From: Raphanus sativus | Taxonomy: Eukaryota > Streptophyta > Magnoliopsida > Brassicales > Brassicaceae | DNA length: 64,000 nucleotides | NCBI RefSeq assembly: GCF_000801105.2 | Contig: NC_079515.1 | Span: forward strand, 8,494,001 to 8,558,000 | Direction of reading: 5' to 3' | Notes under the pieces: model-generated | What the model was told of the DNA's origin: nothing | Seen by the model: only the letters and a program-made list of their open reading frames with translations | Database searches by the model: none | Translations under genes and position numbers: made by a program | Part shown: piece by piece, positions 1-64,000 of the stretch | How the letters are laid out: the number at the start of each line of letters is the position of its first letter | Numbering within the stretch: the stretch's first letter is position 1

Positions 1-590
1 GTTATATTAGATTATAAATTAATATTTTCAAAAATATAAAGATAATTCTTATATATATTATGTTGTTATCTGAAAATAATATTTTTAATTTAAAAGTTAA
101 AAACGAATTTCAAGTTAGTAATATTATTTTTATATGTTATATTAGATTATAAATTAATATTTTCAAAAATATAAAGATAATTCTTATATGTATTATGTTG
201 TCATCTGAAAATAATATTTTTAATTTAAAAGTTAAAAACGAATTTAAAGTTAATAATAATATATTTAAATGTTATATTACATTATAAATTAATATTGTAA
301 AAATAAAAATAATAATTCTTATATATATATATATTATTTACAACAATAATTCTTATATATATAGTGTTGTATCTGGAAATATTTTTTTTCAATTTTAAAA
401 CTTAAAAAACGAATTTTACTTTAATAATATTATTATTAATATGTTATAATAGATTATAAATTAATATTGTCAGAAATAAAAAGATAATTCTTATATATTG
501 TATTGTTATCTGAACATTTATCTTTTAATTATAGAAGTTAAAAATTAAGATATACACCAATTTACAATTAAATATTAATCAATGAAAACA
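1..590. repeat. AT-rich tandem repeat, about 135-bp period
   Basis: A unit starting with gttatatta is repeated at about 1, 136 and 271, giving an exact 135-bp period, and again near 443 after an extra insertion of about 37 bp. Each unit ends in a block containing aaaagttaaaaacgaattt. The array runs into the left window edge, so its full length is unknown. It probably forms the body of the Helitron-like element that ends at 994. Confidence 0.8.
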
Positions 591-994
591 TTTGTATAAA
601 TATATTTTCTAAAGTATTTCAAGTATGTGAGTGTTTTAAAAAATCTAATACAATAATAAATATATATTTTTATCAAATATTTGATCATATACAGTATAAC
701 CTCTTTAAATTAATAATCTATAATTATATAATTTCATAGTCCCATACTGAGTTTTTGGTTCAATTAACATTTCGATAAATTAATATTCTCTACACATTAA
801 TAAAAAATTATAGTTTTGGTGTAGTCTCAACATTATTAGTTTATACAAGTTTCACTATATAAAAGTTTGATGTTTAATTTAGATTTTTTGAAAACATAAA
901 TAATAACTTATTATAATGATTTTTTGAATTAATAAATATACATCAATAATATTTGAAAGAAAATTATGCCCGCATGTGCGGGCAAACCACCTAG
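1..994 (+). mobile_element. Helitron-like element, 3' part
   Basis: Positions 967-984 form a perfect 8-bp-stem hairpin (TGCCCGCA ... TGCGGGCA). It is followed six bases later by CTAG at 991-994 and then T. A short GC-rich hairpin just before a CTAG terminus is the known 3' signature of plant Helitrons. No coding sequence (RepHel) is visible, so it would be non-autonomous. The 5' end lies outside the window or is unrecognised. An AT-rich stretch at about 700-880, with ctttaaattaataatct-type sequence, resembles the MITE at 46.5-47.0 kb and may be nested here. Confidence 0.55.
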
Positions 995-1845
995 TATTAT
1001 GTTAATTATTAATAGATAAATTTTAAAAACCACTTAATATCCTTTTTCAGTTATATAAAATTAAAAATTTTAATTCATTAATATTTAGTTATGTAAAAAA
1101 TACTTTTTCATATAACAACACAATATGTATAAGAATTATTTTGTTATTTTAAAATCTCTTATTTAGATTTTGGATAATTATTTTTATTGTTAATTTTAAT
1201 CATTTGTGTAATCAAAATAATTATTTTTATTTTGTAGATAATTTATATATTTTATTTATTAAATGTATAACAACTGCTCTAACTGAAAGTTCCGCTGTGA
1301 AAAAAAATATTTTTCAAATAATAGTAAAGATAATTGCTGTTAAAATACTGGGATGGTCCCAACTCCAAAAAACTAAAGTTTAGTTTGAATAGTTTGGTTC
1401 AGTTTATTTTGGTTATGTAATAATTTGGTGCGAGTTCGATCCAAAAAAAAAAATACAAGTTAGAATACGAAATATAAACTCTCTCGTCAAACCAATCTCT
1501 ATCTGAATCTGGTAAACTCTCTGCAACTTGAAGAACCTTTGACACTTCAAAAGTTTGGCCTGGAGATATCTCTCTCAAATACTTACCAGTCAACTCTTTC
1601 CCAGTCTTCTTTCATCTTCTGTGATTCAATTTCTCACGAACAAACATTTTAGAGCAATCTTATCACCAAATCCACATCGAAAACCCTCTTTTTCTCTCTC
1701 TATTCCCATCTTGTTGAAGATTACGATTACTCTGAGATCAAATCCTAACCCCCAGAAAAGAAAAAGAAAAACAGTGAGACAAATAGAGAATTATGGTTAT
1801 CCAATCATCCCAGCTATTATCATTTGATCTTCCGTCCAAGTACTA
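995..1845. other. AT-rich intergenic sequence
   Basis: No convincing gene is seen. Short open frames exist on both strands near 1400-1830 but overlap each other and lack a recognisable domain. The 1500-1770 stretch is less AT-rich and could be a remnant of genic sequence. Confidence 0.4.
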
Positions 1846-2406
1846 GAAAAAGATATACAAGTTTCTAAAGTTTGGTAAGACATAAAAGTCTTCAAGTTTT
1901 CTAATATAGACACAAGATGTGCAAGTTTGGTAGAACATAGAAGCCAAAGCTGATTCAAGTGAGCCTACGGTAGTGCACCACAGCACAGCCAGCTCATCAC
2001 CAAAGCTGAATCAACAAACGAAAAGCAAAAACAGAGTTAGCTTAACTTAAAAAAACATAATTTAATAAGTATCAAAATTGGAAGTTCACTTACTTTTTGT
2101 AATCCCTATGCACCCTTCTCACGTAATTATCGTCTAGAAATCCAGTGGACTCCGCCACAGTTACGCTACATTCATCATTTCCAGAAAGTTTCTTCTTCTT
2201 TCCCAGCCTGTTGTCTCCACCTCTCTTCCTCTTACTCCCACCCACGTCATTCCACCTCCTAAACAAACAAGCAACCAAACTATATTAATACTTTACACAT
2301 TAATACTTTAAAACTCCCTCATATTTAAACGTTGATCAAGTCACTTACCAGTGATCGTAAAACTTCTTAACTTTGTAAATGAACAGTCCAGTGGAGCCTC
2401 TAGGAG
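1846..2406 (-). pseudogene. Spliced gene-like fragment, unidentified
   Basis: Three blocks on the minus strand join in one open frame through canonical splice sites. The first is 2406-2349, after a T-rich tract ending in CAG and ending at GTAAGT. The second is 2258-2094, after TTTGTTTAG and ending at GTAAGTG. The third is roughly 2009-1846, ending in TAG. The joined reading contains a stretch with FIYKVKKFYDHW, a lysine-rich basic patch with KKKK, and EFF-free C-terminal sequence. I do not recognise the family, and no start codon was found upstream. It could be a 5'-truncated gene remnant, for example one captured by a transposon, or a small real gene missing its first exon. Confidence 0.3.
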
Positions 2407-2560
2407 CTGCAAAAAAAAGAATAAACGTCTAAAATTAAAATATACGAGTGATAAGAAGACAAAAAAAAGAAGAACTATATAATATATCCATAAAAGCTAG
2501 TTCTGGGAAATGTTCCAAAAATAAATATTATAAACGTAACATTATTATAATTGTGCTTAT

Positions 2561-2995
2561 GAGACCATCTCCAATGATTTACATTATTTTAGAGTAGATT
2601 TTATTTTAAAATAATGTCACTCTAAAATAGAATAGAGTTTTTCTCCAATAGTTTACTCTATATTTGACACTAAAAAGAATATTCTTAAATATATTATTTT
2701 CTAATTTTATGACTAATAGCTTTTACTTATAACACTTACAAATTGATCTATTACATTTTATTTTTCACAAAACTTTCATAAATTATATATCTATATCAAA
2801 CATTTATTATATTAATACTTACATTACATTATACTAATAGCATAATACATTTTAACTTAAACATCTCCATTAGTGTATGTTTCTCACAAATGATCATTAA
2901 CGAATTACAGATTGTGAAATGAATTTTCTATCTAATAAAATTATTTTTATTTTAGTGCTTATTTTCTTTTGCTAATAATAAAAAATTTAAACGTT

Positions 2996-3029
<34 letters not shown>

Positions 3030-3291
3030 TTGTTTTAAACATAATTATGTGTTATTAGCATAATTAAATAAAATAAATAGTTATAAAATAAAAATGTTGA
3101 AAAATAAAAGGACTAAAGTATAAATAAAAAAGTTTCACTCTATAATAGAGTAAGAAATAGAGTTACTCCAAATATAGAGTAAGAAATAGAATTGCACTAT
3201 TTTAGAATGGGATATAGAGTGAGGTTGGAAAAGATTTTACTCTATAATATAGTTTAGTGTGAGAAATAGAGTGGAGTTGGAGATGTACTGA
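2561..3291. mobile_element. MITE-like AT-rich element
   Basis: The left edge reads accatctccaa and the right edge is the near inverse, ttggagatgta. In between are multiple tagagt-rich, self-complementary segments. The ends resemble the Tourist-like MITE at 30724/45967 (gcatctccaatgg), so it is probably a degenerate relative. I could not define a target-site duplication. It contains an (AT)n microsatellite at about 3000-3030. Confidence 0.45.
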
Positions 3292-3852
3292 TAGCCCAAA
3301 ACATATGTTGTTCACAAAAAAGCTATAAATATACTCTAACAACACTCTTAAAAATAATAATAATTTTTGACACGAAAAAAAACATTTATTCCAAAAAACA
3401 TTAATAATACGCCAAGTTTTTGTATACATTTGTTTTACTTGCACGTCTCCGCGAAAAGATTTGCAGTCCAGGCCCTTCTGCACATATTGACATGTTTATA
3501 CCGCCTGGCATTTGGTCGGCTCCTTATCTGCATTTGTTTTTTTCTTGTCACTACTCTTGATTTGTTTTTTTTTTCCTTATAGATAGGAAGTAAAAGAATC
3601 GATAAATCATCAAAAGATCAAGATAATAATTGGATTATAGGTATCTTCGAATAATACATAACTAAAATAATTAAATAATTGTAGCATCATATAAGAATAA
3701 AATAATAAAGGGTTATAGTCGACATCAAAGTTAATTAAATCTTATACTTATATGTTTTATAAGATGAATATTGCATTACTTAATTTATCAACCTCAATCT
3801 TAATATGATCTTGGATTAACACATACCACCTAAAATGTGCAAGGAGCAGGAG
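3292..3852. other. Intergenic sequence without visible gene
   Basis: Short antiparallel open frames (about 3200-3580) overlap one another and carry no recognisable domain. Nothing else is seen apart from poly-A/T runs. Confidence 0.4.
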
Positions 3853-3853
3853 C

Positions 3854-4418
3854 AGGGATGGACACGGAGTAGATATCCGAAACTTTAAGAATATCTGTGA
3901 TTCAATTTGTACCGTACGAATAATCAATTTTTCGATTCGATTCGTAATCTTTCGAATATCAAAAAGTCAGTATATTTTACCGCACATCCGATTTGATCCG
4001 TCGTAAAAAATAATGAAAGTTTATTTTTTTTGGAAAATATTAAAAGTTTACTTTTTGAAAATATTAAAAGAAAAGGAAAATAATTGATATAAAATAATAA
4101 ATATTTCATTACATATTATTTAAAAACTACATACTTTTAAAAATTTCATGACCAAATAATTAATTTAGTAGATAAAATAAATAAAAATATATATAGAGAT
4201 ATAAAATTATATTTTATAATATACATGTATATGCATATGTATATTACGGATCATATCAGATATTCGTTTTTTAAATGAGTATTTATGATTTGCTCTTTAT
4301 TTGACGGATATTAATTTTAATATTTGCTTCAATTTGTAAAGTTATGGATATCCGTTTTTGGATTAAATCGAAACGAATAACGGATCAAATTAAAATTTAC
4401 GGATATTTTGTCCATCCG
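3854..4418. mobile_element. hAT-type MITE-like element
   Basis: The left end gggatggacac and the right end gtccatcc are inverted copies, and the interior is low in coding capacity with repeated ttcgattcga/ggatatccg-type runs. The ends are similar to the element at 59780-60293, which has an 8-bp target-site duplication. Here the flanks (gagcag.. and gagcgag..) match only imperfectly, so the borders are approximate. Confidence 0.45.
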
Positions 4419-4673
4419 AGCGAGAAGGTTGCAAATGATAAACAAAATGGGTGAAATTAAAAAGAAAAAAAAAAGAGGGTCCATGATGTAAATCGCATAT
4501 TTTCAAAATTTGAAATCAAAAGCAAACGAGAAACAAACACTATTTGTATTTCCCTTTCTCGTCTCTCCGTCGGCGTCCTGTCATCGTTTTCTCAGATTCC
4601 TGGAATCATTCTCTTTCGATACCCAACCCCTTCCTTCCTTCATTCTCCGATTCGAAAACCCTAGCTTCCAATC
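4419..4673 (+). promoter_or_regulatory. Promoter/5' leader of the RING-H2 gene
   Basis: Short AT-rich sequence followed by a CT-rich leader (about 4540-4670) with ttcctt and tctcc runs typical of plant 5' UTRs. It also contains aaaccctag just before the ATG, like the telo-box common in growth-related Arabidopsis genes. No TATA box could be assigned with confidence. Confidence 0.4.
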
Positions 4674-7405
4674 ATGCCCATGGAGAACGACAAAGACCAC
4701 GGTGTCAACGTCGTCGTCACCGCCGAGCAAGCGAGCAAGGTTAACGACAGCACTGACGTACGGTTACCGGAGAATCTTCAGACCGGCGTCGTATCGGATT
4801 CCGGAGGTGGAAGCGAGAAAGGAGATGAATCGGTGGTGGATACGGCGGTGGCGGTGGCTGCGGATGAGAGCGGATCGAATTCGGTGGGAGAGCTACCTCC
4901 CCGATCTTCCTCAGCGAGAGTTCCGTTCACTAATCTGAGCCAGATTGATGCCGATCTTGCTCTTGCTCGCACGCTCCAAGAACAGGTGGCTCTTTCTTTT
5001 CGGATTTCTCCGTTTCTAGGTTATTCGATGCTGTTAGGGCTTTCTTGATTCGAAGAATAGTTCGAATGTTTTGTTGATTATTGATTATATGTAGGAGCGG
5101 GCGTATATGATGCTGACGATGAACAGTGAGGTGAGTGACTATGGGAGTTGGGAAACTGGAAGCTATGTATACGAAGAGGATGAGGATGATGACGAATATG
5201 AAACAGATGATGATCCTCAGGAAGATGCGCCAGTTGTTAATGCTCATGAAGAGGATCAAGAAGATGAGGAAGAAGCTGGCTATTCAGATGATGAAACCTT
5301 TGCTAGAGCTCTTCAGGAAGCTGAGCAAATCTTATCTGGGTTAGGAAATCGTGAGTACACTAAGTTCTCTTTGATGGGAGTCTTAGGATTAGTTTGGGAT
5401 TTATGCTATAACTGTTATTGGTTTCAGGGGTTGAAGATCCGGAGGATGAGGAGGATCATACTTCTCAGGTAGGCTCCTTACACTATAGCAGAACTATTTT
5501 TTTTATTTTGACCTTTAAACCTTTTTTCTGCTTGACTATATGAACCTTTGTGACCCTGTATGTGAAAAAAGAACTACTGTCCAACTCCCTTTTTGTTTAG
5601 TCATGTGGTGGCTAAAGTACAAAGTTGTGACATAGAACTTGCCATTGTCGAAGTGATACTGATACATGGTTCCGTTTTACCTACTATCCTTCTGTCATGG
5701 GCATAGCTTGTTTTCTTTTCGTGACAGTTTTATCTGTGGTGCTAGCCTTTTGGTGGGGAGGCAAACTTATAAACCCCTCCGTGTGTACTTAAGAGAGTTA
5801 TTGTTTGTAGCTGTATACCATTGAATAACTTTGACACAGTCTTACTCTATGAAGTTGTTTGGTACCTTAGTACTAGGTATGCCTAACACTCCCTACTTAT
5901 TTACGGTTTGTGCAGCTAGAACTTTGCAAAAATGTATGTTTGGAGGTCATAGATGCATTGACCAGTATAATCATAACAATTGTAATCTGGTTTGGAGGTC
6001 ATAGATGCATTGACCAGTATAATCATAAAAATTGTAATCTGGTAGTGTTAAGTGGTCACTGGCATTGGAGATAGTTATGGTAATACCTTGCGGCATAGTT
6101 CCTCGCCGTGGACAAAATTAGATAAAGAGTCTGGTCCACTTTGTGAAGAAAGGAACTGAAGATTATAGGGTATAGGAACTTATAAAGTAAGGCTTTTTGA
6201 GGTGTTTCGACTCTACTTCTACTCACGTTATGTATGCTTTATTTTTGCAGGAAGCGTGGGACGAGATGGATCCTGATGAGCTTTCATATGAGGTATGAAA
6301 ACACATTCATGGGTACTACGCCTTTTGGATCGTCTCATTATTTTGTGAAACGATTTACTGTCAAAGTGAATAATATCGTGTGTTCAGATCTGTCGCGTAC
6401 TTTATTATCCAAACTTCAGTTGCTCAAGACGTCTGTTGGCTTATAACTTTACGCTATCTAATGTTTGCAGGAGTTACTTGCACTTGGCGATATTGTAGGA
6501 ACCGAGAGTAGAGGGTTGTCTGCTGATATGATTGCATCTTTGCCTTCAAAAAGATATAAAGATGGAGACAATCAGAACGGAACCAATGAATCGTAATGCA
6601 TTTTACTTAAATCAATTTAGTAGACCATTGACAACTTCGTGCATGTAGCTTGATAATTAACTTTTATGCTTTTGATGCAGGTGTGTTATATGTCGTTTAG
6701 ACTATGAGGATGACGATAACTTGATACTGCTTCCATGCAAACATTCTTACCATTCGGAGTGCATAAATAACTGGTTGAAGATAAACAAGGTACGCCTTTC
6801 AAAGAGAATGGTAGTAAGGATCCTGTTAGAGAAGATGAAATCACTCAGACACTCAGTTAACGTAGTCAGCTCTGCTACCTACACCCTTTTTGATCAGGAT
6901 AGATATCAACCGCCACAGTACCTTCTAATTCCATAAACAATGCCTGCTTACGATAGGGGAATTTATGGTCAGTAGAAATGTAGAATATAGAGACATATGT
7001 AGTTTCATGTTTGTTGAGTCTTAAGGATTTCAAATATACAGACATACAAGCTGTAGATAGTCTTAGGATGGTATAATAACAATTAACAAGTTCAAAGTTC
7101 AAATCCCCGCTTACTAGAAACAAAATACCCTTAGTTTCGAACACACGTCGATGAACAATATCGGCAAAAGCATAAATGCAATCGTAAGACTATCTACAGC
7201 TTGTATCGTCTCATCAACTTCCATGGGGATTAGGAACATCTATTAACTTTCTCAACTTTTTGAAAAAGTAGTTATAGAAATTGGATTATTCTCTGGCGTG
7301 AACACGCCAAAGACTAACAACCCGAAACTAACACAATATTCTCTCCAGATTTGCCCGGTATGCAGCGCAGAAGTTTCAACTTCCACAGCTGGACAAGAAA
7401 GCTAA
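4674..7405 (+). CDS. BBR: RING-H2 E3 ubiquitin ligase, BIG BROTHER-related
   Basis: Seven coding exons join in frame: 4674-4985, 5095-5350, 5428-5468, 6251-6292, 6471-6592, 6681-6789, 7349-7405, giving 312 aa. The N-terminal third is low-complexity. Residues about 105-190 are strongly acidic (runs of D/E), with an LARTLQEQ segment and a related ARALQEAEQ segment. The C-terminus carries a C3H2C3 RING-H2: C259, C262, C277, H279, H282, C285, C296, C299, which binds two zincs and recruits an E2. The protein ends 13 residues after the last cysteine. The acidic middle and terminal RING match BIG BROTHER-type ligases that limit organ growth, and the order of neighbours points to AT3G19910 (BBR). The first donor (GTGGCT) is non-consensus, but the join restores the reading frame. 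Function is inferred from family, not shown here. Confidence 0.88.
5939..6042. repeat. 52-bp tandem duplication in intron 3
   Basis: Two adjacent 52-bp copies, starting tttggaggtcatag at 5939 and 5991, differ at one base (aacaatt versus aaaaatt). They lie inside the long third intron of the RING-H2 gene. Near identity implies a recent slippage or unequal-exchange event. Confidence 0.9.
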
Positions 7406-7823
7406 TGAGAGGAAACGAAAAGGTTTCCAGGAGAGAAAAAATTGTAAGCTAAGAACTGTGTTATGGCTTAGCTGTCTGTTTGTACACTATATAAACAAAA
7501 CCATCATCAGATTTGCTTGGATCCTTTGAACAATCTCATAAATTGGAACTTTCTCAAAGCTTTTCTTAAGTTATTCGTTCTACTATCTGCTTTCATTTGT
7601 TTCGTATTAGCAATCTCTGGATTTTAGAACAGGTACGATCGATCCGTTTGTTTTTCCAGACAAAAAAAAGCATCTAAGCATAGAACTACTGATTCTTTGA
7701 CTAGATAAACTAGTCTTATTACGCAAATATGAATATCTGGACACAAAAAAAGTATTACGAGACGCATCTATGTGTTCGTTGTCCTTTTTGGAACATGAAC
7801 TTAACGACTATAATATTGGTCGC
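7406..7823. other. Convergent 3' regions
   Basis: About 420 bp separate the stop of the plus-strand RING-H2 gene from the stop of the minus-strand 453-aa gene. Both 3' UTRs must lie or overlap here. No further gene is visible. Open frames here are antisense to the neighbour. Confidence 0.6.
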
Positions 7824-10238
7824 CTACATGACAAACTGGCGAGTGGAGTTGCACCAACGGTCGTATGCTGGGGTGAGATCAGGCCACTCAGTGGCCGAGA
7901 CTGAGAAATCTTGGAGCCAGTTTGTGAGTAAGATTTCCTGGTCTAATGCAGGCAATGTTGAGATAGCTTTGTCTATGGCTCGTTCCACCTCAACCTTCTC
8001 ATAACCCGTCAGAACTGGAAACGCTAGCCCAAGCCTAGCGTGACTGAACAACGGTAGCCAGTTTGCGAGGAGCCTGAACTTCACTTGTCCTGGAACTTGT
8101 GTGCCGTCTCGTGCCATCTCTCCGATTAAGAGCGCTGCAAAATATAGTGAGATTTTTTTAGCAACCAATGGATACAAATGAATAAAGACCTGGTGACCTA
8201 GAATTATACTTAGTACCACCAAATTTTTTTATTTTTTTTAACACTAGAAGATTATATTGAAATTTAGTGGTAGAATACAGCACCGGCGGTAATAAACCCC
8301 AGAGACTAAAGCCAGCGGATAACAGGCCTGTCACCCGAGACGAGAGCCCACGCATGGGAACCAAGATGCTAAGATTAAAATAACATACGCTTACCGTTTG
8401 CAATGCCTAAAACTTAGTACCAGCAAATCTAATAAAGTGAAATTATTAAAAACGAATGATATATTTAATCAAAACAGGCTAAACTAAGATCAACTAGGTA
8501 ACATTAATTTAGAATGAGTAACTATTTATAACAAAAAAAAATTCACAACGCCAAGAAGAAAAAATAATGCAAATGTTACCTGTAATCTTAACTAAGAGGC
8601 CTTGAACCCTAGGAGCAGCCGTAAGAGACAAGGAAGCTAAACCAGAAGCATAGCTCCACCGTTTTATACCTTCTTCCACCGCACCATAACGCCTGAGTTT
8701 CTCAGTCAACCACAACAGCTCCTCCGCCAGCTTCTCCACCGCCAGTTCAACCTCACTCTCCTCAAAACCACCCGCTCTCACCAACGCAGACTCCCTCCTA
8801 CTACTCTGCGATAACAAGTTACCGGTCATATCCGCCAAGGACCTGACAGTGTTGATGCACGTGCTCACCCCTCTCACGTAAGAGGTAACATAGCCTCCTA
8901 GAGGGAGGGCGCCGACCAGACGCAGGGGGAGACCAACGACGGGCTCGTCTGCGATTCTTGAGCGTTTCAAGGAGTCTTGTAGACGCGCAGTGGTGCGTGC
9001 AAAAGAAGACGCCAGGGCCACTCTATTGACGTCGAGTAGTTCCACGTTGCAGCTCTGGGCGTTGTCTTCCATGATTTTCTCAGCCATTCCCATGGCATAT
9101 TGGTATTTTCTTGAGGTCACTGGAATCTCGTTCATCAGCGCCAGTGCCTATTCGTAGATAAGTTTTAGACATATACAATGTCAAATCAAGACCATTAGTA
9201 AAGATCCATAGGACCATAGTCGATCAAATTATGCAAACATATACAAGTTTTTTGAGATCCCAATAATCATTTTATAAATAACTATGATAAATTGATAATT
9301 AGTTAATCAGTGTCGACACACTAATTAAGAATAAAATTACCACCTAAGATATTATATCGACCCTATGATTATCCACTTCCCTCTTTGTTTTCATTTATGA
9401 CGTGGCATCATGCATGTTGACCACGTGGAAATTACAGAGTAAATGTCCACGTTAGGCACCTCGTGTAGTATCCAATAGTAGAAAGCTCCAAAATCAAATG
9501 TTTATGATAATGTAAGAAACCACACTATTCAACCAAAGATCGGATCTATACGAACATAACCAAGCAAAGAACACACAAGTCTACGTATGAAAGTCATGTC
9601 GTGATTGGACCACAGCCAACAAGTTGAGAAAACATTAAAATCAAAGTACAACCAAAACGTTAAACGTTTAGAAATGTTAGCCAAATCAAAAACAAAAATT
9701 GAACGTTAACGCCGATTTAAAATCAAATATTGAAAGATTACATATTAACACTTACGTGACAAAGTGCTCTACCGAGAGAGTTAACGGAAGGCATATCAAC
9801 GCCATCACAAATCATCGTACCCAAATCCGCGGACCCTGAATACTTCACCAACGCCGTTGAGGACGACGAGGGAGCGGAAGTCGGTACCAACGCCTTCTCC
9901 GCTGCCGCGGTAAGAAGACCCGAAGCGAAACTAAAGGGATGATGATAAGAATCAGAATAAGCAGAAGAAGAAGTGAGACTAAGAGGACGATAGTCCAAGA
10001 AAATCCTAAGAACCCAAAGGGCTAGCCACGCCATCATCATAGACATGAACCTGATGTGGTCCGAAGCCGACCATCGCCTAGAAGCCAGCTCCGGTGTGGA
10101 GGCGGTGGTGGCGACGGAGACGAGAGAACGAGCGGCGGTATTGACGGTGGTCATGAAGATGGAGTTGAGGAGACCCGTCGTGGGACGATTGTTTCTGTAT
10201 GTGGACTCTAAGTATTGTAGCTCCCTTGATGAAGACAT
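7824..10238 (-). CDS. Conserved plant protein of unknown function (AT3G19920-like)
   Basis: Three exons on the minus strand, 10238-9756, 9147-8580 and 8134-7824, join with GT/AG borders into 453 aa. The start is the first ATG of exon 1 and lies about 250 bp from the LINE. The N-terminal part (residues about 1-160) contains one hydrophobic stretch near residues 65-80 (MMMAWLALWVLRIFL). The middle is helical and rich in leucine, arginine and serine. The C-terminal 100 residues contain a conserved-looking stretch ending in a tryptophan-rich segment (SATEWPDLTPAYDRWC). I see no catalytic motif. By position it is the counterpart of AT3G19920. That gene has been described in some annotations as BTB/POZ-related, but no BTB fold is evident to me. 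Exon phases all agree, so the model is well supported although the function is unknown. Confidence 0.85.
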
Positions 10239-10472
10239 TCTCCTCTCGTCTTTGTTCTCTCTTACAGATGTTAATAGTTCTTGGCCTAGTTATGTATGCG
10301 TATATATATAAAGTTAGATGTTGGTTTGGATATTTCTTCTCCTCGAAGTATATGATGAGATGCACCGCCTATGATCCACAGGTGTGTTTCTCATTGTCGT
10401 GTAAGTATTTGATGTATTGTCGGCTAAATCTTTGTCGGGGTCCATGCGTCGTCGTTTGTCCCACATTTGTTA
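10239..10472 (-). promoter_or_regulatory. Remaining proximal promoter of the 453-aa gene
   Basis: Only about 235 bp lie between the start codon and the LINE insertion. The stretch holds a tatatata run at about 10302-10311 on the upstream side, which could serve as a TATA element for the minus strand. Anything further upstream has been displaced by the LINE to beyond 15470. Confidence 0.45.
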
Positions 10473-10489
10473 AAATGGTGCACTATATT
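10473..10489. repeat. LINE target-site duplication, left copy
   Basis: The 17 bases aaatggtgcactatatt are identical to 15471-15487. A T-run (the A-tail of the minus-strand LINE) follows directly. Confidence 0.93.
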
Positions 10490-10759
10490 TTTTTCTGTAA
10501 ACCGCTTTCTTAAATTTAAATAAAGACCAAAGATATTACAAAAGTCATAGACCTTAGTGTTTATGCCCAAAAAACATATCAAACAAGTTAAGTCCAAGTA
10601 GATTACCCAAGAAGTTTAGCCCAAGGAAAGCCCTAAAAGTTTAGCCCAGGAAAAGCCCAGTAGATTACCCAAGAGTTAAGCCCAAATAGAAAAGTGGAGG
10701 AGATGCTTAATTGCTTTGACGAGATCAATAGAGGAGACCGATTCAAAACCACCTCTGCG

Positions 10760-10978
10760 CAGTGGCGGAGCTAGGTCTAGATTTTATAGGGGTCACAACT
10801 AGGTTTATTATAGCCAAAAGGGTCATGTATGTGTTTTGAACTCGTGACACAGGGGTCAAAAAGAAGGGTTTGAACCACTACACCACAACAATTACATTAT
10901 ACAGAGGCCTAAAAACTAAATTTTATAAATTTCATAGGGGTCATATGACCCTCTCTCTTCAAGGTGGCTCCGCCACTG
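10760..10978. mobile_element. hAT-type MITE nested in the LINE
   Basis: A 219-bp element with terminal inverted repeats cagtggcggagc at the left and gctccgccactg at the right. It is flanked by a perfect 8-bp duplication, cctctgcg, at 10752-10759 and 10979-10986. The 8-bp duplication and end sequence are characteristic of hAT elements. It contains no coding sequence. It is inserted a few codons before the original LINE ORF2 stop, so it is younger than the LINE. Confidence 0.93.
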
Positions 10979-13900
10979 CCTCTGCGACATCATGGATGAT
11001 CTTGTAGGATTTGAGTCTCTGAAAAATTGAAGCTTGTTCCTGAGTTGTCGATCCAGAAGTTTGAATAGCTGGTCAGTTGATCTGAAGATCCGAGAATGAA
11101 GACGCGCGTTTCGTTCTCCCCAAATCCAGTACATCGTCGATTGCCATGCAAGGAGCGAGAGAAGCTTTTGGTGAAGCGGAGGGGGAAGGTTTATCATCTG
11201 ATCCAGAGTGTCTTGCCAGTTCCGATGAGGATGAAGACGGAGCATGTCTGCTACTTGTCTCCACAAATCGAAGTTGTAGTTACAGGAGAAGAAAAGATGA
11301 TCATGAGACTGCGGTTGTGCATTACAGAGCAAGCAGCGATCATCCCCTTGAATCCCCCACTGAAGAAGCCTGTCCCTTGTTGGGTTCCTGTTTTGAATTA
11401 CCAACCAAGTGTGGAAAGCGTGACGGGGAATACCTCTGGAGAACCAGACGACAGCGTGCCAAAGAACATCTTGCCTTTCCTCTGACAAGTAATCATAAAG
11501 AATACCCGTTTTGAAGGTTGTATATATTTGGCCATTAATCTCCCATTCATAGTAGTCATCAGCAGTTGTGAATTGAATGGTTGTTAGGTACACATACAGT
11601 TCCAGTTGAGCTTCTGATCGGGCTGGTGGAAGACTCCAAACACCATTCGGGCATAGCGAGGAGACAATAGCGTGTAGAGGTATACCCATTCTTGAGTTTG
11701 AGGCATTTAGATAGGTTCGAAGCTCACCATAAGGAGACCAATTGTCTGACCAGAATCTTGCCATTTCCCCATTTTGCAGCCTGAGCTTTAGTAGGGGAAA
11801 GACAACCTCTTTGAGTTTAAGCAGCTTATTTACCATCCAAGAGTAGGACTGTTTCGGTTTGGTGATCCAGTAGTTTTGCAGCGATCCATTAAGGATCACT
11901 TCTTTAAACCATTGTACCCACACATAGTCCGGTCTAAAGAAGAGAATCCATAACAGTCTGAGGGTGCAAGCTTTGTTCCAGGTATGAAGATCTTTTACTC
12001 CCAATCCTCCTTGCCTTTTTTCCAATATAACTGTCTCCCATGATAATCTCGCAGAATGATGACCTTCAAGACTGCCTTTCCATAGGAACATGCTGCAAAG
12101 GGAGTTGATTCTCTTGATACACGCTTTTGGCAAGATGAAAGCGGAGCACCAAAAGGTAGTTATGCCTGCAATTACTGTCTTGATGAGAAGTAACCTGCCT
12201 GAGAATGATAGCCTTTTATAGACCAAGAGGAGAGTCGACTTTTAACTTGATGGATGAGCGATTCACAGTTGGCAAGCGACAACTTCTTTGAGTTTAGAGG
12301 TACTCCCAAGTATCTGAATGGCAGTGAACCTAGAGACATTCCTGTGGAGACTTGAATCAGGTTAGTTTCCGCCTCTGATAATCCCGAAGCGAAAAAGCTT
12401 GTTTTCTGCATACTCACTGCTAGTCCAGACCTTAATTCAAACTCCTTTAATACTTGCAGGACATGCTGAACCGAATCCAGAGAGCCATCAATGAAGATCA
12501 GTAGGTCGTCCGCGAAAGAGAGGTGAGTAAGCTTTGTTGATGCACAGTTTGTATGATAGCTGAATCTTCTCTATCTTGCTGCTGTATTCAACATATGGGA
12601 TAGGCAATTCATAGCGATAATAAAAAGATAGGGTGATAGTGGATCTCCCTGTCTTAGTCCGCGTTTCCCTTTGAAATAACCATGCACGAGCCCACTGTAA
12701 CCAACCATGTAACTTGATGTACAGACACGCGCACGCAACTGCCTGATGAATCGGTTTGGGAGCTGAAGTCCTTCAAGGCAAGATAAGAGGAAGTCCCAAG
12801 AAAGTGTATCAAAAGCCTTGGATATATCCACTTTGATGGTAATCCTCTTCGGCCCTTTATTTTTATGATAACCATTGATAAGCTCTCCTGCTAGCATAGT
12901 GTTCTCCACCAGTAGACGACCTTTCACAAATGCTGTTTGGCTAGGCAAAACTAGAGAAGGCAAGATAGGTTTCAATCTCTTGACAAGTAGCCTAGAGATG
13001 ACCTTATAAATTGTATTGAGACAAGATATAGGTCTGAAATCACTAATCTTAGATGCTCCCGGGAATTTAGGCACTAACGTTAGTATTGTTGCGTTCACTG
13101 CAGATGGGAGGAAGTTGCTAGCAAATAAATTTCGCACTGCTGAGACAATCTCCCACCAGTTGTATCCCATGAAGCTTTAAAGAATGCTGAAGTTAACCCA
13201 TCCGGGCCTGGGGCCTTGTTTGGGTTTAGCTTAAAAAGTGTTGCCTTTATCTCCTCTGCAGTTGGGGTAAGTAGCATTTGCTGACTTAAGTGTTGCGGAA
13301 AAGAGTAATCAGTTAACTCTTGAAACCAAACAGGTTGAGTCAGTAGTCGATAGGAGTACTCCCTGAGGACAGATGCGAAGTGGTTCACCGTGTGGTCGCT
13401 CATTTCCATCGGATCAAGAATCCAAGTGCCATCAGATTTCATGAAGGCTCTTATGGCATTGTAGCTAGCTCTTGTGAGGCAGATGCGGAAGAAGTAAGTG
13501 GTGTTAAGATCCCCCTCTCTCAACCAGGTAATTCTTGATTTTTGCTTGTAGAACAGCTCCTCTATCTCCCTTAAGAAGTTCCACTTTTGATGCAGATCAC
13601 GTTCAGCCTGAAAGGTTACTTGATTTGGGTTCTGTAAAGCTTGTACCTGCGCATTTTTTAACAAACAGTTAGTCTCAGTAACCCTCTCTTGGATTTTTGA
13701 ATAATTTTCTTTATTTAAACCTTTAGGTCACTCTTGATTAGTTTCAATTTCCAGCAAAGTTGCGCAAGCGTTTGGCACACGTCTCCAGCCTGAATCCATG
13801 CATCATGTAGAAGCTGAGAGAACCCCGGGTGTTTAGTTAGGTAGTTTTGGAACTTGTAGGGTTGGGTACCAGCAGAGGGGAGAGTAAAGGCAAGGTCTAG

Positions 13901-14602
13901 GATACAGGGAGCATGGTCTGAGAACATGGGAGGATGAAAGGTGGCTATAGCATTGGGATAGCTTGTAACTAGAGAGCTGTTAACCAACAGTCTATCAAGT
14001 TTCTTTGAGATTGGAGTCACAGGCTGGCTGTTGGTCCAAGTATGAGAAGGGCCAATGAAGCGCAAATTAAACAGGCCAACCTGAGTCAAGCAATCGCGAA
14101 GCTGATACATTAGGTAGTCAAGTGAATTTACTGCAGGATCTGAGTGCTCAGAAGGATGGATGATTTGGTTAAGATCACCTCCCATGATCCAGCAGGTATC
14201 ATCAAGGATGACAGTAGATTGAAGATGAATGAGCTCAGTCCACAAGTCAATCCTTTCCGCTTCAAGGTTTGAGGCGTATACAACTGAGTAGTAGATAGGC
14301 GGTTGGTTAGGGAAATTGAGCTTACAGGTAATACACTGACGGCTTTGGGCAAGAACTTGGATATTTAGGGGGTCTTTCCAAATCCAAATGATGCGTCCCT
14401 CTGGGTCAGATAAATGATTGGACGTAAACTTCCAGTTGGGGCAAAGTGATGATAGAGTTGAGCTTAAAAGAGGTTGTTTGATATGTGTTTCGAGCAGTGC
14501 TCCAAAAAGTGGCTTATTTGTATTGAGCCAAGACAAAAAAGGTCTATGCTTAGCCGGGAGATTAATTCCACGGACATTCCAAAAAAAGAGTTTTACACTC
14601 AT
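10916..14602 (-). pseudogene. LINE ORF2: endonuclease and reverse transcriptase, disrupted
   Basis: The start ATG at 14602 overlaps the ORF1 stop as ATGA, the usual arrangement for coupled translation in plant LINEs. The first frame (14602-13715) is an APE-like endonuclease with FWNVRG, GGDLNQI and SDHAP motifs. The RT region follows in two further frames (13664-13095 and 13170-12571) with PNKAPGPDG, FRPISC, TAFVKGR, DISKAFD and GLRQGDPLSPYLF. The FADD catalytic motif lies near 12505-12517. The C-terminal frames (12417-12172 and 12226-10916) hold a zf-RVT domain. Frames change at about 13690, 13130 and 12200, and there is a stop at 12571, so no intact polyprotein can be made. The last 13 or so codons derive from the nested MITE. 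Confidence 0.9.
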
Positions 14603-15400
14603 TGAGAAGGTAAAAGAGGATCCTCTGAAGCAACTGGAGGACCACTACCTACTAAAACAGTCGAGAAAGAAGAGGGGGAAAAGGTTGGCTTAGAGCAGGA
14701 GATAGGGTCAGGTGGCTGGGCTTCTTGGGGGTTGAAAAGGGAGAGAGTTTGTGCAAAAGGGTTAGCATTTGAGGACACGGGAGGGGAAAGGGTTGGAGAC
14801 GAACGAGATCTCTTTAGAGAAGGACGAATAGGAGGCTCAGGAGTAAGGAAGGGATTGAAATTTGGTTTAGGGATAATTGCTACTTGAGCAGGGATCGAGT
14901 CAAGTGAGGGATTAGTGGGAACAGGGAGGGTGTGGTTAATCGGTGGGGTCACTGGAGGAAGAGGCAGGGAAGGCTGAGGATCAGATTGGGCTGGGGAAGT
15001 GGAGGGATTAGTATCAACCGATGCCTTTGATTAAGGGTTAACGGGTCGGTAGTGTTTGGTTTTCTTTAGTGGCTCTTTCTGTCTCAAAGGTTTCTTGACA
15101 GTGGAACTAGACTCTTCTGGGGGCGGGACATAAGAGAGACAGTTGCGCAAAATATGACCAAGCTTCTTACAATGTGAGCAGGTAGCAGGGACCCAAGGGT
15201 AATGCACTGATACCTCCACAACCTCACCACTCTGCCTCTCAAACTCAACAACAGGTGGGAGGGGTTTGTGAGATCTACCTCCACCTTAACATGCGAAAGG
15301 GTAAGGCTCACAAGATTTTTAGTAAACTCATCTGTTTCCTTTGGCTCTCCAATCAGTGACAGACGGCGGATTCAGGCCGGAGATGCGGCCAGAGATGCTC
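14599..15400 (-). pseudogene. LINE ORF1 (gag-like, zinc knuckle), disrupted
   Basis: Reading on the minus strand, about 15370-15270 encodes a segment resembling the end of a DUF4283-type gag domain. A one-base deletion near 15270 then shifts the frame. The restored frame contains a CCHC-like zinc knuckle (CSHCKKLGHILRNC) and a proline/serine-rich tail down to 14599. An in-frame TAA at 15033-15031 interrupts the tail. The tail stop overlaps the ORF2 start. The upstream DUF4283 core is not recognisable, which suggests 5' truncation or decay. Confidence 0.8.
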
Positions 15401-15487
15401 CACGCGTTTTGCATCGGGAAACGAGTCAGGGAGGTTTTGACTTTTTTTTTTACTTTTTAACTTATCGCATAAATGGTGCACTATATT

Positions 15488-16446
15488 GTCCACAAAAGTT
15501 AGATATGTGCGTAGAAATTAACTACTGGAGTTTACATATATGGTTACTAGGATTTCTTTTTAAAAAAAAAAGAAAAAAAAGTATTTCTTTTTTACATATT
15601 TTGCCTTACTATATTTATCACGAATTGGAATAGTTTCCGAGATATTTTGTATTCTTAGTTTGGAGATATCTTTTGGTGCGTGTTGGTTGATATGCACATT
15701 AATACGGTCAAGATAATCTTTCGAAGATGCCGTTTCGAATAATTAGCGTATGTGATGTAATTGATCGATCACGAACATATCCCATATATATTATTTGGGA
15801 AGACTTTAAACAGTTATAATCTTAGTTTTATAATAACTAAAAAACTACCACATCCTGTGTGGCAGTTATTTATACATTTTAATGGCTGATGTGGCAGATT
15901 TATAGAGTGTTTCGGATAACTATAGACTAAAAATAAACTTCCTAACAAAATACAATTCTGGAAATATATATACGATCGCCTAAAATAATAAATATACTTC
16001 CGTGTTAAAGTTTATCTCTGTCGCATATCAAATCATATCCCCTATATTATTTAACGTGTATATAACTATATATTAACGTCCGTTTTTGTGTTGTATCATG
16101 ATACGGACACATTCATAGAACGCACTCATATACGAACATAAAATAATAGGTGATTATTCACAGCGTGGATCTTAGGTACACATTCATATACGAACACATT
16201 CATAACAACCCACGTTTTGAGTAATATAAAACCAGTCATATCATATATAAACACATTGATAAGAATTTACCGGCAAAAATGTTAGTAGGTTTTTGTATTG
16301 TTATTGTTTGTTCTCTGTGGCATATATATTTTAATTGAACCGAATGCTAAACGATGTAATAATCCGTCCGGTTTTGAATTATAATGTTCTCTTCCCAATT
16401 ATACACACATTCAATAAATCTAAATTAATCAAGTTTTAATTATGTA
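15488..16446. other. AT-rich intergenic sequence
   Basis: No gene, RNA or clear mobile element is seen. Short repeats of the type acattcatatacgaaca occur at about 16107-16205. Confidence 0.5.
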
Positions 16447-16455
16447 TTCATTATT

Positions 16456-16924
16456 GGGGAATTTTCAAAAATACCAATTTCAAGGTACCATTATTCATCT
16501 TTACCACCACTAAAGACACATTTTCAAAAATACCTTATTTATTATAACGGTAAAGACTCTTATATCTTTGTTTTTATATGCTTTTCTAAATTGTAATCCC
16601 AAATTCTAAATCCTAAACTTCTAATTCTAAACCCTAAACCCAAAATCTTCAACTCTAAACCCTAAACCCTAAACTATATACCCTAAATTCAATATCCTAA
16701 ACCCTAAACCCTAAAATCTAAACTATAAACCCTAAATCCTCAACTCTAAACCTTAAATCCTCAACTCTAAACCCTAAACTATATACCTTAAACTCTAAAA
16801 CATCAAATCTAAACCCTAAATCCTAAACCTTCAAATCTAAACCCTTCATTAAAAGTAGTGGTAAAAGTGGTTAGTGTAAACATGAAAAGTGGTACTATGA
16901 AAATGGTATTTTTGACAATTTCTC
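16456..16924. mobile_element. MULE-type MITE with telomere-like tract, copy 1
   Basis: A 469-bp element is flanked by a perfect 9-bp duplication, ttcattatt, at 16447-16455 and 16925-16933, the size made by Mutator-family transposases. The ends are inverted repeats (ggggaattttcaaaaatacca against gagaaattgtcaaaaatacca when inverted). The middle (about 16600-16850) is a degenerate run of ctaaaccctaaa-type units related to the plant telomere repeat. It encodes no protein. A second copy lies at 20001-20448. Confidence 0.9.
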
Positions 16925-16933
16925 TTCATTATT

Positions 16934-18324
16934 AAAAGGTTCGTTTAAGGAAGTTATGGTCGTATTAAATTTATTATTATACATCGAATATATTTTCCTT
17001 GATAAGCAATTCTGTTGTATTAAATGTAAGTGAATCCTTTATATATTAATTGAAAATTATAACCAAGTGTTACCATAGAAATGAAATTCAATTTTTTTAG
17101 AAAATAGGTTGGTTCATCCCAATTTATATTATATTTTTAATTAAATTAAGGATCAAATTGATAAATAGTGTACAAAAAATATTCATGCATTTTTCTTAGA
17201 TAAAAATTACAGAATTACTTAATATGATTAACATATATGTGACAATTAATGATTATGAATAATAAATACTTGATAATATTTTTTGTATCTTAGCTACTTT
17301 TAATTGATTTTATATTATTAAAAAATATTAAACAATCACATTAACCCTATAATAAAAAAATTAGATTTGTTTCTCATATGTTATATTTTAAATTTTTTAA
17401 AATGAATATAAATTATTAGAAAATTTAAAATACCACTTTGAAAAATTTGTGATCAATGGCTTAATTTGTTTTGTTATAACAAGATATAAATGATCATAAA
17501 ATTTTATTGATATGAATTTTTATTTAATAAATAGTCAAATTAAATAATATATATAGAGAGAGACATTACAACATTGTTTTGTAGCCACGTGTCACCATGA
17601 GAATAAAATTCAGAATTTAGAAAAATAGGTTTATCCATCTTAATTTATATTATATTTTTATTAAATTAACTATCAAATTGATAAATAGTGTACAAAGGAA
17701 TATTATGCACTTTTCTTAAGTAAAATCTACAGAATTACCTAATATGTTCAACGTATATATATGACAACTAATGATTATGAATAACAAATATTTTATAACA
17801 TTTTTGTATCTTAGCTTTTTTGTTTGATTTTATATTATTAAAAGATATTAAACAATCACATTAACCATAAAAATAATTTAGATTCTTTCTTATATATTAT
17901 ATTTTAAATTTTTTAAAACGACTATAAATTATTAGAAATTTTAAAATACCACTTTAAAATTTTTGTGATCCATGGCTGAATTTGTTTTGTTATAATAAGA
18001 TACAAATGATTATAAAATCGTATTAATATAGATTTTTATTTAATAAATATTCAAATTAAATAAATTTTACATCAAATTAAATAAATAAATAAACAAGGTG
18101 ATAAAAATATTAAATTCAAATTGATCAGACTCATCATAAATTCAAAATAAATTTCAGTCTACAATTATAATTACAAATACTCGACCCAATATATAGATAA
18201 TTATATACAGAAAATATAACTGTATGTATTATAAAAACTCATATATATTTAATTTATCAATACTGTATATTTTTACTTTTATTATATAACATCACCCTAC
18301 GCAAAAGCGCAGGTCTTATCCTAG
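16934..18324 (+). mobile_element. Helitron-like element with internal duplication
   Basis: The 3' end shows a hairpin CCTACGC-aaaa-GCGCAGG (18296-18313, one mismatch), then seven bases, CTAG at 18321-18324 and T. Inside, a segment at about 17040-17500 is repeated about 520 bp later at about 17580-18080, with moderate divergence. The 5' border is uncertain and is set here at the edge of the preceding MITE duplication. It is non-coding. Confidence 0.5.
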
Positions 18325-18325
18325 T

Positions 18326-19991
18326 GGTATATTACCTTTCATGCAATTTCTGATAGCTAAAGACCAAATATTAGTAGTTTGGTAACGTAACATATATAAA
18401 AAGGAATACCAAAATCCATGTTGTTAATAAAAAAAGTTTCATCCAAATTCTTTATAAACAAATAGTATATGTACGACTGTTTAGTTGTCTTGCCTTTTTC
18501 AATTTGGTTCCTCTTCCTATTTTATTTTATTCGTACTTTGGTTTTGTTTTTCTATTGTGCAAATGTACAAAACAAATATCTAAAAGCCAAGTTGACTTTA
18601 CCCATGTGATCTAAGTTCTTAGCTGTCATCTTGTTCAATGCTCTATAGCTTGCAGCAACGTTACAACATCTATCTACTTGTCGAAATTAGTGGCTTTGAT
18701 TAGTAAACAATTAACACTATCAAAAGAGAAATAATAACATAAAAGACGTAACTGACAATGAAGTTTACTGGTTCTTTTTTTTTTTTGTAAAAAAGTTTTA
18801 CTGGTTCTTGTGAATACAAGATCTGATGAGTCAAAAAAAAAAGATCTGATGAGTCGAAGAAGGATGTGATTGAATACAAAAAAAAAAGTATCAAGTACAT
18901 TACGGAAAGCAAGCCGAAAAGTCAACATAATATGCTTCTCTTGGTCTGCTTGTTAAACTGGTCAAAACTTTATTAGTCATGTACTCAGGTCTGCATGTAC
19001 TCATGTTAAAATCGACTGATATATGTTCTTGAAGGCCGATTGTTTAAAGATTTATATTTGTCACTCAGTTATATAACCTTGAGGAAAGACTTCAACTAAG
19101 ATGGTTATATTTGAGGGACTAATGATAGATTCCACATTTTAGCTATGTTTAGAGCATTGAGTAGTTTATGCCGGTTTTGAGGCTAAGTCCATACACTTCA
19201 TGTAGCAAAACATAAGCTTAAGTCACACTGTTTTAATAGAATGCCTTTTAGCAAAAAGAAAAAAAATAAGCTCAAGTCACACTGTTTTACAGGAAAAGGG
19301 AAAATTACATCCTATATAGGAGTACATTTTTTGTTTTGTTTTTGGTTTAACACCGCCTATATACATACAATATATTATCATTACATCATTAATACGAATA
19401 TGACGAAAACGTTGTGGAAACATCATGATAAATGAAATAATGTCACCCGACGACTTGAATTTCCAATGTAGACTAATGGAGTATAGATCACAACGAAAGA
19501 GTACGACTGAAAAGTATGGAACTACGTATAGTTTACGAATAATTAGTTATCCATATATATATAAATAAGGGCTGATAGTCAACTTTTTGTTTCCATATCG
19601 TAATCAATAGCCCCACAGATACAACGTACTTTTTGAATAACATTGTTTGATTATCTTCTGACACATGAATATTATCTTACAGCAATTTGACGTACAATAT
19701 GCTTTTGATAATCAATAAATACATAGATTTCCACTAAAGTTTGTTCTGGATAATATCAAAATGTTACATTCAATTAGATCAATGCATTCATGTGAATGGA
19801 AAGGTTATCACGAGTAACAAAATGTTATTAAGGTATCAAATGCTGACCTCAGATTTTGGATATAGATTGACAACTAAGCATCACTTTAAAATCCCAAAGG
19901 ATAAAAGTAACAGTAAAGAGCTTTTCTGTAAAATTTCTCAAATGAATATCTAAACTAAATAATATTAATATTTACTAAGATTTAATAATTT
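18326..19991. other. Intergenic sequence without visible gene
   Basis: Short ORFs at 18674-18928 and 19241-19435 lie in low-complexity A/T-rich sequence and have no domain. A short repeat (aagatctgatgagtc) is duplicated at about 18819-18855. Nothing else is supported. Confidence 0.5.
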
Positions 19992-20000
19992 AATTAAGTT

Positions 20001-20448
20001 GGAGAATTTTCAAAAATACCATTTTCAAGGTACCATTATTCATCTTTACCACCACTAAAGACACATTTTCAAAAATACTTTATTTATTAAAATGGTAAAA
20101 GCTCTTATATCTTTGTTTTTATATGCTTTTCAAAATTCTAATCCCAAATTCTAAATCATAAACCTCCAATTCTAAATCCTAAACCCAAAATCTTCAACTC
20201 TAAACCCTAAACCCTAAACTATATACCCTAAATTCAATATCCTAAACCCTAAACCCTAAAGTCTAAACTATAAACCCTAAATCCTCAACTCTAAACCCTA
20301 AACTATATACTTTAAACCCTAAAACATCAAATCTTAACCTTAAATCCTAAACCTTCAAATCTAAACCCTTCGTTAAAAGTAGTGGTAAAAGTGGTTAGTG
20401 TAAACATGAAAAATGGTACTATGAAAATGGTATTTTTGGCAATTTCTC
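20001..20448. mobile_element. MULE-type MITE with telomere-like tract, copy 2
   Basis: A 448-bp element is flanked by a perfect 9-bp duplication, aattaagtt, at 19992-20000 and 20449-20457. Ends and interior match copy 1 closely, including the tract of ctaaaccctaaa-type units at about 20150-20370. The matching ends and different target duplications show two independent insertions of one family. Confidence 0.92.
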
Positions 20449-20457
20449 AATTAAGTT

Positions 20458-21420
20458 TTAACATTTTAGAATTTTGAAATATTTATAAATTGACAAACGT
20501 AATGAGATTTTTCTCATGATTATTAATAAGTTTCTTATTTAAAAATTTGTGTCTTACTTTTACTTTTATTTCTTTATTTTGTAGGTATATATATCTATTA
20601 GAGTTCAACTAATGTAGAGGCTCTAAAAATACCCATTAGGTAGAATGTAATTTTGAATGTAACTTCAAAAGGAAAAGAAAATCTGACTAAAAATCTTATC
20701 TGATTTTAATTACAAAAGAAAAAGAAGCTGGCAATAAAATCTTATCTAACAAAAAAAAATAGTAGCGGTCTTCTCCGTCTATTGACCCAGTTTTGCGGGC
20801 GTTTACTCATTTAAAGCCACAAAATCAATTAAAAATATCTGTCTTTTTGAAAAAGTGTCAAGAGAAAAGAAAAATAGATTTAATCGAGTCAAAATTGTAG
20901 TTCTACTGATACACAAATGTGAAGGTGTGTGTGTCTGTGTTTTTATCTTATAACTTTTTGTCTCATACTACTTTGCAGCGTTATTCTTCACCTAACGTTA
21001 TACTTCATCTAACACAACGTTATATTTAACAAAAATCAACAAATAAAAACTATAAAAAGACACGAGATTTATGGAAGAAGATTAGATCCAGAGGAATAGG
21101 CAAGTGGGTAAGAACGAGAATAGCTGTTCTTCTTCTTCTTCTTCATTGTCATCTCAAAGTCAGCCCGAAAGTTACTTCTCATCCTATAAATTTCAACTCT
21201 TCTTCTCCATTTTCATAATCATATCGCTTCTTGTCTCTTCTTAATTTTTTCTTCTCCGAATCCTTTTCGGACAAGATCTACCACGGGTAAACAATTGTCT
21301 GAAAGAAACAAAGACAAACACCAAGTAGAAGAACAAGATCTGCTCTGTTTGTTTCCTCTGTCTTAAACAGAAAAAAAGTCAACACTGCTCTCCACGACGT
21401 CGTTTTAGCAAATCGGAGAA
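20458..21420 (+). promoter_or_regulatory. Upstream region and 5' leader of STP4
   Basis: The segment directly upstream of the start is CT-rich (cttcttcttcttcttc at about 21128-21145), as in many plant 5' UTRs. TTGAC/GTCAA W-box-type cores occur at about 20782 and 21378. This fits the pathogen and wound response known for Arabidopsis STP4, but such short cores are common by chance. No gene is seen in this interval. Confidence 0.4.
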
Positions 21421-23213
21421 ATGGCCGGAGGGTTCGTCAGTCAAACGCCGGGAGTTCGAAACTATAACTACAAACTCACACCGAAAGTGTTCGTAACATG
21501 TTTCATCGGTGCTTTTGGTGGTCTCATCTTCGGATACGATCTCGGAATCTCAGGTTCTTTTTTTCAACTCTTGTTCTTCTTTGTCCTAATCTTGGAGATA
21601 TCCAGTGAGTAATTTTTGGGGCTTTTTTGTTTCTTGTAGGAGGGGTAACCCAAATGGAGCCATTCTTGGAAGAGTTTTTCCCTTACGTGCACAAGAAGAT
21701 GAAGAACGCACACGAGAACGAGTACTGTCGTTTTGATAGTCAGCTTCTCACTCTCTTTACTTCGTCTCTCTATTTAGCGGCTCTGGTCTCTTCCTTGTTC
21801 GCCTCAACGATAACCCGAGCCTTCGGAAGGAAATGGTCCATGTTCCTCGGTGGTCTCACCTTCTTCATCGGTTCTGCTTTCAACGGCTTTGCTCAAAACA
21901 TCGCCATGCTTCTCATCGGTCGTATCTTGCTCGGTTTCGGAGTCGGATTCGCTAATCAAGTAAGTTCTAAAAAACAGTAACCTAACTTGACGAAGAAGCA
22001 AAAACATTGGCCTTTATTAATAGATTTTGGTTTTTGGTTTCAGTCTGTTCCGGTTTATCTGTCGGAAATGGCTCCTCCGAATCTAAGAGGAGCGTTCAAC
22101 AATGGGTTTCAAGTAGCGATTATATTCGGTATCGTTGTTGCAACGATCATCAACTACTTCACCGCGCAGATCAAAGGCAACATGGGATGGAGAATCTCGC
22201 TAGGGCTAGCTTGTGTCCCTGCAATGATGATCATGATCGGAGCTCTTGTCCTTCCCGACACACCCAACTCTCTCATCGAACGTGGCTTCACCGAAGATGC
22301 CAAGAAAATGCTTCAATCTATCCGAGGAACGAGTGAAGTCGATGAAGAGTTTCAAGATCTCATCGATGCGAGTGAGGAGTCTAAGCAAGTGAAACACCCG
22401 TGGAAGAATATCATGCTTCCTCGTTACAGACCACAGTTGATCATGACATGCTTCATTCCTTTCTTCCAACAGCTTACCGGAATCAATGTCATTACATTTT
22501 ATGCGCCGGTTCTGTTTCAGACATTAGGGTTTGGTAGCAAAGCCTCGCTCTTATCGGCTATGGTAACGGGGATCATCGAGCTCTTGTGTACCTTTGTCTC
22601 TGTTTTCACAGTGGATAGGTTTGGAAGAAGAGTCTTGTTCCTCCAGGGAGGAATTCAGATGCTTATCTCTCAGGTAACACAAAAACCCTAACCCTAAACC
22701 TAGTTTCTTGATAAACACGCAATCTCTTTAACGCCATCATGTGTGTTGCAGATCGCTATTGGAGTCATGATTGGAGTCAAATTCGGAACGGTTGGGACAG
22801 GGAACATAGGGAAAACAGATGCTAATCTGATCGTGGCGCTGATCTGCATCTATGTGGCGGGTTTCGCCTGGTCATGGGGACCGTTGGGATGGCTGGTACC
22901 TAGTGAGATATCTCCACTAGAGATCCGATCAGCAGCTCAAGCTATAAACGTAGCGGTCAACATGTTCTTCACGTTCCTTGTAGCTCAGCTCTTCCTGACA
23001 ATGCTCTGTCACATGAAGTTTGGACTATTCTTCTTCTTTGCGGTGTTTGTCTTCATAATGACGATATTTATCTACTTGATGTTGCCTGAGACGAAGAATG
23101 TACCCATTGAAGAGATGAACAGAGTGTGGAAGGCACACTGGTTCTGGGGAAGGTTTATTCCTGATGAAGCTGTTGGTGTTAGTGCTGCTGAGATGCAGCA
23201 AAAGTCTGTATGA
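21421..23213 (+). CDS. STP4: Sugar transport protein 4, H+/hexose symporter
   Basis: Four exons, 21421-21553, 21640-21959, 22044-22673 and 22752-23213, join in frame to 514 aa, the length I recall for Arabidopsis STP4. It belongs to the major facilitator superfamily, imports glucose and related monosaccharides with protons across the plasma membrane, and should have 12 membrane spans. Family motifs seen include [10 protein letters not shown] in the first span, [10 protein letters not shown] in the loop between the second and third spans, [23 protein letters not shown] in the seventh span, DRFGRR and PETK near the C-terminus. The sequence through the membrane core and the C-terminal AAEMQQKSV agrees with STP4 rather than STP10. 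Arabidopsis STP4 is a sink-tissue carrier induced by wounding and pathogens. No defect is seen. Confidence 0.96.
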
Positions 23214-24893
23214 TGATGAGTAATGTTTTATTTGAGCAAAAAGACTTGTGAGAAAATTTAAAAAGAAAATGCCAAAATATGTTTATTCCTGAAAGAAAGC
23301 TTCTCTGCTTTTTGATGCATAGACTTAGTTTGATATTTTCCTTGTTCAGTGTCTCTGTTGCAATCTTAGTTTGGACTAAAGAAAGCTAAGAAAACAAAAA
23401 AGTATTCAAAAGTGAAATCAGTTTGTCTTATGCTTTTGTACTCTTACTTAACATTTATATGAATGAGTTCTAATGCTAAGAAACAAGTAATAGTCATCAG
23501 TAGAACAAGAATAGTTTTATATTTGAGAAAAATGAGTTATATAAGAAGACAGATCGTAAAAGAGATTATGGATTTATTTCATGACAGGTTTCAGTTTCTA
23601 GTACTATTGCCCAAAGTAAAATTAAATAAAAACTAACGAAAGGATATTTTCTGATTTATTATGTGAAAATGCAAAACCAAATAAGAAGACAGATCGTAAA
23701 AGAAACATTCTAACAAACAGTCAAACATGTCCATGATATTTGGTAATGGTATCTAACACTGATAAACCCCTGTTACCAACTAACTACTTTCACTCATCCG
23801 AAGATTACAAAGATAAGGTAGGGTAAATAACTTGTTACACAACACAAGACACAACAAACTTCAAAGAAAAAAAAAACACAAGACACAACACCTAAACAAA
23901 TGTATAAGGTAGGTAAATAACTACATAAAGGATATTTTAATAGATAAGGTAGGTAAATAACTATAGGATAGGAGTCAATATATCGTCTATTAAAAAGACC
24001 ACAAAAGTGAATCAATTTTCTAGTATGTAAAGTTTAAAGAAATTTCTCGGTTTAACATAAACGTAATCCAAAACAGAGGGATCCAAAATTGCTTAGAATC
24101 AACGACAAAAGGAAAAGAAAGCGAAGAAGAGCTCAACCTTAAACCTCTTTTGATGAGTTAAAAAAAAAGAAGAAATTTCTCGGATAATTTTTTTTAATTT
24201 ATTTTCATAAAAATTAAAAATAGTTTTAAAGAAGACAATGACCAAAATAAATTTTATTAAAGAGTAAAAGTATATTTATATTTTTTAAGTTAACTAATCT
24301 AAATTTATGGTTTAGAGTTAATGAGTTGATTTTAGGGATGATTTTCAAATTTCAAAAATAAAATAAATATCAAAGAAATTTAAAATAAAAAGAGTATTTT
24401 AGGTATTTTACTTTTTAGTGACAAAAATTTAAAAAAAATATTTGAGATAATTATCCTAAATTTTATTCATTTTTTATTTTTTTTTCTAGTTATACTTAAT
24501 GTTATTTTCTGCTATCGTGGTATACCAGTTAAACTCTAAATATATTTATCTCTCAAATTCAGTTTTTTTTTGGGGTCAAAATCTCAAATTCAGTTTTGTT
24601 AATAAATTTGTAGAAGAAAAGTTTCAACATTCAATAGATTCTATTAAAATCTAATTTTGGAGAAATTAGTATAGAATCCACAAAAAGGATAGTAATTCCA
24701 GAAAATATCTTCAAAGTCAGTAACATTCCTTTGATAAAAAAGGTCAGTAACATTCATTGGTAGTAAACATGGGCCGTCCGTAAACTAAAGCCCAACTATC
24801 GTTAAGGACGGTGTCTGAGTCGGCCACATTCCAAAGTATTTTTCTCTCTCTCTCTCTCACCTCGCGCTCCGACGAAATTTCGCAGACTCCGTC
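23214..24893. other. Intergenic region; STP4 3' UTR and RING gene promoter
   Basis: The first few hundred bases hold the STP4 3' UTR. The segment repeats aagacagatcgtaaaaga at about 23548 and 23687, and gataaggtagg(g)taaataact at about 23812, 23904 and 23944. The last 100 bases form a CT-rich leader (tctctctctctctc at about 24843-24858). No second sugar carrier is found, although Arabidopsis has STP10 at this position. Confidence 0.6.
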
Positions 24894-25802
24894 ATGTCCA
24901 CCGGCGAAAACTCAACTCCCTCCACCGCCCCCGCGGTCGAAAAGATGTACTTCTGCCACCAGTGCAACCGCACAGTCACAATCTCAATCTCCTCCTCCGC
25001 CGCCGATCCCTCCTGTCCTCTCTGCTCCGGCGGCTTTCTCGAAGAAGACGACGAACCCGTCCCCAATCTCCCGCCAAATCTCAACCCCGTCTCCTCCGGT
25101 TTCTTCCCCATGTCCGACCCTTTCTCCACCTTCCTCCCTCTCCTCTTCGGACGCTCCTCTCCTCAAGGCAACAACAACAACGCCTTTGATCCGGTGTCGT
25201 TTCTCCAGAGCCATCTCCACCACCTGCAATCCACCGGCACGCACGTGCAGTTCCTCATCGAGGACCACCATCCTCTTGATCCCTTCTCTAACCGAAACTT
25301 CGGGGACTACTTCTTGGGCCCTGGTCTCGAGGAGCTGATTCAGCAGCTGGCGGAGAACGATCCCAACCGCTACGGGACTCCTCCGGCTTCGAAGTCGGCT
25401 GTGGATGGATTGCCGACTGTTAAGGTGAGTAAGGATAGGTTGTTGAAGGATGATGAGATGATGAACCAGTGTGCTGTTTGTATGGATGAGTTTGAGGATG
25501 GTTGCGATGTGAAGGAGATGCCTTGCAAGCATGTGTTCCATCAGGATTGTTTGATGCCTTGGCTTCAGTTGCATAACTCTTGTCCCGTTTGTCGGTTTGA
25601 GTTGCCTACCGATGATCCTGATTATGAGAGTAGGGGACGAGGAGGTGGGACGAGTGGGGATGGTCAGCAGACTCCGAGGAGGTTTAGTGTGCAGCTTCCT
25701 TGGCCGTTGGGAAGACAGGAGGGTTCAGGGTCAGGAGGACATGGAAGTGGTGGTGGTGGTGGTGGGTCTAATCTTGAGACCAGGCAGGAAGATCTGGATT
25801 GA
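24894..25802 (+). CDS. RING-H2 E3 ubiquitin ligase with N-terminal BZF zinc finger
   Basis: A single-exon gene of 302 aa. Residues 21-44 form a C2-C2 zinc ribbon (C21, C24, C41, C44) of the BCA2 zinc-finger (BZF) type found at the N-terminus of CIP8/RDUF-like plant ligases, where it can contact ubiquitin. Residues 193-233 form a C3H2C3 RING-H2 (C193, C196, C211, H213, H216, C219, C230, C233), expected to bind an E2 enzyme. Between them is a region with LEELIQQLAENDPNRYGTPP, a conserved stretch of this family. The C-terminus is glycine/serine-rich. By position it corresponds to AT3G19950. The substrate is unknown. The start is chosen as the first ATG of the frame, after a CT-rich leader. Confidence 0.92.
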   Translation: MSTGENSTPSTAPAVEKMYFCHQCNRTVTISISSSAADPSCPLCSGGFLEEDDEPVPNLPPNLNPVSSGFFPMSDPFSTFLPLLFGRSSPQGNNNNAFDPVSFLQSHLHHLQSTGTHVQFLIEDHHPLDPFSNRNFGDYFLGPGLEELIQQLAENDPNRYGTPPASKSAVDGLPTVKVSKDRLLKDDEMMNQCAVCMDEFEDGCDVKEMPCKHVFHQDCLMPWLQLHNSCPVCRFELPTDDPDYESRGRGGGTSGDGQQTPRRFSVQLPWPLGRQEGSGSGGHGSGGGGGGSNLETRQEDLD

Positions 25803-28800
25803 GGTTTGTATCTTGCCTTACTAAGAACCCTTTTGTTTTGATTTCTGCCATTGTCTTTGTGTGACTTTCTACAGTAAAGTTATATACTATGGCCATTGTA
25901 TCGATGCCTTACACCTTAGCTTGAAGTTGAAATTTTGCTATAGGCATCTGTTACTGTTATGGAGATCAAATGTGACTGCTTGATCAAGAAAATTCATAGG
26001 CAAAAACTAGTTCCTCTATTTCTCTTGCTGCTCCTTTCTCTGTTTGTTATATATAAATCGTTGCTTTTATATGGGTATTTTGGGTTTCCGAGCTAAAGCT
26101 CCTCTAAGCCTCTAACCTTAATTGTTGAGATCATATAAAGGAACTTTTTTTTTGGCTCCTGTCTTAACCCTAAGAAATAAAAGAGGGTGCTGAAAGCCTT
26201 GAAGAAAATCGAAAGTTTGTTGCAGTATAGGAATAGGTAATCTTCTCTAGATGTGCCGTGCGTGCATATATGATTGTCAAATTGTCTAGAAACTGCTCTG
26301 GTGATTTGTTCAGTGTGCTTTAGTATGTAAAAAATTGTGCTTTTGTAATTGTAAACCGAGAATTTGGATAGTTCTGAGGGGGTCTCACTGTGACTGTCTT
26401 AACATGATGATTGAAAATTAGTTCTGCTGAGCAGTGTAATCTTATCTTTCGATGCAAAAATACTAGAGAGGAAAGCAACTATAGTTTATAGTGGTTGTAA
26501 GGAATGCAGAAGAAGTGTATCATGAACTGCATATCTAGTTAGATAAGACTAGCTTAAATATTGGACTCAAGAGACTTATAGGTCTTCGACAGATTAGTTG
26601 GAAAACGTTGGCCTTTAAGGTTTGTACGAGCAGTTAAAAGCGTTGAGAGTTGTTACTTGAGTTAATTGCTGATACTTTATCATACTTGAGGTTTGGACCT
26701 TTAATAGTTGGAGCTCCGTAAACCACTTTACAACTACACGTTTTGGGATTCCATGAGGTTTACATTGCAGTGCGTGGCAGATAATGAAACAACTGTCCTA
26801 AAAATTTTACTTGCTTTTATTTGTGACTTGCAGTATTGCATTGGGAGAAGGATGTTCACAAGTTCTCACCAAACAAAAGGCAGTTTCATTAGGAAGAACT
26901 GACATTGATGTTTTGCAATATTTTGTACATTTACAACAAAGAAAAAAATGAGAGTATTTTCCTTGTCGGTGTTCTTTTGGGATTATATAACGAATGTGAG
27001 TTTTTAATATCACAATGTTCCATATATGTTATTTTGGTTATTTTCTCGTAAAAAATTTGTTCTATGGATTGGGTCTATGAAAATGAAATGGAGACCAGAG
27101 ACTGAAGTGGCAGACAAAGTTGATTGATAAATATCTACATAAAAGATATATCTAACAAACAGTCCCTTGTGGTGTGTTTTGTGACATTTTATATCATACG
27201 ACTTTACAGCTTTTTGTTTTCAAAAGTTCTCCTTATATTTACTCATTCGCACATTTGCAGAGCATTTTCCCACTGCTTTTTCTTCTCAAATGGCATGTAA
27301 TGTATAGTGCGGGAGGCAATGGAATGTGATTTTCAAAAGGCACACTTCATCACATGCAATATGTTAAAAGTGTTTGTAAAATTGAATGAAATATATATGG
27401 ATGATGTTCTATAGATGATGAGGACTCCGTCGCCAAAATCACCAACTTTCACCCACCATCTGGTAACGACTTAACAAACATATGAGGAACTAAGGACGCA
27501 GGACCTTTGCATGGCGACCAAGGAACTATCTCTAGGTTAAAAATATAATGGGTTAGAAGTTGATCATCCAAAGGTCTAATCGTATCTTTTTACTCATAAG
27601 GGTTCTAAGTACACTTTTTTGGGGGGGGGGGGGTTAAACTTTCTAAATTACTAGATGAAGGAATTAATTTTTGGTTCATCTTTGAAAAATGGTTTATGCA
27701 TTAATCGTTCTTGGATTTGTTGAGTGGCCATAACATAAACATTGATAGGAATTTGATGATAACTCTTTTTATCTACCTCCCTCTAAATTATGTTGATGGA
27801 ATTATGATTGATAGGACTTCAATCAATGATTGAATAGTATTTGTGAGAGACAGCAACCATGGTGGTTTTGTCTTTTTGCTGTTGTTGGTGTAGTAAGTTA
27901 CTATACAATATGTTTTTTTTGACTAATACTATACAATATGTTTGCATGGTGTTGACATAATTAGTGCGATTCACAAGAGTGTGAAAATGATCGTTGTTAG
28001 ACATCTTTGCATGTTCTAAGACTTCGTTGCTGCTTTTATGTGTGGTTCAGTGTGTCCTATCATCCTATGATCTGAAGATGGTGGTTGGTGGCTAAAGTCA
28101 TTGTTGGAACTCTGAGAAGAAAAATTTGATCAAAATAGTTTCACAGAAATGGTAGTTTCAATACGTAAAAGAGATATATTAAAATGTTATTAGTATAGTC
28201 TTACCCTCATGGCCCCAAGTTTACATGATTCGGATTATATGCGATGAAAGAAGAATGGATTTTAATCAAATTCCAGTCATTACTCTCTAACCATAACTAT
28301 GTCTAATCCTACTCTCGCATTTTATAAGAAAGAATGCTTTTATTTGGTTCCGTGATTATATCGTCTAGTGATCTTAAGTTATAAAAATATAGTTTTTCTT
28401 TCATTTGCATTATTATTCATCTTTCTCACGCACAGCTTTGGATTGACCCAAACCAAACCCAATCTATATTTGGACATGAAATCTAAACATTGATAAAGAT
28501 GGAACACGACGAAACGTAGAAAGTGGGAAACAAAGTTGATAATATATCTAAAAGAAGACACGATATCATATAAATAATCCCTTGTGATGTGTTTGAAAGT
28601 CTTTGAGACCTTTTCATCATATGAGTTCAACCTTTTTATATTTTTGGCTGAGAACTGAAAATGAGTTTAGGATTTACACATAATCGCAACTTTGCAATCA
28701 CGATTTTCCCCACGGCAATTTTTTAAGTGACATTATAATGTGGTCGACATATTAAAAACTGATTTAGAAAGGCATACTTGATCACATGGTCGGAACATGT

Positions 28801-28926
28801 TTTTCATATTCGAAAAGGTAGCAATATACTCATGAGATTCAGTAAAATATGTGGATCAATGTTTTTGTAGGCCAATTGGTATATAATTGAATTCAAATAT
28901 GTATACAATATATTATATCAAGACAC
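25803..28926. other. Intergenic region without visible gene
   Basis: The first 300-400 bp are probably 3' UTR of the RING gene. Short ORFs (26708-26902, 27819-28004, 28379-28630) carry no domain and look like chance. A run of 13 G occurs at 27621-27633. Two segments (about 27060-27250 and 28470-28640) are diverged copies, sharing an aagttgata..tatct(a)aaa-type run and a ccttgtg(g/a)tgtgttt run. Confidence 0.5.
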
Positions 28927-28927
28927 A

Positions 28928-30290
28928 CTAGGTGTTTTCCTGCACCATGTGCAGTAAAAGAATTTTAAAATATTTTTAAAAGATAAATATAAATTATATT
29001 TATTTTTTTTCTTTTTTTATCAATATTTTAATATAAATTTGATTTAACTGAACATTAAAATTAAGATAAAACCAATTTTGTTTATTTTGAATTATATTTA
29101 AGAATGTGCATGTATATATTTAAAATTATAATCTTAGGTAGATTTTTCTATTTATTTTAATTAAATATATTAAATAAATATGTAAAATTTCAGAATAGTC
29201 AAAAATTAAAATTAAACAATATTTATAAAATCTTTAAATATATATAAGAAACTAAAGATTTTACGATTTAATTTGATTTTATGATTTAATTTTATAATTT
29301 TCTAAAAATATGTATATATTTTGAAATATTTTTAATTTAAATGATATTTCAAAATTTGAAATGCCATAATTGAATATATTTATTTTAATGATGATTTATG
29401 CGTTATTGCCATATTTTTAAAAAGTCCAAAATATAAATTGATAATAAATATAATATATGAGTTATTACCATATTTAAAATTTTTATCAAAAATATAAATT
29501 AACATTAAATATAATTGTCCATGTCATATTAATCTATAAGACATGTGATCAATTTTAATAGCTATGTCACAATTATTAATCTAGGTGTTTTCATGCACCA
29601 TGTGTAGTGATGAATTTTTAAAAAGTTAAATTTTATATTTTAAAATGTAATTTATTAATATTATATATTTTATTATTTTTGACTAATAATTAATATAAAA
29701 ATCATTAATTAAGCATAAATTAAGAGAAAATATTTTTTTATTTTAAATTATATTTAAGAATATATATGTATATATATAAAGTTAAAATCTTAGATAAAAA
29801 AAATATTTATTTCATTTGGTTAAATTATCAAATTAACTTGTACAAAATTACTAAAAATCATATAAAATTGTATAGTTATCAAAATTTAAAACTAAATAAT
29901 ATTTATATAATTTGTAGATATCTAAAAGAAACTAATGATATTACGATTTATTTTTTTTAATTCAGAAAATTTTAGATAATAAAAATTTTATTATTATAAA
30001 AGTAAAATTATATAATATTTCGAAATTCAAAATATCATATTTGAATATATCTATTTTAGTGATGATTTATGAGTTATTACCATATTCTACAAAGTTTACC
30101 AAAAATATAAATCAATATTAAATGTAATATATGAGTTATTGCTATATTCTAAAAAGATTTCCAAAAATATATATTAGCATTAAATGTAATTGTCCATGTC
30201 ATATTTAACCATATGACCTGTCATCAATCTTAATAGCCACGTCACAATTTTTTGTGTGAAAACGATTGTAGAGAAGACATGTGGCAAATA
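28928..30290 (-). mobile_element. Helitron-like block, minus strand
   Basis: On the minus strand the 3' end is a hairpin CTGCAC-cat-GTGCAG (28940-28954) followed by CTAG and T (ACTAG at 28927-28931 on the plus strand). A second, more degenerate terminus (ctag at 29581-29584) lies inside, suggesting a nested or tandem copy. From about 28980 to 30290 the sequence is strongly similar to 47820-49105, including atttaactgaacattaaaat and gattgtagagaagacatgtg. It is AT-rich and non-coding. Confidence 0.6.
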
Positions 30291-30720
30291 ATCGTCATAT
30301 TTAACGATTGTATACATATTTGAATGTATGTACTTGAAGATTAATAAATAAGTAATGATAACGTGAAATAGAAGGTGGTGTCACAAATCAAATCGCATTT
30401 AGCTTTGATAATCTAATTTCGTTAAGAACACACATCATATACCAAATTGTTAAAGCCAATGACGATTTGAGACGATTTGAGTTGTGTGTAATGTATAGTT
30501 GTATACACCATAACTTTACTTTTGCTTATCTTTTCGTTCCATTGAGGCATGTACGTTGTTTAAGTTGAATGATTTCACAATCTATAGCTGACATTAAATT
30601 ATATCTTAAGAACTTTTTTTTTGAATTGTATATCTTAAGAACTTGGTTTCAGAATATCATGAAGATTTCTATTAGAGATCTTTAACATATTTGTTGCGTG
30701 TTAATAACGTTTGCCACTCG
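30291..30720. other. Intergenic sequence
   Basis: No gene or recognisable element is seen between the Helitron-like block and the Tourist-like MITE. Confidence 0.5.
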
Positions 30721-30723
30721 TTA

Positions 30724-30980
30724 GAGCATCTCCAATGGCACTATTTTTTTCTCTATAATTTACATAAAAATAAAGTAATTCTATTATAGAGTAACTTTTG
30801 CTCCAATTGTTTACTCTATAGTAGAGTAACTCTATTATAGAGTGAAATGTAGAGGAATGTCACTTTTAATTCTATATTTGGAGTAGAAAAGTGAAGTTCC
30901 TCTATACTCTCACTTTATAATAGAGTAACTCTATCATAGAGTATACCATTGGAACAAAAATTACTTTATAATAGAATTAT
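30724..30980. mobile_element. Tourist-like MITE, left part (split by MULE)
   Basis: It starts gagcatctccaatgg after TTA at 30721-30723. Its other half lies at 45906-45967 and ends in the inverse, ccattggtgatgctt, followed by TTA at 45968-45970. A TTA duplication with these ends fits PIF/Harbinger-derived Tourist MITEs. The interior is full of self-complementary ctctattatagagt segments. Removing the MULE and one copy of its 9-bp duplication leaves an element of about 310 bp. Confidence 0.88.
30972..30980. repeat. MULE target-site duplication, left copy
   Basis: tagaattat, identical to 45906-45914. Nine bases is the standard duplication size for Mutator-like elements. Confidence 0.93.
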
Positions 30981-31499
30981 GGGCTTATTGCAAAAGTGAC
31001 TCAAAACTTGAATTCAAACAGAAAACTAACCTTTTCTTTTGACTCATTTTTTTTTTGAGTTTTTAACCCCACATCTGCATTTTATCTACGAAAATGCCAT
31101 TAACCCTTTTTTTTTTTTTTTTTTCGAAAATGGCTTCTTTACTGTCTCAACCTCATTTTCTTCAAGTATTTACAATATTGCCACTGCCATGAATAGTGGG
31201 AACAACCTTGTACGAACTGTTTGGAGCTTTTAATGCCCTTTAATGCACGTAAATCTCTTTACACTCTCTCTGTTTCAATTGTTATGAACTAAAAACAACA
31301 TTTCTTTCACTTTCTCTCCATATTCATCCAAAAAACTGAAGCTTTTGATTCAAAATTGTTTGGAGCCATATTTCTTTCGTTTTGACTTACGGTTGCTTTC
31401 GTTTGAGGTTCTGGGTGGTTGGAGAAGACCCTGTGTGCAAACAAAGTCATCTCACCTAGTTGAAGGTACGAATTTGAATTTTTTTCAAAATCTGTTCGC

Positions 31500-32340
31500 G
31501 TAGAAGACTTACAAGTAAGTCATCTGTATGTAGAAGACTTACTGATGAGTCTTCTGGTCAAACGGACGACTTAAACTAAGTCGTCCAGCTTTGTTTGGTG
31601 AAAAAAAACAGTCCAGACGACTTATATATAAGTCGTCTACGAGAAACAGGCTAGTTTTGCATTTGACCGAATCGTGTCAGATCTTTGACTATTTCTGGAC
31701 GACTTATAATTCAGTCGTCTCTCGGAAAGTTAAAATTTCAATATTTTATTAAACTAGACGACTTACGTGTAAGTCGTCTTAGGTTAGTTTTGTAGTTGAA
31801 AAATAAAACTTCATAATTTAATTTTTACCAGACGACATAATATAAAGTCGTCCCGTCAGAAGACTTAATTTAAAGTCGTCCGGGGAAAGCAAAGTCGTCC
31901 AGAATTTTTCCCAATTAAGTCGTCCAAACCTTGCTTATCCCGGACGACCTTAAATTAAGTCGTCTAGCTGGACGACTTTTAGTTAAGTCGTCTGGAGAAA
32001 GTTAAATTTCAAGTTTTATTTTTCAATTACAAAACTAACCTGGGACGACTTACGTGTAAGTCGTCTAGTTTGAATAAAATATTGAAATTTTTACTTTCCA
32101 GAGACGACTGATTTATAAGTCGTCCAGAAATAGTCAAAGATCTGACACGATTCGGTCAAATGCAAAACTAGCCCGTTTTTCGTAGACGACTTATATATAA
32201 GTCGTCTGAATTTTTTTTTTTAACAAACAAAGCCGGACGACTTAGAATTAAGTCGTCCCTTTTAATTTTCAATTGCAAAAGTGACCTCTTTAGACGACTT
32301 ACCTTTAAGTCTTCTGGACGACTTAAATCTAAGTCGTCTG
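31500..32340. repeat. Palindrome array upstream of the transposase
   Basis: I count about 16 palindromic units in 840 bp, at about 31504, 31541, 31564, 31614, 31697, 31756, 31830, 31857, 31943, 31968, 32042, 32101, 32182, 32234, 32292 and 32316. The consensus is GACGACTTA-N4-TAAGTCGTC. The outer bases are conserved, the four central bases vary, and the total span is almost always 22 bp. Confidence 0.93.
31564..32258. repeat. Long imperfect inverted repeat
   Basis: The left arm (about 31564-31830) and right arm (about 32000-32258) are inverted copies of about 260 bp separated by about 170 bp. Matching blocks in inverted order include agctttgttt/aaacaaagc, ggctagttttgcatttgacc/ggtcaaatgcaaaactagcc, agatctttgactatttctgg/ccagaaatagtcaaagatct and aggttagttttgtaattga-type sequence. 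Transcription through it would give a strong hairpin. Confidence 0.88.
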
Positions 32341-32409
32341 CGATAATGTTTGTTGAACTTCTTCATTTTCTCTATGTTTACTAATGTGTTTTATTTTGAA
32401 TATTTGCAG

Positions 32410-34833
32410 ATGATTTTTAAGTTACATGCAGTGTATGGAGAATGGTTGTTGAGAGATTTCCGTTGGGATTTTGTGGTTGATGATCTCAAAGGAGCAAGAT
32501 TGTTTTTATTGAATGAAGATTCAACACATGCTGAACTTGTTGCAATGGCTCAAGAAGATTATAACCTGGACATGAGATCAGTGACTGTGGAGATTAGCTA
32601 CTCATTACCAGCAGAAATGATGATGACTCCAAGCAGTCCTCCCATTCATGTTACAAGTGATAGACAAGTTCGAAACTTGCTCGAGATACTCAAAACGCAT
32701 AGAGTATGTCTTTGTGTATCAAGCCGCAGCAAGGTGGAAACGGTTTCAGAGAAAAGAGAAGAAGCTGGTGATAATGATGAAGCTGGTGAATGGGAAGAAG
32801 ATGTTGGTGATAATGATGAAGCTGGTGAATGGGAAGAAGATGTTGGTGATAATGATGAGGCTGATGAATGTTTTGAAGATGTTGGTGATAATGAGTCTGT
32901 TGAAGATGAAAATCAAGATGGGGAGGAGGAAAATGGGGAGGAGGAAAATGGGGAGGAGGATGCTGATAACACTATTGTTGGTGAAACGGATCAGAATGGT
33001 GGGGATTACAGTCTTTATGGAAAGGTTCTAGATGAGGACGAGGAAGATGATGATAATATTTGTTTTGAAGAAATTGAAAAGACATATGCTAAGACAAATG
33101 CTATTGAAGGAGGAAAATCGGATTGTACCAGCATCTATGTCAACCAGAGTTTTGTTAGCAAGGATGCACTGCTTTCAGAGCTGCGGTTGACAGCAGTGAG
33201 GGGTAGGTTTTCTTTCAGAATATACAAATCAACAAAAACTCTCCTTGTGGCAATATGTCGGGTTAGCGGTTGTGGATGGAAGATCAGAGCGAGTGTGAAA
33301 CATGGGTCAAACACGTTTTGGGTAACAAAGTATGTGGAAAAACATTTATGCTCAATTGGAGACCGAATCGCTCAGCGGAGACACTGTACTCCAAAGTATG
33401 TTGGTAGTCTTTTCATTGATCGTGTTGGGATCATTGATGGGATAACTCCACAGCATATCACTGATGCAATGAAGAACATGTTTGGCATGACGCTTGATTA
33501 CACCACTTCATACAGAGCACTGTTATATGCACAGAAATTGGTGAGAGGATCAGCAGAAGAAGGGTATTCGCGTCTGCCTTCATATCTCGAGCAAATCTCC
33601 ATTGCAAATCCTGATTCTATCACGGCTATAGAACTTGATTCTGAGAAAAGATTTAAGTATCTATTTCTCTCTTTTGGAGCTTCTATCAAAGGTTTTAAGT
33701 ATCAGAGAAGGGTCATTGTGGTGGATGGAACTCACCTAAGTGGAAAGTATGGAGGTGTTATGTTAGTTGCAGCCGCACAAGATGGCAATTTTCAGATATT
33801 CCCATTGGCTTTTGGGATCGTGGATGCTGAAGATGAACCTTCTTGGGAATGGTTTTTCACAAAATTGGCTAGTTGTATATCTCATGACAAGCCTCTGGTG
33901 ATAGTCTCTGACCGGCACGCGGCCATTAAAAGTGCGTGTGAGAAGGTGTTTCCTTGGGCAACCCGAGGAATATGTTATTATCACCTTCAAGATAACATTG
34001 TCAAAAAGTTTAAAGGGAAACATCTCATGTACTTGGTGAAAGGGGCTGCTTATGCGCACACGGTTCACGATTTTAACCGGTACATGGCTGAGATACGGAG
34101 TGCAAACCCGGAACTTGCAACGTATTTGGAGAAGGCCGACGCCAAGCTATGGTCAAGGGTTTATTGTAAGGGGAACAGGTTCAACATAAAAACAAGCAAC
34201 ATCGCTGAATCTATTAATTCCGCACTGAAGCGAGCAAGAGGATTTCCGATTCCGTTCCTGCTGGAGTTCATAAGGCAGAAGTTAGGAAAATGGTATTGGA
34301 AAAGGAGACAAGATGCTTTGAGTCTCCCAACTGTACATAGCCGGGGTGTTGAATACTTGCTTGCTGTTCGATCAGAGATAGCGGATACGATGACGGTCGA
34401 ACCAATTGATGGATGGCGTTTCTTTGTCAAAGGTGGCAAAATGGACTGTGCGGTTGATTTGGAACATGTAAAGTGTGGTTGTGGTGTCTATGGAGTGGAG
34501 AAAATACCTTGCTCTCATGCTATAGCAGCTGGAACACATGCTGGTGTGCATATCGACACACTTGTATGTCCACTTTACTCAAAGAATCATCTGTATGCAG
34601 GATACTCAGAGAATATATATCCTATCGTGTCACAACATATTGAGGAACGAGAATGCTTTCCTCCAAACGTAAAGCGTGGTCCGGGGAGACAGAAGAAATC
34701 AAGATGGCAATCTTGGTTGGAGCTATCTAGGATGAGGGGACACAAACCCAGGAAGAAACACAGGGCACGGAGATGCTCAAACTGCAAGGAAACTGGCCAT
34801 ACGAAACCACAATGTACACAACCAGTTGACTAG
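32410..34833 (+). CDS. MULE transposase (MURA type)
   Basis: An 807-aa reading frame without stops. I chose ATG 32410 because it directly follows an acceptor-like tatttgcag, although the open frame extends to 32350. This implies a 5' UTR intron. Order of parts: an N-terminal domain starting MIFKLHAVYGEW (about 1-110); an acidic linker with three 13-residue DNDEAGEWEEDVG-type repeats and three EENGE units; a MuDR-type N-terminal zinc-binding region (about 240-315, CRVSGCGWKIRA and CSIGDR); the MULE DDE domain with likely catalytic D439 (VVDGTH), D501 (VSDRHAAI) and E600 (NIAESIN), plus CYYHLQDN after the second aspartate; a SWIM zinc finger (CGC at about 689 with CSHA); and a C-terminal CCHC zinc knuckle (CSNCKETGHTKPQC). 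It should bind element ends and catalyse cut-and-paste transposition. All key residues seem intact. Confidence 0.93.
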   Translation: MIFKLHAVYGEWLLRDFRWDFVVDDLKGARLFLLNEDSTHAELVAMAQEDYNLDMRSVTVEISYSLPAEMMMTPSSPPIHVTSDRQVRNLLEILKTHRVCLCVSSRSKVETVSEKREEAGDNDEAGEWEEDVGDNDEAGEWEEDVGDNDEADECFEDVGDNESVEDENQDGEEENGEEENGEEDADNTIVGETDQNGGDYSLYGKVLDEDEEDDDNICFEEIEKTYAKTNAIEGGKSDCTSIYVNQSFVSKDALLSELRLTAVRGRFSFRIYKSTKTLLVAICRVSGCGWKIRASVKHGSNTFWVTKYVEKHLCSIGDRIAQRRHCTPKYVGSLFIDRVGIIDGITPQHITDAMKNMFGMTLDYTTSYRALLYAQKLVRGSAEEGYSRLPSYLEQISIANPDSITAIELDSEKRFKYLFLSFGASIKGFKYQRRVIVVDGTHLSGKYGGVMLVAAAQDGNFQIFPLAFGIVDAEDEPSWEWFFTKLASCISHDKPLVIVSDRHAAIKSACEKVFPWATRGICYYHLQDNIVKKFKGKHLMYLVKGAAYAHTVHDFNRYMAEIRSANPELATYLEKADAKLWSRVYCKGNRFNIKTSNIAESINSALKRARGFPIPFLLEFIRQKLGKWYWKRRQDALSLPTVHSRGVEYLLAVRSEIADTMTVEPIDGWRFFVKGGKMDCAVDLEHVKCGCGVYGVEKIPCSHAIAAGTHAGVHIDTLVCPLYSKNHLYAGYSENIYPIVSQHIEERECFPPNVKRGPGRQKKSRWQSWLELSRMRGHKPRKKHRARRCSNCKETGHTKPQCTQPVD

Positions 34834-34839
34834 TTGTCC

Positions 34840-35250
34840 AGACGACCTAAATATAAGTCGTCCAGTCTTGATTACCCGTCCAGACGACTAATTTCTAAGT
34901 CGTCCAGTGTTTCGTCTACCTTCTACGAAGTCGTCCAGTGTATTAGACTACCTTCTACTATCCCTTCAAGTGTATTTTTTTAGACGACCTTTTACGAAGT
35001 CGTCCAGTGTATTTAAGTCGTCCAGTGTATTTAAGTCGTCCAGTGTTTAGACTACCTTCTACTATCCCTTCAAGTGTATTTTTGTAAGTCGTCCAGCTGG
35101 AAAACCTTCCAGACGACTTATTTGTAAGTCGTCCAGCTGGAAAACCTTCCAGACGACTTATTTGTAAGTCGTCCAGCTGGAAAACCTTCCAGACGACTTA
35201 TTTGTAAGTCGTCCAGCTGGAAAACCTTCCAGACGACTTATTTGTAAGTT
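34840..35250. repeat. Palindrome array between the two convergent genes
   Basis: Units at about 34843 and 34883 have the 22-bp palindrome with ctaa variants. Half-site copies (aagtcgtccagtgt) follow. Positions 35081-35248 are about four tandem copies of a 40-bp unit combining agacgactta, tttgtaagtcgtcc, agctgg and aaaaccttcc. After 35250 come direct repeats of atctatacaagtta and caaatagatttgtgta types (to about 35465). Confidence 0.9.
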
Positions 35251-35467
35251 AGAAAATCTATACAAGTTAGAAAATCAAATAAATCATACATGCCCACAAA
35301 CATACAAATAGATTTGTGTAAACAAATAGTTCAAATATACAAATAGATTTGTGTATACAAATAGTTCAAATATACAAATTGATTTGTGTATCTATACAAG
35401 TTAAAAAATCTATACAAGTTAAAAAATCTATACAAGTTAAAAAATCTATACAAATTGATTTGTGTAT

Positions 35468-38400
35468 CTAATCATACATGCCTACAAACATACCACCATC
35501 CTCATTATCTTTCAGATGCTGATCAACAAGCTCCGTCCATATAGCCAAAGCCATAGTATCCCTCATAGTCTTCGCATTGGACCTAGCAAAGTCTTTAGGG
35601 CTAAAGGGGACCCCAAGAGCATGACATTCAATGTACTTTGCAGCGTACACGCCACAATCACCATTGTTGGCCGTGGGTACATCTTTGAGGAGTCTCTCAT
35701 AAGTGTATCGCTCCAACCCATGCATCTGGTCTCCGCACTCCACAATCAGATAAGGGACCATCTCGAGAAAAGGCTCCATTATCTCATCCCATCTTTCTGG
35801 TATGGTAGTTGAAGGTATGCTGTCCCAGACGACTATGTGCCTCTTAGGGATCGATATCCAAATAGCCACCCAATGTTTGTTGTCCAAGTTCAGTGGCGCA
35901 TAGATATCATCAATGTCCTCCCCCCACTTCTTGTTTGATTGGCAAAATGAAGGCATTGATCCGTCATACAAACTCGCCGCCCCACTAGGTAGCATTTTTC
36001 CTAAACCATTGTGATCAGACGACGATGTTTTGAAGACCAGATACTGTTCTCTCCAAGACTGGGTAAAGTTGTGATCCAGGAAGCACATTCGCTCGCTCCG
36101 GAAACATTGTGGGTTCTCCTTATACCTCTGCCTCAGCACATTCATCCAAGCATCTATATGCTGCATATAAAATAATACAAGTTAGAACCTTCCAGACGAC
36201 TTACAAATAAGTCGTCTGGAAGGTTTTCCAGCTGGACGACTTACAAATAAGTCGTCTGGAAGGTTTTCCAGCTCGAAAACCTTCCAGACGACTTATTTGT
36301 AAGTCGTCCAGCTGGAAAACCTTCCAGACGACTTATATATTTACAAATCTATACAAAGACAAGTTACCAGACGACTTATTTGTAAGTCTTCTGGAAGGTT
36401 TTCCAGCTGGACGACTTACAAATAAGTCGTCCAGCTGGAAAACCTTCCAGACGACTTATATATTTACAAATCTATACAAAGACAAGTTACCAGACGACTT
36501 AAAGATAAGCAGAAGACTTACTACGTCTTCCAGCCATGCTTTGGATGTCCGGAGTTTTTGATACCACCAAGTTGGTGATGTACGTGGTTTGTCCTCTTCC
36601 TTAGTGAAATAATCACTGCAAACAAAAAAGCAATCAGTTTTGGTAGACTAAATCAAGCTATTATGGGTAAAGCAATCACTTACGGATCAGTTTTCAACCA
36701 ATCAGCGAGCTCCTTCATCTTAGGTCTGTTTAGTGTGGGAAATGGATTATACTTTCCCACTCTAAGGAGTTTCCTTCTCTCTGCCGTATAAGGAGATATC
36801 TGCGTGGGAGCAGGTTTCTTCGTTCGTTCACTCCTTGCACGCACAGAAGCAGTGGGAGCTGTTTGGTCCAATACAACCAGGCTCGGTTCTGAAGCTGAAG
36901 CTGGATCGGTGGAAGCGAAGCTCGGTTGTTGATCGTTGGAAGCGAAGCTCGGTTGGTCAGTGGAAGTGAGAGGAACAATCTCTTTGGAGGTGACACCATC
37001 TGCTTTATCCTCCGGCAAGATCTTATATACCGAGATCGCCTCATCTGCTGTATCCTCCGGCAACAATCTCTGCAATAAAAGAGAACAAGTTAACCCTGGA
37101 CGACTTAAATAAAAGTTGGGAGAGGATTTGGTTCCAGCTGGAGTTCAGACGACTTATTTGTAAGTCTTCTGGAAGGTTTTCCAGCTGGACGACTTACAAA
37201 TAAGTCGTCTGGAAGGTTTTCCAGCTGGAAAACCTTCCAGACGACTTATTTGTAAGTCGTCCAGCTGGAAAACCTTCCAGACGACTTATATATTTACAAA
37301 TCTATACAAAGACCAGACGACTTAAAGATTTGATATTAACCTCTTTGGGCAGAGGAGAAGGCTGTTTCTTTTGTGGAGAAGGCTTTTTCGTTTGAGGAGC
37401 AGGCTGTTTCGTCTGAGGAGCAGGCTGTTTAGTTTGAGGAGCAGGCTGTTTCGTTTGAGGAGCAGGCTGTTTAGTTTGAGGAGCAGGCTGTTTAGTTTGA
37501 GGAGCAGGCTGTTTAGTTTGAGGAGTAGGCTTTGCCTTTTGAGGAGCAGGCTGTCTGGTGGGAGGAGTAGGATGATTGGTTTGAAGTGGAGGCTGATCCT
37601 TTTGAGGAGTAGTCTGTTTGTTACTAGCCCCGGTTTCTGGGGCTTGTGGGGTAGGGTGTTTTTTACTAACCCCGGTTTCTGGGGCTTGAGGGGTAGCCTG
37701 ATTGGTGACACCAACCTTCTTCTCCACAGCTTCCAATCTATCGGAGATCTTCCTAATCTCCCTGATGCACTTCTTAAACCCCTCTTTCATCATGTCACCT
37801 AAGTCCTTGAACATGTTTTCTAACTCCTCTCTGGTCACCCAACTAGCCTCTTCTCTAGCCTCTTCTGTAGCCTCTTCTGTAGCCTCTGTAGGAGCCTCTT
37901 CTCTAGCCTCTTTAGGAGCCTCTTTAGGAGCCTCTTTACGAGCTTTCTTCCGAGGTCTCTGATTGTCTTCCTCCACCTCCTCCACAACCATCTCTTTGGC
38001 TCTTTTCGATGGAGTCACAAACTTGGGTTTTGTACCAGTGACTTCCCAGCAATCCATGGTCCACTTCCACGGTCTCCGATCATACATCACTTTAATGATG
38101 TTCTCCGCGGGCACGTCATCAACCTCAGAGTCCCATTTTGGCCACATTTCACTAATGTCCTTCTCAACAAAGTTGATCACGCGGGTCTGCAGTAAATAGA
38201 AGAAGAATCGAGTTAGATATTTGAAACAAAATACTAAATAGACGACTTAATTATAAGTCGTCAACTAAGTCGTCCAGCTGGACGACCTTCCAGACGACTT
38301 ATTATAAGTCGTCTACTAAGTCGTCCAGCTGGACGACCTTCCAGACGACTTATAATAAGTCGTCTACTAAGTCGTCCAGCTGGAAGACCTTCCAGACGAC

Positions 38401-39771
38401 TTATAATAAGTCGTCTACTAAGTCGTCCAGCTGGAAGACCTTCCAGACGACTTATAATAAGTCGTCTACTAAGTCGTCCAGCTGGAAGACCTTCCAGACG
38501 ACTTATAATAAGTCGTCTACTAAGTCGTCCAGCTGGAAGACCTTCCAGACGACTTATAATAAGTCGTCTACTAAGTCGTCCAGCTGGAAGACCTTCCGGA
38601 CGACTTAATTAAGTGAAGATGGAAAGGTACCTGACTCAAGATAGCAGCTTTCATGAATCTGCGGCCTCTGCTGCCGTCGTAAGCCAGAATCGGTGGAGAC
38701 GGACTGTTTGCTCTGGGTAGACCAATACTAGCACCCAATCCCGGAATAGCTTCGTACGCCCAGACCTGAAGAACTTGTATAAAGCCATCCACGGTGTAAC
38801 AGCCAGTAATATCTTTGTTCCACAAAGAGTCCATCAGCACCTTAAACGCGACTCTCCCCCATGGATAATTCTCAAACCTTTCTAAATCCATCACTAGCCT
38901 TGCGAGAGTAGCTCGTGTAGCGCTTGAGAACTTTTTCCCTTCAATGAATCCAGTGAAGATGGAAAGGTACGCGAGTCGCTTGCGATCTTCCCTGGACCAA
39001 TCCCCGCATCTCTTCAGTGCTGCTATTATCTGATCAGTACTTGGCCCAGCTTCCCGATGAACTCCCATCATCTCCCAGAAAGAAACCATCTGTGGGGTAA
39101 CTTCACATTCTGGTGTCTCAAGGTCCTCGATGTAGTCGCAGTTTAGACCAGTGATGTTTTCAAACTCTAACAGTGAAAACCTCGCAGGTTCTGGACCAAC
39201 GAGACACCACATCTCGTACTTCTTCTTAATGTCCAGCTTTAAACCGAGCAAGTGGTGAACCAGCCTTGAAGCCCAACCAAATCCCTGCTCCTTGAACTTG
39301 ATGAAAACTCCCAATCTCGACTCCTTGAGCTCTTCAAATTCAGCATCAGTGAGAGCTTCCCTAAGAGCAGTATGCAACTTCGTGTTATCCGTATGATACG
39401 AAATGCTATTGTGGGGTTCTGGCTCTTCCCCTAATGTGTATAACCTACGGGGGAGTTCTGGAATATCCATCCTTTTTGTCTGCAAAATAATCAAAGACAA
39501 CAATAGAAGTCAGAACACAAGCTAAATCAATCACGCCTTAATTGTTACTCCAGACGACTTAGTAGACGACTTAAATATAAGTCGTCTAGAAAGTCGTCCA
39601 ACTGGACGACTTAGTTGACGACTTATATTTAAGTCGTCTGGAAAGTCTTCCAAATGGACGTACTAAGTCGTCCAGGTTGAAGACTTTCCAGACGACTTAC
39701 TTACAAGTCTTCCAGTAGAAAAATTTCAAGCGGACCTGATTAGTCGCAGAAGGAGTTCGAGTACTCGTCAT
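35468..39771 (-). CDS. DUF1985-Ulp1 (C48) protease-like protein of the MULE
   Basis: Six coding exons on the minus strand, 39771-39736, 39479-38631, 38186-37341, 37069-36684, 36615-36522 and 36160-35468, join in frame to 967 aa. Exon 2 (residues about 13-295) matches the DUF1985 family seen in plant transposon Ulp1-like genes (LGVFIKFKEQGFGWASRLVH, WCLVGPEPARFSLLEFENIT). Exon 3 is charged (EAPKEA-type repeats), then predicted coiled/heptad-like around residues 415-440, then proline/glutamine-rich with about eight PAPQTKQ units. The last exon is a Ulp1/C48 cysteine-peptidase domain with candidate catalytic H833 (NKHW), D850 (VWDS) and C906 (NGDCG), so it may be an active SUMO-type protease. 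DUF1985 links it to VANC-like anti-silencing proteins of VANDAL MULEs. All introns except the 68-bp fourth carry the element palindrome. The short first exon is inferred from splice sites. Confidence 0.82.
36185..36515. repeat. Palindrome array in intron 5 of the Ulp1-like gene
   Basis: Alternating 22-bp palindromes gacgacttacaaataagtcg-type and their 40-bp composite with agctgg/ccagct and aaccttcc/ggaaggtt. The array changes orientation several times, so it can fold into long stems. The sequence atatttacaaatctatacaaagacaagttaccag is present twice in part (about 36338 and 36459). Confidence 0.9.
37085..37330. repeat. Palindrome array in intron 3 of the Ulp1-like gene
   Basis: Same composite units as intron 5, in both orientations, immediately after the exon 4 acceptor and up to the exon 3 donor. 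Coding exons on either side lack the motif. Confidence 0.88.
38240..38605. repeat. 51-bp tandem palindrome array in intron 2
   Basis: About six tandem copies with an exact 51-bp period (cagacgacttataataag at 38342, 38393, 38444 and on). Each unit holds a 21-bp palindrome (gacgactta-taa-shifted), a third half-site, then cagctgg and aagaccttc. The leftmost copies have gacgacc instead of gaagacc. High identity between units suggests recent amplification. Confidence 0.93.
39545..39720. repeat. Palindrome cluster in intron 1 of the Ulp1-like gene
   Basis: Units at about 39567 and 39620 have gacgactta-aata/tatt-taagtcgtc geometry, with flanking half-sites. Intron 1 has a weak donor (GTCCGC) but keeps the frame. 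Confidence 0.85.
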
Positions 39772-39786
39772 TGTGGTTATAGATCT

Positions 39787-40330
39787 GAAAAAATAAACGT
39801 GAAACGGTGAGAATGAGTAAATTGAAAGAGACAACGTTTTATGTTCATCTTTTCCACGAGTTTGATGACTTACCGGCGTTAGGGTTTACAGAGAAACGGC
39901 GCTACGGTTTACAGAGAAGAAGCGGCGGCGCTAGGGTTTAGAAGAAGCGGCGGCGCTAGGGTTTAGAAGAAACGGCGGTGCTAGCTAGTGTTTAGAGTAA
40001 GCGGCGGTGAGAACGTTGGTGAGCACGGTGGCGAGGGCGACGGTTTGTTCGGAAATAGTGGAAGCGGGGGCGCTAGGGTTTAGAGGAATCGGCGGCGCTA
40101 GGGTTAGAAGAAGCTGCGGCGACAACGGTGAGAATGAAGTGAGATAGATAGCCGACGTTGAGAACGATGGTTGTTCGGAAATAGTGGGAATTCGAATCGC
40201 CTTTGATATCGCCGGTGAGAGAGAACTGTTAGGGTTTCTGTTCGCGGAAAATGAAAAAAAAAAAAAAAAATCACCTTATATATTGGGTAAATAATCCGGT
40301 TAGCTTTAAAGTACATTGGTAAACTTTAAG
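39787..40330 (-). promoter_or_regulatory. 5' UTR intron and leader of the Ulp1-like gene
   Basis: On the minus strand a donor GTAAGT at about 39874 and an acceptor TTTTTTCAG at about 39787 define an 88-bp leader intron just before the start codon. Upstream lies a leader of about 380 bp with several direct repeats of gcggcggcgctagggttta type (about 39900-40110), unusually GC-rich for the window. Palindromes recur at about 40345-40430 and 40808-40872, next to the element's right end. Confidence 0.55.
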
Positions 40331-41033
40331 GTTTGGTCCGGTTTAGACGACTTATTCTGGCTGATAATGTACATCAGACGACCTAATATTTAGTCGTCTG
40401 GGAACAGAAGACTAAATATTAAGTCGTCCAATACCCTAAAATGAACCCCTAAACTAAAATGACTAAATTAACTTACTAACCACGTTATAAAATCAAATTA
40501 TACTTCAATAGTGTTTACTATACACAGAAACGAACACGCCTAGGTAATTTTAAAAATTTTCAAAAACGGTTTTAATGCTTTCCAAAATCTAACCCTAAGA
40601 ACACATACAATACTACAACATATGTTGATGAAACATAAACTAAAGAATATCATGACTCACTACTTTCACTCATCTGGGCTGAAAACAATTGAAATTTGTT
40701 ATATATTAATTTATATCTCTTAAGACATATGTTAATTACATAATTCCAATTTTTCACTTATCAAAATATTTTTTACAAAATTTTTAAATTATGTTTAAGA
40801 ATAACTGTCCAGACGACTTAACTTAAAGTCGTCTGGACGACTTATTTTCAAGTCGTCTGTTTACAGACGACTTGCGAGGGGTAGAAACGTAAAAAAAAAT
40901 CCGTTTTTTTGTTTGTTCACAAGGAGATAGTTGTAATTTCAATAGCCTTTTAAGTTACTTTTGCCTTTGACCCAAGTTGGGGTACTCTTTTGGGTTTGAC
41001 TCCAAGTTTTGAGTCACAATTGGTAATTCTCCC

Positions 41034-41133
41034 NNNNNNNNNNNNNNNNNNNNNNNNNNNNNNNNNNNNNNNNNNNNNNNNNNNNNNNNNNNNNNNNNNN
41101 NNNNNNNNNNNNNNNNNNNNNNNNNNNNNNNNN
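41034..41133. other. Assembly gap, 100 N
   Basis: Exactly 100 unknown bases, the usual placeholder for a gap of unknown size. The sequence before it ends precisely at the MULE's terminal ccc. The sequence after it restarts inside intron 5 of the Ulp1-like gene. Confidence 0.99.
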
Positions 41134-44100
41134 GTCGTCTGGAAGGTTTTCCAGCTCGAATACCTTCCAGACGACTTATTTGTAAGTCGTCCAGCTGGAA
41201 AACCTTCCAGACGACTTATATATTTAAAATCTATACAAAGACAAGTTACCAGACACTTATTTGTAAGTCTTCTGGAAGGTTTTCCAGCTGGACGACTTAC
41301 AAATAAGTCGTCCAGCGGGAAAACCTTCGCAGACGACTTATATATATTTACAAAATCTATACAAAGACAAGTTACCAGACGACTTAAAGATAGCAGAAGA
41401 CTTACTACGTCTTCCAGCCATGCTTTGGATGTCCGGAGTTTTTGATACCACAAGTTGGTGATGTACGTGGTTTGTCCTCTTCCTTAGTGAATAATCATGC
41501 AAACAAAAAGCAATCAGTTTTTTGGTAGACTAAATTCAAGCTATTATGGGTAAAGCAATCACTTACGGATCAGTTTCAACCAATCAGCGAGCTCCTTCAT
41601 CTTAGGTCTGTTTAGTGTGGGAAATGGATTTACTTTTCCCACTCTAAAGAGTTTTCCTTCTCTCTGCCGTATAAGGAGATATCTGCGTGGGAGCAGGTTT
41701 CTTTCGTTCGTTCACTCCTTGCACGCACAGAAGCAGTGGGAGCTGTTTGGTCCAATAACCAGGCTCGGTTCTGAAGCTGAAGCTGGATCGGTGGAAGCGA
41801 AGCTCGGTTGTTGATCGTTGGAAGCGAAGCTCGGTTGGTCAGTGGAAGTGAGAGGAACAATCTCTTTGGAGGTGACACCATCTGCTTATCCTCCGGCAAG
41901 ATCTTATATACCGAGATCGCCTCATCTGCTGTATCCTCCGGCAACAATCTCTGCAATAAAAGAGAACAAAGTTAACCCTGGACGACTTAAATAAAAGTTG
42001 GGAGAGGATTTGGTTCCAGCTGGAGTTCAGACGACTTATTTGTAAGTCTTCTGGAAGGTTTTCCAGCTGGACGACTTACAAATAAGTCGTCTGGAAGGTG
42101 TTTCCAGCTGGAAAACCTTCCAGACGACTTATTTGTAAGTCGTCCAGCTGGAAAACCTTCCAGACGACTTATTATTTACAAATCTATACAAAGACCAGAC
42201 GACTTAAAGATTTGATATTAACCTCTTTGGGCAGAGGAAAGGCTGTTTCTTTTGTGGAGAAGGCTTTTTCGTTTGAGGAGCAGGCTGTTTCGTCTGAGGA
42301 GCAGGCTGTTTAGTTTGAGAGCAGGCTGTTTCGTTTGAGGAGCAGGCTGTTTAGTTTGAGGAGCAGGCTGTTTAGTTTGAGGAGCAGGCTGTTTAGTTTT
42401 GGAGTAGGCTTTGCCTTTTGAGGAGCAGGCTGTCTGGTGGGAGGAGTAGGATGATTGGTTTGAAGTGGAGGCTGATCCTTTTGAGGAGTAGTCTGTTTTT
42501 ACTAGCCCCGGTTTCTGGGGCTTGTGGGGTAGGGTGTTTTTTACTAACCCGGTTTCTGGGGCTTGAGGGGTAGCCTGATTGGTGACACCAACCTCTTCTC
42601 CACAGCTTCCAATCTATCGGAGATCTTCCTAATCTCCCTGATGCACTTCTTAAACCCCTCTTTCATCATGTCACCTAAGTCCTTGAACATGTTTTCTAAC
42701 TCCTCTCTGGTCACCCAACTAGCCTCTTCTCTAGCCTCTTCTGTAGCCTCTTCTGTAGCCTCTGTAGGGAGCCTCTTCTCTAGCCTCTTTAGGAGCCTCT
42801 TTAGGAGCCTCTTTACGAGCTTTCTTCCGAGGTCTCTGATTGTCTTTCCACCTCCTCCACAACCATCTCTTTGCTCTTTTCGATGGAGTCACAAACTTGG
42901 GTTTTGTACCGTGACTTCCCAGCAATCCATGGTCCACTTCCACGGTCTCCGATCATACATCACTTTAAATTTTCTCCGCGGCACGTCATCAACCTCAGAG
43001 TCCCATTTTGGCCACATTTCACTAATGTCCTTCTCAACAAAGTTGATCACGCGGGTCTGCAGTAAATAGAAGAAGAATCGAGTTAGATATTTGAAACAAA
43101 ATACTAAATAGACGACTTAATTATAAGTCGTCAACTAAGTCGTCCAGCTGGACGACCTTCCAGACGACTTATTATAAGTCGTCTACTAAGTCGTCCAGCT
43201 GGACGACCTTCCAGACGACTTATAATAAGTCGTCTACTAAGTCGTCCAGCTGGAAGACCTTCAGAGACGACTTATAATAAGTCGTCTACTAAGTCGTCCA
43301 GCTGGAAGACCTTCCAGACGACTTATAATAAGTCGTCTACTAAGTCGTCCAGCTGGAAGACCTTCCAGACGACTTTATAATAAGTCGTCTACTAAGTCGT
43401 CCAGCTGGAAGACCTTCCAGACGACTTATAATAAGTCGTCTACTAAGTCGTCCAGCTGGAAGACCTTCCGGACGACTTAATTAAGTGAAGATGGAAAGGT
43501 ACCTGACTCAAGATAGCAGCTTTCATGAATCTGCGGCCTCTGCTGCCGTCGTAAGCCAGAATCGGTGGAGACGGACTGTTTGCTCTGGGTAGACCAATAC
43601 TAGCACCCAATCCCGGAATAGCTTCGTACGCCCAGACCTGAAGAACTTGTATAAAGCCATCCACGGTGTAACAGCCAGTAATATCTTTGTTCCACAAAGA
43701 GTCCATCAGCACCTTAAACGCGACTCTCCCCCATGGATAATTCTCAAACCTTTCTAAATCCATCACTAGCCTTGCGAGAGTAGCTCGTGTAGCGCTTGAG
43801 AACTTTTTCCCTTCAATGAATCCAGTGAAGATGGAAAGGTACGCGAGTCGCTTGCGATCTTCCCTGGACCAATCCCCGCATCTCTTCAGTGCTGCTATTA
43901 TCTGATCAGTACTTGGCCCAGCTTCCCGATGAACTCCCATCATCTCCCAGAAAGAAACCATCTGTGGGGTAACTTCACATTCTGGTGTCTCAAGGTCCTC
44001 GATGTAGTCGCAGTTTAGACCAGTGATGTTTTCAAACTCTAACAGTGAAAACCTCGCAGGTTCTGGACCAACGAGACACCACATCTCGTACTTCTTCTTA

Positions 44101-45905
44101 ATGTCCAGCTTTAAACCGAGCAAGTGGTGAACCAGCCTTGAAGCCCAACCAAATCCCTGCTCCTTGAACTTGATGAAAACTCCCAATCTCGACTCCTTGA
44201 GCTCTTCAAATTCAGCATCAGTGAGAGCTTCCCTAAGAGCAGTATGCAACTTCGTGTTATCCGTATGATACGAAATGCTATTGTGGGGTTCTGGCTCTTC
44301 CCCTAATGTGTATAACCTACGGGGGAGTTCTGGAATATCCATCCTTTTTGTCTGCAAAATAATCAAAGACAACAATAGAAGTCAGAACACAAGCTAAATC
44401 AATCACGCCTTAATTGTTACTCCAGACGACTTAGTAGACGACTTAAATATAAGTCGTCTAGAAAGTCGTCCAACTGGACGACTTAGTTGACGACTTATAT
44501 TTAAGTCGTCTGGAAAGTCTTCCAAATGGACGTACTAAGTCGTCCAGGTTGAAGACTTTCCAGACGACTTACTTACAAGTCTTCCAGTAGAAAAATTTCA
44601 AGCGGACCTGATTAGTCGCAGAAGGAGTTCGAGTACTCGTCATTGTGGTTATAGATCTGAAAAAATAAACGTGAAACGGTGAGAATGAGTAAATTGAAAG
44701 AGACAACGTTTTATGTTCATCTTTTCCACGAGTTTGATGACTTACCGGCGTTAGGGTTTACAGAGAAACGGCGCTACGGTTTACAGAGAAGAAGCGGCGG
44801 CGCTAGGGTTTAGAAGAAGCGGCGGCGCTAGGGTTTAGAAGAAACGGCGGTGCTAGCTAGTGTTTAGAGTAAGCGGCGGTGAGAACGTTGGTGAGCACGG
44901 TGGCGAGGGCGACGGTTTGTTCGGAAATAGTGGAAGCGGGGGCGCTAGGGTTTAGAGGAATCGGCGGCGCTAGGGTTAGAAGAAGCTGCGGCGACAACGG
45001 TGAGAATGAAGTGAGATAGATAGCCGACGTTGAGAACGATGGTTGTTCGGAAATAGTGGGAATTCGAATCGCCTTTGATATCGCCGGTGAGAGAGAACTG
45101 TTAGGGTTTCTGTTCGCGGAAAATGAAAAAAAAAAAAAAAATCACCTTATATATTGGGTAAATAATCCGGTTAGCTTTAAAAGTACATTGGTAAACTTTA
45201 AGGTTTGGTCCGGTTTAGACGACTTATTCTGGCTGATAATGTACATCAGACGACCTAATATTTAGTCGTCTGGGAACAGAAGACTAAATATTAAGTCGTC
45301 CAATACCCTAAAATGAACCCCTAAACTAAAATGACTAAATTAACTTACTAACCACGTTATAAAATCAAATTATACTTCAATAGTGTTTACTATACACAGA
45401 AACGAACACGCCTAGGTAATTTTAAAAATTTTCAAAAACGGTTTTAATGCTTTCCAAAATCTAACCCTAAGAACACATACAATACTACAACATATGTTGA
45501 TGAAACATAAACTAAAGAATATCATGACTCACTACTTTCACTCATCTGGGCTGAAAACAATTGAAATTTGTTATATATTAATTTATATCTCTTAAGACAT
45601 ATGTTAATTACATAATTCCAATTTTTCACTTATCAAAATATTTTTTACAAAATTTTTAAATTATGTTTAAGAATAACTGTCCAGACGACTTAACTTAAAG
45701 TCGTCTGGACGACTTATTTTCAAGTCGTCTGTTTACAGACGACTTGCGAGGGGTAGAAACGTAAAAAAAAATCCGTTTTTTTGTTTGTTCACAAGGAGAT
45801 AGTTGTAATTTCAATAGCCTTTTAAGTTACTTTTGCCTTTGACCCAAGTTGGGGTACTCTTTTGGGTTTGACTCCAAGTTTTGAGTCACAATTGGTAATT
45901 CTCCC
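41134..45905. repeat. Second copy of 36251-41033, probably a false duplication
   Basis: The offset is 4883 bp at the start and 4872 bp from about 43.4 kb on. The first 2.2 kb differ from copy 1 by many scattered one- or two-base indels, for example ccaccaag to ccacaag and ccttcttctcc to cctcttctcc. The rest is essentially identical apart from homopolymer changes. It ends at the MULE terminus, followed by the 9-bp duplication. Confidence 0.93.
41400..44643 (-). pseudogene. Partial second copy of the DUF1985-Ulp1 gene
   Basis: Exons 1 and 2 (44643-44608 and 44351-43503) are identical to copy 1. Exons 3-5 (about 43058 to 41400) carry numerous frameshifting indels. The final exon with the Ulp1 domain is absent because the copy starts in intron 5. 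If the duplication is an assembly artefact, this gene does not exist as a separate locus. Confidence 0.85.
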
Positions 45906-45967
45906 TAGAATTATTCTATTTTTATATAAATTATAGAAGAAAATATAGTGTGCCATTGGTGATGCTT
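45906..45967. mobile_element. Tourist-like MITE, right part
   Basis: Continues the MITE interrupted at 30980. It includes the right copy of the MULE duplication (tagaattat, 45906-45914). It ends ccattggtgatgctt before TTA (45968-45970). Its inverse matches the left arm at 30724 onward. Confidence 0.88.
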
Positions 45968-45970
45968 TTA

Positions 45971-46507
45971 GCGTGACCTTCAAAAGAATGTTTGTACCTT
46001 TCTATTAAAATCTAGGATACATAAAAAGAATCCCCATCTTGTTAATTATTTCTTGGGTGACTACCGTGACTTAATCGTTGAAAAATGAAATTTATATTTT
46101 TATTGAAACCATTTTTTTAAAAATGATAGAAACATCTGGATAGATAATAATACTCTTTATATCTTGCACTTTAATTTGGCTGTTCTTTCTTTGAGAAAAG
46201 ACTTTAATTTGTTTGTTGATAATTCAATGGCCGAGATAACATGGTAGAGTTTGGATTTATTCATTTATACTTCTTTTTCTCAACGAAACAATCTGCTGAT
46301 CAAAATGCAAGTAAACTTACATTGCCATATGGAAAATATAAACAGAGCAGATTTTATTATCATCATTATGTACCAAACTTTGTAACAAACTTTCTCCATG
46401 AGGATTATGTTTCTGATCGTAGTGATTAACAAAATAAGAAGTGTTATAGAAAAAAAAAAACAGAGCAGATTTTATATCGAAAACTAAAGTTTGGAAAACA
46501 TATATTT
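45971..46507. other. Intergenic sequence
   Basis: No gene or clear element is seen. A 62-codon open frame at 46241-46429 has no recognisable domain. Confidence 0.5.
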
Positions 46508-47045
46508 AGTAAAAACTCTATAAACTAATATTCGATACTTAATAAACACTATAAATTAATTAATTTTTGTTTCTACCAGTTCGAAATTTGCCACAAAACA
46601 ATAAAATTAGAAGATAATAATTTTTCAAAAATTATATATAAATATATGGTCTCATTAAAATTATAAATTAATTATATGTATATACATTTTATGTAAGTAA
46701 AAATCAACTATTATATGTTAGTTTTATATTCACAAGGGAATTATCATTATATTGTCTTAACATTTAATATATTTTAATAAAACTTAGTATAATTATATCT
46801 AAAAACACATTTAAATTCTATGAAACATATTTTATATACATCAAATAATATAATAAAACTAATGAAAAGGTGGAAATTCAAAATGTTAATTAATGTCTAC
46901 ACATTAAAATCAAATATTTTCTTACTTTAAGAAAAATATATCTTAAAATAGAAAATATCTAAAAATGAAACTTTGTAAATTAGTAACTCTATAAATTAAT
47001 AAAATATCAAAATTCCAACATTATTAATTTATAGAGTTTTTAATA
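46508..47045. mobile_element. MITE-like element with 20-bp inverted ends
   Basis: The left end aaaaactctataaactaata and the right end tattaatttatagagttttt are inverted copies with one mismatch. The interior is AT-rich and non-coding. The right end abuts the Helitron-like block. I could not establish a target duplication, so borders are approximate. Confidence 0.55.
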
Positions 47046-47050
47046 TTGAA

Positions 47051-49105
47051 CTAGGTGATTCTCCCGTGCTCATGCACGGAAATAAATATTTACAAATAAA
47101 TAATTTATTTTGTTTGTTTATATGTTTTAAGTAATCTTTTATTTGTATGTATAAAAATTGTATTAAATATCTTTATGTTTTAAGTATGATATTTTGTATT
47201 ATTTCAACTTTTTTTTTTGAGTTGTATATAGACTCAAAATTAATGATGATTTGTCTCATTAGGTTAAATTATCGTATTAGTAGGTAATTCAGTTTATCTT
47301 CTTATATTTGTAAATATATTTCATATAATTTTGTATAATTTGATATATTTTATTTTATAAAAATAGAAAAAAGTAAATCAGATATTCATTAATAAACATA
47401 ACTTGTAAAATATTGAAAATTTATTCACGTAAATGAATATATGCAAAATAGATACGTCATAATAATTGGTTGATTGTTCATATTTTGATTGATTTCATTA
47501 CTTGGATTTGGTATATTGGGCTATATAATTTTTTAATCATAATGTTTTGGTTATAATTAGACTAAAATAAAAATATTTTGCTAATTAAATTTTTTTAGCT
47601 TACCTTAGGTTCATAAATATTTATGTATAATTTTATATATGTTTTTGATAAAATATATAAGTCTATATTTTGAAATTTGATAGATATTTTCTGTTTTTAT
47701 GTTTTTGGAAAAATATGAAGAAAAATACAAATAAATTTCGTTTATGTATAATCAATCTTTTATATTCTAGAAATATTATTATCTTATAGAAAAATGTCTA
47801 AATTATTTTATTAATATTATAAATTTTATTTTTCTTATCAAAAATTTTAATACAAATTTGATTTAACTGAACATTAAAATTAAGATAAAAACAATTTAGT
47901 TTATTTTGAATTATATTTAAGAATGTGCATGTATATATTTAAAATTATAATCTTAGGTAGATTTTTCTATCTATTTATTTTAATTAAATATATTAAATAA
48001 ATATGGAAAATTGCCTAATTGTCAAAAATTAAAATTAAAAAATATTTATAAAATCTGTAGATATATATATAAGAAACTAATGATTTTACGATTTAATTTG
48101 ATTTTATGATTTATTTCTTTTTATAATTTTATAAAATTAAGTATATATTTTTGAAATATTTTTAATTTAAATGATATTTCAAAATTTGAAATGCCATATT
48201 GAATATATTTATTTTAATGATGATTTATGAGTTTTTACCATATTTTTTAAAAGTCCAAAAATATAAATCGACAATAAATATAATATATGATTTTTCATGT
48301 CATACTAATCTTTAAATATAATTTTCCATGTCATATTAATCTTTAAAACATGTCATCAATTTTAGTAGCCATGTCACAATTATTAATCTAGGTGTTTTCC
48401 TGCACCATGTGTAGTGATGAATTTTTTTAAAGTTAAATTTTATATTTTAAAATATAATTTATTAATATTATATATTTTATTATTTTTACCAATAATTAAT
48501 ATAAATATCATTAATTAAGCATAAAACTAAGAGAAATATTTTTTTTTTTTAATTATATTTAAGAATATATATGTATATATATAAGGTTAAAATCTTAGAT
48601 AAAAAATTATTCATTTCATTTGGTTAAATGTATTAAATCAACTTGTACAAAATTACTAAAAATCATATAAAATTGTATAGTTATCAAAAAATTAAAACTA
48701 AATAATATTTACATAATTTGTAGATATCTAAAAGAAACTAATGATATTACGATTTTTTTTTTTAAATTCAGAAAATTCAAAAACTTTTAGATAATAAAAT
48801 TTTATAATTATAAAAGTAAAATTATATAATATTTCGAAATTCAAAATGTCATATTTGAATATATTTATTTTAGTGATAATTTATGAGTTATTACCATATT
48901 CTACAAAGTTTACCAAAATATAAATCAATATTAAATGTAATATATGTGTTATTGCTATATTCTACAAAGATTTCCAAAAATATATATATCATCATTAAAT
49001 GTAATTGTCCATGTCATATTTAACCATATGACATGTCATCAATCTTAATAGCTACGTCACAATTTTTTTTGTGAAAACGATTGTAGAGAAGACATGTGGC
49101 AAATC
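47051..49105 (-). mobile_element. Helitron-like block, minus strand
   Basis: On the minus strand a hairpin CCGTGC-atga-GCACGG (47064-47079) precedes CTAG and T (ACTAG at 47050-47054 on the plus strand). A second terminus, ctag at 48388-48391 with a CTGCAC..GTGTAG hairpin, lies inside. From about 47820 the sequence matches 28980-30290. It is non-coding and appears to be one Helitron-like unit inserted in or joined to another. Confidence 0.6.
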
Positions 49106-50349
49106 ACTTCGCAAATAATGTCTAGGGGATGTGTCTAAAAAAAATTAAAGATGGAGACGTATGTGTAATCCGAATCAAAGAACATTAAATTAAAATCAGT
49201 AACAGCAAAAAATTTTGAAACTTCAGTTAAGATCAAGAAGAAAAAAACGAGGGTATAGTCGTCATTTGAGACAAAGATTCAGTTGGTGGTAAAAACATTC
49301 AAAATTGTCGTAATAAAAAAAGGAAATAAAATAAAATAAAGGCTCAGGAAAATAAAACAGCAGTTTCCTTTTTTATTCTTGTGAAGCAGAGAAAAAGCAC
49401 TGCTGCCTGAATCTTCTTCACTCACTCGCAGCACTTTGCGATTTTATCTTCCAAAATTTCTCAGTAAATTGAAATCCTTCAAGCAAGTCTGACCAGTGTT
49501 ACTTGCCCTTTTTACTCTCATTGTCTGAAGTTCACTGAATCAGAACTCTCTTCTGTTTCTGAGATCTCTCTGTCTCTAAGAAAACTCAAATCTTCTCTGA
49601 GAATCTGAAGTTTTCTCCCCAGCATCTAACTTTTGTAAGGTACTTTGAAGATTTGAAGAGCCTTCCAGTTTTTTTATAATTGGTCTTAAATCGAACAAAT
49701 TTGAAAGTTTCTGCATTTTTTTTTTTGTGTGTATTCTCATTCTATGTATTCTGTTTTACTGGAGATAAAGTTTGTATCTTTATTCTGATTAGTTATGTTT
49801 AGTGAGTCTTTTGTATCTTCAAGATTTGAGTTAACTTAGTATTTTTTTTGTAAATCAGATTTGTTGAAAGTTTCTTTCTTGGTCCTAGTTATTTATTATC
49901 TTCAGCAAGAAAGCTTTGAACTGTCAACCCAAGAAGCCTTAGGTTTTTATTGAAAGAATGTGTGATTCTGGATTAATCTGAGTTTTTGAAATTTTCTTTC
50001 TTTCTTTAAGAATCTTCTTCTCAAGATTTTATAACGAAAGGTCAAATTTTGGTGAATGTATGCATGGGATTTTTGGATAAGACTCCAGCCTATCCAAGAG
50101 ATTGGCCTAAGAATTGATTGAGGAACTTGAAAACAGTGACTGAAGCTCGAAAGCAGTTTCGGTCTATGTCCTAGAGTATGGTCCCCGCCATTCTGTTAAT
50201 CAAACACTAGATAAGTCTTTTTGAGTGGGGTTCTTCTTCAAAAAAGCTTTGATTGAAACAATGAAATGGGATTGTCTTCTTTTTTCTTGAAATACTTTCA
50301 TTTGAGCTTATTAGCTTCTTTCTTTCTTTCTTTCTTTCTTGCAGCAACA
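49106..50349 (+). promoter_or_regulatory. ATM1 promoter and spliced 5' leader
   Basis: A CT-rich leader at about 49380-49637 ends at a donor (ttgtaag/gtactt). A leader intron of about 0.7 kb then ends in a long polypyrimidine tract (tttctttctttctttc) and ttgcag at 50344, six bases before the ATG. A leader intron is common in plant myosin and other constitutive genes. No coding gene is seen. Confidence 0.55.
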
Positions 50350-53300
50350 ATGTCCCAAAAGGTGTCTCCATCCATGCAGTCTCTTAAATCTTTACCGGCA
50401 GACTACAGATTTGATGGTGAAAATTCTATTGTTGGCCTGACCAATTCGAGTATTCCAAGAAAAGGCGGCTCAAGGAATGGTGTTAGTAGTCAAGCTGATA
50501 CTGCACCTGGGGATAGTGAGGATTCACCATATAGTAGGCATGGTGTTTCTGCTGAAGAGCAGTCTTTAACTGATGATGTGGAGCCTGGTGCTGCTCCTAT
50601 CCCCTTGCCTCAGAGTGATGAGCGCAGGTGGAGCGACACTAGTGCATATACTCGGAAGAAGGTGGGTTTCTAACTAAGCTGAGAACAAAACTTATATATA
50701 TATATATATATATATATATGGAATGAGATTTTGACAGTTTTTGACTTTAGATACTGCAATCTTGGGTTCAACTTCCAAATGGTAACTGGGAGCTTGGGAA
50801 GATACTGTCAACTTCAGAAGAGGAGTCTGTTGTTTCTTTGCCCGAGGGAAAAGTAAGTGGACTTTTGTATTCCTAAGATAGGAATGAGTTAATAATATTT
50901 CAAGTGTTTGATACTGCATTGATTTAACAGGTTATAAAAGTTATATCAGAGACTCTAGTACCTGCAAATCCTGATATTCTTGATGGAGTGGATGATCTGA
51001 TGCAACTAAGTTACTTAAATGAGCCATCAGTGTTGTATAATCTCAACTATAGGTACAACCACGACATGATATATGTAAGTCTTTCTCCTGAATCTGTTAC
51101 CATATATGTTTCCAGCATTTACTTTTTTTATCTCTAATTTTTTTCTTTTTATGGTGGTAGACAAAAGCAGGGCCAGTTTTGGTGGCTGTGAATCCTTTCA
51201 AGGAGGTTCCTTTATATGGAAATCGATTCATTGAAGCATACAGGAAGAAAACGAATGAAAGTCCTCATGTGTATGCTATTGCAGATACAGCAATTCGTGA
51301 GATGATACGCGGTGGGATCATGCTTCTTTGTTTGTTAGTTGTTGAACGTTAACGTTGCAATTCTTATGAGCTCAAAAAACATTTTAATTCTCACACCGTT
51401 TTATTTTTTCCTATCCAGATGAAGTTAACCAATCTATCATCATCAGGTTAGTAAAAGGTCCTCTTTTAAGCTCAGTTCTTGCACAATTTTCACGCCTATT
51501 AGATTCCATTTGGCATCAGTGACGCATTAGTTGTGACACGCTGGGACTAGTGGATTTGTTGAATGAAGTAGGTGCTTCTAGTTTGTGTATCTTTATCACA
51601 AGATTCTGTTTCTCATACAGCGGCGAGAGTGGAGCAGGGAAAACTGAGACAGCTAAGATAGCTATGCAATACTTGGCTGCTCTTGGAGGTGGAAGCGGGA
51701 TCGAGTATGAGATACTTAAGACTAATCCCATCTTGGAAGCATTTGGAAATGCAAAAACTTTGAGAAATGATAACTCTAGTCGTTTTGTAAGCCCTTCATC
51801 ATTGTGTTTTTTTGTACATTTTGATTCTCTAGTATGTCTGACAATACTGTTTATTATAATTTACAGGGGAAGCTGATAGAGATTCATTTTAGTGAAACCG
51901 GAAAGATATCGGGTGCTCAAGTTCAAACCTGTAAGTGTAAACCTTATAACCTCACTACTTCACGTTGTTTGTTCATTTTCCCCTACAAAGCTAACTTAAC
52001 TTCATTCTTTTTTGACTGTTCTTCAAATTTTGCAGTTTTACTAGAAAAGGTAGCTTCTTTTAGATGACTTTCCCTACTTCATATCTTTCCTTTTTGAAAT
52101 GGCTCATTGACATTTTTTTTTCTTTAATACCTTGACGCATTTTAACAGTCTAGAGTGGTCCAATGTGCTGAAGGGGAAAGGTCATACCATATATTTTACC
52201 AACTTTGTGCTGGGGCTTCACCTGCACTTAGAGGTATGGTTTGGAAAAACATGAACACTATAAGCAGTCTTATACATGATACTTTTAAAACCTTCTGATC
52301 TGATTGTTGATGGCCGTGATCAAGTCTATAAAATGTCTTATTATATGGGTTTAAGGATTAAATTTCGATGGACCTGGACTGTCTTTTTGTGCTTAATACA
52401 TCTTTGCTTGCATCTTTCATAAATAAAACTGTGACAACTATAAGTTGTTAATTGTCGTAACTGGTGGAAAATTATTTATGTCCTCATTTATACACAGAGA
52501 AGCTGAATTTGACAAGCGCACAAGATTATAAATACTTGGGACAGAGTAACTGCTATTCAATCAATGGAGTTGATGATGCTGAACGTTTTCATAGTGTTAA
52601 GGTAATTCTCTCTTTCACTAAGAGACTTTCTTATTCCTCTTCTCTACTCATATTTCAGACTTCTATTTTGTCTCTCTCTCGATTAATTTAAAAACTCTTG
52701 ATGTTACAGGAAGCTCTTGACATTGTTCATGTTAGTAAAGAAGATCAAGAAAGTGTGTTCGCAATGCTAGCTGCAGTATTATGGCTGGGGAATGTTTCCT
52801 TCACCGTTATTGACAATGAAAACCATGTTGAGCCTGTAGCAGATGAAAGTAAGCATGTTCACTCCACTTTATGTTTCTCTTTTCTTGTGTCTATGAACGT
52901 TGAATTTGCATTCACTACGACTTCTTATGATGTTGCCTTACTGATGTCTTTTATTTATATTCCTGATATTGCTACAAGCGTCATATTTTTTTGTTATCTT
53001 GTGTCTTAGTGTTGGAAGTATGAGAGCGTTTGTTGCTTAATTAGTATGTATCATCTCATCTGGCAGGAGACTTACCTACGTGATGTATTGCAATTTTCAG
53101 GTTTGTCGACTGTTGCTAAATTAATTGGGTGCAACATCAATGAGCTTAAGCTAAGTTTATCAAAACGTAACATGAGAGTTGGAAAAGATACCATTGTGCA
53201 GAAGCTAACACTACCGCAGGTGATTTATAACGAGAACTACTATCATTTTTGTGTATAATAAAAAATTGAAGTCGCATTTTTTGACATTTTCTCTCTGCTG

Positions 53301-56300
53301 ATTTGTTTTCAGGCCATTGATGCAAGAGATGCTTTAGCAAAATCGGTTTATTCGTGCCTGTTTGACTGGCTAGTCGAACAGATCAACAAGTCTCTTGCAG
53401 TGGGGAAGAGGCGAACTGGCAGATCCATCAGCATTCTTGATATATACGGTTTCGAATCATTTGATGTATGCTTCCTTTCTGTCCTTAAGAAAGTTACAGT
53501 TGCAATCTGACATCATTAGACCTTAAGTTGGCATTTACATCTTTAAATAATGACAACTATATTTGGTAAATGAATACTGATTGCTCCTAAGTATCTACGT
53601 GCGGTTATGTATGCATTTTTGTTTTCTGTGTCTTACTGATATGTAGAACAACTTTACACTTCTTGTGCAGAAAAATAGCTTTGAGCAGTTCTGTATAAAT
53701 TATGCAAATGAGAGATTGCAGCAACACTTTAACCGTCATCTATTCAAGCTAGAGCAAGAGGTAAAGTATCCCTTCCTACTAAAAATATAAAATCTCAGTT
53801 TTCTCCAGTAGAAGGTATTAATATTTCTTTCTATTGTTTCAGGAATATATCCAGGATGGTATTGACTGGACAAGGGTTGATTTTGAGGACAACCAAGATT
53901 GTCTTAGTCTCTTTGAAAAGGTAAGAAGCTCAGGAAGCTAGATGGACACCTTAATAATATATAACAGAGTTCAACTTTTAATACACTAGAAAACCATAGT
54001 TTAATTGGTTGAAATGCTTACAGCAACCTATGTCTCAATGTGTGTGCAGAAACCATTGGGGCTACTTTCTCTTTTGGACGAGGAATCAACATTTCCGAAT
54101 GGCACAGATTTGACACTTGCAAACAAGCTAAAACAGCATCTACACTCTAATTCATGTTTCAGAGGAGATCGAGAGAAGCTTTTCACAGTTGTGCATTATG
54201 CAGGAGAGGTAATTTATTTATAGCTCTTGAAACCTCAGTGCAGGGCTTTCTAGAAAAAATAAAAAAAAAATCGATAGCAAGAATGAATCTAGTTGGATGC
54301 TTCTTGATTATCTTGTTTTGTTCCGAATCAGGTTACATATGACACGACAGGATTTCTAGAGAAGAACAGAGACTTGTTGCATTTGGACTCTATTCAACTT
54401 CTGTCCTCTTGTTCCTGCCACCTTCCTCAATCGTTTGCTTCTAGCATGCTGATCCAATCTGAAAAACCTGTAGTTGGTCCTTTGTACAAAGCAGGTGGTG
54501 CTGATTCCCAGCGGTTGAGTGTAGCTACTAAATTTAAGGTAGTTTGTTTTGGCCTCAAACACAAACCTAATGTTGCTTTAGCTTTGGTTACCTGCTTTAC
54601 TTTAAAGCTCATTACCTGCATTGATGTGATGTCAAGATTACCAGTTGTTGCCTCTCTCACTATGATATTTGATTATTAACTATCTACCTGGATCTTTTTT
54701 TGTCTAGGGTCAACTATTCCAATTGATGCAACGTTTAGGGAACACAACCCCACATTTCATTCGCTGCATCAAGCCAAACAACGTTCAGTCTCCAGGGGTG
54801 TATGAGCAAGGACTTGTCTTACAGCAGCTAAGATGTTGTGGGGTCCTAGAAGTGGTTCGGATTTCACGGTCTGGGTTTCCTACAAGAATGTCTCATCAGA
54901 AATTTGCCAGAAGGTGACAAACACCATTCATCATTTAGCAGTTATGCAAGGGACCTTAAAAGGCTTTTCTTGTAACCGCATTGTTTTGAAATGATCACGC
55001 TACAGGTATGGTTTCCTTCTGGTGGAGAACATTGCTGATAAAGATCCTCTAAGTGTCTCGGTTGCGATCCTCCATCAGTTTAATATCTTGCCGGAGATGT
55101 ACCAAGTTGGCTACACGAAGTTGTTTTTCAGAACCGGCCAGGTATAATAGCTAGTCGGCTTGATGTCATAGACTCTTTTAGAAGAGGCATCAATAAAAGT
55201 CTCGACTCTCATGTGCATTGCAGATTGGTGTTCTTGAAGATACAAGGAACCGTACACTGCATGGCATTTTACGTGTCCAAAGCTCTTTTAGAGGATACCA
55301 AGCACGTTGTCACCTAAAGAAGATTAAAATGGGAATTTCTATTCTCCAGTCATGTATGACTCTCTTGTCTCAAGTGCCTTTTTGCATCTTAATCTCATTG
55401 TAATGGATAAAACTTGAGCTTAACATGAGATATGGCCTTTTGTCCCACCTCTTTTTCAACAGTTATTCGTGGTGAGAATGTAAGAAAAGAGTTTGCTGAG
55501 CTGCGAAGGAAGCACAGGGCTGCTGCTACTATACAAAGCCAAGTTAAAAGCAAGATTGCTAGGAAACAGTTCAAGAGTATAGCCGATGCGTCGGTTTTGA
55601 TACAGTCAGGTAAAAAGGGTTTGTTGTTGTGTCTTCTCATGAAGGGCAGACAATCTCAAGCTGATTTTTCGTCTTTAGACACTGAGTTACTGTAATATAT
55701 TCTTGCAGCAATTCGTGGTTGGTTGGTTAGAAAATGCTCAGGAGATCTTAGATGGCTAAAATCTGTAGGCACTAAGGTACTACTAATAAGACTATATTCA
55801 CATTCATATCCTCTCAACAGTATCTATTTGTTTTAGTTAATCTATTTTTGCTTTGGGAACTAATCAACTGCGCAGCCAAACGAGTCAGGCGAGGTGCTAG
55901 TTAAAGCATCTGTACTCTCCGACCTTCAACGCAGGGTGCTTAAATCTGAAGCTGCTCTGCGTGAGAAAGAAGAAGAGAACGACATTCTTCAACAGAGGCT
56001 TCAACAGTACGAGAACAGGTGGTCAGAGTACGAGACAAAGATGAAATCGATGGAAGAAATCTGGCAGAAGCAGATGCGTTCATTGCAGTCAAGTCTCTCC
56101 ATAGCAAAGAAAAGCCTAGCGGTTGAGGACTCGGCTAGAAACTCTGATGCATCGGTCAATGCAAGCGACGCAACGGATTGGGATTCGAGCAGTAATCAGT
56201 TCAAGAGCCAGACGAGCAACGGAGGAAGGACGAGACAACAACAACAGCAACAGCCTATGAGTGCAGGTCTTAGTGTGATTGGACGGTTGGCGGAGGAGTT

Positions 56301-56559
56301 CGAACAGAGAGCTCAAGTGTTTGGTGATGATGCGAAGTTCTTGGTTGAAGTGAAGTCTGGACAGGTGGAAGCAAACTTGAACCCGGAGAGAGAGCTGAGG
56401 AGGTTGAAACAGATGTTTGAGACGTGGAAGAAGGATTATGGAGGGAGGTTGAGGGAAACGAAGATGATACTGAGCAAGCTTGGGAGTGAAGAGAGTAGTG
56501 GGTCGATGGAGAAGGTGAAGAGGAAGTGGTGGGGAAGGAGGAATAGCACTAGGTATTGA
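50350..56559 (+). CDS. ATM1: Class VIII myosin (ATM1)
   Basis: Twenty-three coding exons join in frame to 1161 aa: 50350-50661, 50751-50852, 50931-51074, 51161-51311, 51419-51446, 51621-51786, 51867-51930, 52036-52049, 52149-52233, 52498-52601, 52710-52848, 53101-53219, 53313-53465, 53671-53760, 53843-53920, 54050-54208, 54332-54538, 54708-54913, 55006-55141, 55224-55353, 55463-55609, 55709-55776, 55876-56559. Arabidopsis ATM1 is, as I recall, 1166 aa. The motor has the P-loop GESGAGKT at about 247-254, switch I NDNSSRF ending at 301 and switch II DIYGFES at about 520. A neck with three to four IQ motifs ([34 protein letters not shown]) binds calmodulin-like light chains. A short coiled coil ([19 protein letters not shown]) and a basic tail ending RRNSTRY follow. 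Class VIII myosins act at plasmodesmata, the new cell plate and endosomes. Exon 8 is only 14 bp. Confidence 0.96.
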
Positions 56560-57044
56560 TTGATATGTGATGGAAGTGAAGACTTATTATTCTTACAGGC
56601 AAACTCTGGTCGTTTGCTGTTTACGGATTTGGCGGTTTTCTGGTAATGAAAGTAGTTAATGACATTTGCTATTCAATGTGAAGGATCGTACGAATGATAA
56701 CTTAAGTTTGTAAATTATTTTGTAGTTTTACTATAATATCTAAAGCTAAGTTTGTGATCTTTTTGTTGCTTAAGCAATGGGTAATAGAACTGCTTGATGC
56801 CTTGATTGCACACTTGATTATTATTCTGTTAAGTATATTATATATTTTGATATGTCAATTGGTGGCAGTTAGTTCCCAATTGAACCAGCAGAAATTAACA
56901 AAGCAGAAACTCACGATGCCAATAAAATGATTTTATATAGAAACAGAAAGAAAAGAAATTACAGTAATAAAGATAAACTACTTAAACTGAAATAATTAAA
57001 CAAAGGAAGATTAAAAACACAACTAAAACCGACGAAGATACATG
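56560..57044. other. Convergent 3' regions of ATM1 and the membrane-protein gene
   Basis: About 485 bp between the ATM1 stop and the stop of the minus-strand 190-aa frame. It presumably holds both 3' UTRs. Nothing else is seen. Confidence 0.55.
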
Positions 57045-57617
57045 TCAATAGCGATTAAAGAAGCGGTGATTTCCTGGATAGTTGATAACAACAATTATCA
57101 TCTGACACATGAAAATATAGGAGAAAATAAACCCAAAAGGCATGATCTCATCATGATCATAGTCTACAACACTGCAAGCTATAGAGCTCCCCAAAGTTAT
57201 GACGAACATAACATAACCCACATAGAACTCATCTATTGGAAAAAGCAATTGCACTAAAGCCACTACACCAAAAATGATGGATAAAGTGAGAATAGAGACT
57301 CCTAGGGTTCGGTGATTATAGATTGTGATGAAGATGACGAAGAAAAACACCAATGGCACAAACGACCGTAGACAGGAACCAGACCTATAAGCTATGGTTG
57401 GAGTTTTATCAGAACACAGAGACTTGACCAGTAAAATCACGTAGAGAGACACCAAACTCATCCCAACGTACTTGTAGATAACCTGGCTCTCGTCTTTGAA
57501 GACTTCCATCAACTGTGTGAATCCACATAGGCAGAGGCTAGCCAGTATGACCCAACAAACTCGAGCCCGTGTGTCATTCACCCATTTAACTACAACTTTA
57601 TCTGAAGAATTCGCCAT
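57045..57617 (-). CDS. Predicted multi-pass membrane protein, unrecognised
   Basis: A single-exon frame of 190 aa starting at ATG 57617. It has about six hydrophobic segments, near residues 18-35, 48-65, 84-100, 103-122, 128-150 and 158-180, so it is probably an integral membrane protein with short loops. A charged pair (DYDHDE) lies between the fifth and sixth segments. I do not recognise the family and see no catalytic motif or signal peptide. The size and topology recall small plant membrane proteins of unknown function. A leader of about 100 bp with tatatatta at about 57719-57727 lies upstream on its strand and could be a TATA element. Reading-frame length and membrane pattern make it likely to be real. 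It could be lineage-specific. Confidence 0.65.
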   Translation of the reverse strand: MANSSDKVVVKWVNDTRARVCWVILASLCLCGFTQLMEVFKDESQVIYKYVGMSLVSLYVILLVKSLCSDKTPTIAYRSGSCLRSFVPLVFFFVIFITIYNHRTLGVSILTLSIIFGVVALVQLLFPIDEFYVGYVMFVITLGSSIACSVVDYDHDEIMPFGFIFSYIFMCQMIIVVINYPGNHRFFNRY

Positions 57618-59771
57618 TTTCTTGTTTGGAATGAGAAAACGAGAAAAAAGATTTGATAAAAACGACTTTGGTTTACTAAAGAGCGCTCTCTATCTCTCTA
57701 TACAATTAGTTTGTTACTCTATATATTAAAGGGAGAGTGGGTTCATATTCTCAACCACTCGATTCCAACAGTTTTCACCAAAATTGAAATGAACAAAGTT
57801 ACCCTAATTTGTCATTTGTTTTTTATCCCAAAGGTAACCCCACAATTTTTTTCCGAACAATTCAAAAGAGTAAATAACTTATTTCTTTGAAAAACAAAAT
57901 CGAATATCTCAAACATAATCCCAGATTTTTCGAAATCTGAATAACGTTACAAATTCCTTCTAGTTTTTTCTTTTTCCTTTATAATAAAGGCTTAAAATCT
58001 TTCAAGTTTTGGCTATCTAAGGTTTATCCGTAGTAATTTATTAAATCTAAGAAATAATCTTCTATATATATATATACTATTATTTATGAAGTGATTTTGA
58101 TGATTTGTCAAGTTTTCTATGATTTTATGAAATTTTGATTAGTTGTCATGTTTTATTAGTTTTAATTAGTAGTTTCATTTATTTGTTATGTTTTAAATTG
58201 TTTTTGTTTTTAGCTGGTAATTTTATTTTGCTACAGTTTCTCCATGATTTTAAGAAATATTGTTTGTTTGTTTGTCATTATTTGTTATATTTTTAATTAT
58301 TTTTGCTTTTAGTTGTTAATTTTATTTATCTATTTTATACTATTATTTGAGAAATGAAGTTTCTAATTTGTAATGATCTCCATGATTTTAGTTGGTTTTT
58401 CTTATTTGTCATGTTCTCCATGACATATTACTTATATATGTTTAATATGATATATTTGGTTTAGTAATATTAAACTGATTCTATTTTAATATATAGTCAA
58501 ATAATATATAATTATCCATAAATTTAAAATGATTTTTCATTAATTCTATAATCATTATTATCTAAAAAGATTATATATTATGTCATCCAAAAATATTTTA
58601 CATCATAATATTTTGAAAATAAATATAAATCCATGTATATAGTTTTATATACATGTGAATTTTTCAAGTTTATTTTAAGTAATAAAATATATTTCATTTA
58701 AAAAAATTATTGTATGTTAAATTTTATTTAATTAATTACTAAATGTCATGATCTCTATCATTTTAGGTTTAGTAATATTTTATAATCAATTATTAATCTT
58801 AATAAGTAATTTTAGTGATTTAGATGATAATTTATCATTATCTTGAGGCTAATTAGATAATTCTAATGATATATCATAATTAAATCTATATTATATTTAT
58901 CATAGTAATATTAAAGTATTATATACATGTTGATATTATATTTGGTTTACTAATATTCAACATATATATATATAACTACCCATAAATTTATGGGAAAATT
59001 TCAGTTCTATCACAAGTTTTAAACCAATTTCAAATTTGCCATTAATAAATGACTATTTTCAAAAATATCTTAAATTGGTGATAAAATAACACTAAGCTGA
59101 ATTTTAATAATTATAAAACATTTATAAACTCAACCCCAACCCCTTAATACTAAACCGTAAACAATAATCACTAAAGTCTAAACCCAAAATGTTAATATAT
59201 TTTTTGATTGGTGGTACTTTTGAAAAGTGGTACTTAACTTGTGATATTTCTAACCATTTATCTGAATTTAACATAATTTCATTAATTTTACAATCATTAT
59301 TATCTAAAAATATTCTATATTATTATTATTGGTGTTATCCAAAATATTTTACACCATAATAATTTAAAATAAATATAAATCCATGTATATAGTTTTACTA
59401 TATATGGATGTTTTGAAATTTATTTTACGTGATAAATTTTTTTAATTAAAATATAAAATTTTATATAAAATTTAATGTATAAATATTTCAAAAATATGAA
59501 AACATTTTTTCTAAAAGCTTTTGAATTGATAATATATTTATTTACAAAACTTTGTAAAATTTTAAGCTCACAAGTGCAAGCAAAATACCCCTAGTAAAAT
59601 ATAAGTAACCGTAGTAACATAATATATTTATTTAATTTTTTAATTCACATTGAACATTTTACATTTCAAAATAAAAGATTGTATTTTAAATATTTCGTGA
59701 CAATGCATTATTTTACTTATGTATAAAAAAATTCACTTAATTTTGTATAAACTCCAATAAGATTTGCTGCA
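57618..59771. other. AT-rich intergenic sequence with a possible MITE
   Basis: No gene is seen. Repeated blocks with ttgt(c/t)atgtttta and atgattttaagaaa (about 58080-58430) look like a degenerate tandem array, and two blocks (58500-58690 and 59270-59460) are diverged copies of each other. About 58990-59266 starts gggaaaatttcagttctatcac and ends with a partial inverse (gtgatatttctaac). It contains a few ctaaaccc-like units and is a distant relative of the MITEs at 16.5 and 20.0 kb. Confidence 0.5.
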
Positions 59772-59779
59772 TTAATTTA

Positions 59780-60293
59780 TAGGGGTGGACACTTAAGTTA
59801 TTTTATCGGTACGGGTCGGGCTTGGTTCAGTTTGGTTAATTCGGTTTTAGAATTTGTCCAGTTGAAGTAAACCATAATTAGTTTGGTTTGGATCTGTTTC
59901 GGTTCGATTTGTATCCGGTCCGGTTTGTGTTTCGGTTTGGTTTAATCGGATTTTCTTAATTTAATTTTTTTAAGAGAAATCATGTTTTAAAACATCAACA
60001 CATAATCATGAAATCATCATATAGTGACAACAAAAAATAAATTATGTGAACTAAATCCAATATATAACTAAATCAATAATTTCTTTGTGTTTAAACGTAA
60101 AAACAAACGTAAAACCAAATATTAAAATGTAATCTACTTATTTTAGATTATTATCTTTAAACCTAATATAAATATTATAGGCAGTAAGAGTGACACATCG
60201 GTTTTATTGATTCGGTTTAGTTCCGGTTCGGTTAGGTTCGGTTTTGACTTGGTTCGATTTGACTCGGTTCGGTTCGTTTTTTTTCCATCCCTA
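59780..60293. mobile_element. hAT-type MITE
   Basis: A 514-bp element starting taggggtgg and ending ccatcccta (inverted, with one mismatch). It is flanked by a perfect 8-bp duplication, ttaattta, at 59772-59779 and 60294-60301. The subterminal regions are rich in ggttcggttt-type repeats in both orientations. It has no coding sequence. An 8-bp duplication is the hAT signature. Confidence 0.88.
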
Positions 60294-60301
60294 TTAATTT
60301 A

Positions 60302-63000
60302 GAAGTCATAGTAACTATATAAATATACTAAAATATAATTAAATTAGAATATTATAACATTAATATGAGTGTGTATTAAATATTATTATATAACAATATT
60401 AAGTATATATTAAACAGATTATCAATTTCATTTAAAATCGATGCGTTAATATTAATTTTTAAACTAACATTACTTTTTGTCGTAGAGAAAAATAATTTAT
60501 ATGAGAGAAGTGACTTCAAAGTTTTTTTAGGTATTAATTAATGTTATAGTATTGTCCAATAGATATTTATATAGAGTTTTTATCGTTAAAATATTGTTTA
60601 AAGAAACAGAAAAAAAAGCTAATACAGTATTACCCCTGGGTAATATATGCGGTACGATTTTGTCGTAGAGAAAAAAAGCTAATACAGTATTACCCCTGGG
60701 TAATATATGCGGATTTCACTGGACCGCTGGGTAATATATGCGGTACGATTTTAGAAAGCATTATTATCTTTATTAGCTTATTCTTTCACTATTTTTTAAG
60801 TGCGTTTTTGGTTTACTGTTTGCAACAAAACCGCATTTAGAAACAAATTAAAACGAATCCAAACACTTTGGTCCGATGATTACTGATTAGGAATAAAAAT
60901 CAAATCTCACATCACTTCCGAAGAAAGAAGGAAGAGATTGAAATGGTGGTGGTGGGGACAACTTGGCTTAGTGTAAAACCAAGATTCTCCCATACCTATT
61001 TCTTATTAGATATCCAAATCGAATATTCTTTTGCGTAAAAATTGATGAGAAATTATTATATATATTTTTTTAAAAAAATATGTTCTTCATCTCTCACCCA
61101 CTTCATTTTTCATTTATTTTGAAGTAGGTTTTATTCCAATCCTACTTTATTTCTTGTTTCAAAATGAAGCTTTGAACAATGTTATTTCAAATTTAAAGAT
61201 TTACTGTGCATATCTTTTTTTTTTTTAAGATGAATTTTTCAAATTGTAAACTGATCCTTAACTTTTAGTTATTCTTATCTTTTACCAAAATAAATAATAT
61301 ACATTAATATTATCCAATTAATTTCACAATTTTGACTATTATTTTTATATAATCAGATTTTTATATTTAAAATCATATGAATATTTAGTTTTAAGAATCT
61401 TTTAACTCGATTTAAAAGAATCAAATATAAATAAACTCATTTTATGTTAAACACTTTTGTTAACCAATTGTAGAAAAGAATTATATATATGGAGTTTTTA
61501 CAAATTATGATGTTTTGTGTTTGTTTATTCACGTTATATAATAAATTTATTATGCAACAATTTTTAATTTATATAAAATCATAATTGTGTTGGATTATTG
61601 TTAAGATAAAATAGTTAGGTAAAATAAGTAAATATGAAAAAGTATAAAGTTTTTATTAGTAATTAATAATAAAATGGAGATATAATATACTTGCAATATT
61701 TTTTTTACAATAAAGAAATGAAGCAAATCATTAGAGTAAATGTTGCTTCATTTTTTTAAAAAAAGAAAGTGAATTTTTAAAGATAAAAATAAACTAACCA
61801 TCGGAGATGCAATAAGGATTCTTTAATAATTATGCCCTGCCTTCATTACCCCGTCTGATTCTCAGCCACATGATAACTTGGTACAATTTACGAAGAAGTA
61901 CTAGCAATATGTTGTAGATCAGTATGATGAAAAACTGTATTAAAAACTGTTTTTAATACGATGATTAGTAAAACAGTAGTAATATACAATTTTAAAATTA
62001 TAATAAAAGTTAGTATTTAATATATTTATTTTAAAGTAATATTTATTAATAATATATTTGTTATATAAAATAATGAATCTTATTTAATTGTACAAATTAA
62101 ATTAAAATTTAAATGTTAAATATTATTATTTAAAAATAATGTAGAATTTATTTAAAATATAAATTTATTTTTGGATAGAAAATAATTTTGAATATTATTA
62201 AATAAAATAAAGAAATTATATTTAAATTATCATTATTTAGTAATTGATAGACTGTAAATGATTCATATATAATATTATCATAAAAATTAATATATGAAAT
62301 ATGATTTATTTATTTCTAAATAATATAAATAAGTTTTATTTCATAATATATAATATATAAATCTATATTATATTATGTTATTTTTAATTAAAAATAATGA
62401 ATGATTATGTGTAATTATATAAATTATATTATATTTTTGTCAAGAATTAAATTATATTATATTTTTAATGTGAAATATTGTTCTTTTTAAAAAGTTAAAA
62501 TATTTAATCTCATTTTTTATTTTTAAATATATATTTTATTATATCATATTTTTATATTATTGAATAAAATAGAATAATTAAATTAATTTTAATATATTCT
62601 AAATGTAAATGCTCTGCCAAAAACTCTATATGAAAGCATCGAAGAAAAAACATTTGAAGAACATTAGTATTTTATAAATACTATTCTAAATATTTCTTTT
62701 TAATAAATGGTAATTGGATATTAACGAACATAATATTTATTTTAATGTTCTACCAATTAAGCCTTTATATCAAAAATTAACACATGATTTTATTATTAAC
62801 AGTTTTTGTTAGTAAAATATTTAAAAGGGAAAAAAATATATTTTAAAAACGCAGATCAAGATCTAATTTAGTTATTTAATTTTTTTGACAAATTTCATTG
62901 CACTCTTTTAGCCTAATTTTACTAGTTATTAAATCCAAAACTTATGAAAAGGACTAATATATTGTTTTTTGTTCTCTCTGGTTCGGTTATGCATATAAGA
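60302..63000. other. AT-rich intergenic sequence
   Basis: No gene is supported. It holds a 60-bp-period tandem duplication at 60611-60752. AT content is highest at 61950-62600. Confidence 0.5.
60611..60752. repeat. 60-bp tandem duplication plus partial third copy
   Basis: aaaaaagctaatacagtatt starts copies at about 60611 and 60671 with an exact 60-bp period, and both continue through tacccctgggtaatatatgc. A third partial copy (ctgggtaatatatgcggtac) lies at about 60727-60752. Near identity indicates a recent event. Confidence 0.9.
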
Positions 63001-63089
63001 GATCATCAAATCGTCACAAACACAAAGGCCAAATAAAAATAAAATTCATTCCTCTCTTTTCCCTCTTCATCCGTATCTCTCCGTGGTGA

Positions 63090-63135
<46 letters not shown>

Positions 63136-63910
63136 ATCCCACAACATTACTCATAATCGTTTTCTCTCTCCCCTCACCTTTACATTGATTAATCTTCTGA
63201 AATTCGATTTTTTTTAATCAAACAATGAGTTTTTGGTTTCCGTCGGTTTATCATTGTCCTGCTCGACGCGTCTTTGTCTGTAGAATGTTATGGTTGCAAT
63301 CACCATGCGATTAAATTCTGGATTTCTCGTGGTGAGTCCTTTAGGGGAAACAAGCAATTTGACTCCATTGTTAATTTTTTAGGGATTATTATGATTTATC
63401 TTTGAATGTTCATAGTTTTTTTTTGTTTCTGGAGCCCTGAGGAGATATCTTTTCATCTAAAAAATCATATATTTTTTTTAATTATTATTGGAGGTGGGAT
63501 CCTCATGATTTTAGAGAACATCAAAGTTTTTTTCTTTTCCTTTTGTGTCAACATCATAGTAAATCTTTTTTTCTTTTAGTAGTTAGCTTCGAGCTCTTTA
63601 ATTTTAAAAAAATACATGTGATTTGACTTGAATTGATTTCTTGCAGAGAAGGAGCCGCGTGTAAAAGAGAGATTTGACTCTGACCAAGCAATTACTACTT
63701 TGTGGTCGGGCTGTCATAACTTGACAGCCCGAGTTCGCTAGTTTCAAGCACCAAAACGAAGCTTCCTTCCTGGTAATTTAACTTACACGCGTTTTCAACA
63801 TGTGTTTTGTATGCGCGTGTTATACTTATATTTACACTACTATCTCTCTTCTTATATAACAGGACTCGTTTCCATTGCATTCGAGACTTGTATGCTAGAT
63901 TGTGGTCATC
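63001..63910 (+). promoter_or_regulatory. 5' leader region of the next gene
   Basis: A leader probably starts near 63000 and holds a (CT)n microsatellite at 63092-63134, a frequent feature of plant 5' UTRs. Acceptor-like ttgcag at about 63640-63645 and atataacag at about 63862 suggest one or two leader introns before the ATG at 63911. Confidence 0.5.
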
Positions 63911-64000
63911 ATGGGTTCTTTGTCTGGGAATATTCAACGGCCACTTGTTGCCGCTGCAGCTGTTATCGCCGCTTCTGTCTCTGCTGATGTCTCTGACAAG
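63911..64000 (+). CDS. N-terminus of a gene cut by the window edge (AT3G19970-like by position)
   Basis: The open frame starts ATG GGT TCT and reads MGSLSGNIQRPLVAAAAV onward, 30 codons to the window end with no stop. The alanine/valine-rich start could be an organelle-targeting or membrane segment. The ATG follows an acceptor-like atataacag by about 50 bases. By gene order it would be AT3G19970, annotated as an alpha/beta-hydrolase-like protein, but the visible part is too short to confirm the family. Confidence 0.6.
   Translation, partial: MGSLSGNIQRPLVAAAAVIAASVSADVSDK

What the first reader, a model, noticed from the sequence alone, without database searches (positions are those of the whole stretch)
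30981..45905. Candidate self-recognition (anti-silencing) system in a MULE: a DUF1985-Ulp1 protein plus a dense element-specific palindrome
Seen: the element carries an intact-looking transposase, an intact-looking DUF1985-Ulp1 gene, and a palindrome GACGACTTA-N4-TAAGTCGTC repeated through leader, spacer, introns and both subterminal zones. The palindrome is essentially absent from coding exons. Known: in Arabidopsis VANDAL MULEs, VANC proteins (a DUF1985-containing family, as I recall) bind short element-specific motifs clustered in non-coding DNA and cause loss of DNA methylation. Inference: this element may encode its own motif-reading factor, here fused to a SUMO-protease-like domain that could remove SUMO from silencing factors. 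The motif sequence differs from the VANC21 motif I recall, so this would be a new protein-motif pair.
Basis: partly seen in the sequence, partly recalled or inferred. Interest (0 to 1): 0.93.

Follow-up and report, generated by a model that had tools for sequence, protein, structure and literature searches.

The report
Radish jumping gene with anti-silencing kit
A plant jumping gene, probably from radish, carries a protein related to known transposon anti-silencing proteins together with about a hundred copies of a short DNA tag, mostly in mirror-image pairs and found only in its non-coding parts, which looks like a new example of a known self-recognition system with an unusual tag arrangement.

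Summary
Window 30981-41033 is one ~10.05-kb VANDAL-like MULE with a 9-bp target-site duplication, a transposase ORF and a DUF1985-Ulp1 gene whose six predicted exons give an intact 967-aa frame. Half-sites GACGACTTA/TAAGTCGTC occur 112 times (≤1 mismatch), all in 4,689 bp of non-coding DNA, none in 5,364 bp of exons; 39 inverted pairs have 3-4 bp spacers. The stretch 41134-45905 repeats 36251-41033 behind a 100-N gap, probably an assembly duplication, so counts over the given interval are inflated. The DUF1985 exon matches Pfam DUF1985 and, by sequence, the solved protein VANC21. Closest listed proteins are from Raphanus and Brassica. Best explanation: a VANC-type sequence-specific anti-silencing pair; binding and demethylation were not tested. 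The kind is known: VANC21 and VANC6 with their motifs are published, and a review reports Ulp1-bearing VANCs (KIU) recognising their own motifs. What differs from the published motifs I could read is the inverted pairing with a CpG in each half-site. Arms of the palindromes mutate independently, which argues for half-site DNA recognition, not hairpins. A deSUMOylation role is unsupported. The genome-wide motif census could not be run.

The parts
30972..30980 (.). left target-site duplication TAGAATTAT
   Evidence: identical 9 bp at 45906-45914
30981..41033 (.). one complete VANDAL-like MULE, 10,053 bp, ends GGG...CCC, degenerate terminal repeats with GTGACTCAAAACTTG near both ends
31503..32373 (+). 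leader upstream of the transposase ORF with 32 half-sites; most of it is a long inverted repeat (about 31555-32275, arms 87% identical)
32374..34833 (+). transposase ORF (VANA-like), 819 aa: DBD_Tnp_Mut, MULE, Transposase_mut, SWIM; no half-site
34834..35467 (.). spacer between the two convergent genes, 16 half-sites, 40-bp tandem array 35081-35249
39736..39771 (-). VANC/KIU-like gene, predicted exon 1 (12 codons; absent from the two homologue models compared)
39480..39735 (-). predicted intron 1, 9 half-sites
38631..39479 (-). exon 2, DUF1985 domain; no half-site
38187..38630 (-). intron 2, 22 half-sites in a 51-bp tandem array (7.4 copies)
37341..38186 (-). exon 3, with a conserved heptad-like segment (matched at E up to 1e-3 in 98 of 120 listed homologues) and a PAPQTKQ-type peptide repeat
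37070..37340 (-). intron 3, 9 half-sites
36684..37069 (-). exon 4
36616..36683 (-). intron 4, 68 bp, no half-site
36522..36615 (-). exon 5
36161..36521 (-). intron 5, 14 half-sites
35468..36160 (-). exon 6, Peptidase_C48 (Ulp1-like), His-Asp-Cys present, no Gln at the usual oxyanion position
39772..40900 (.). upstream of the VANC/KIU gene and right subterminal zone, 10 half-sites
41034..41133 (.). 100-N assembly gap
41134..45905 (.). second copy of 36251-41033: 13 substitutions and 41 gap columns in 4,798 columns, only 3 single-base indels beyond 43300; probable assembly duplication
45906..45914 (.). right target-site duplication TAGAATTAT

Best explanation
This is a VANDAL-type MULE of the Ulp1-bearing (KIU) sort, in a Brassiceae genome, most likely Raphanus. 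Its DUF1985-Ulp1 protein most likely binds the element's own short motif (core AGTCGTCY, mostly set as inverted pairs with 3-4 bp between them) in the leader, spacer, introns and subterminal zone, and from there causes loss of DNA methylation along the element so that both genes are expressed. Shown here: the two open frames, the domains, the motif, its confinement to non-coding DNA and its density. Inferred from relatives: binding and demethylation. Inferred with less support: that the protein binds as a dimer, helped by the heptad-like segment in exon 3. What the Ulp1 domain does is unknown.
For: DUF1985 2.7e-27 and sequence match of the same exon to solved VANC21 at 5.8e-6. Intact 967-aa predicted frame with GT..AG at all five introns. 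0 of 112 half-sites in the 53% of the element that is coding, 8.9-49.5 per kb in seven non-coding zones. The same half-site recurs in differing contexts: over 30 hand-picked palindromes the spacer columns carry 0.05-0.44 bits and flanking columns at most 0.37, except three bases beside each half-site at 0.56-0.81, against 0.60-2.53 in the half-sites (the half-site figure is raised by how palindromes were picked). Many half-sites lie in tandem arrays of 18-52 bp units, the form reported for VANC targets (PMC5735166). The VANC21 motif and the two VANC6 motifs occur 0, 1 and 0 times, as expected of a separate specificity. Transposase 99% identical to a Raphanus sativus protein whose cluster has 30 member sequences, which fits a recently active family. 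Some homologue gene models contain peptides that the palindrome would encode: one pattern in 4 of 120, another in 6 of 120, shuffle means 0 and 0.1.
Against: No binding or methylation data. No genome-wide motif count (genome search did not complete). The profile of alignment A1 listed only SENP1 and SENP5 chains among solved structures at E up to 0.01, not VANC21. The predicted DUF1985 model was poor (mean pLDDT 48.7) and its fold search had no match at E up to 0.001. DUF287, shown in the paper for VANC proteins, was not reported for exons 2, 3, 4 and 6 (exons 1 and 5 not scanned, and I did not check that the library holds that model). VANC21 sites are arrayed in one orientation, these mostly in inverted pairs. 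Of the five peptide patterns tried in homologues, three gave 0 of 120; four of the six hits of one pattern come from near-identical proteins, and part of the rest is ordinary coding sequence.
Confidence: 0.72

Rival explanations
1. The palindrome is the binding site of the element's own transposase, an internal and subterminal array that helps transposition or its regulation, and the DUF1985 protein does something else.
For: The transposase has a DNA-binding domain (DBD_Tnp_Mut); palindromes lie in both subterminal zones. Other transposon proteins lower methylation of their own elements: the EMBO Reports discussion names Spm TnpA and MuDR MURA (PMC10398659).
Against: No half-site in the outer 522 bp on the left or 133 bp on the right; the right subterminal zone is the sparsest of the seven (8.9 per kb), introns 2 and 5 the densest (49.5 and 38.8).
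Confidence: 0.13
2. The repeats are neutral: slippage and inverted duplication amplified a short sequence, and selection only keeps it out of exons.
For: Many copies are near-identical tandem units, and the leader is one long inverted repeat with 87% identical arms; half-site and other columns differ little between those arms (91% v 85% identical, Fisher p 0.13).
Against: The same half-site and mostly the same 4-bp spacing recur in zones with different flanks and spacers. In the 30 picked palindromes five of the outer six left-arm bases never vary, while the spacer is nearly free.
Confidence: 0.08
3. The palindromes act in RNA: hairpins or a long double-stranded leader that feed or escape small-RNA silencing.
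For: The 871-nt leader folds at -520 kcal/mol against -190 for 20 shuffles, z -39; the long inverted repeat is real.
Against: In 38 of 47 palindromes, changed positions were one arm only in 24, the same change in both arms in 1, and different changes in both arms in 2, so pairing is not kept; youth of the copies would also leave one-sided changes. Whether the inverted repeat is transcribed is not known.
Confidence: 0.05
4. The protein is brought to the motif and its Ulp1 domain removes SUMO from silencing factors there (the first reader's mechanism; it would add to the best explanation, not replace it).
Against: The oxyanion Gln of Ulp1 (position recalled) is not Gln here: Thr by counting back from Cys, Ala by the gapped alignment; in the homologue alignment that column is Gln in 43 of 91 covered rows. 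A review judges KIU proteins unlikely to act on SUMO (PMC6117577). VANC21 and VANC6 demethylate, and the word ULP does not occur in the main text that describes them (PMC5735166).
Confidence: 0.12

Closest known systems
VANDAL21 (Hiun) with VANC21 (PMC5735166, parts 1-3 of 6 and passages read)
   Same: Transposase gene plus DUF1985 protein; element-specific short motif, dense in introns, intergenic and terminal non-coding DNA, mainly outside exons; tandem repeats; sequence match of the DUF1985 exon to VANC21
   Different: Motif YAGTATTAY in one orientation, without CpG; DUF287 shown there, here a C48 domain; VANB present there, no third gene recognised here
VANDAL6/8 with VANC6 (PMC5735166)
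   Same: Motif AGTTGTCC/AGTTGTAC; the first is one base from the core AGTCGTCC found here (7 of 8; shuffles reach this in 4.7%)
   Different: Tandem motif, no inverted pairing described; no Ulp1 domain mentioned
KIU (Kaonashi) Ulp1-bearing VANC genes (Sasaki 2022 not held; known here from passages of PMC13317346; that VANC1 of VANDAL1 is such a gene is recalled)
   Same: MULE-borne gene with VANC-type part and C48 domain; the review says such elements recognise specific motifs in non-coding DNA
   Different: Their motif was not in any text I could read, so it may or may not be a palindrome
Yeast Ulp1 / human SENP SUMO proteases
   Same: Fold of the C-terminal domain (predicted model) and the His-Asp-Cys triad
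   Different: Oxyanion Gln missing; substrate unknown

Membership tests
VANDAL-type MULE | MULE (MuDR-like) transposase gene | tested here: met
   MULE 4.4e-23, DBD_Tnp_Mut, Transposase_mut, SWIM
VANDAL-type MULE | degenerate terminal inverted repeats (PMC10398659); 9-bp target-site duplication (recalled for MULEs) | tested here: met
   the last 60 bases share GGG, GTGACTCAAAACTTG and scattered bases; TAGAATTAT on both sides
VANDAL-type MULE | third gene VANB, as in VANDAL21 | tested here: inconclusive
   no other ORF of 100 aa or more that I could assign, but VANB was not searched for by sequence and it is not settled that all VANDALs have it
VANC protein | DUF1985 domain | tested here: met
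   PF09331 2.7e-27; VANC21 chain 9lnj 5.8e-6
VANC protein | DUF287 domain, shown beside DUF1985 in the paper | tested here: inconclusive
   not reported for exons 2, 3, 4, 6; exons 1 and 5 not scanned, presence of the model in the library not checked
VANC protein | element-specific motif, dense and non-coding, in tandem repeats | tested here: met
   specificity tested only within this window
VANC protein | motifs in one orientation (reported for VANC21; not known to define all VANCs) | tested here: not met
   39 of 55 forward and 39 of 57 reverse half-sites form inverted pairs
VANC protein | binds the motif and lowers DNA methylation | not testable with these tools
   needs binding assay and methylome
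KIU (Kaonashi ULP-like) | MULE-borne gene with Peptidase_C48 domain | tested here: met
   PF02902 9e-34 in the same predicted spliced frame as DUF1985; P0001 and P0002 hold both domains
KIU (Kaonashi ULP-like) | close sequence kinship to Arabidopsis KIU genes | not tested
   no Arabidopsis KIU sequence was compared
active ULP/SENP deSUMOylase | His-Asp-Cys triad | tested here: met
active ULP/SENP deSUMOylase | oxyanion-hole Gln (recalled) | tested here: not met
   Thr or Ala there, depending on the alignment

The most novel reading that the evidence does not exclude
A VANC-type protein that reads its element as a homodimer on inverted pairs of a VANC-like half-site, each half-site with one CpG, so that binding could depend on the methylation state it removes; the palindrome would be a new target architecture for this family.
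Probability: 0.3. Interest if true: 0.6.

Novelty: new member of a known kind. Interest (0 to 1): 0.38.

Why it matters
VANC proteins are sequence-specific anti-silencing factors whose authors suggest using them to set epigenetic states at chosen loci (PMC5735166). A further protein with a very clear target motif, from a radish/Brassica lineage with many relatives and with a solved relative (VANC21, 9lnj), would make the protein-motif co-evolution directly testable: which residues set the specificity, and how a directly repeated site became an inverted pair. It also gives a case in which the role of the Ulp1 domain can be tested.

Tried and rejected
Genome-wide motif count: the genome search on the own genome with the palindrome was sent 15 times and never answered.

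Other collections as a rough background: exact palindrome in 3 stretches of viral contigs, one place each, and in 1 stretch of the bacterial and archaeal genomes, none followed up; a transposase search in viral contigs found no relative among 413 stretches.

Structure of the DUF1985 exon: low confidence, no usable match.

RNA hairpin reading of the palindromes: set low because the arms change independently; the long inverted repeat in the leader remains unexplained.

Reading 30981-45905 as one 14.9-kb element: rejected; the right third is a duplicate. Both copies being real is not excluded; the second would then be a broken copy, exon 3 being split between frames.

Methylation decay: of 95 GA[xx]ACTTA sites 86 keep CG, 7 have AG and 2 TG; compatible with low methylation, youth or selection, so not used.

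Peptides of the palindrome in homologue gene models: five patterns were tried on 120 proteins; hits in 4, 6, 0, 0 and 0. A looser count gave 40 hits in 6,420 residues not aligned to the query against a shuffle mean of 6.9 (largest 15) and 41 in 79,384 aligned residues, but 11 of the 40 come from one array and several are ordinary coding 'DDL'. Kept as suggestive only.

Similarity to the VANC21 motif: not above shuffles (0.90).

Full report
Observation. The palindrome occurs 51 times in the window with up to 3 mismatches, against 0.02 expected from shuffles. All exact half-sites (69 and 65) fall inside the given interval. A count of all 9-mers, both strands together, puts GACGACTTA first in the element's non-coding DNA with 86 copies, 0 in coding DNA and 0 in the rest of the window.

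The element. The left end is at 30981 and the right end at 45905, flanked by TAGAATTAT on both sides; the same right end also occurs at 41033, directly before a 100-N gap. The stretch 41134-45905 aligns with 36251-41033 with 13 substitutions and 41 gap columns in 4,798 columns, 98.9% identity; only 3 of the differences, all single-base indels, lie beyond 43300. In the first alignment, which began 8 bases too early, 29 of 49 gap columns sat beside the same base. I read this as two overlapping contigs not merged, so one element of 10,053 bp is present. This is an inference; long reads would decide.

Genes. The transposase is one ORF, 32374-34833, 819 aa, with the expected Pfam domains. On the other strand, six exons splice to 2,904 nt with no internal stop; all five introns start GT and end AG. 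Exon 2 holds DUF1985, exon 6 the C48 protease domain. The model was made by eye from ORFs and splice signals, without transcripts. Of two homologue models looked at, P0001 has the exact 2/3, 4/5 and 5/6 junction peptides and P0002 the 2/3 one and close forms of 3/4 and 5/6; neither has exon 1, both start at a Met in exon 2. So exon 1 and intron 1 are the weakest part of the model.

Relatives. The DUF1985-Ulp1 protein has 246 matches among 7,992 candidates scored (a capped set); 120 were listed, with names from Brassica, Raphanus, Sinapis and Eutrema; the best is Raphanus sativus, 92% identity over 40% of the query in the best local alignment. The transposase has 195 matches among 7,990 candidates, 120 listed; the best is 99% identical over 99% to a Raphanus sativus protein whose cluster has 30 member sequences. 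The host is therefore probably Raphanus (inference). Flanking genes include a sugar transporter and a RING-finger gene.

VANC kinship. The DUF1985 exon matches solved VANC21 (9lnj, 9lnk) at 5.8e-6 over residues 81-249. A profile of 56 aligned proteins listed 6 chains at E up to 0.01, all SENP1 or SENP5, and not VANC21. A structure prediction of the exon was too poor to use. So kinship rests on Pfam and on one sequence match.

Where the motif lies. With up to 1 mismatch the non-redundant element has 112 half-sites: leader 32, spacer 16, intron 5 14, intron 3 9, intron 2 22, intron 1 9, upstream/right subterminal 10; none in any exon, in the 68-bp intron 4, or in the outer ends. If half-sites fell evenly, none of 112 in the 53% that is coding would have probability 8e-38; tandem copies are not independent, so the true figure is larger, but seven separate zones agree.

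How the motif is built. Of the half-sites, 39 of 55 and 39 of 57 form inverted pairs with 3 or 4 bp between them: 32 pairs at 4 and 7 at 3. A looser list has 47 palindromes. In 30 of these, picked by hand by dropping 15 array copies or truncated sites and two with 3-bp spacers, bases 1, 2, 4, 5 and 6 of the left arm are invariant, base 3 is A in 4 of 30, the inner TTA varies, the spacer is nearly free and three outer bases are partly fixed. The palindromes were found by likeness to the consensus, so the fixed half-sites are partly by construction; the free spacer is not. In 38 of the 47 (six 3-bp array units and three truncated sites dropped), changed positions were one arm only 24, both arms alike 1, both arms different 2. 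This fits recognition of each half-site in DNA and not maintenance of a hairpin. Each half-site has one CpG, and the palindrome has no CHG in its fixed bases.

Likeness to published motifs. Hosaka and others give YAGTATTAY for VANC21 and AGTTGTCC/AGTTGTAC for VANC6 (PMC5735166). The half-site here reads TAAGTCGTC followed by T or C in 109 of 112, so AGTCGTCC is one base from the VANC6 motif. Shuffled consensus sequences do as well in 4.7% (VANC6) and 90% (VANC21) of trials. It is a lead, found after the fact.

Prior art. A 2026 review (PMC13317346, passages) says that VANC genes with a captured Ulp1 domain (KIU) direct hypomethylation of KIU-carrying VANDALs through specific motifs, citing Sasaki 2022, which was not held. 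A meeting report mentions an unpublished VANC21 crystal structure (PMC8756742, passage). Ten paper searches were made. The one for a palindrome with VANDAL and MULE listed one paper (PMC6446971), and the one for DUF1985 with Ulp1 listed twelve, of which I opened PMC13317346 and PMC5735166; those for VANC21 with crystal structure and VANDAL/DUF1985/Brassica listed none. No listing that I saw names this motif, but unopened papers and the many papers not held may.

Verdict. A real, strong pattern and a good candidate, but a further member of a described kind. The inverted pairing is the part that may be new.

Noticed in passing
31503-32373: Most of the leader is one long inverted repeat (arms about 355 bp, 87% identical; RNA fold -520 kcal/mol, z -39). 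If transcribed it would be a small-RNA source, which would sit oddly with an anti-silencing element.
   Followed up: partly
41034-45905: 100-N gap followed by a second, first indel-rich then near-identical copy of the element's right part; the first copy stops exactly at the element end. Probable unmerged contig overlap.
   Followed up: yes
37352-37619: 21-bp coding repeat (12.8 copies) in exon 3 giving a PAPQTKQ-type peptide array; variable peptide arrays are also described for VANC proteins (PMC5735166).
   Followed up: no
32757-32960: Coding repeats (39-bp and 15-bp units) that give an acidic stretch in the transposase N-terminal part.
   Followed up: no
10916-14644: LINE-like remains on the minus strand: zf-RVT and endonuclease domains in separate frames.
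   Followed up: no
P0077, P0090, P0012, P0026, P0096, P0020, P0080: Brassica gene models of relatives appear to run through introns or leaders that carry palindrome-like sequence, seen as peptides such as DDLHVSRP in P0026 and P0096.
   Followed up: partly
P0011, P0023, P0091: P0011 matches DUF1985 in five stretches, and P0023 and P0091 hold the heptad-like segment twice, perhaps fused neighbouring copies.
   Followed up: no
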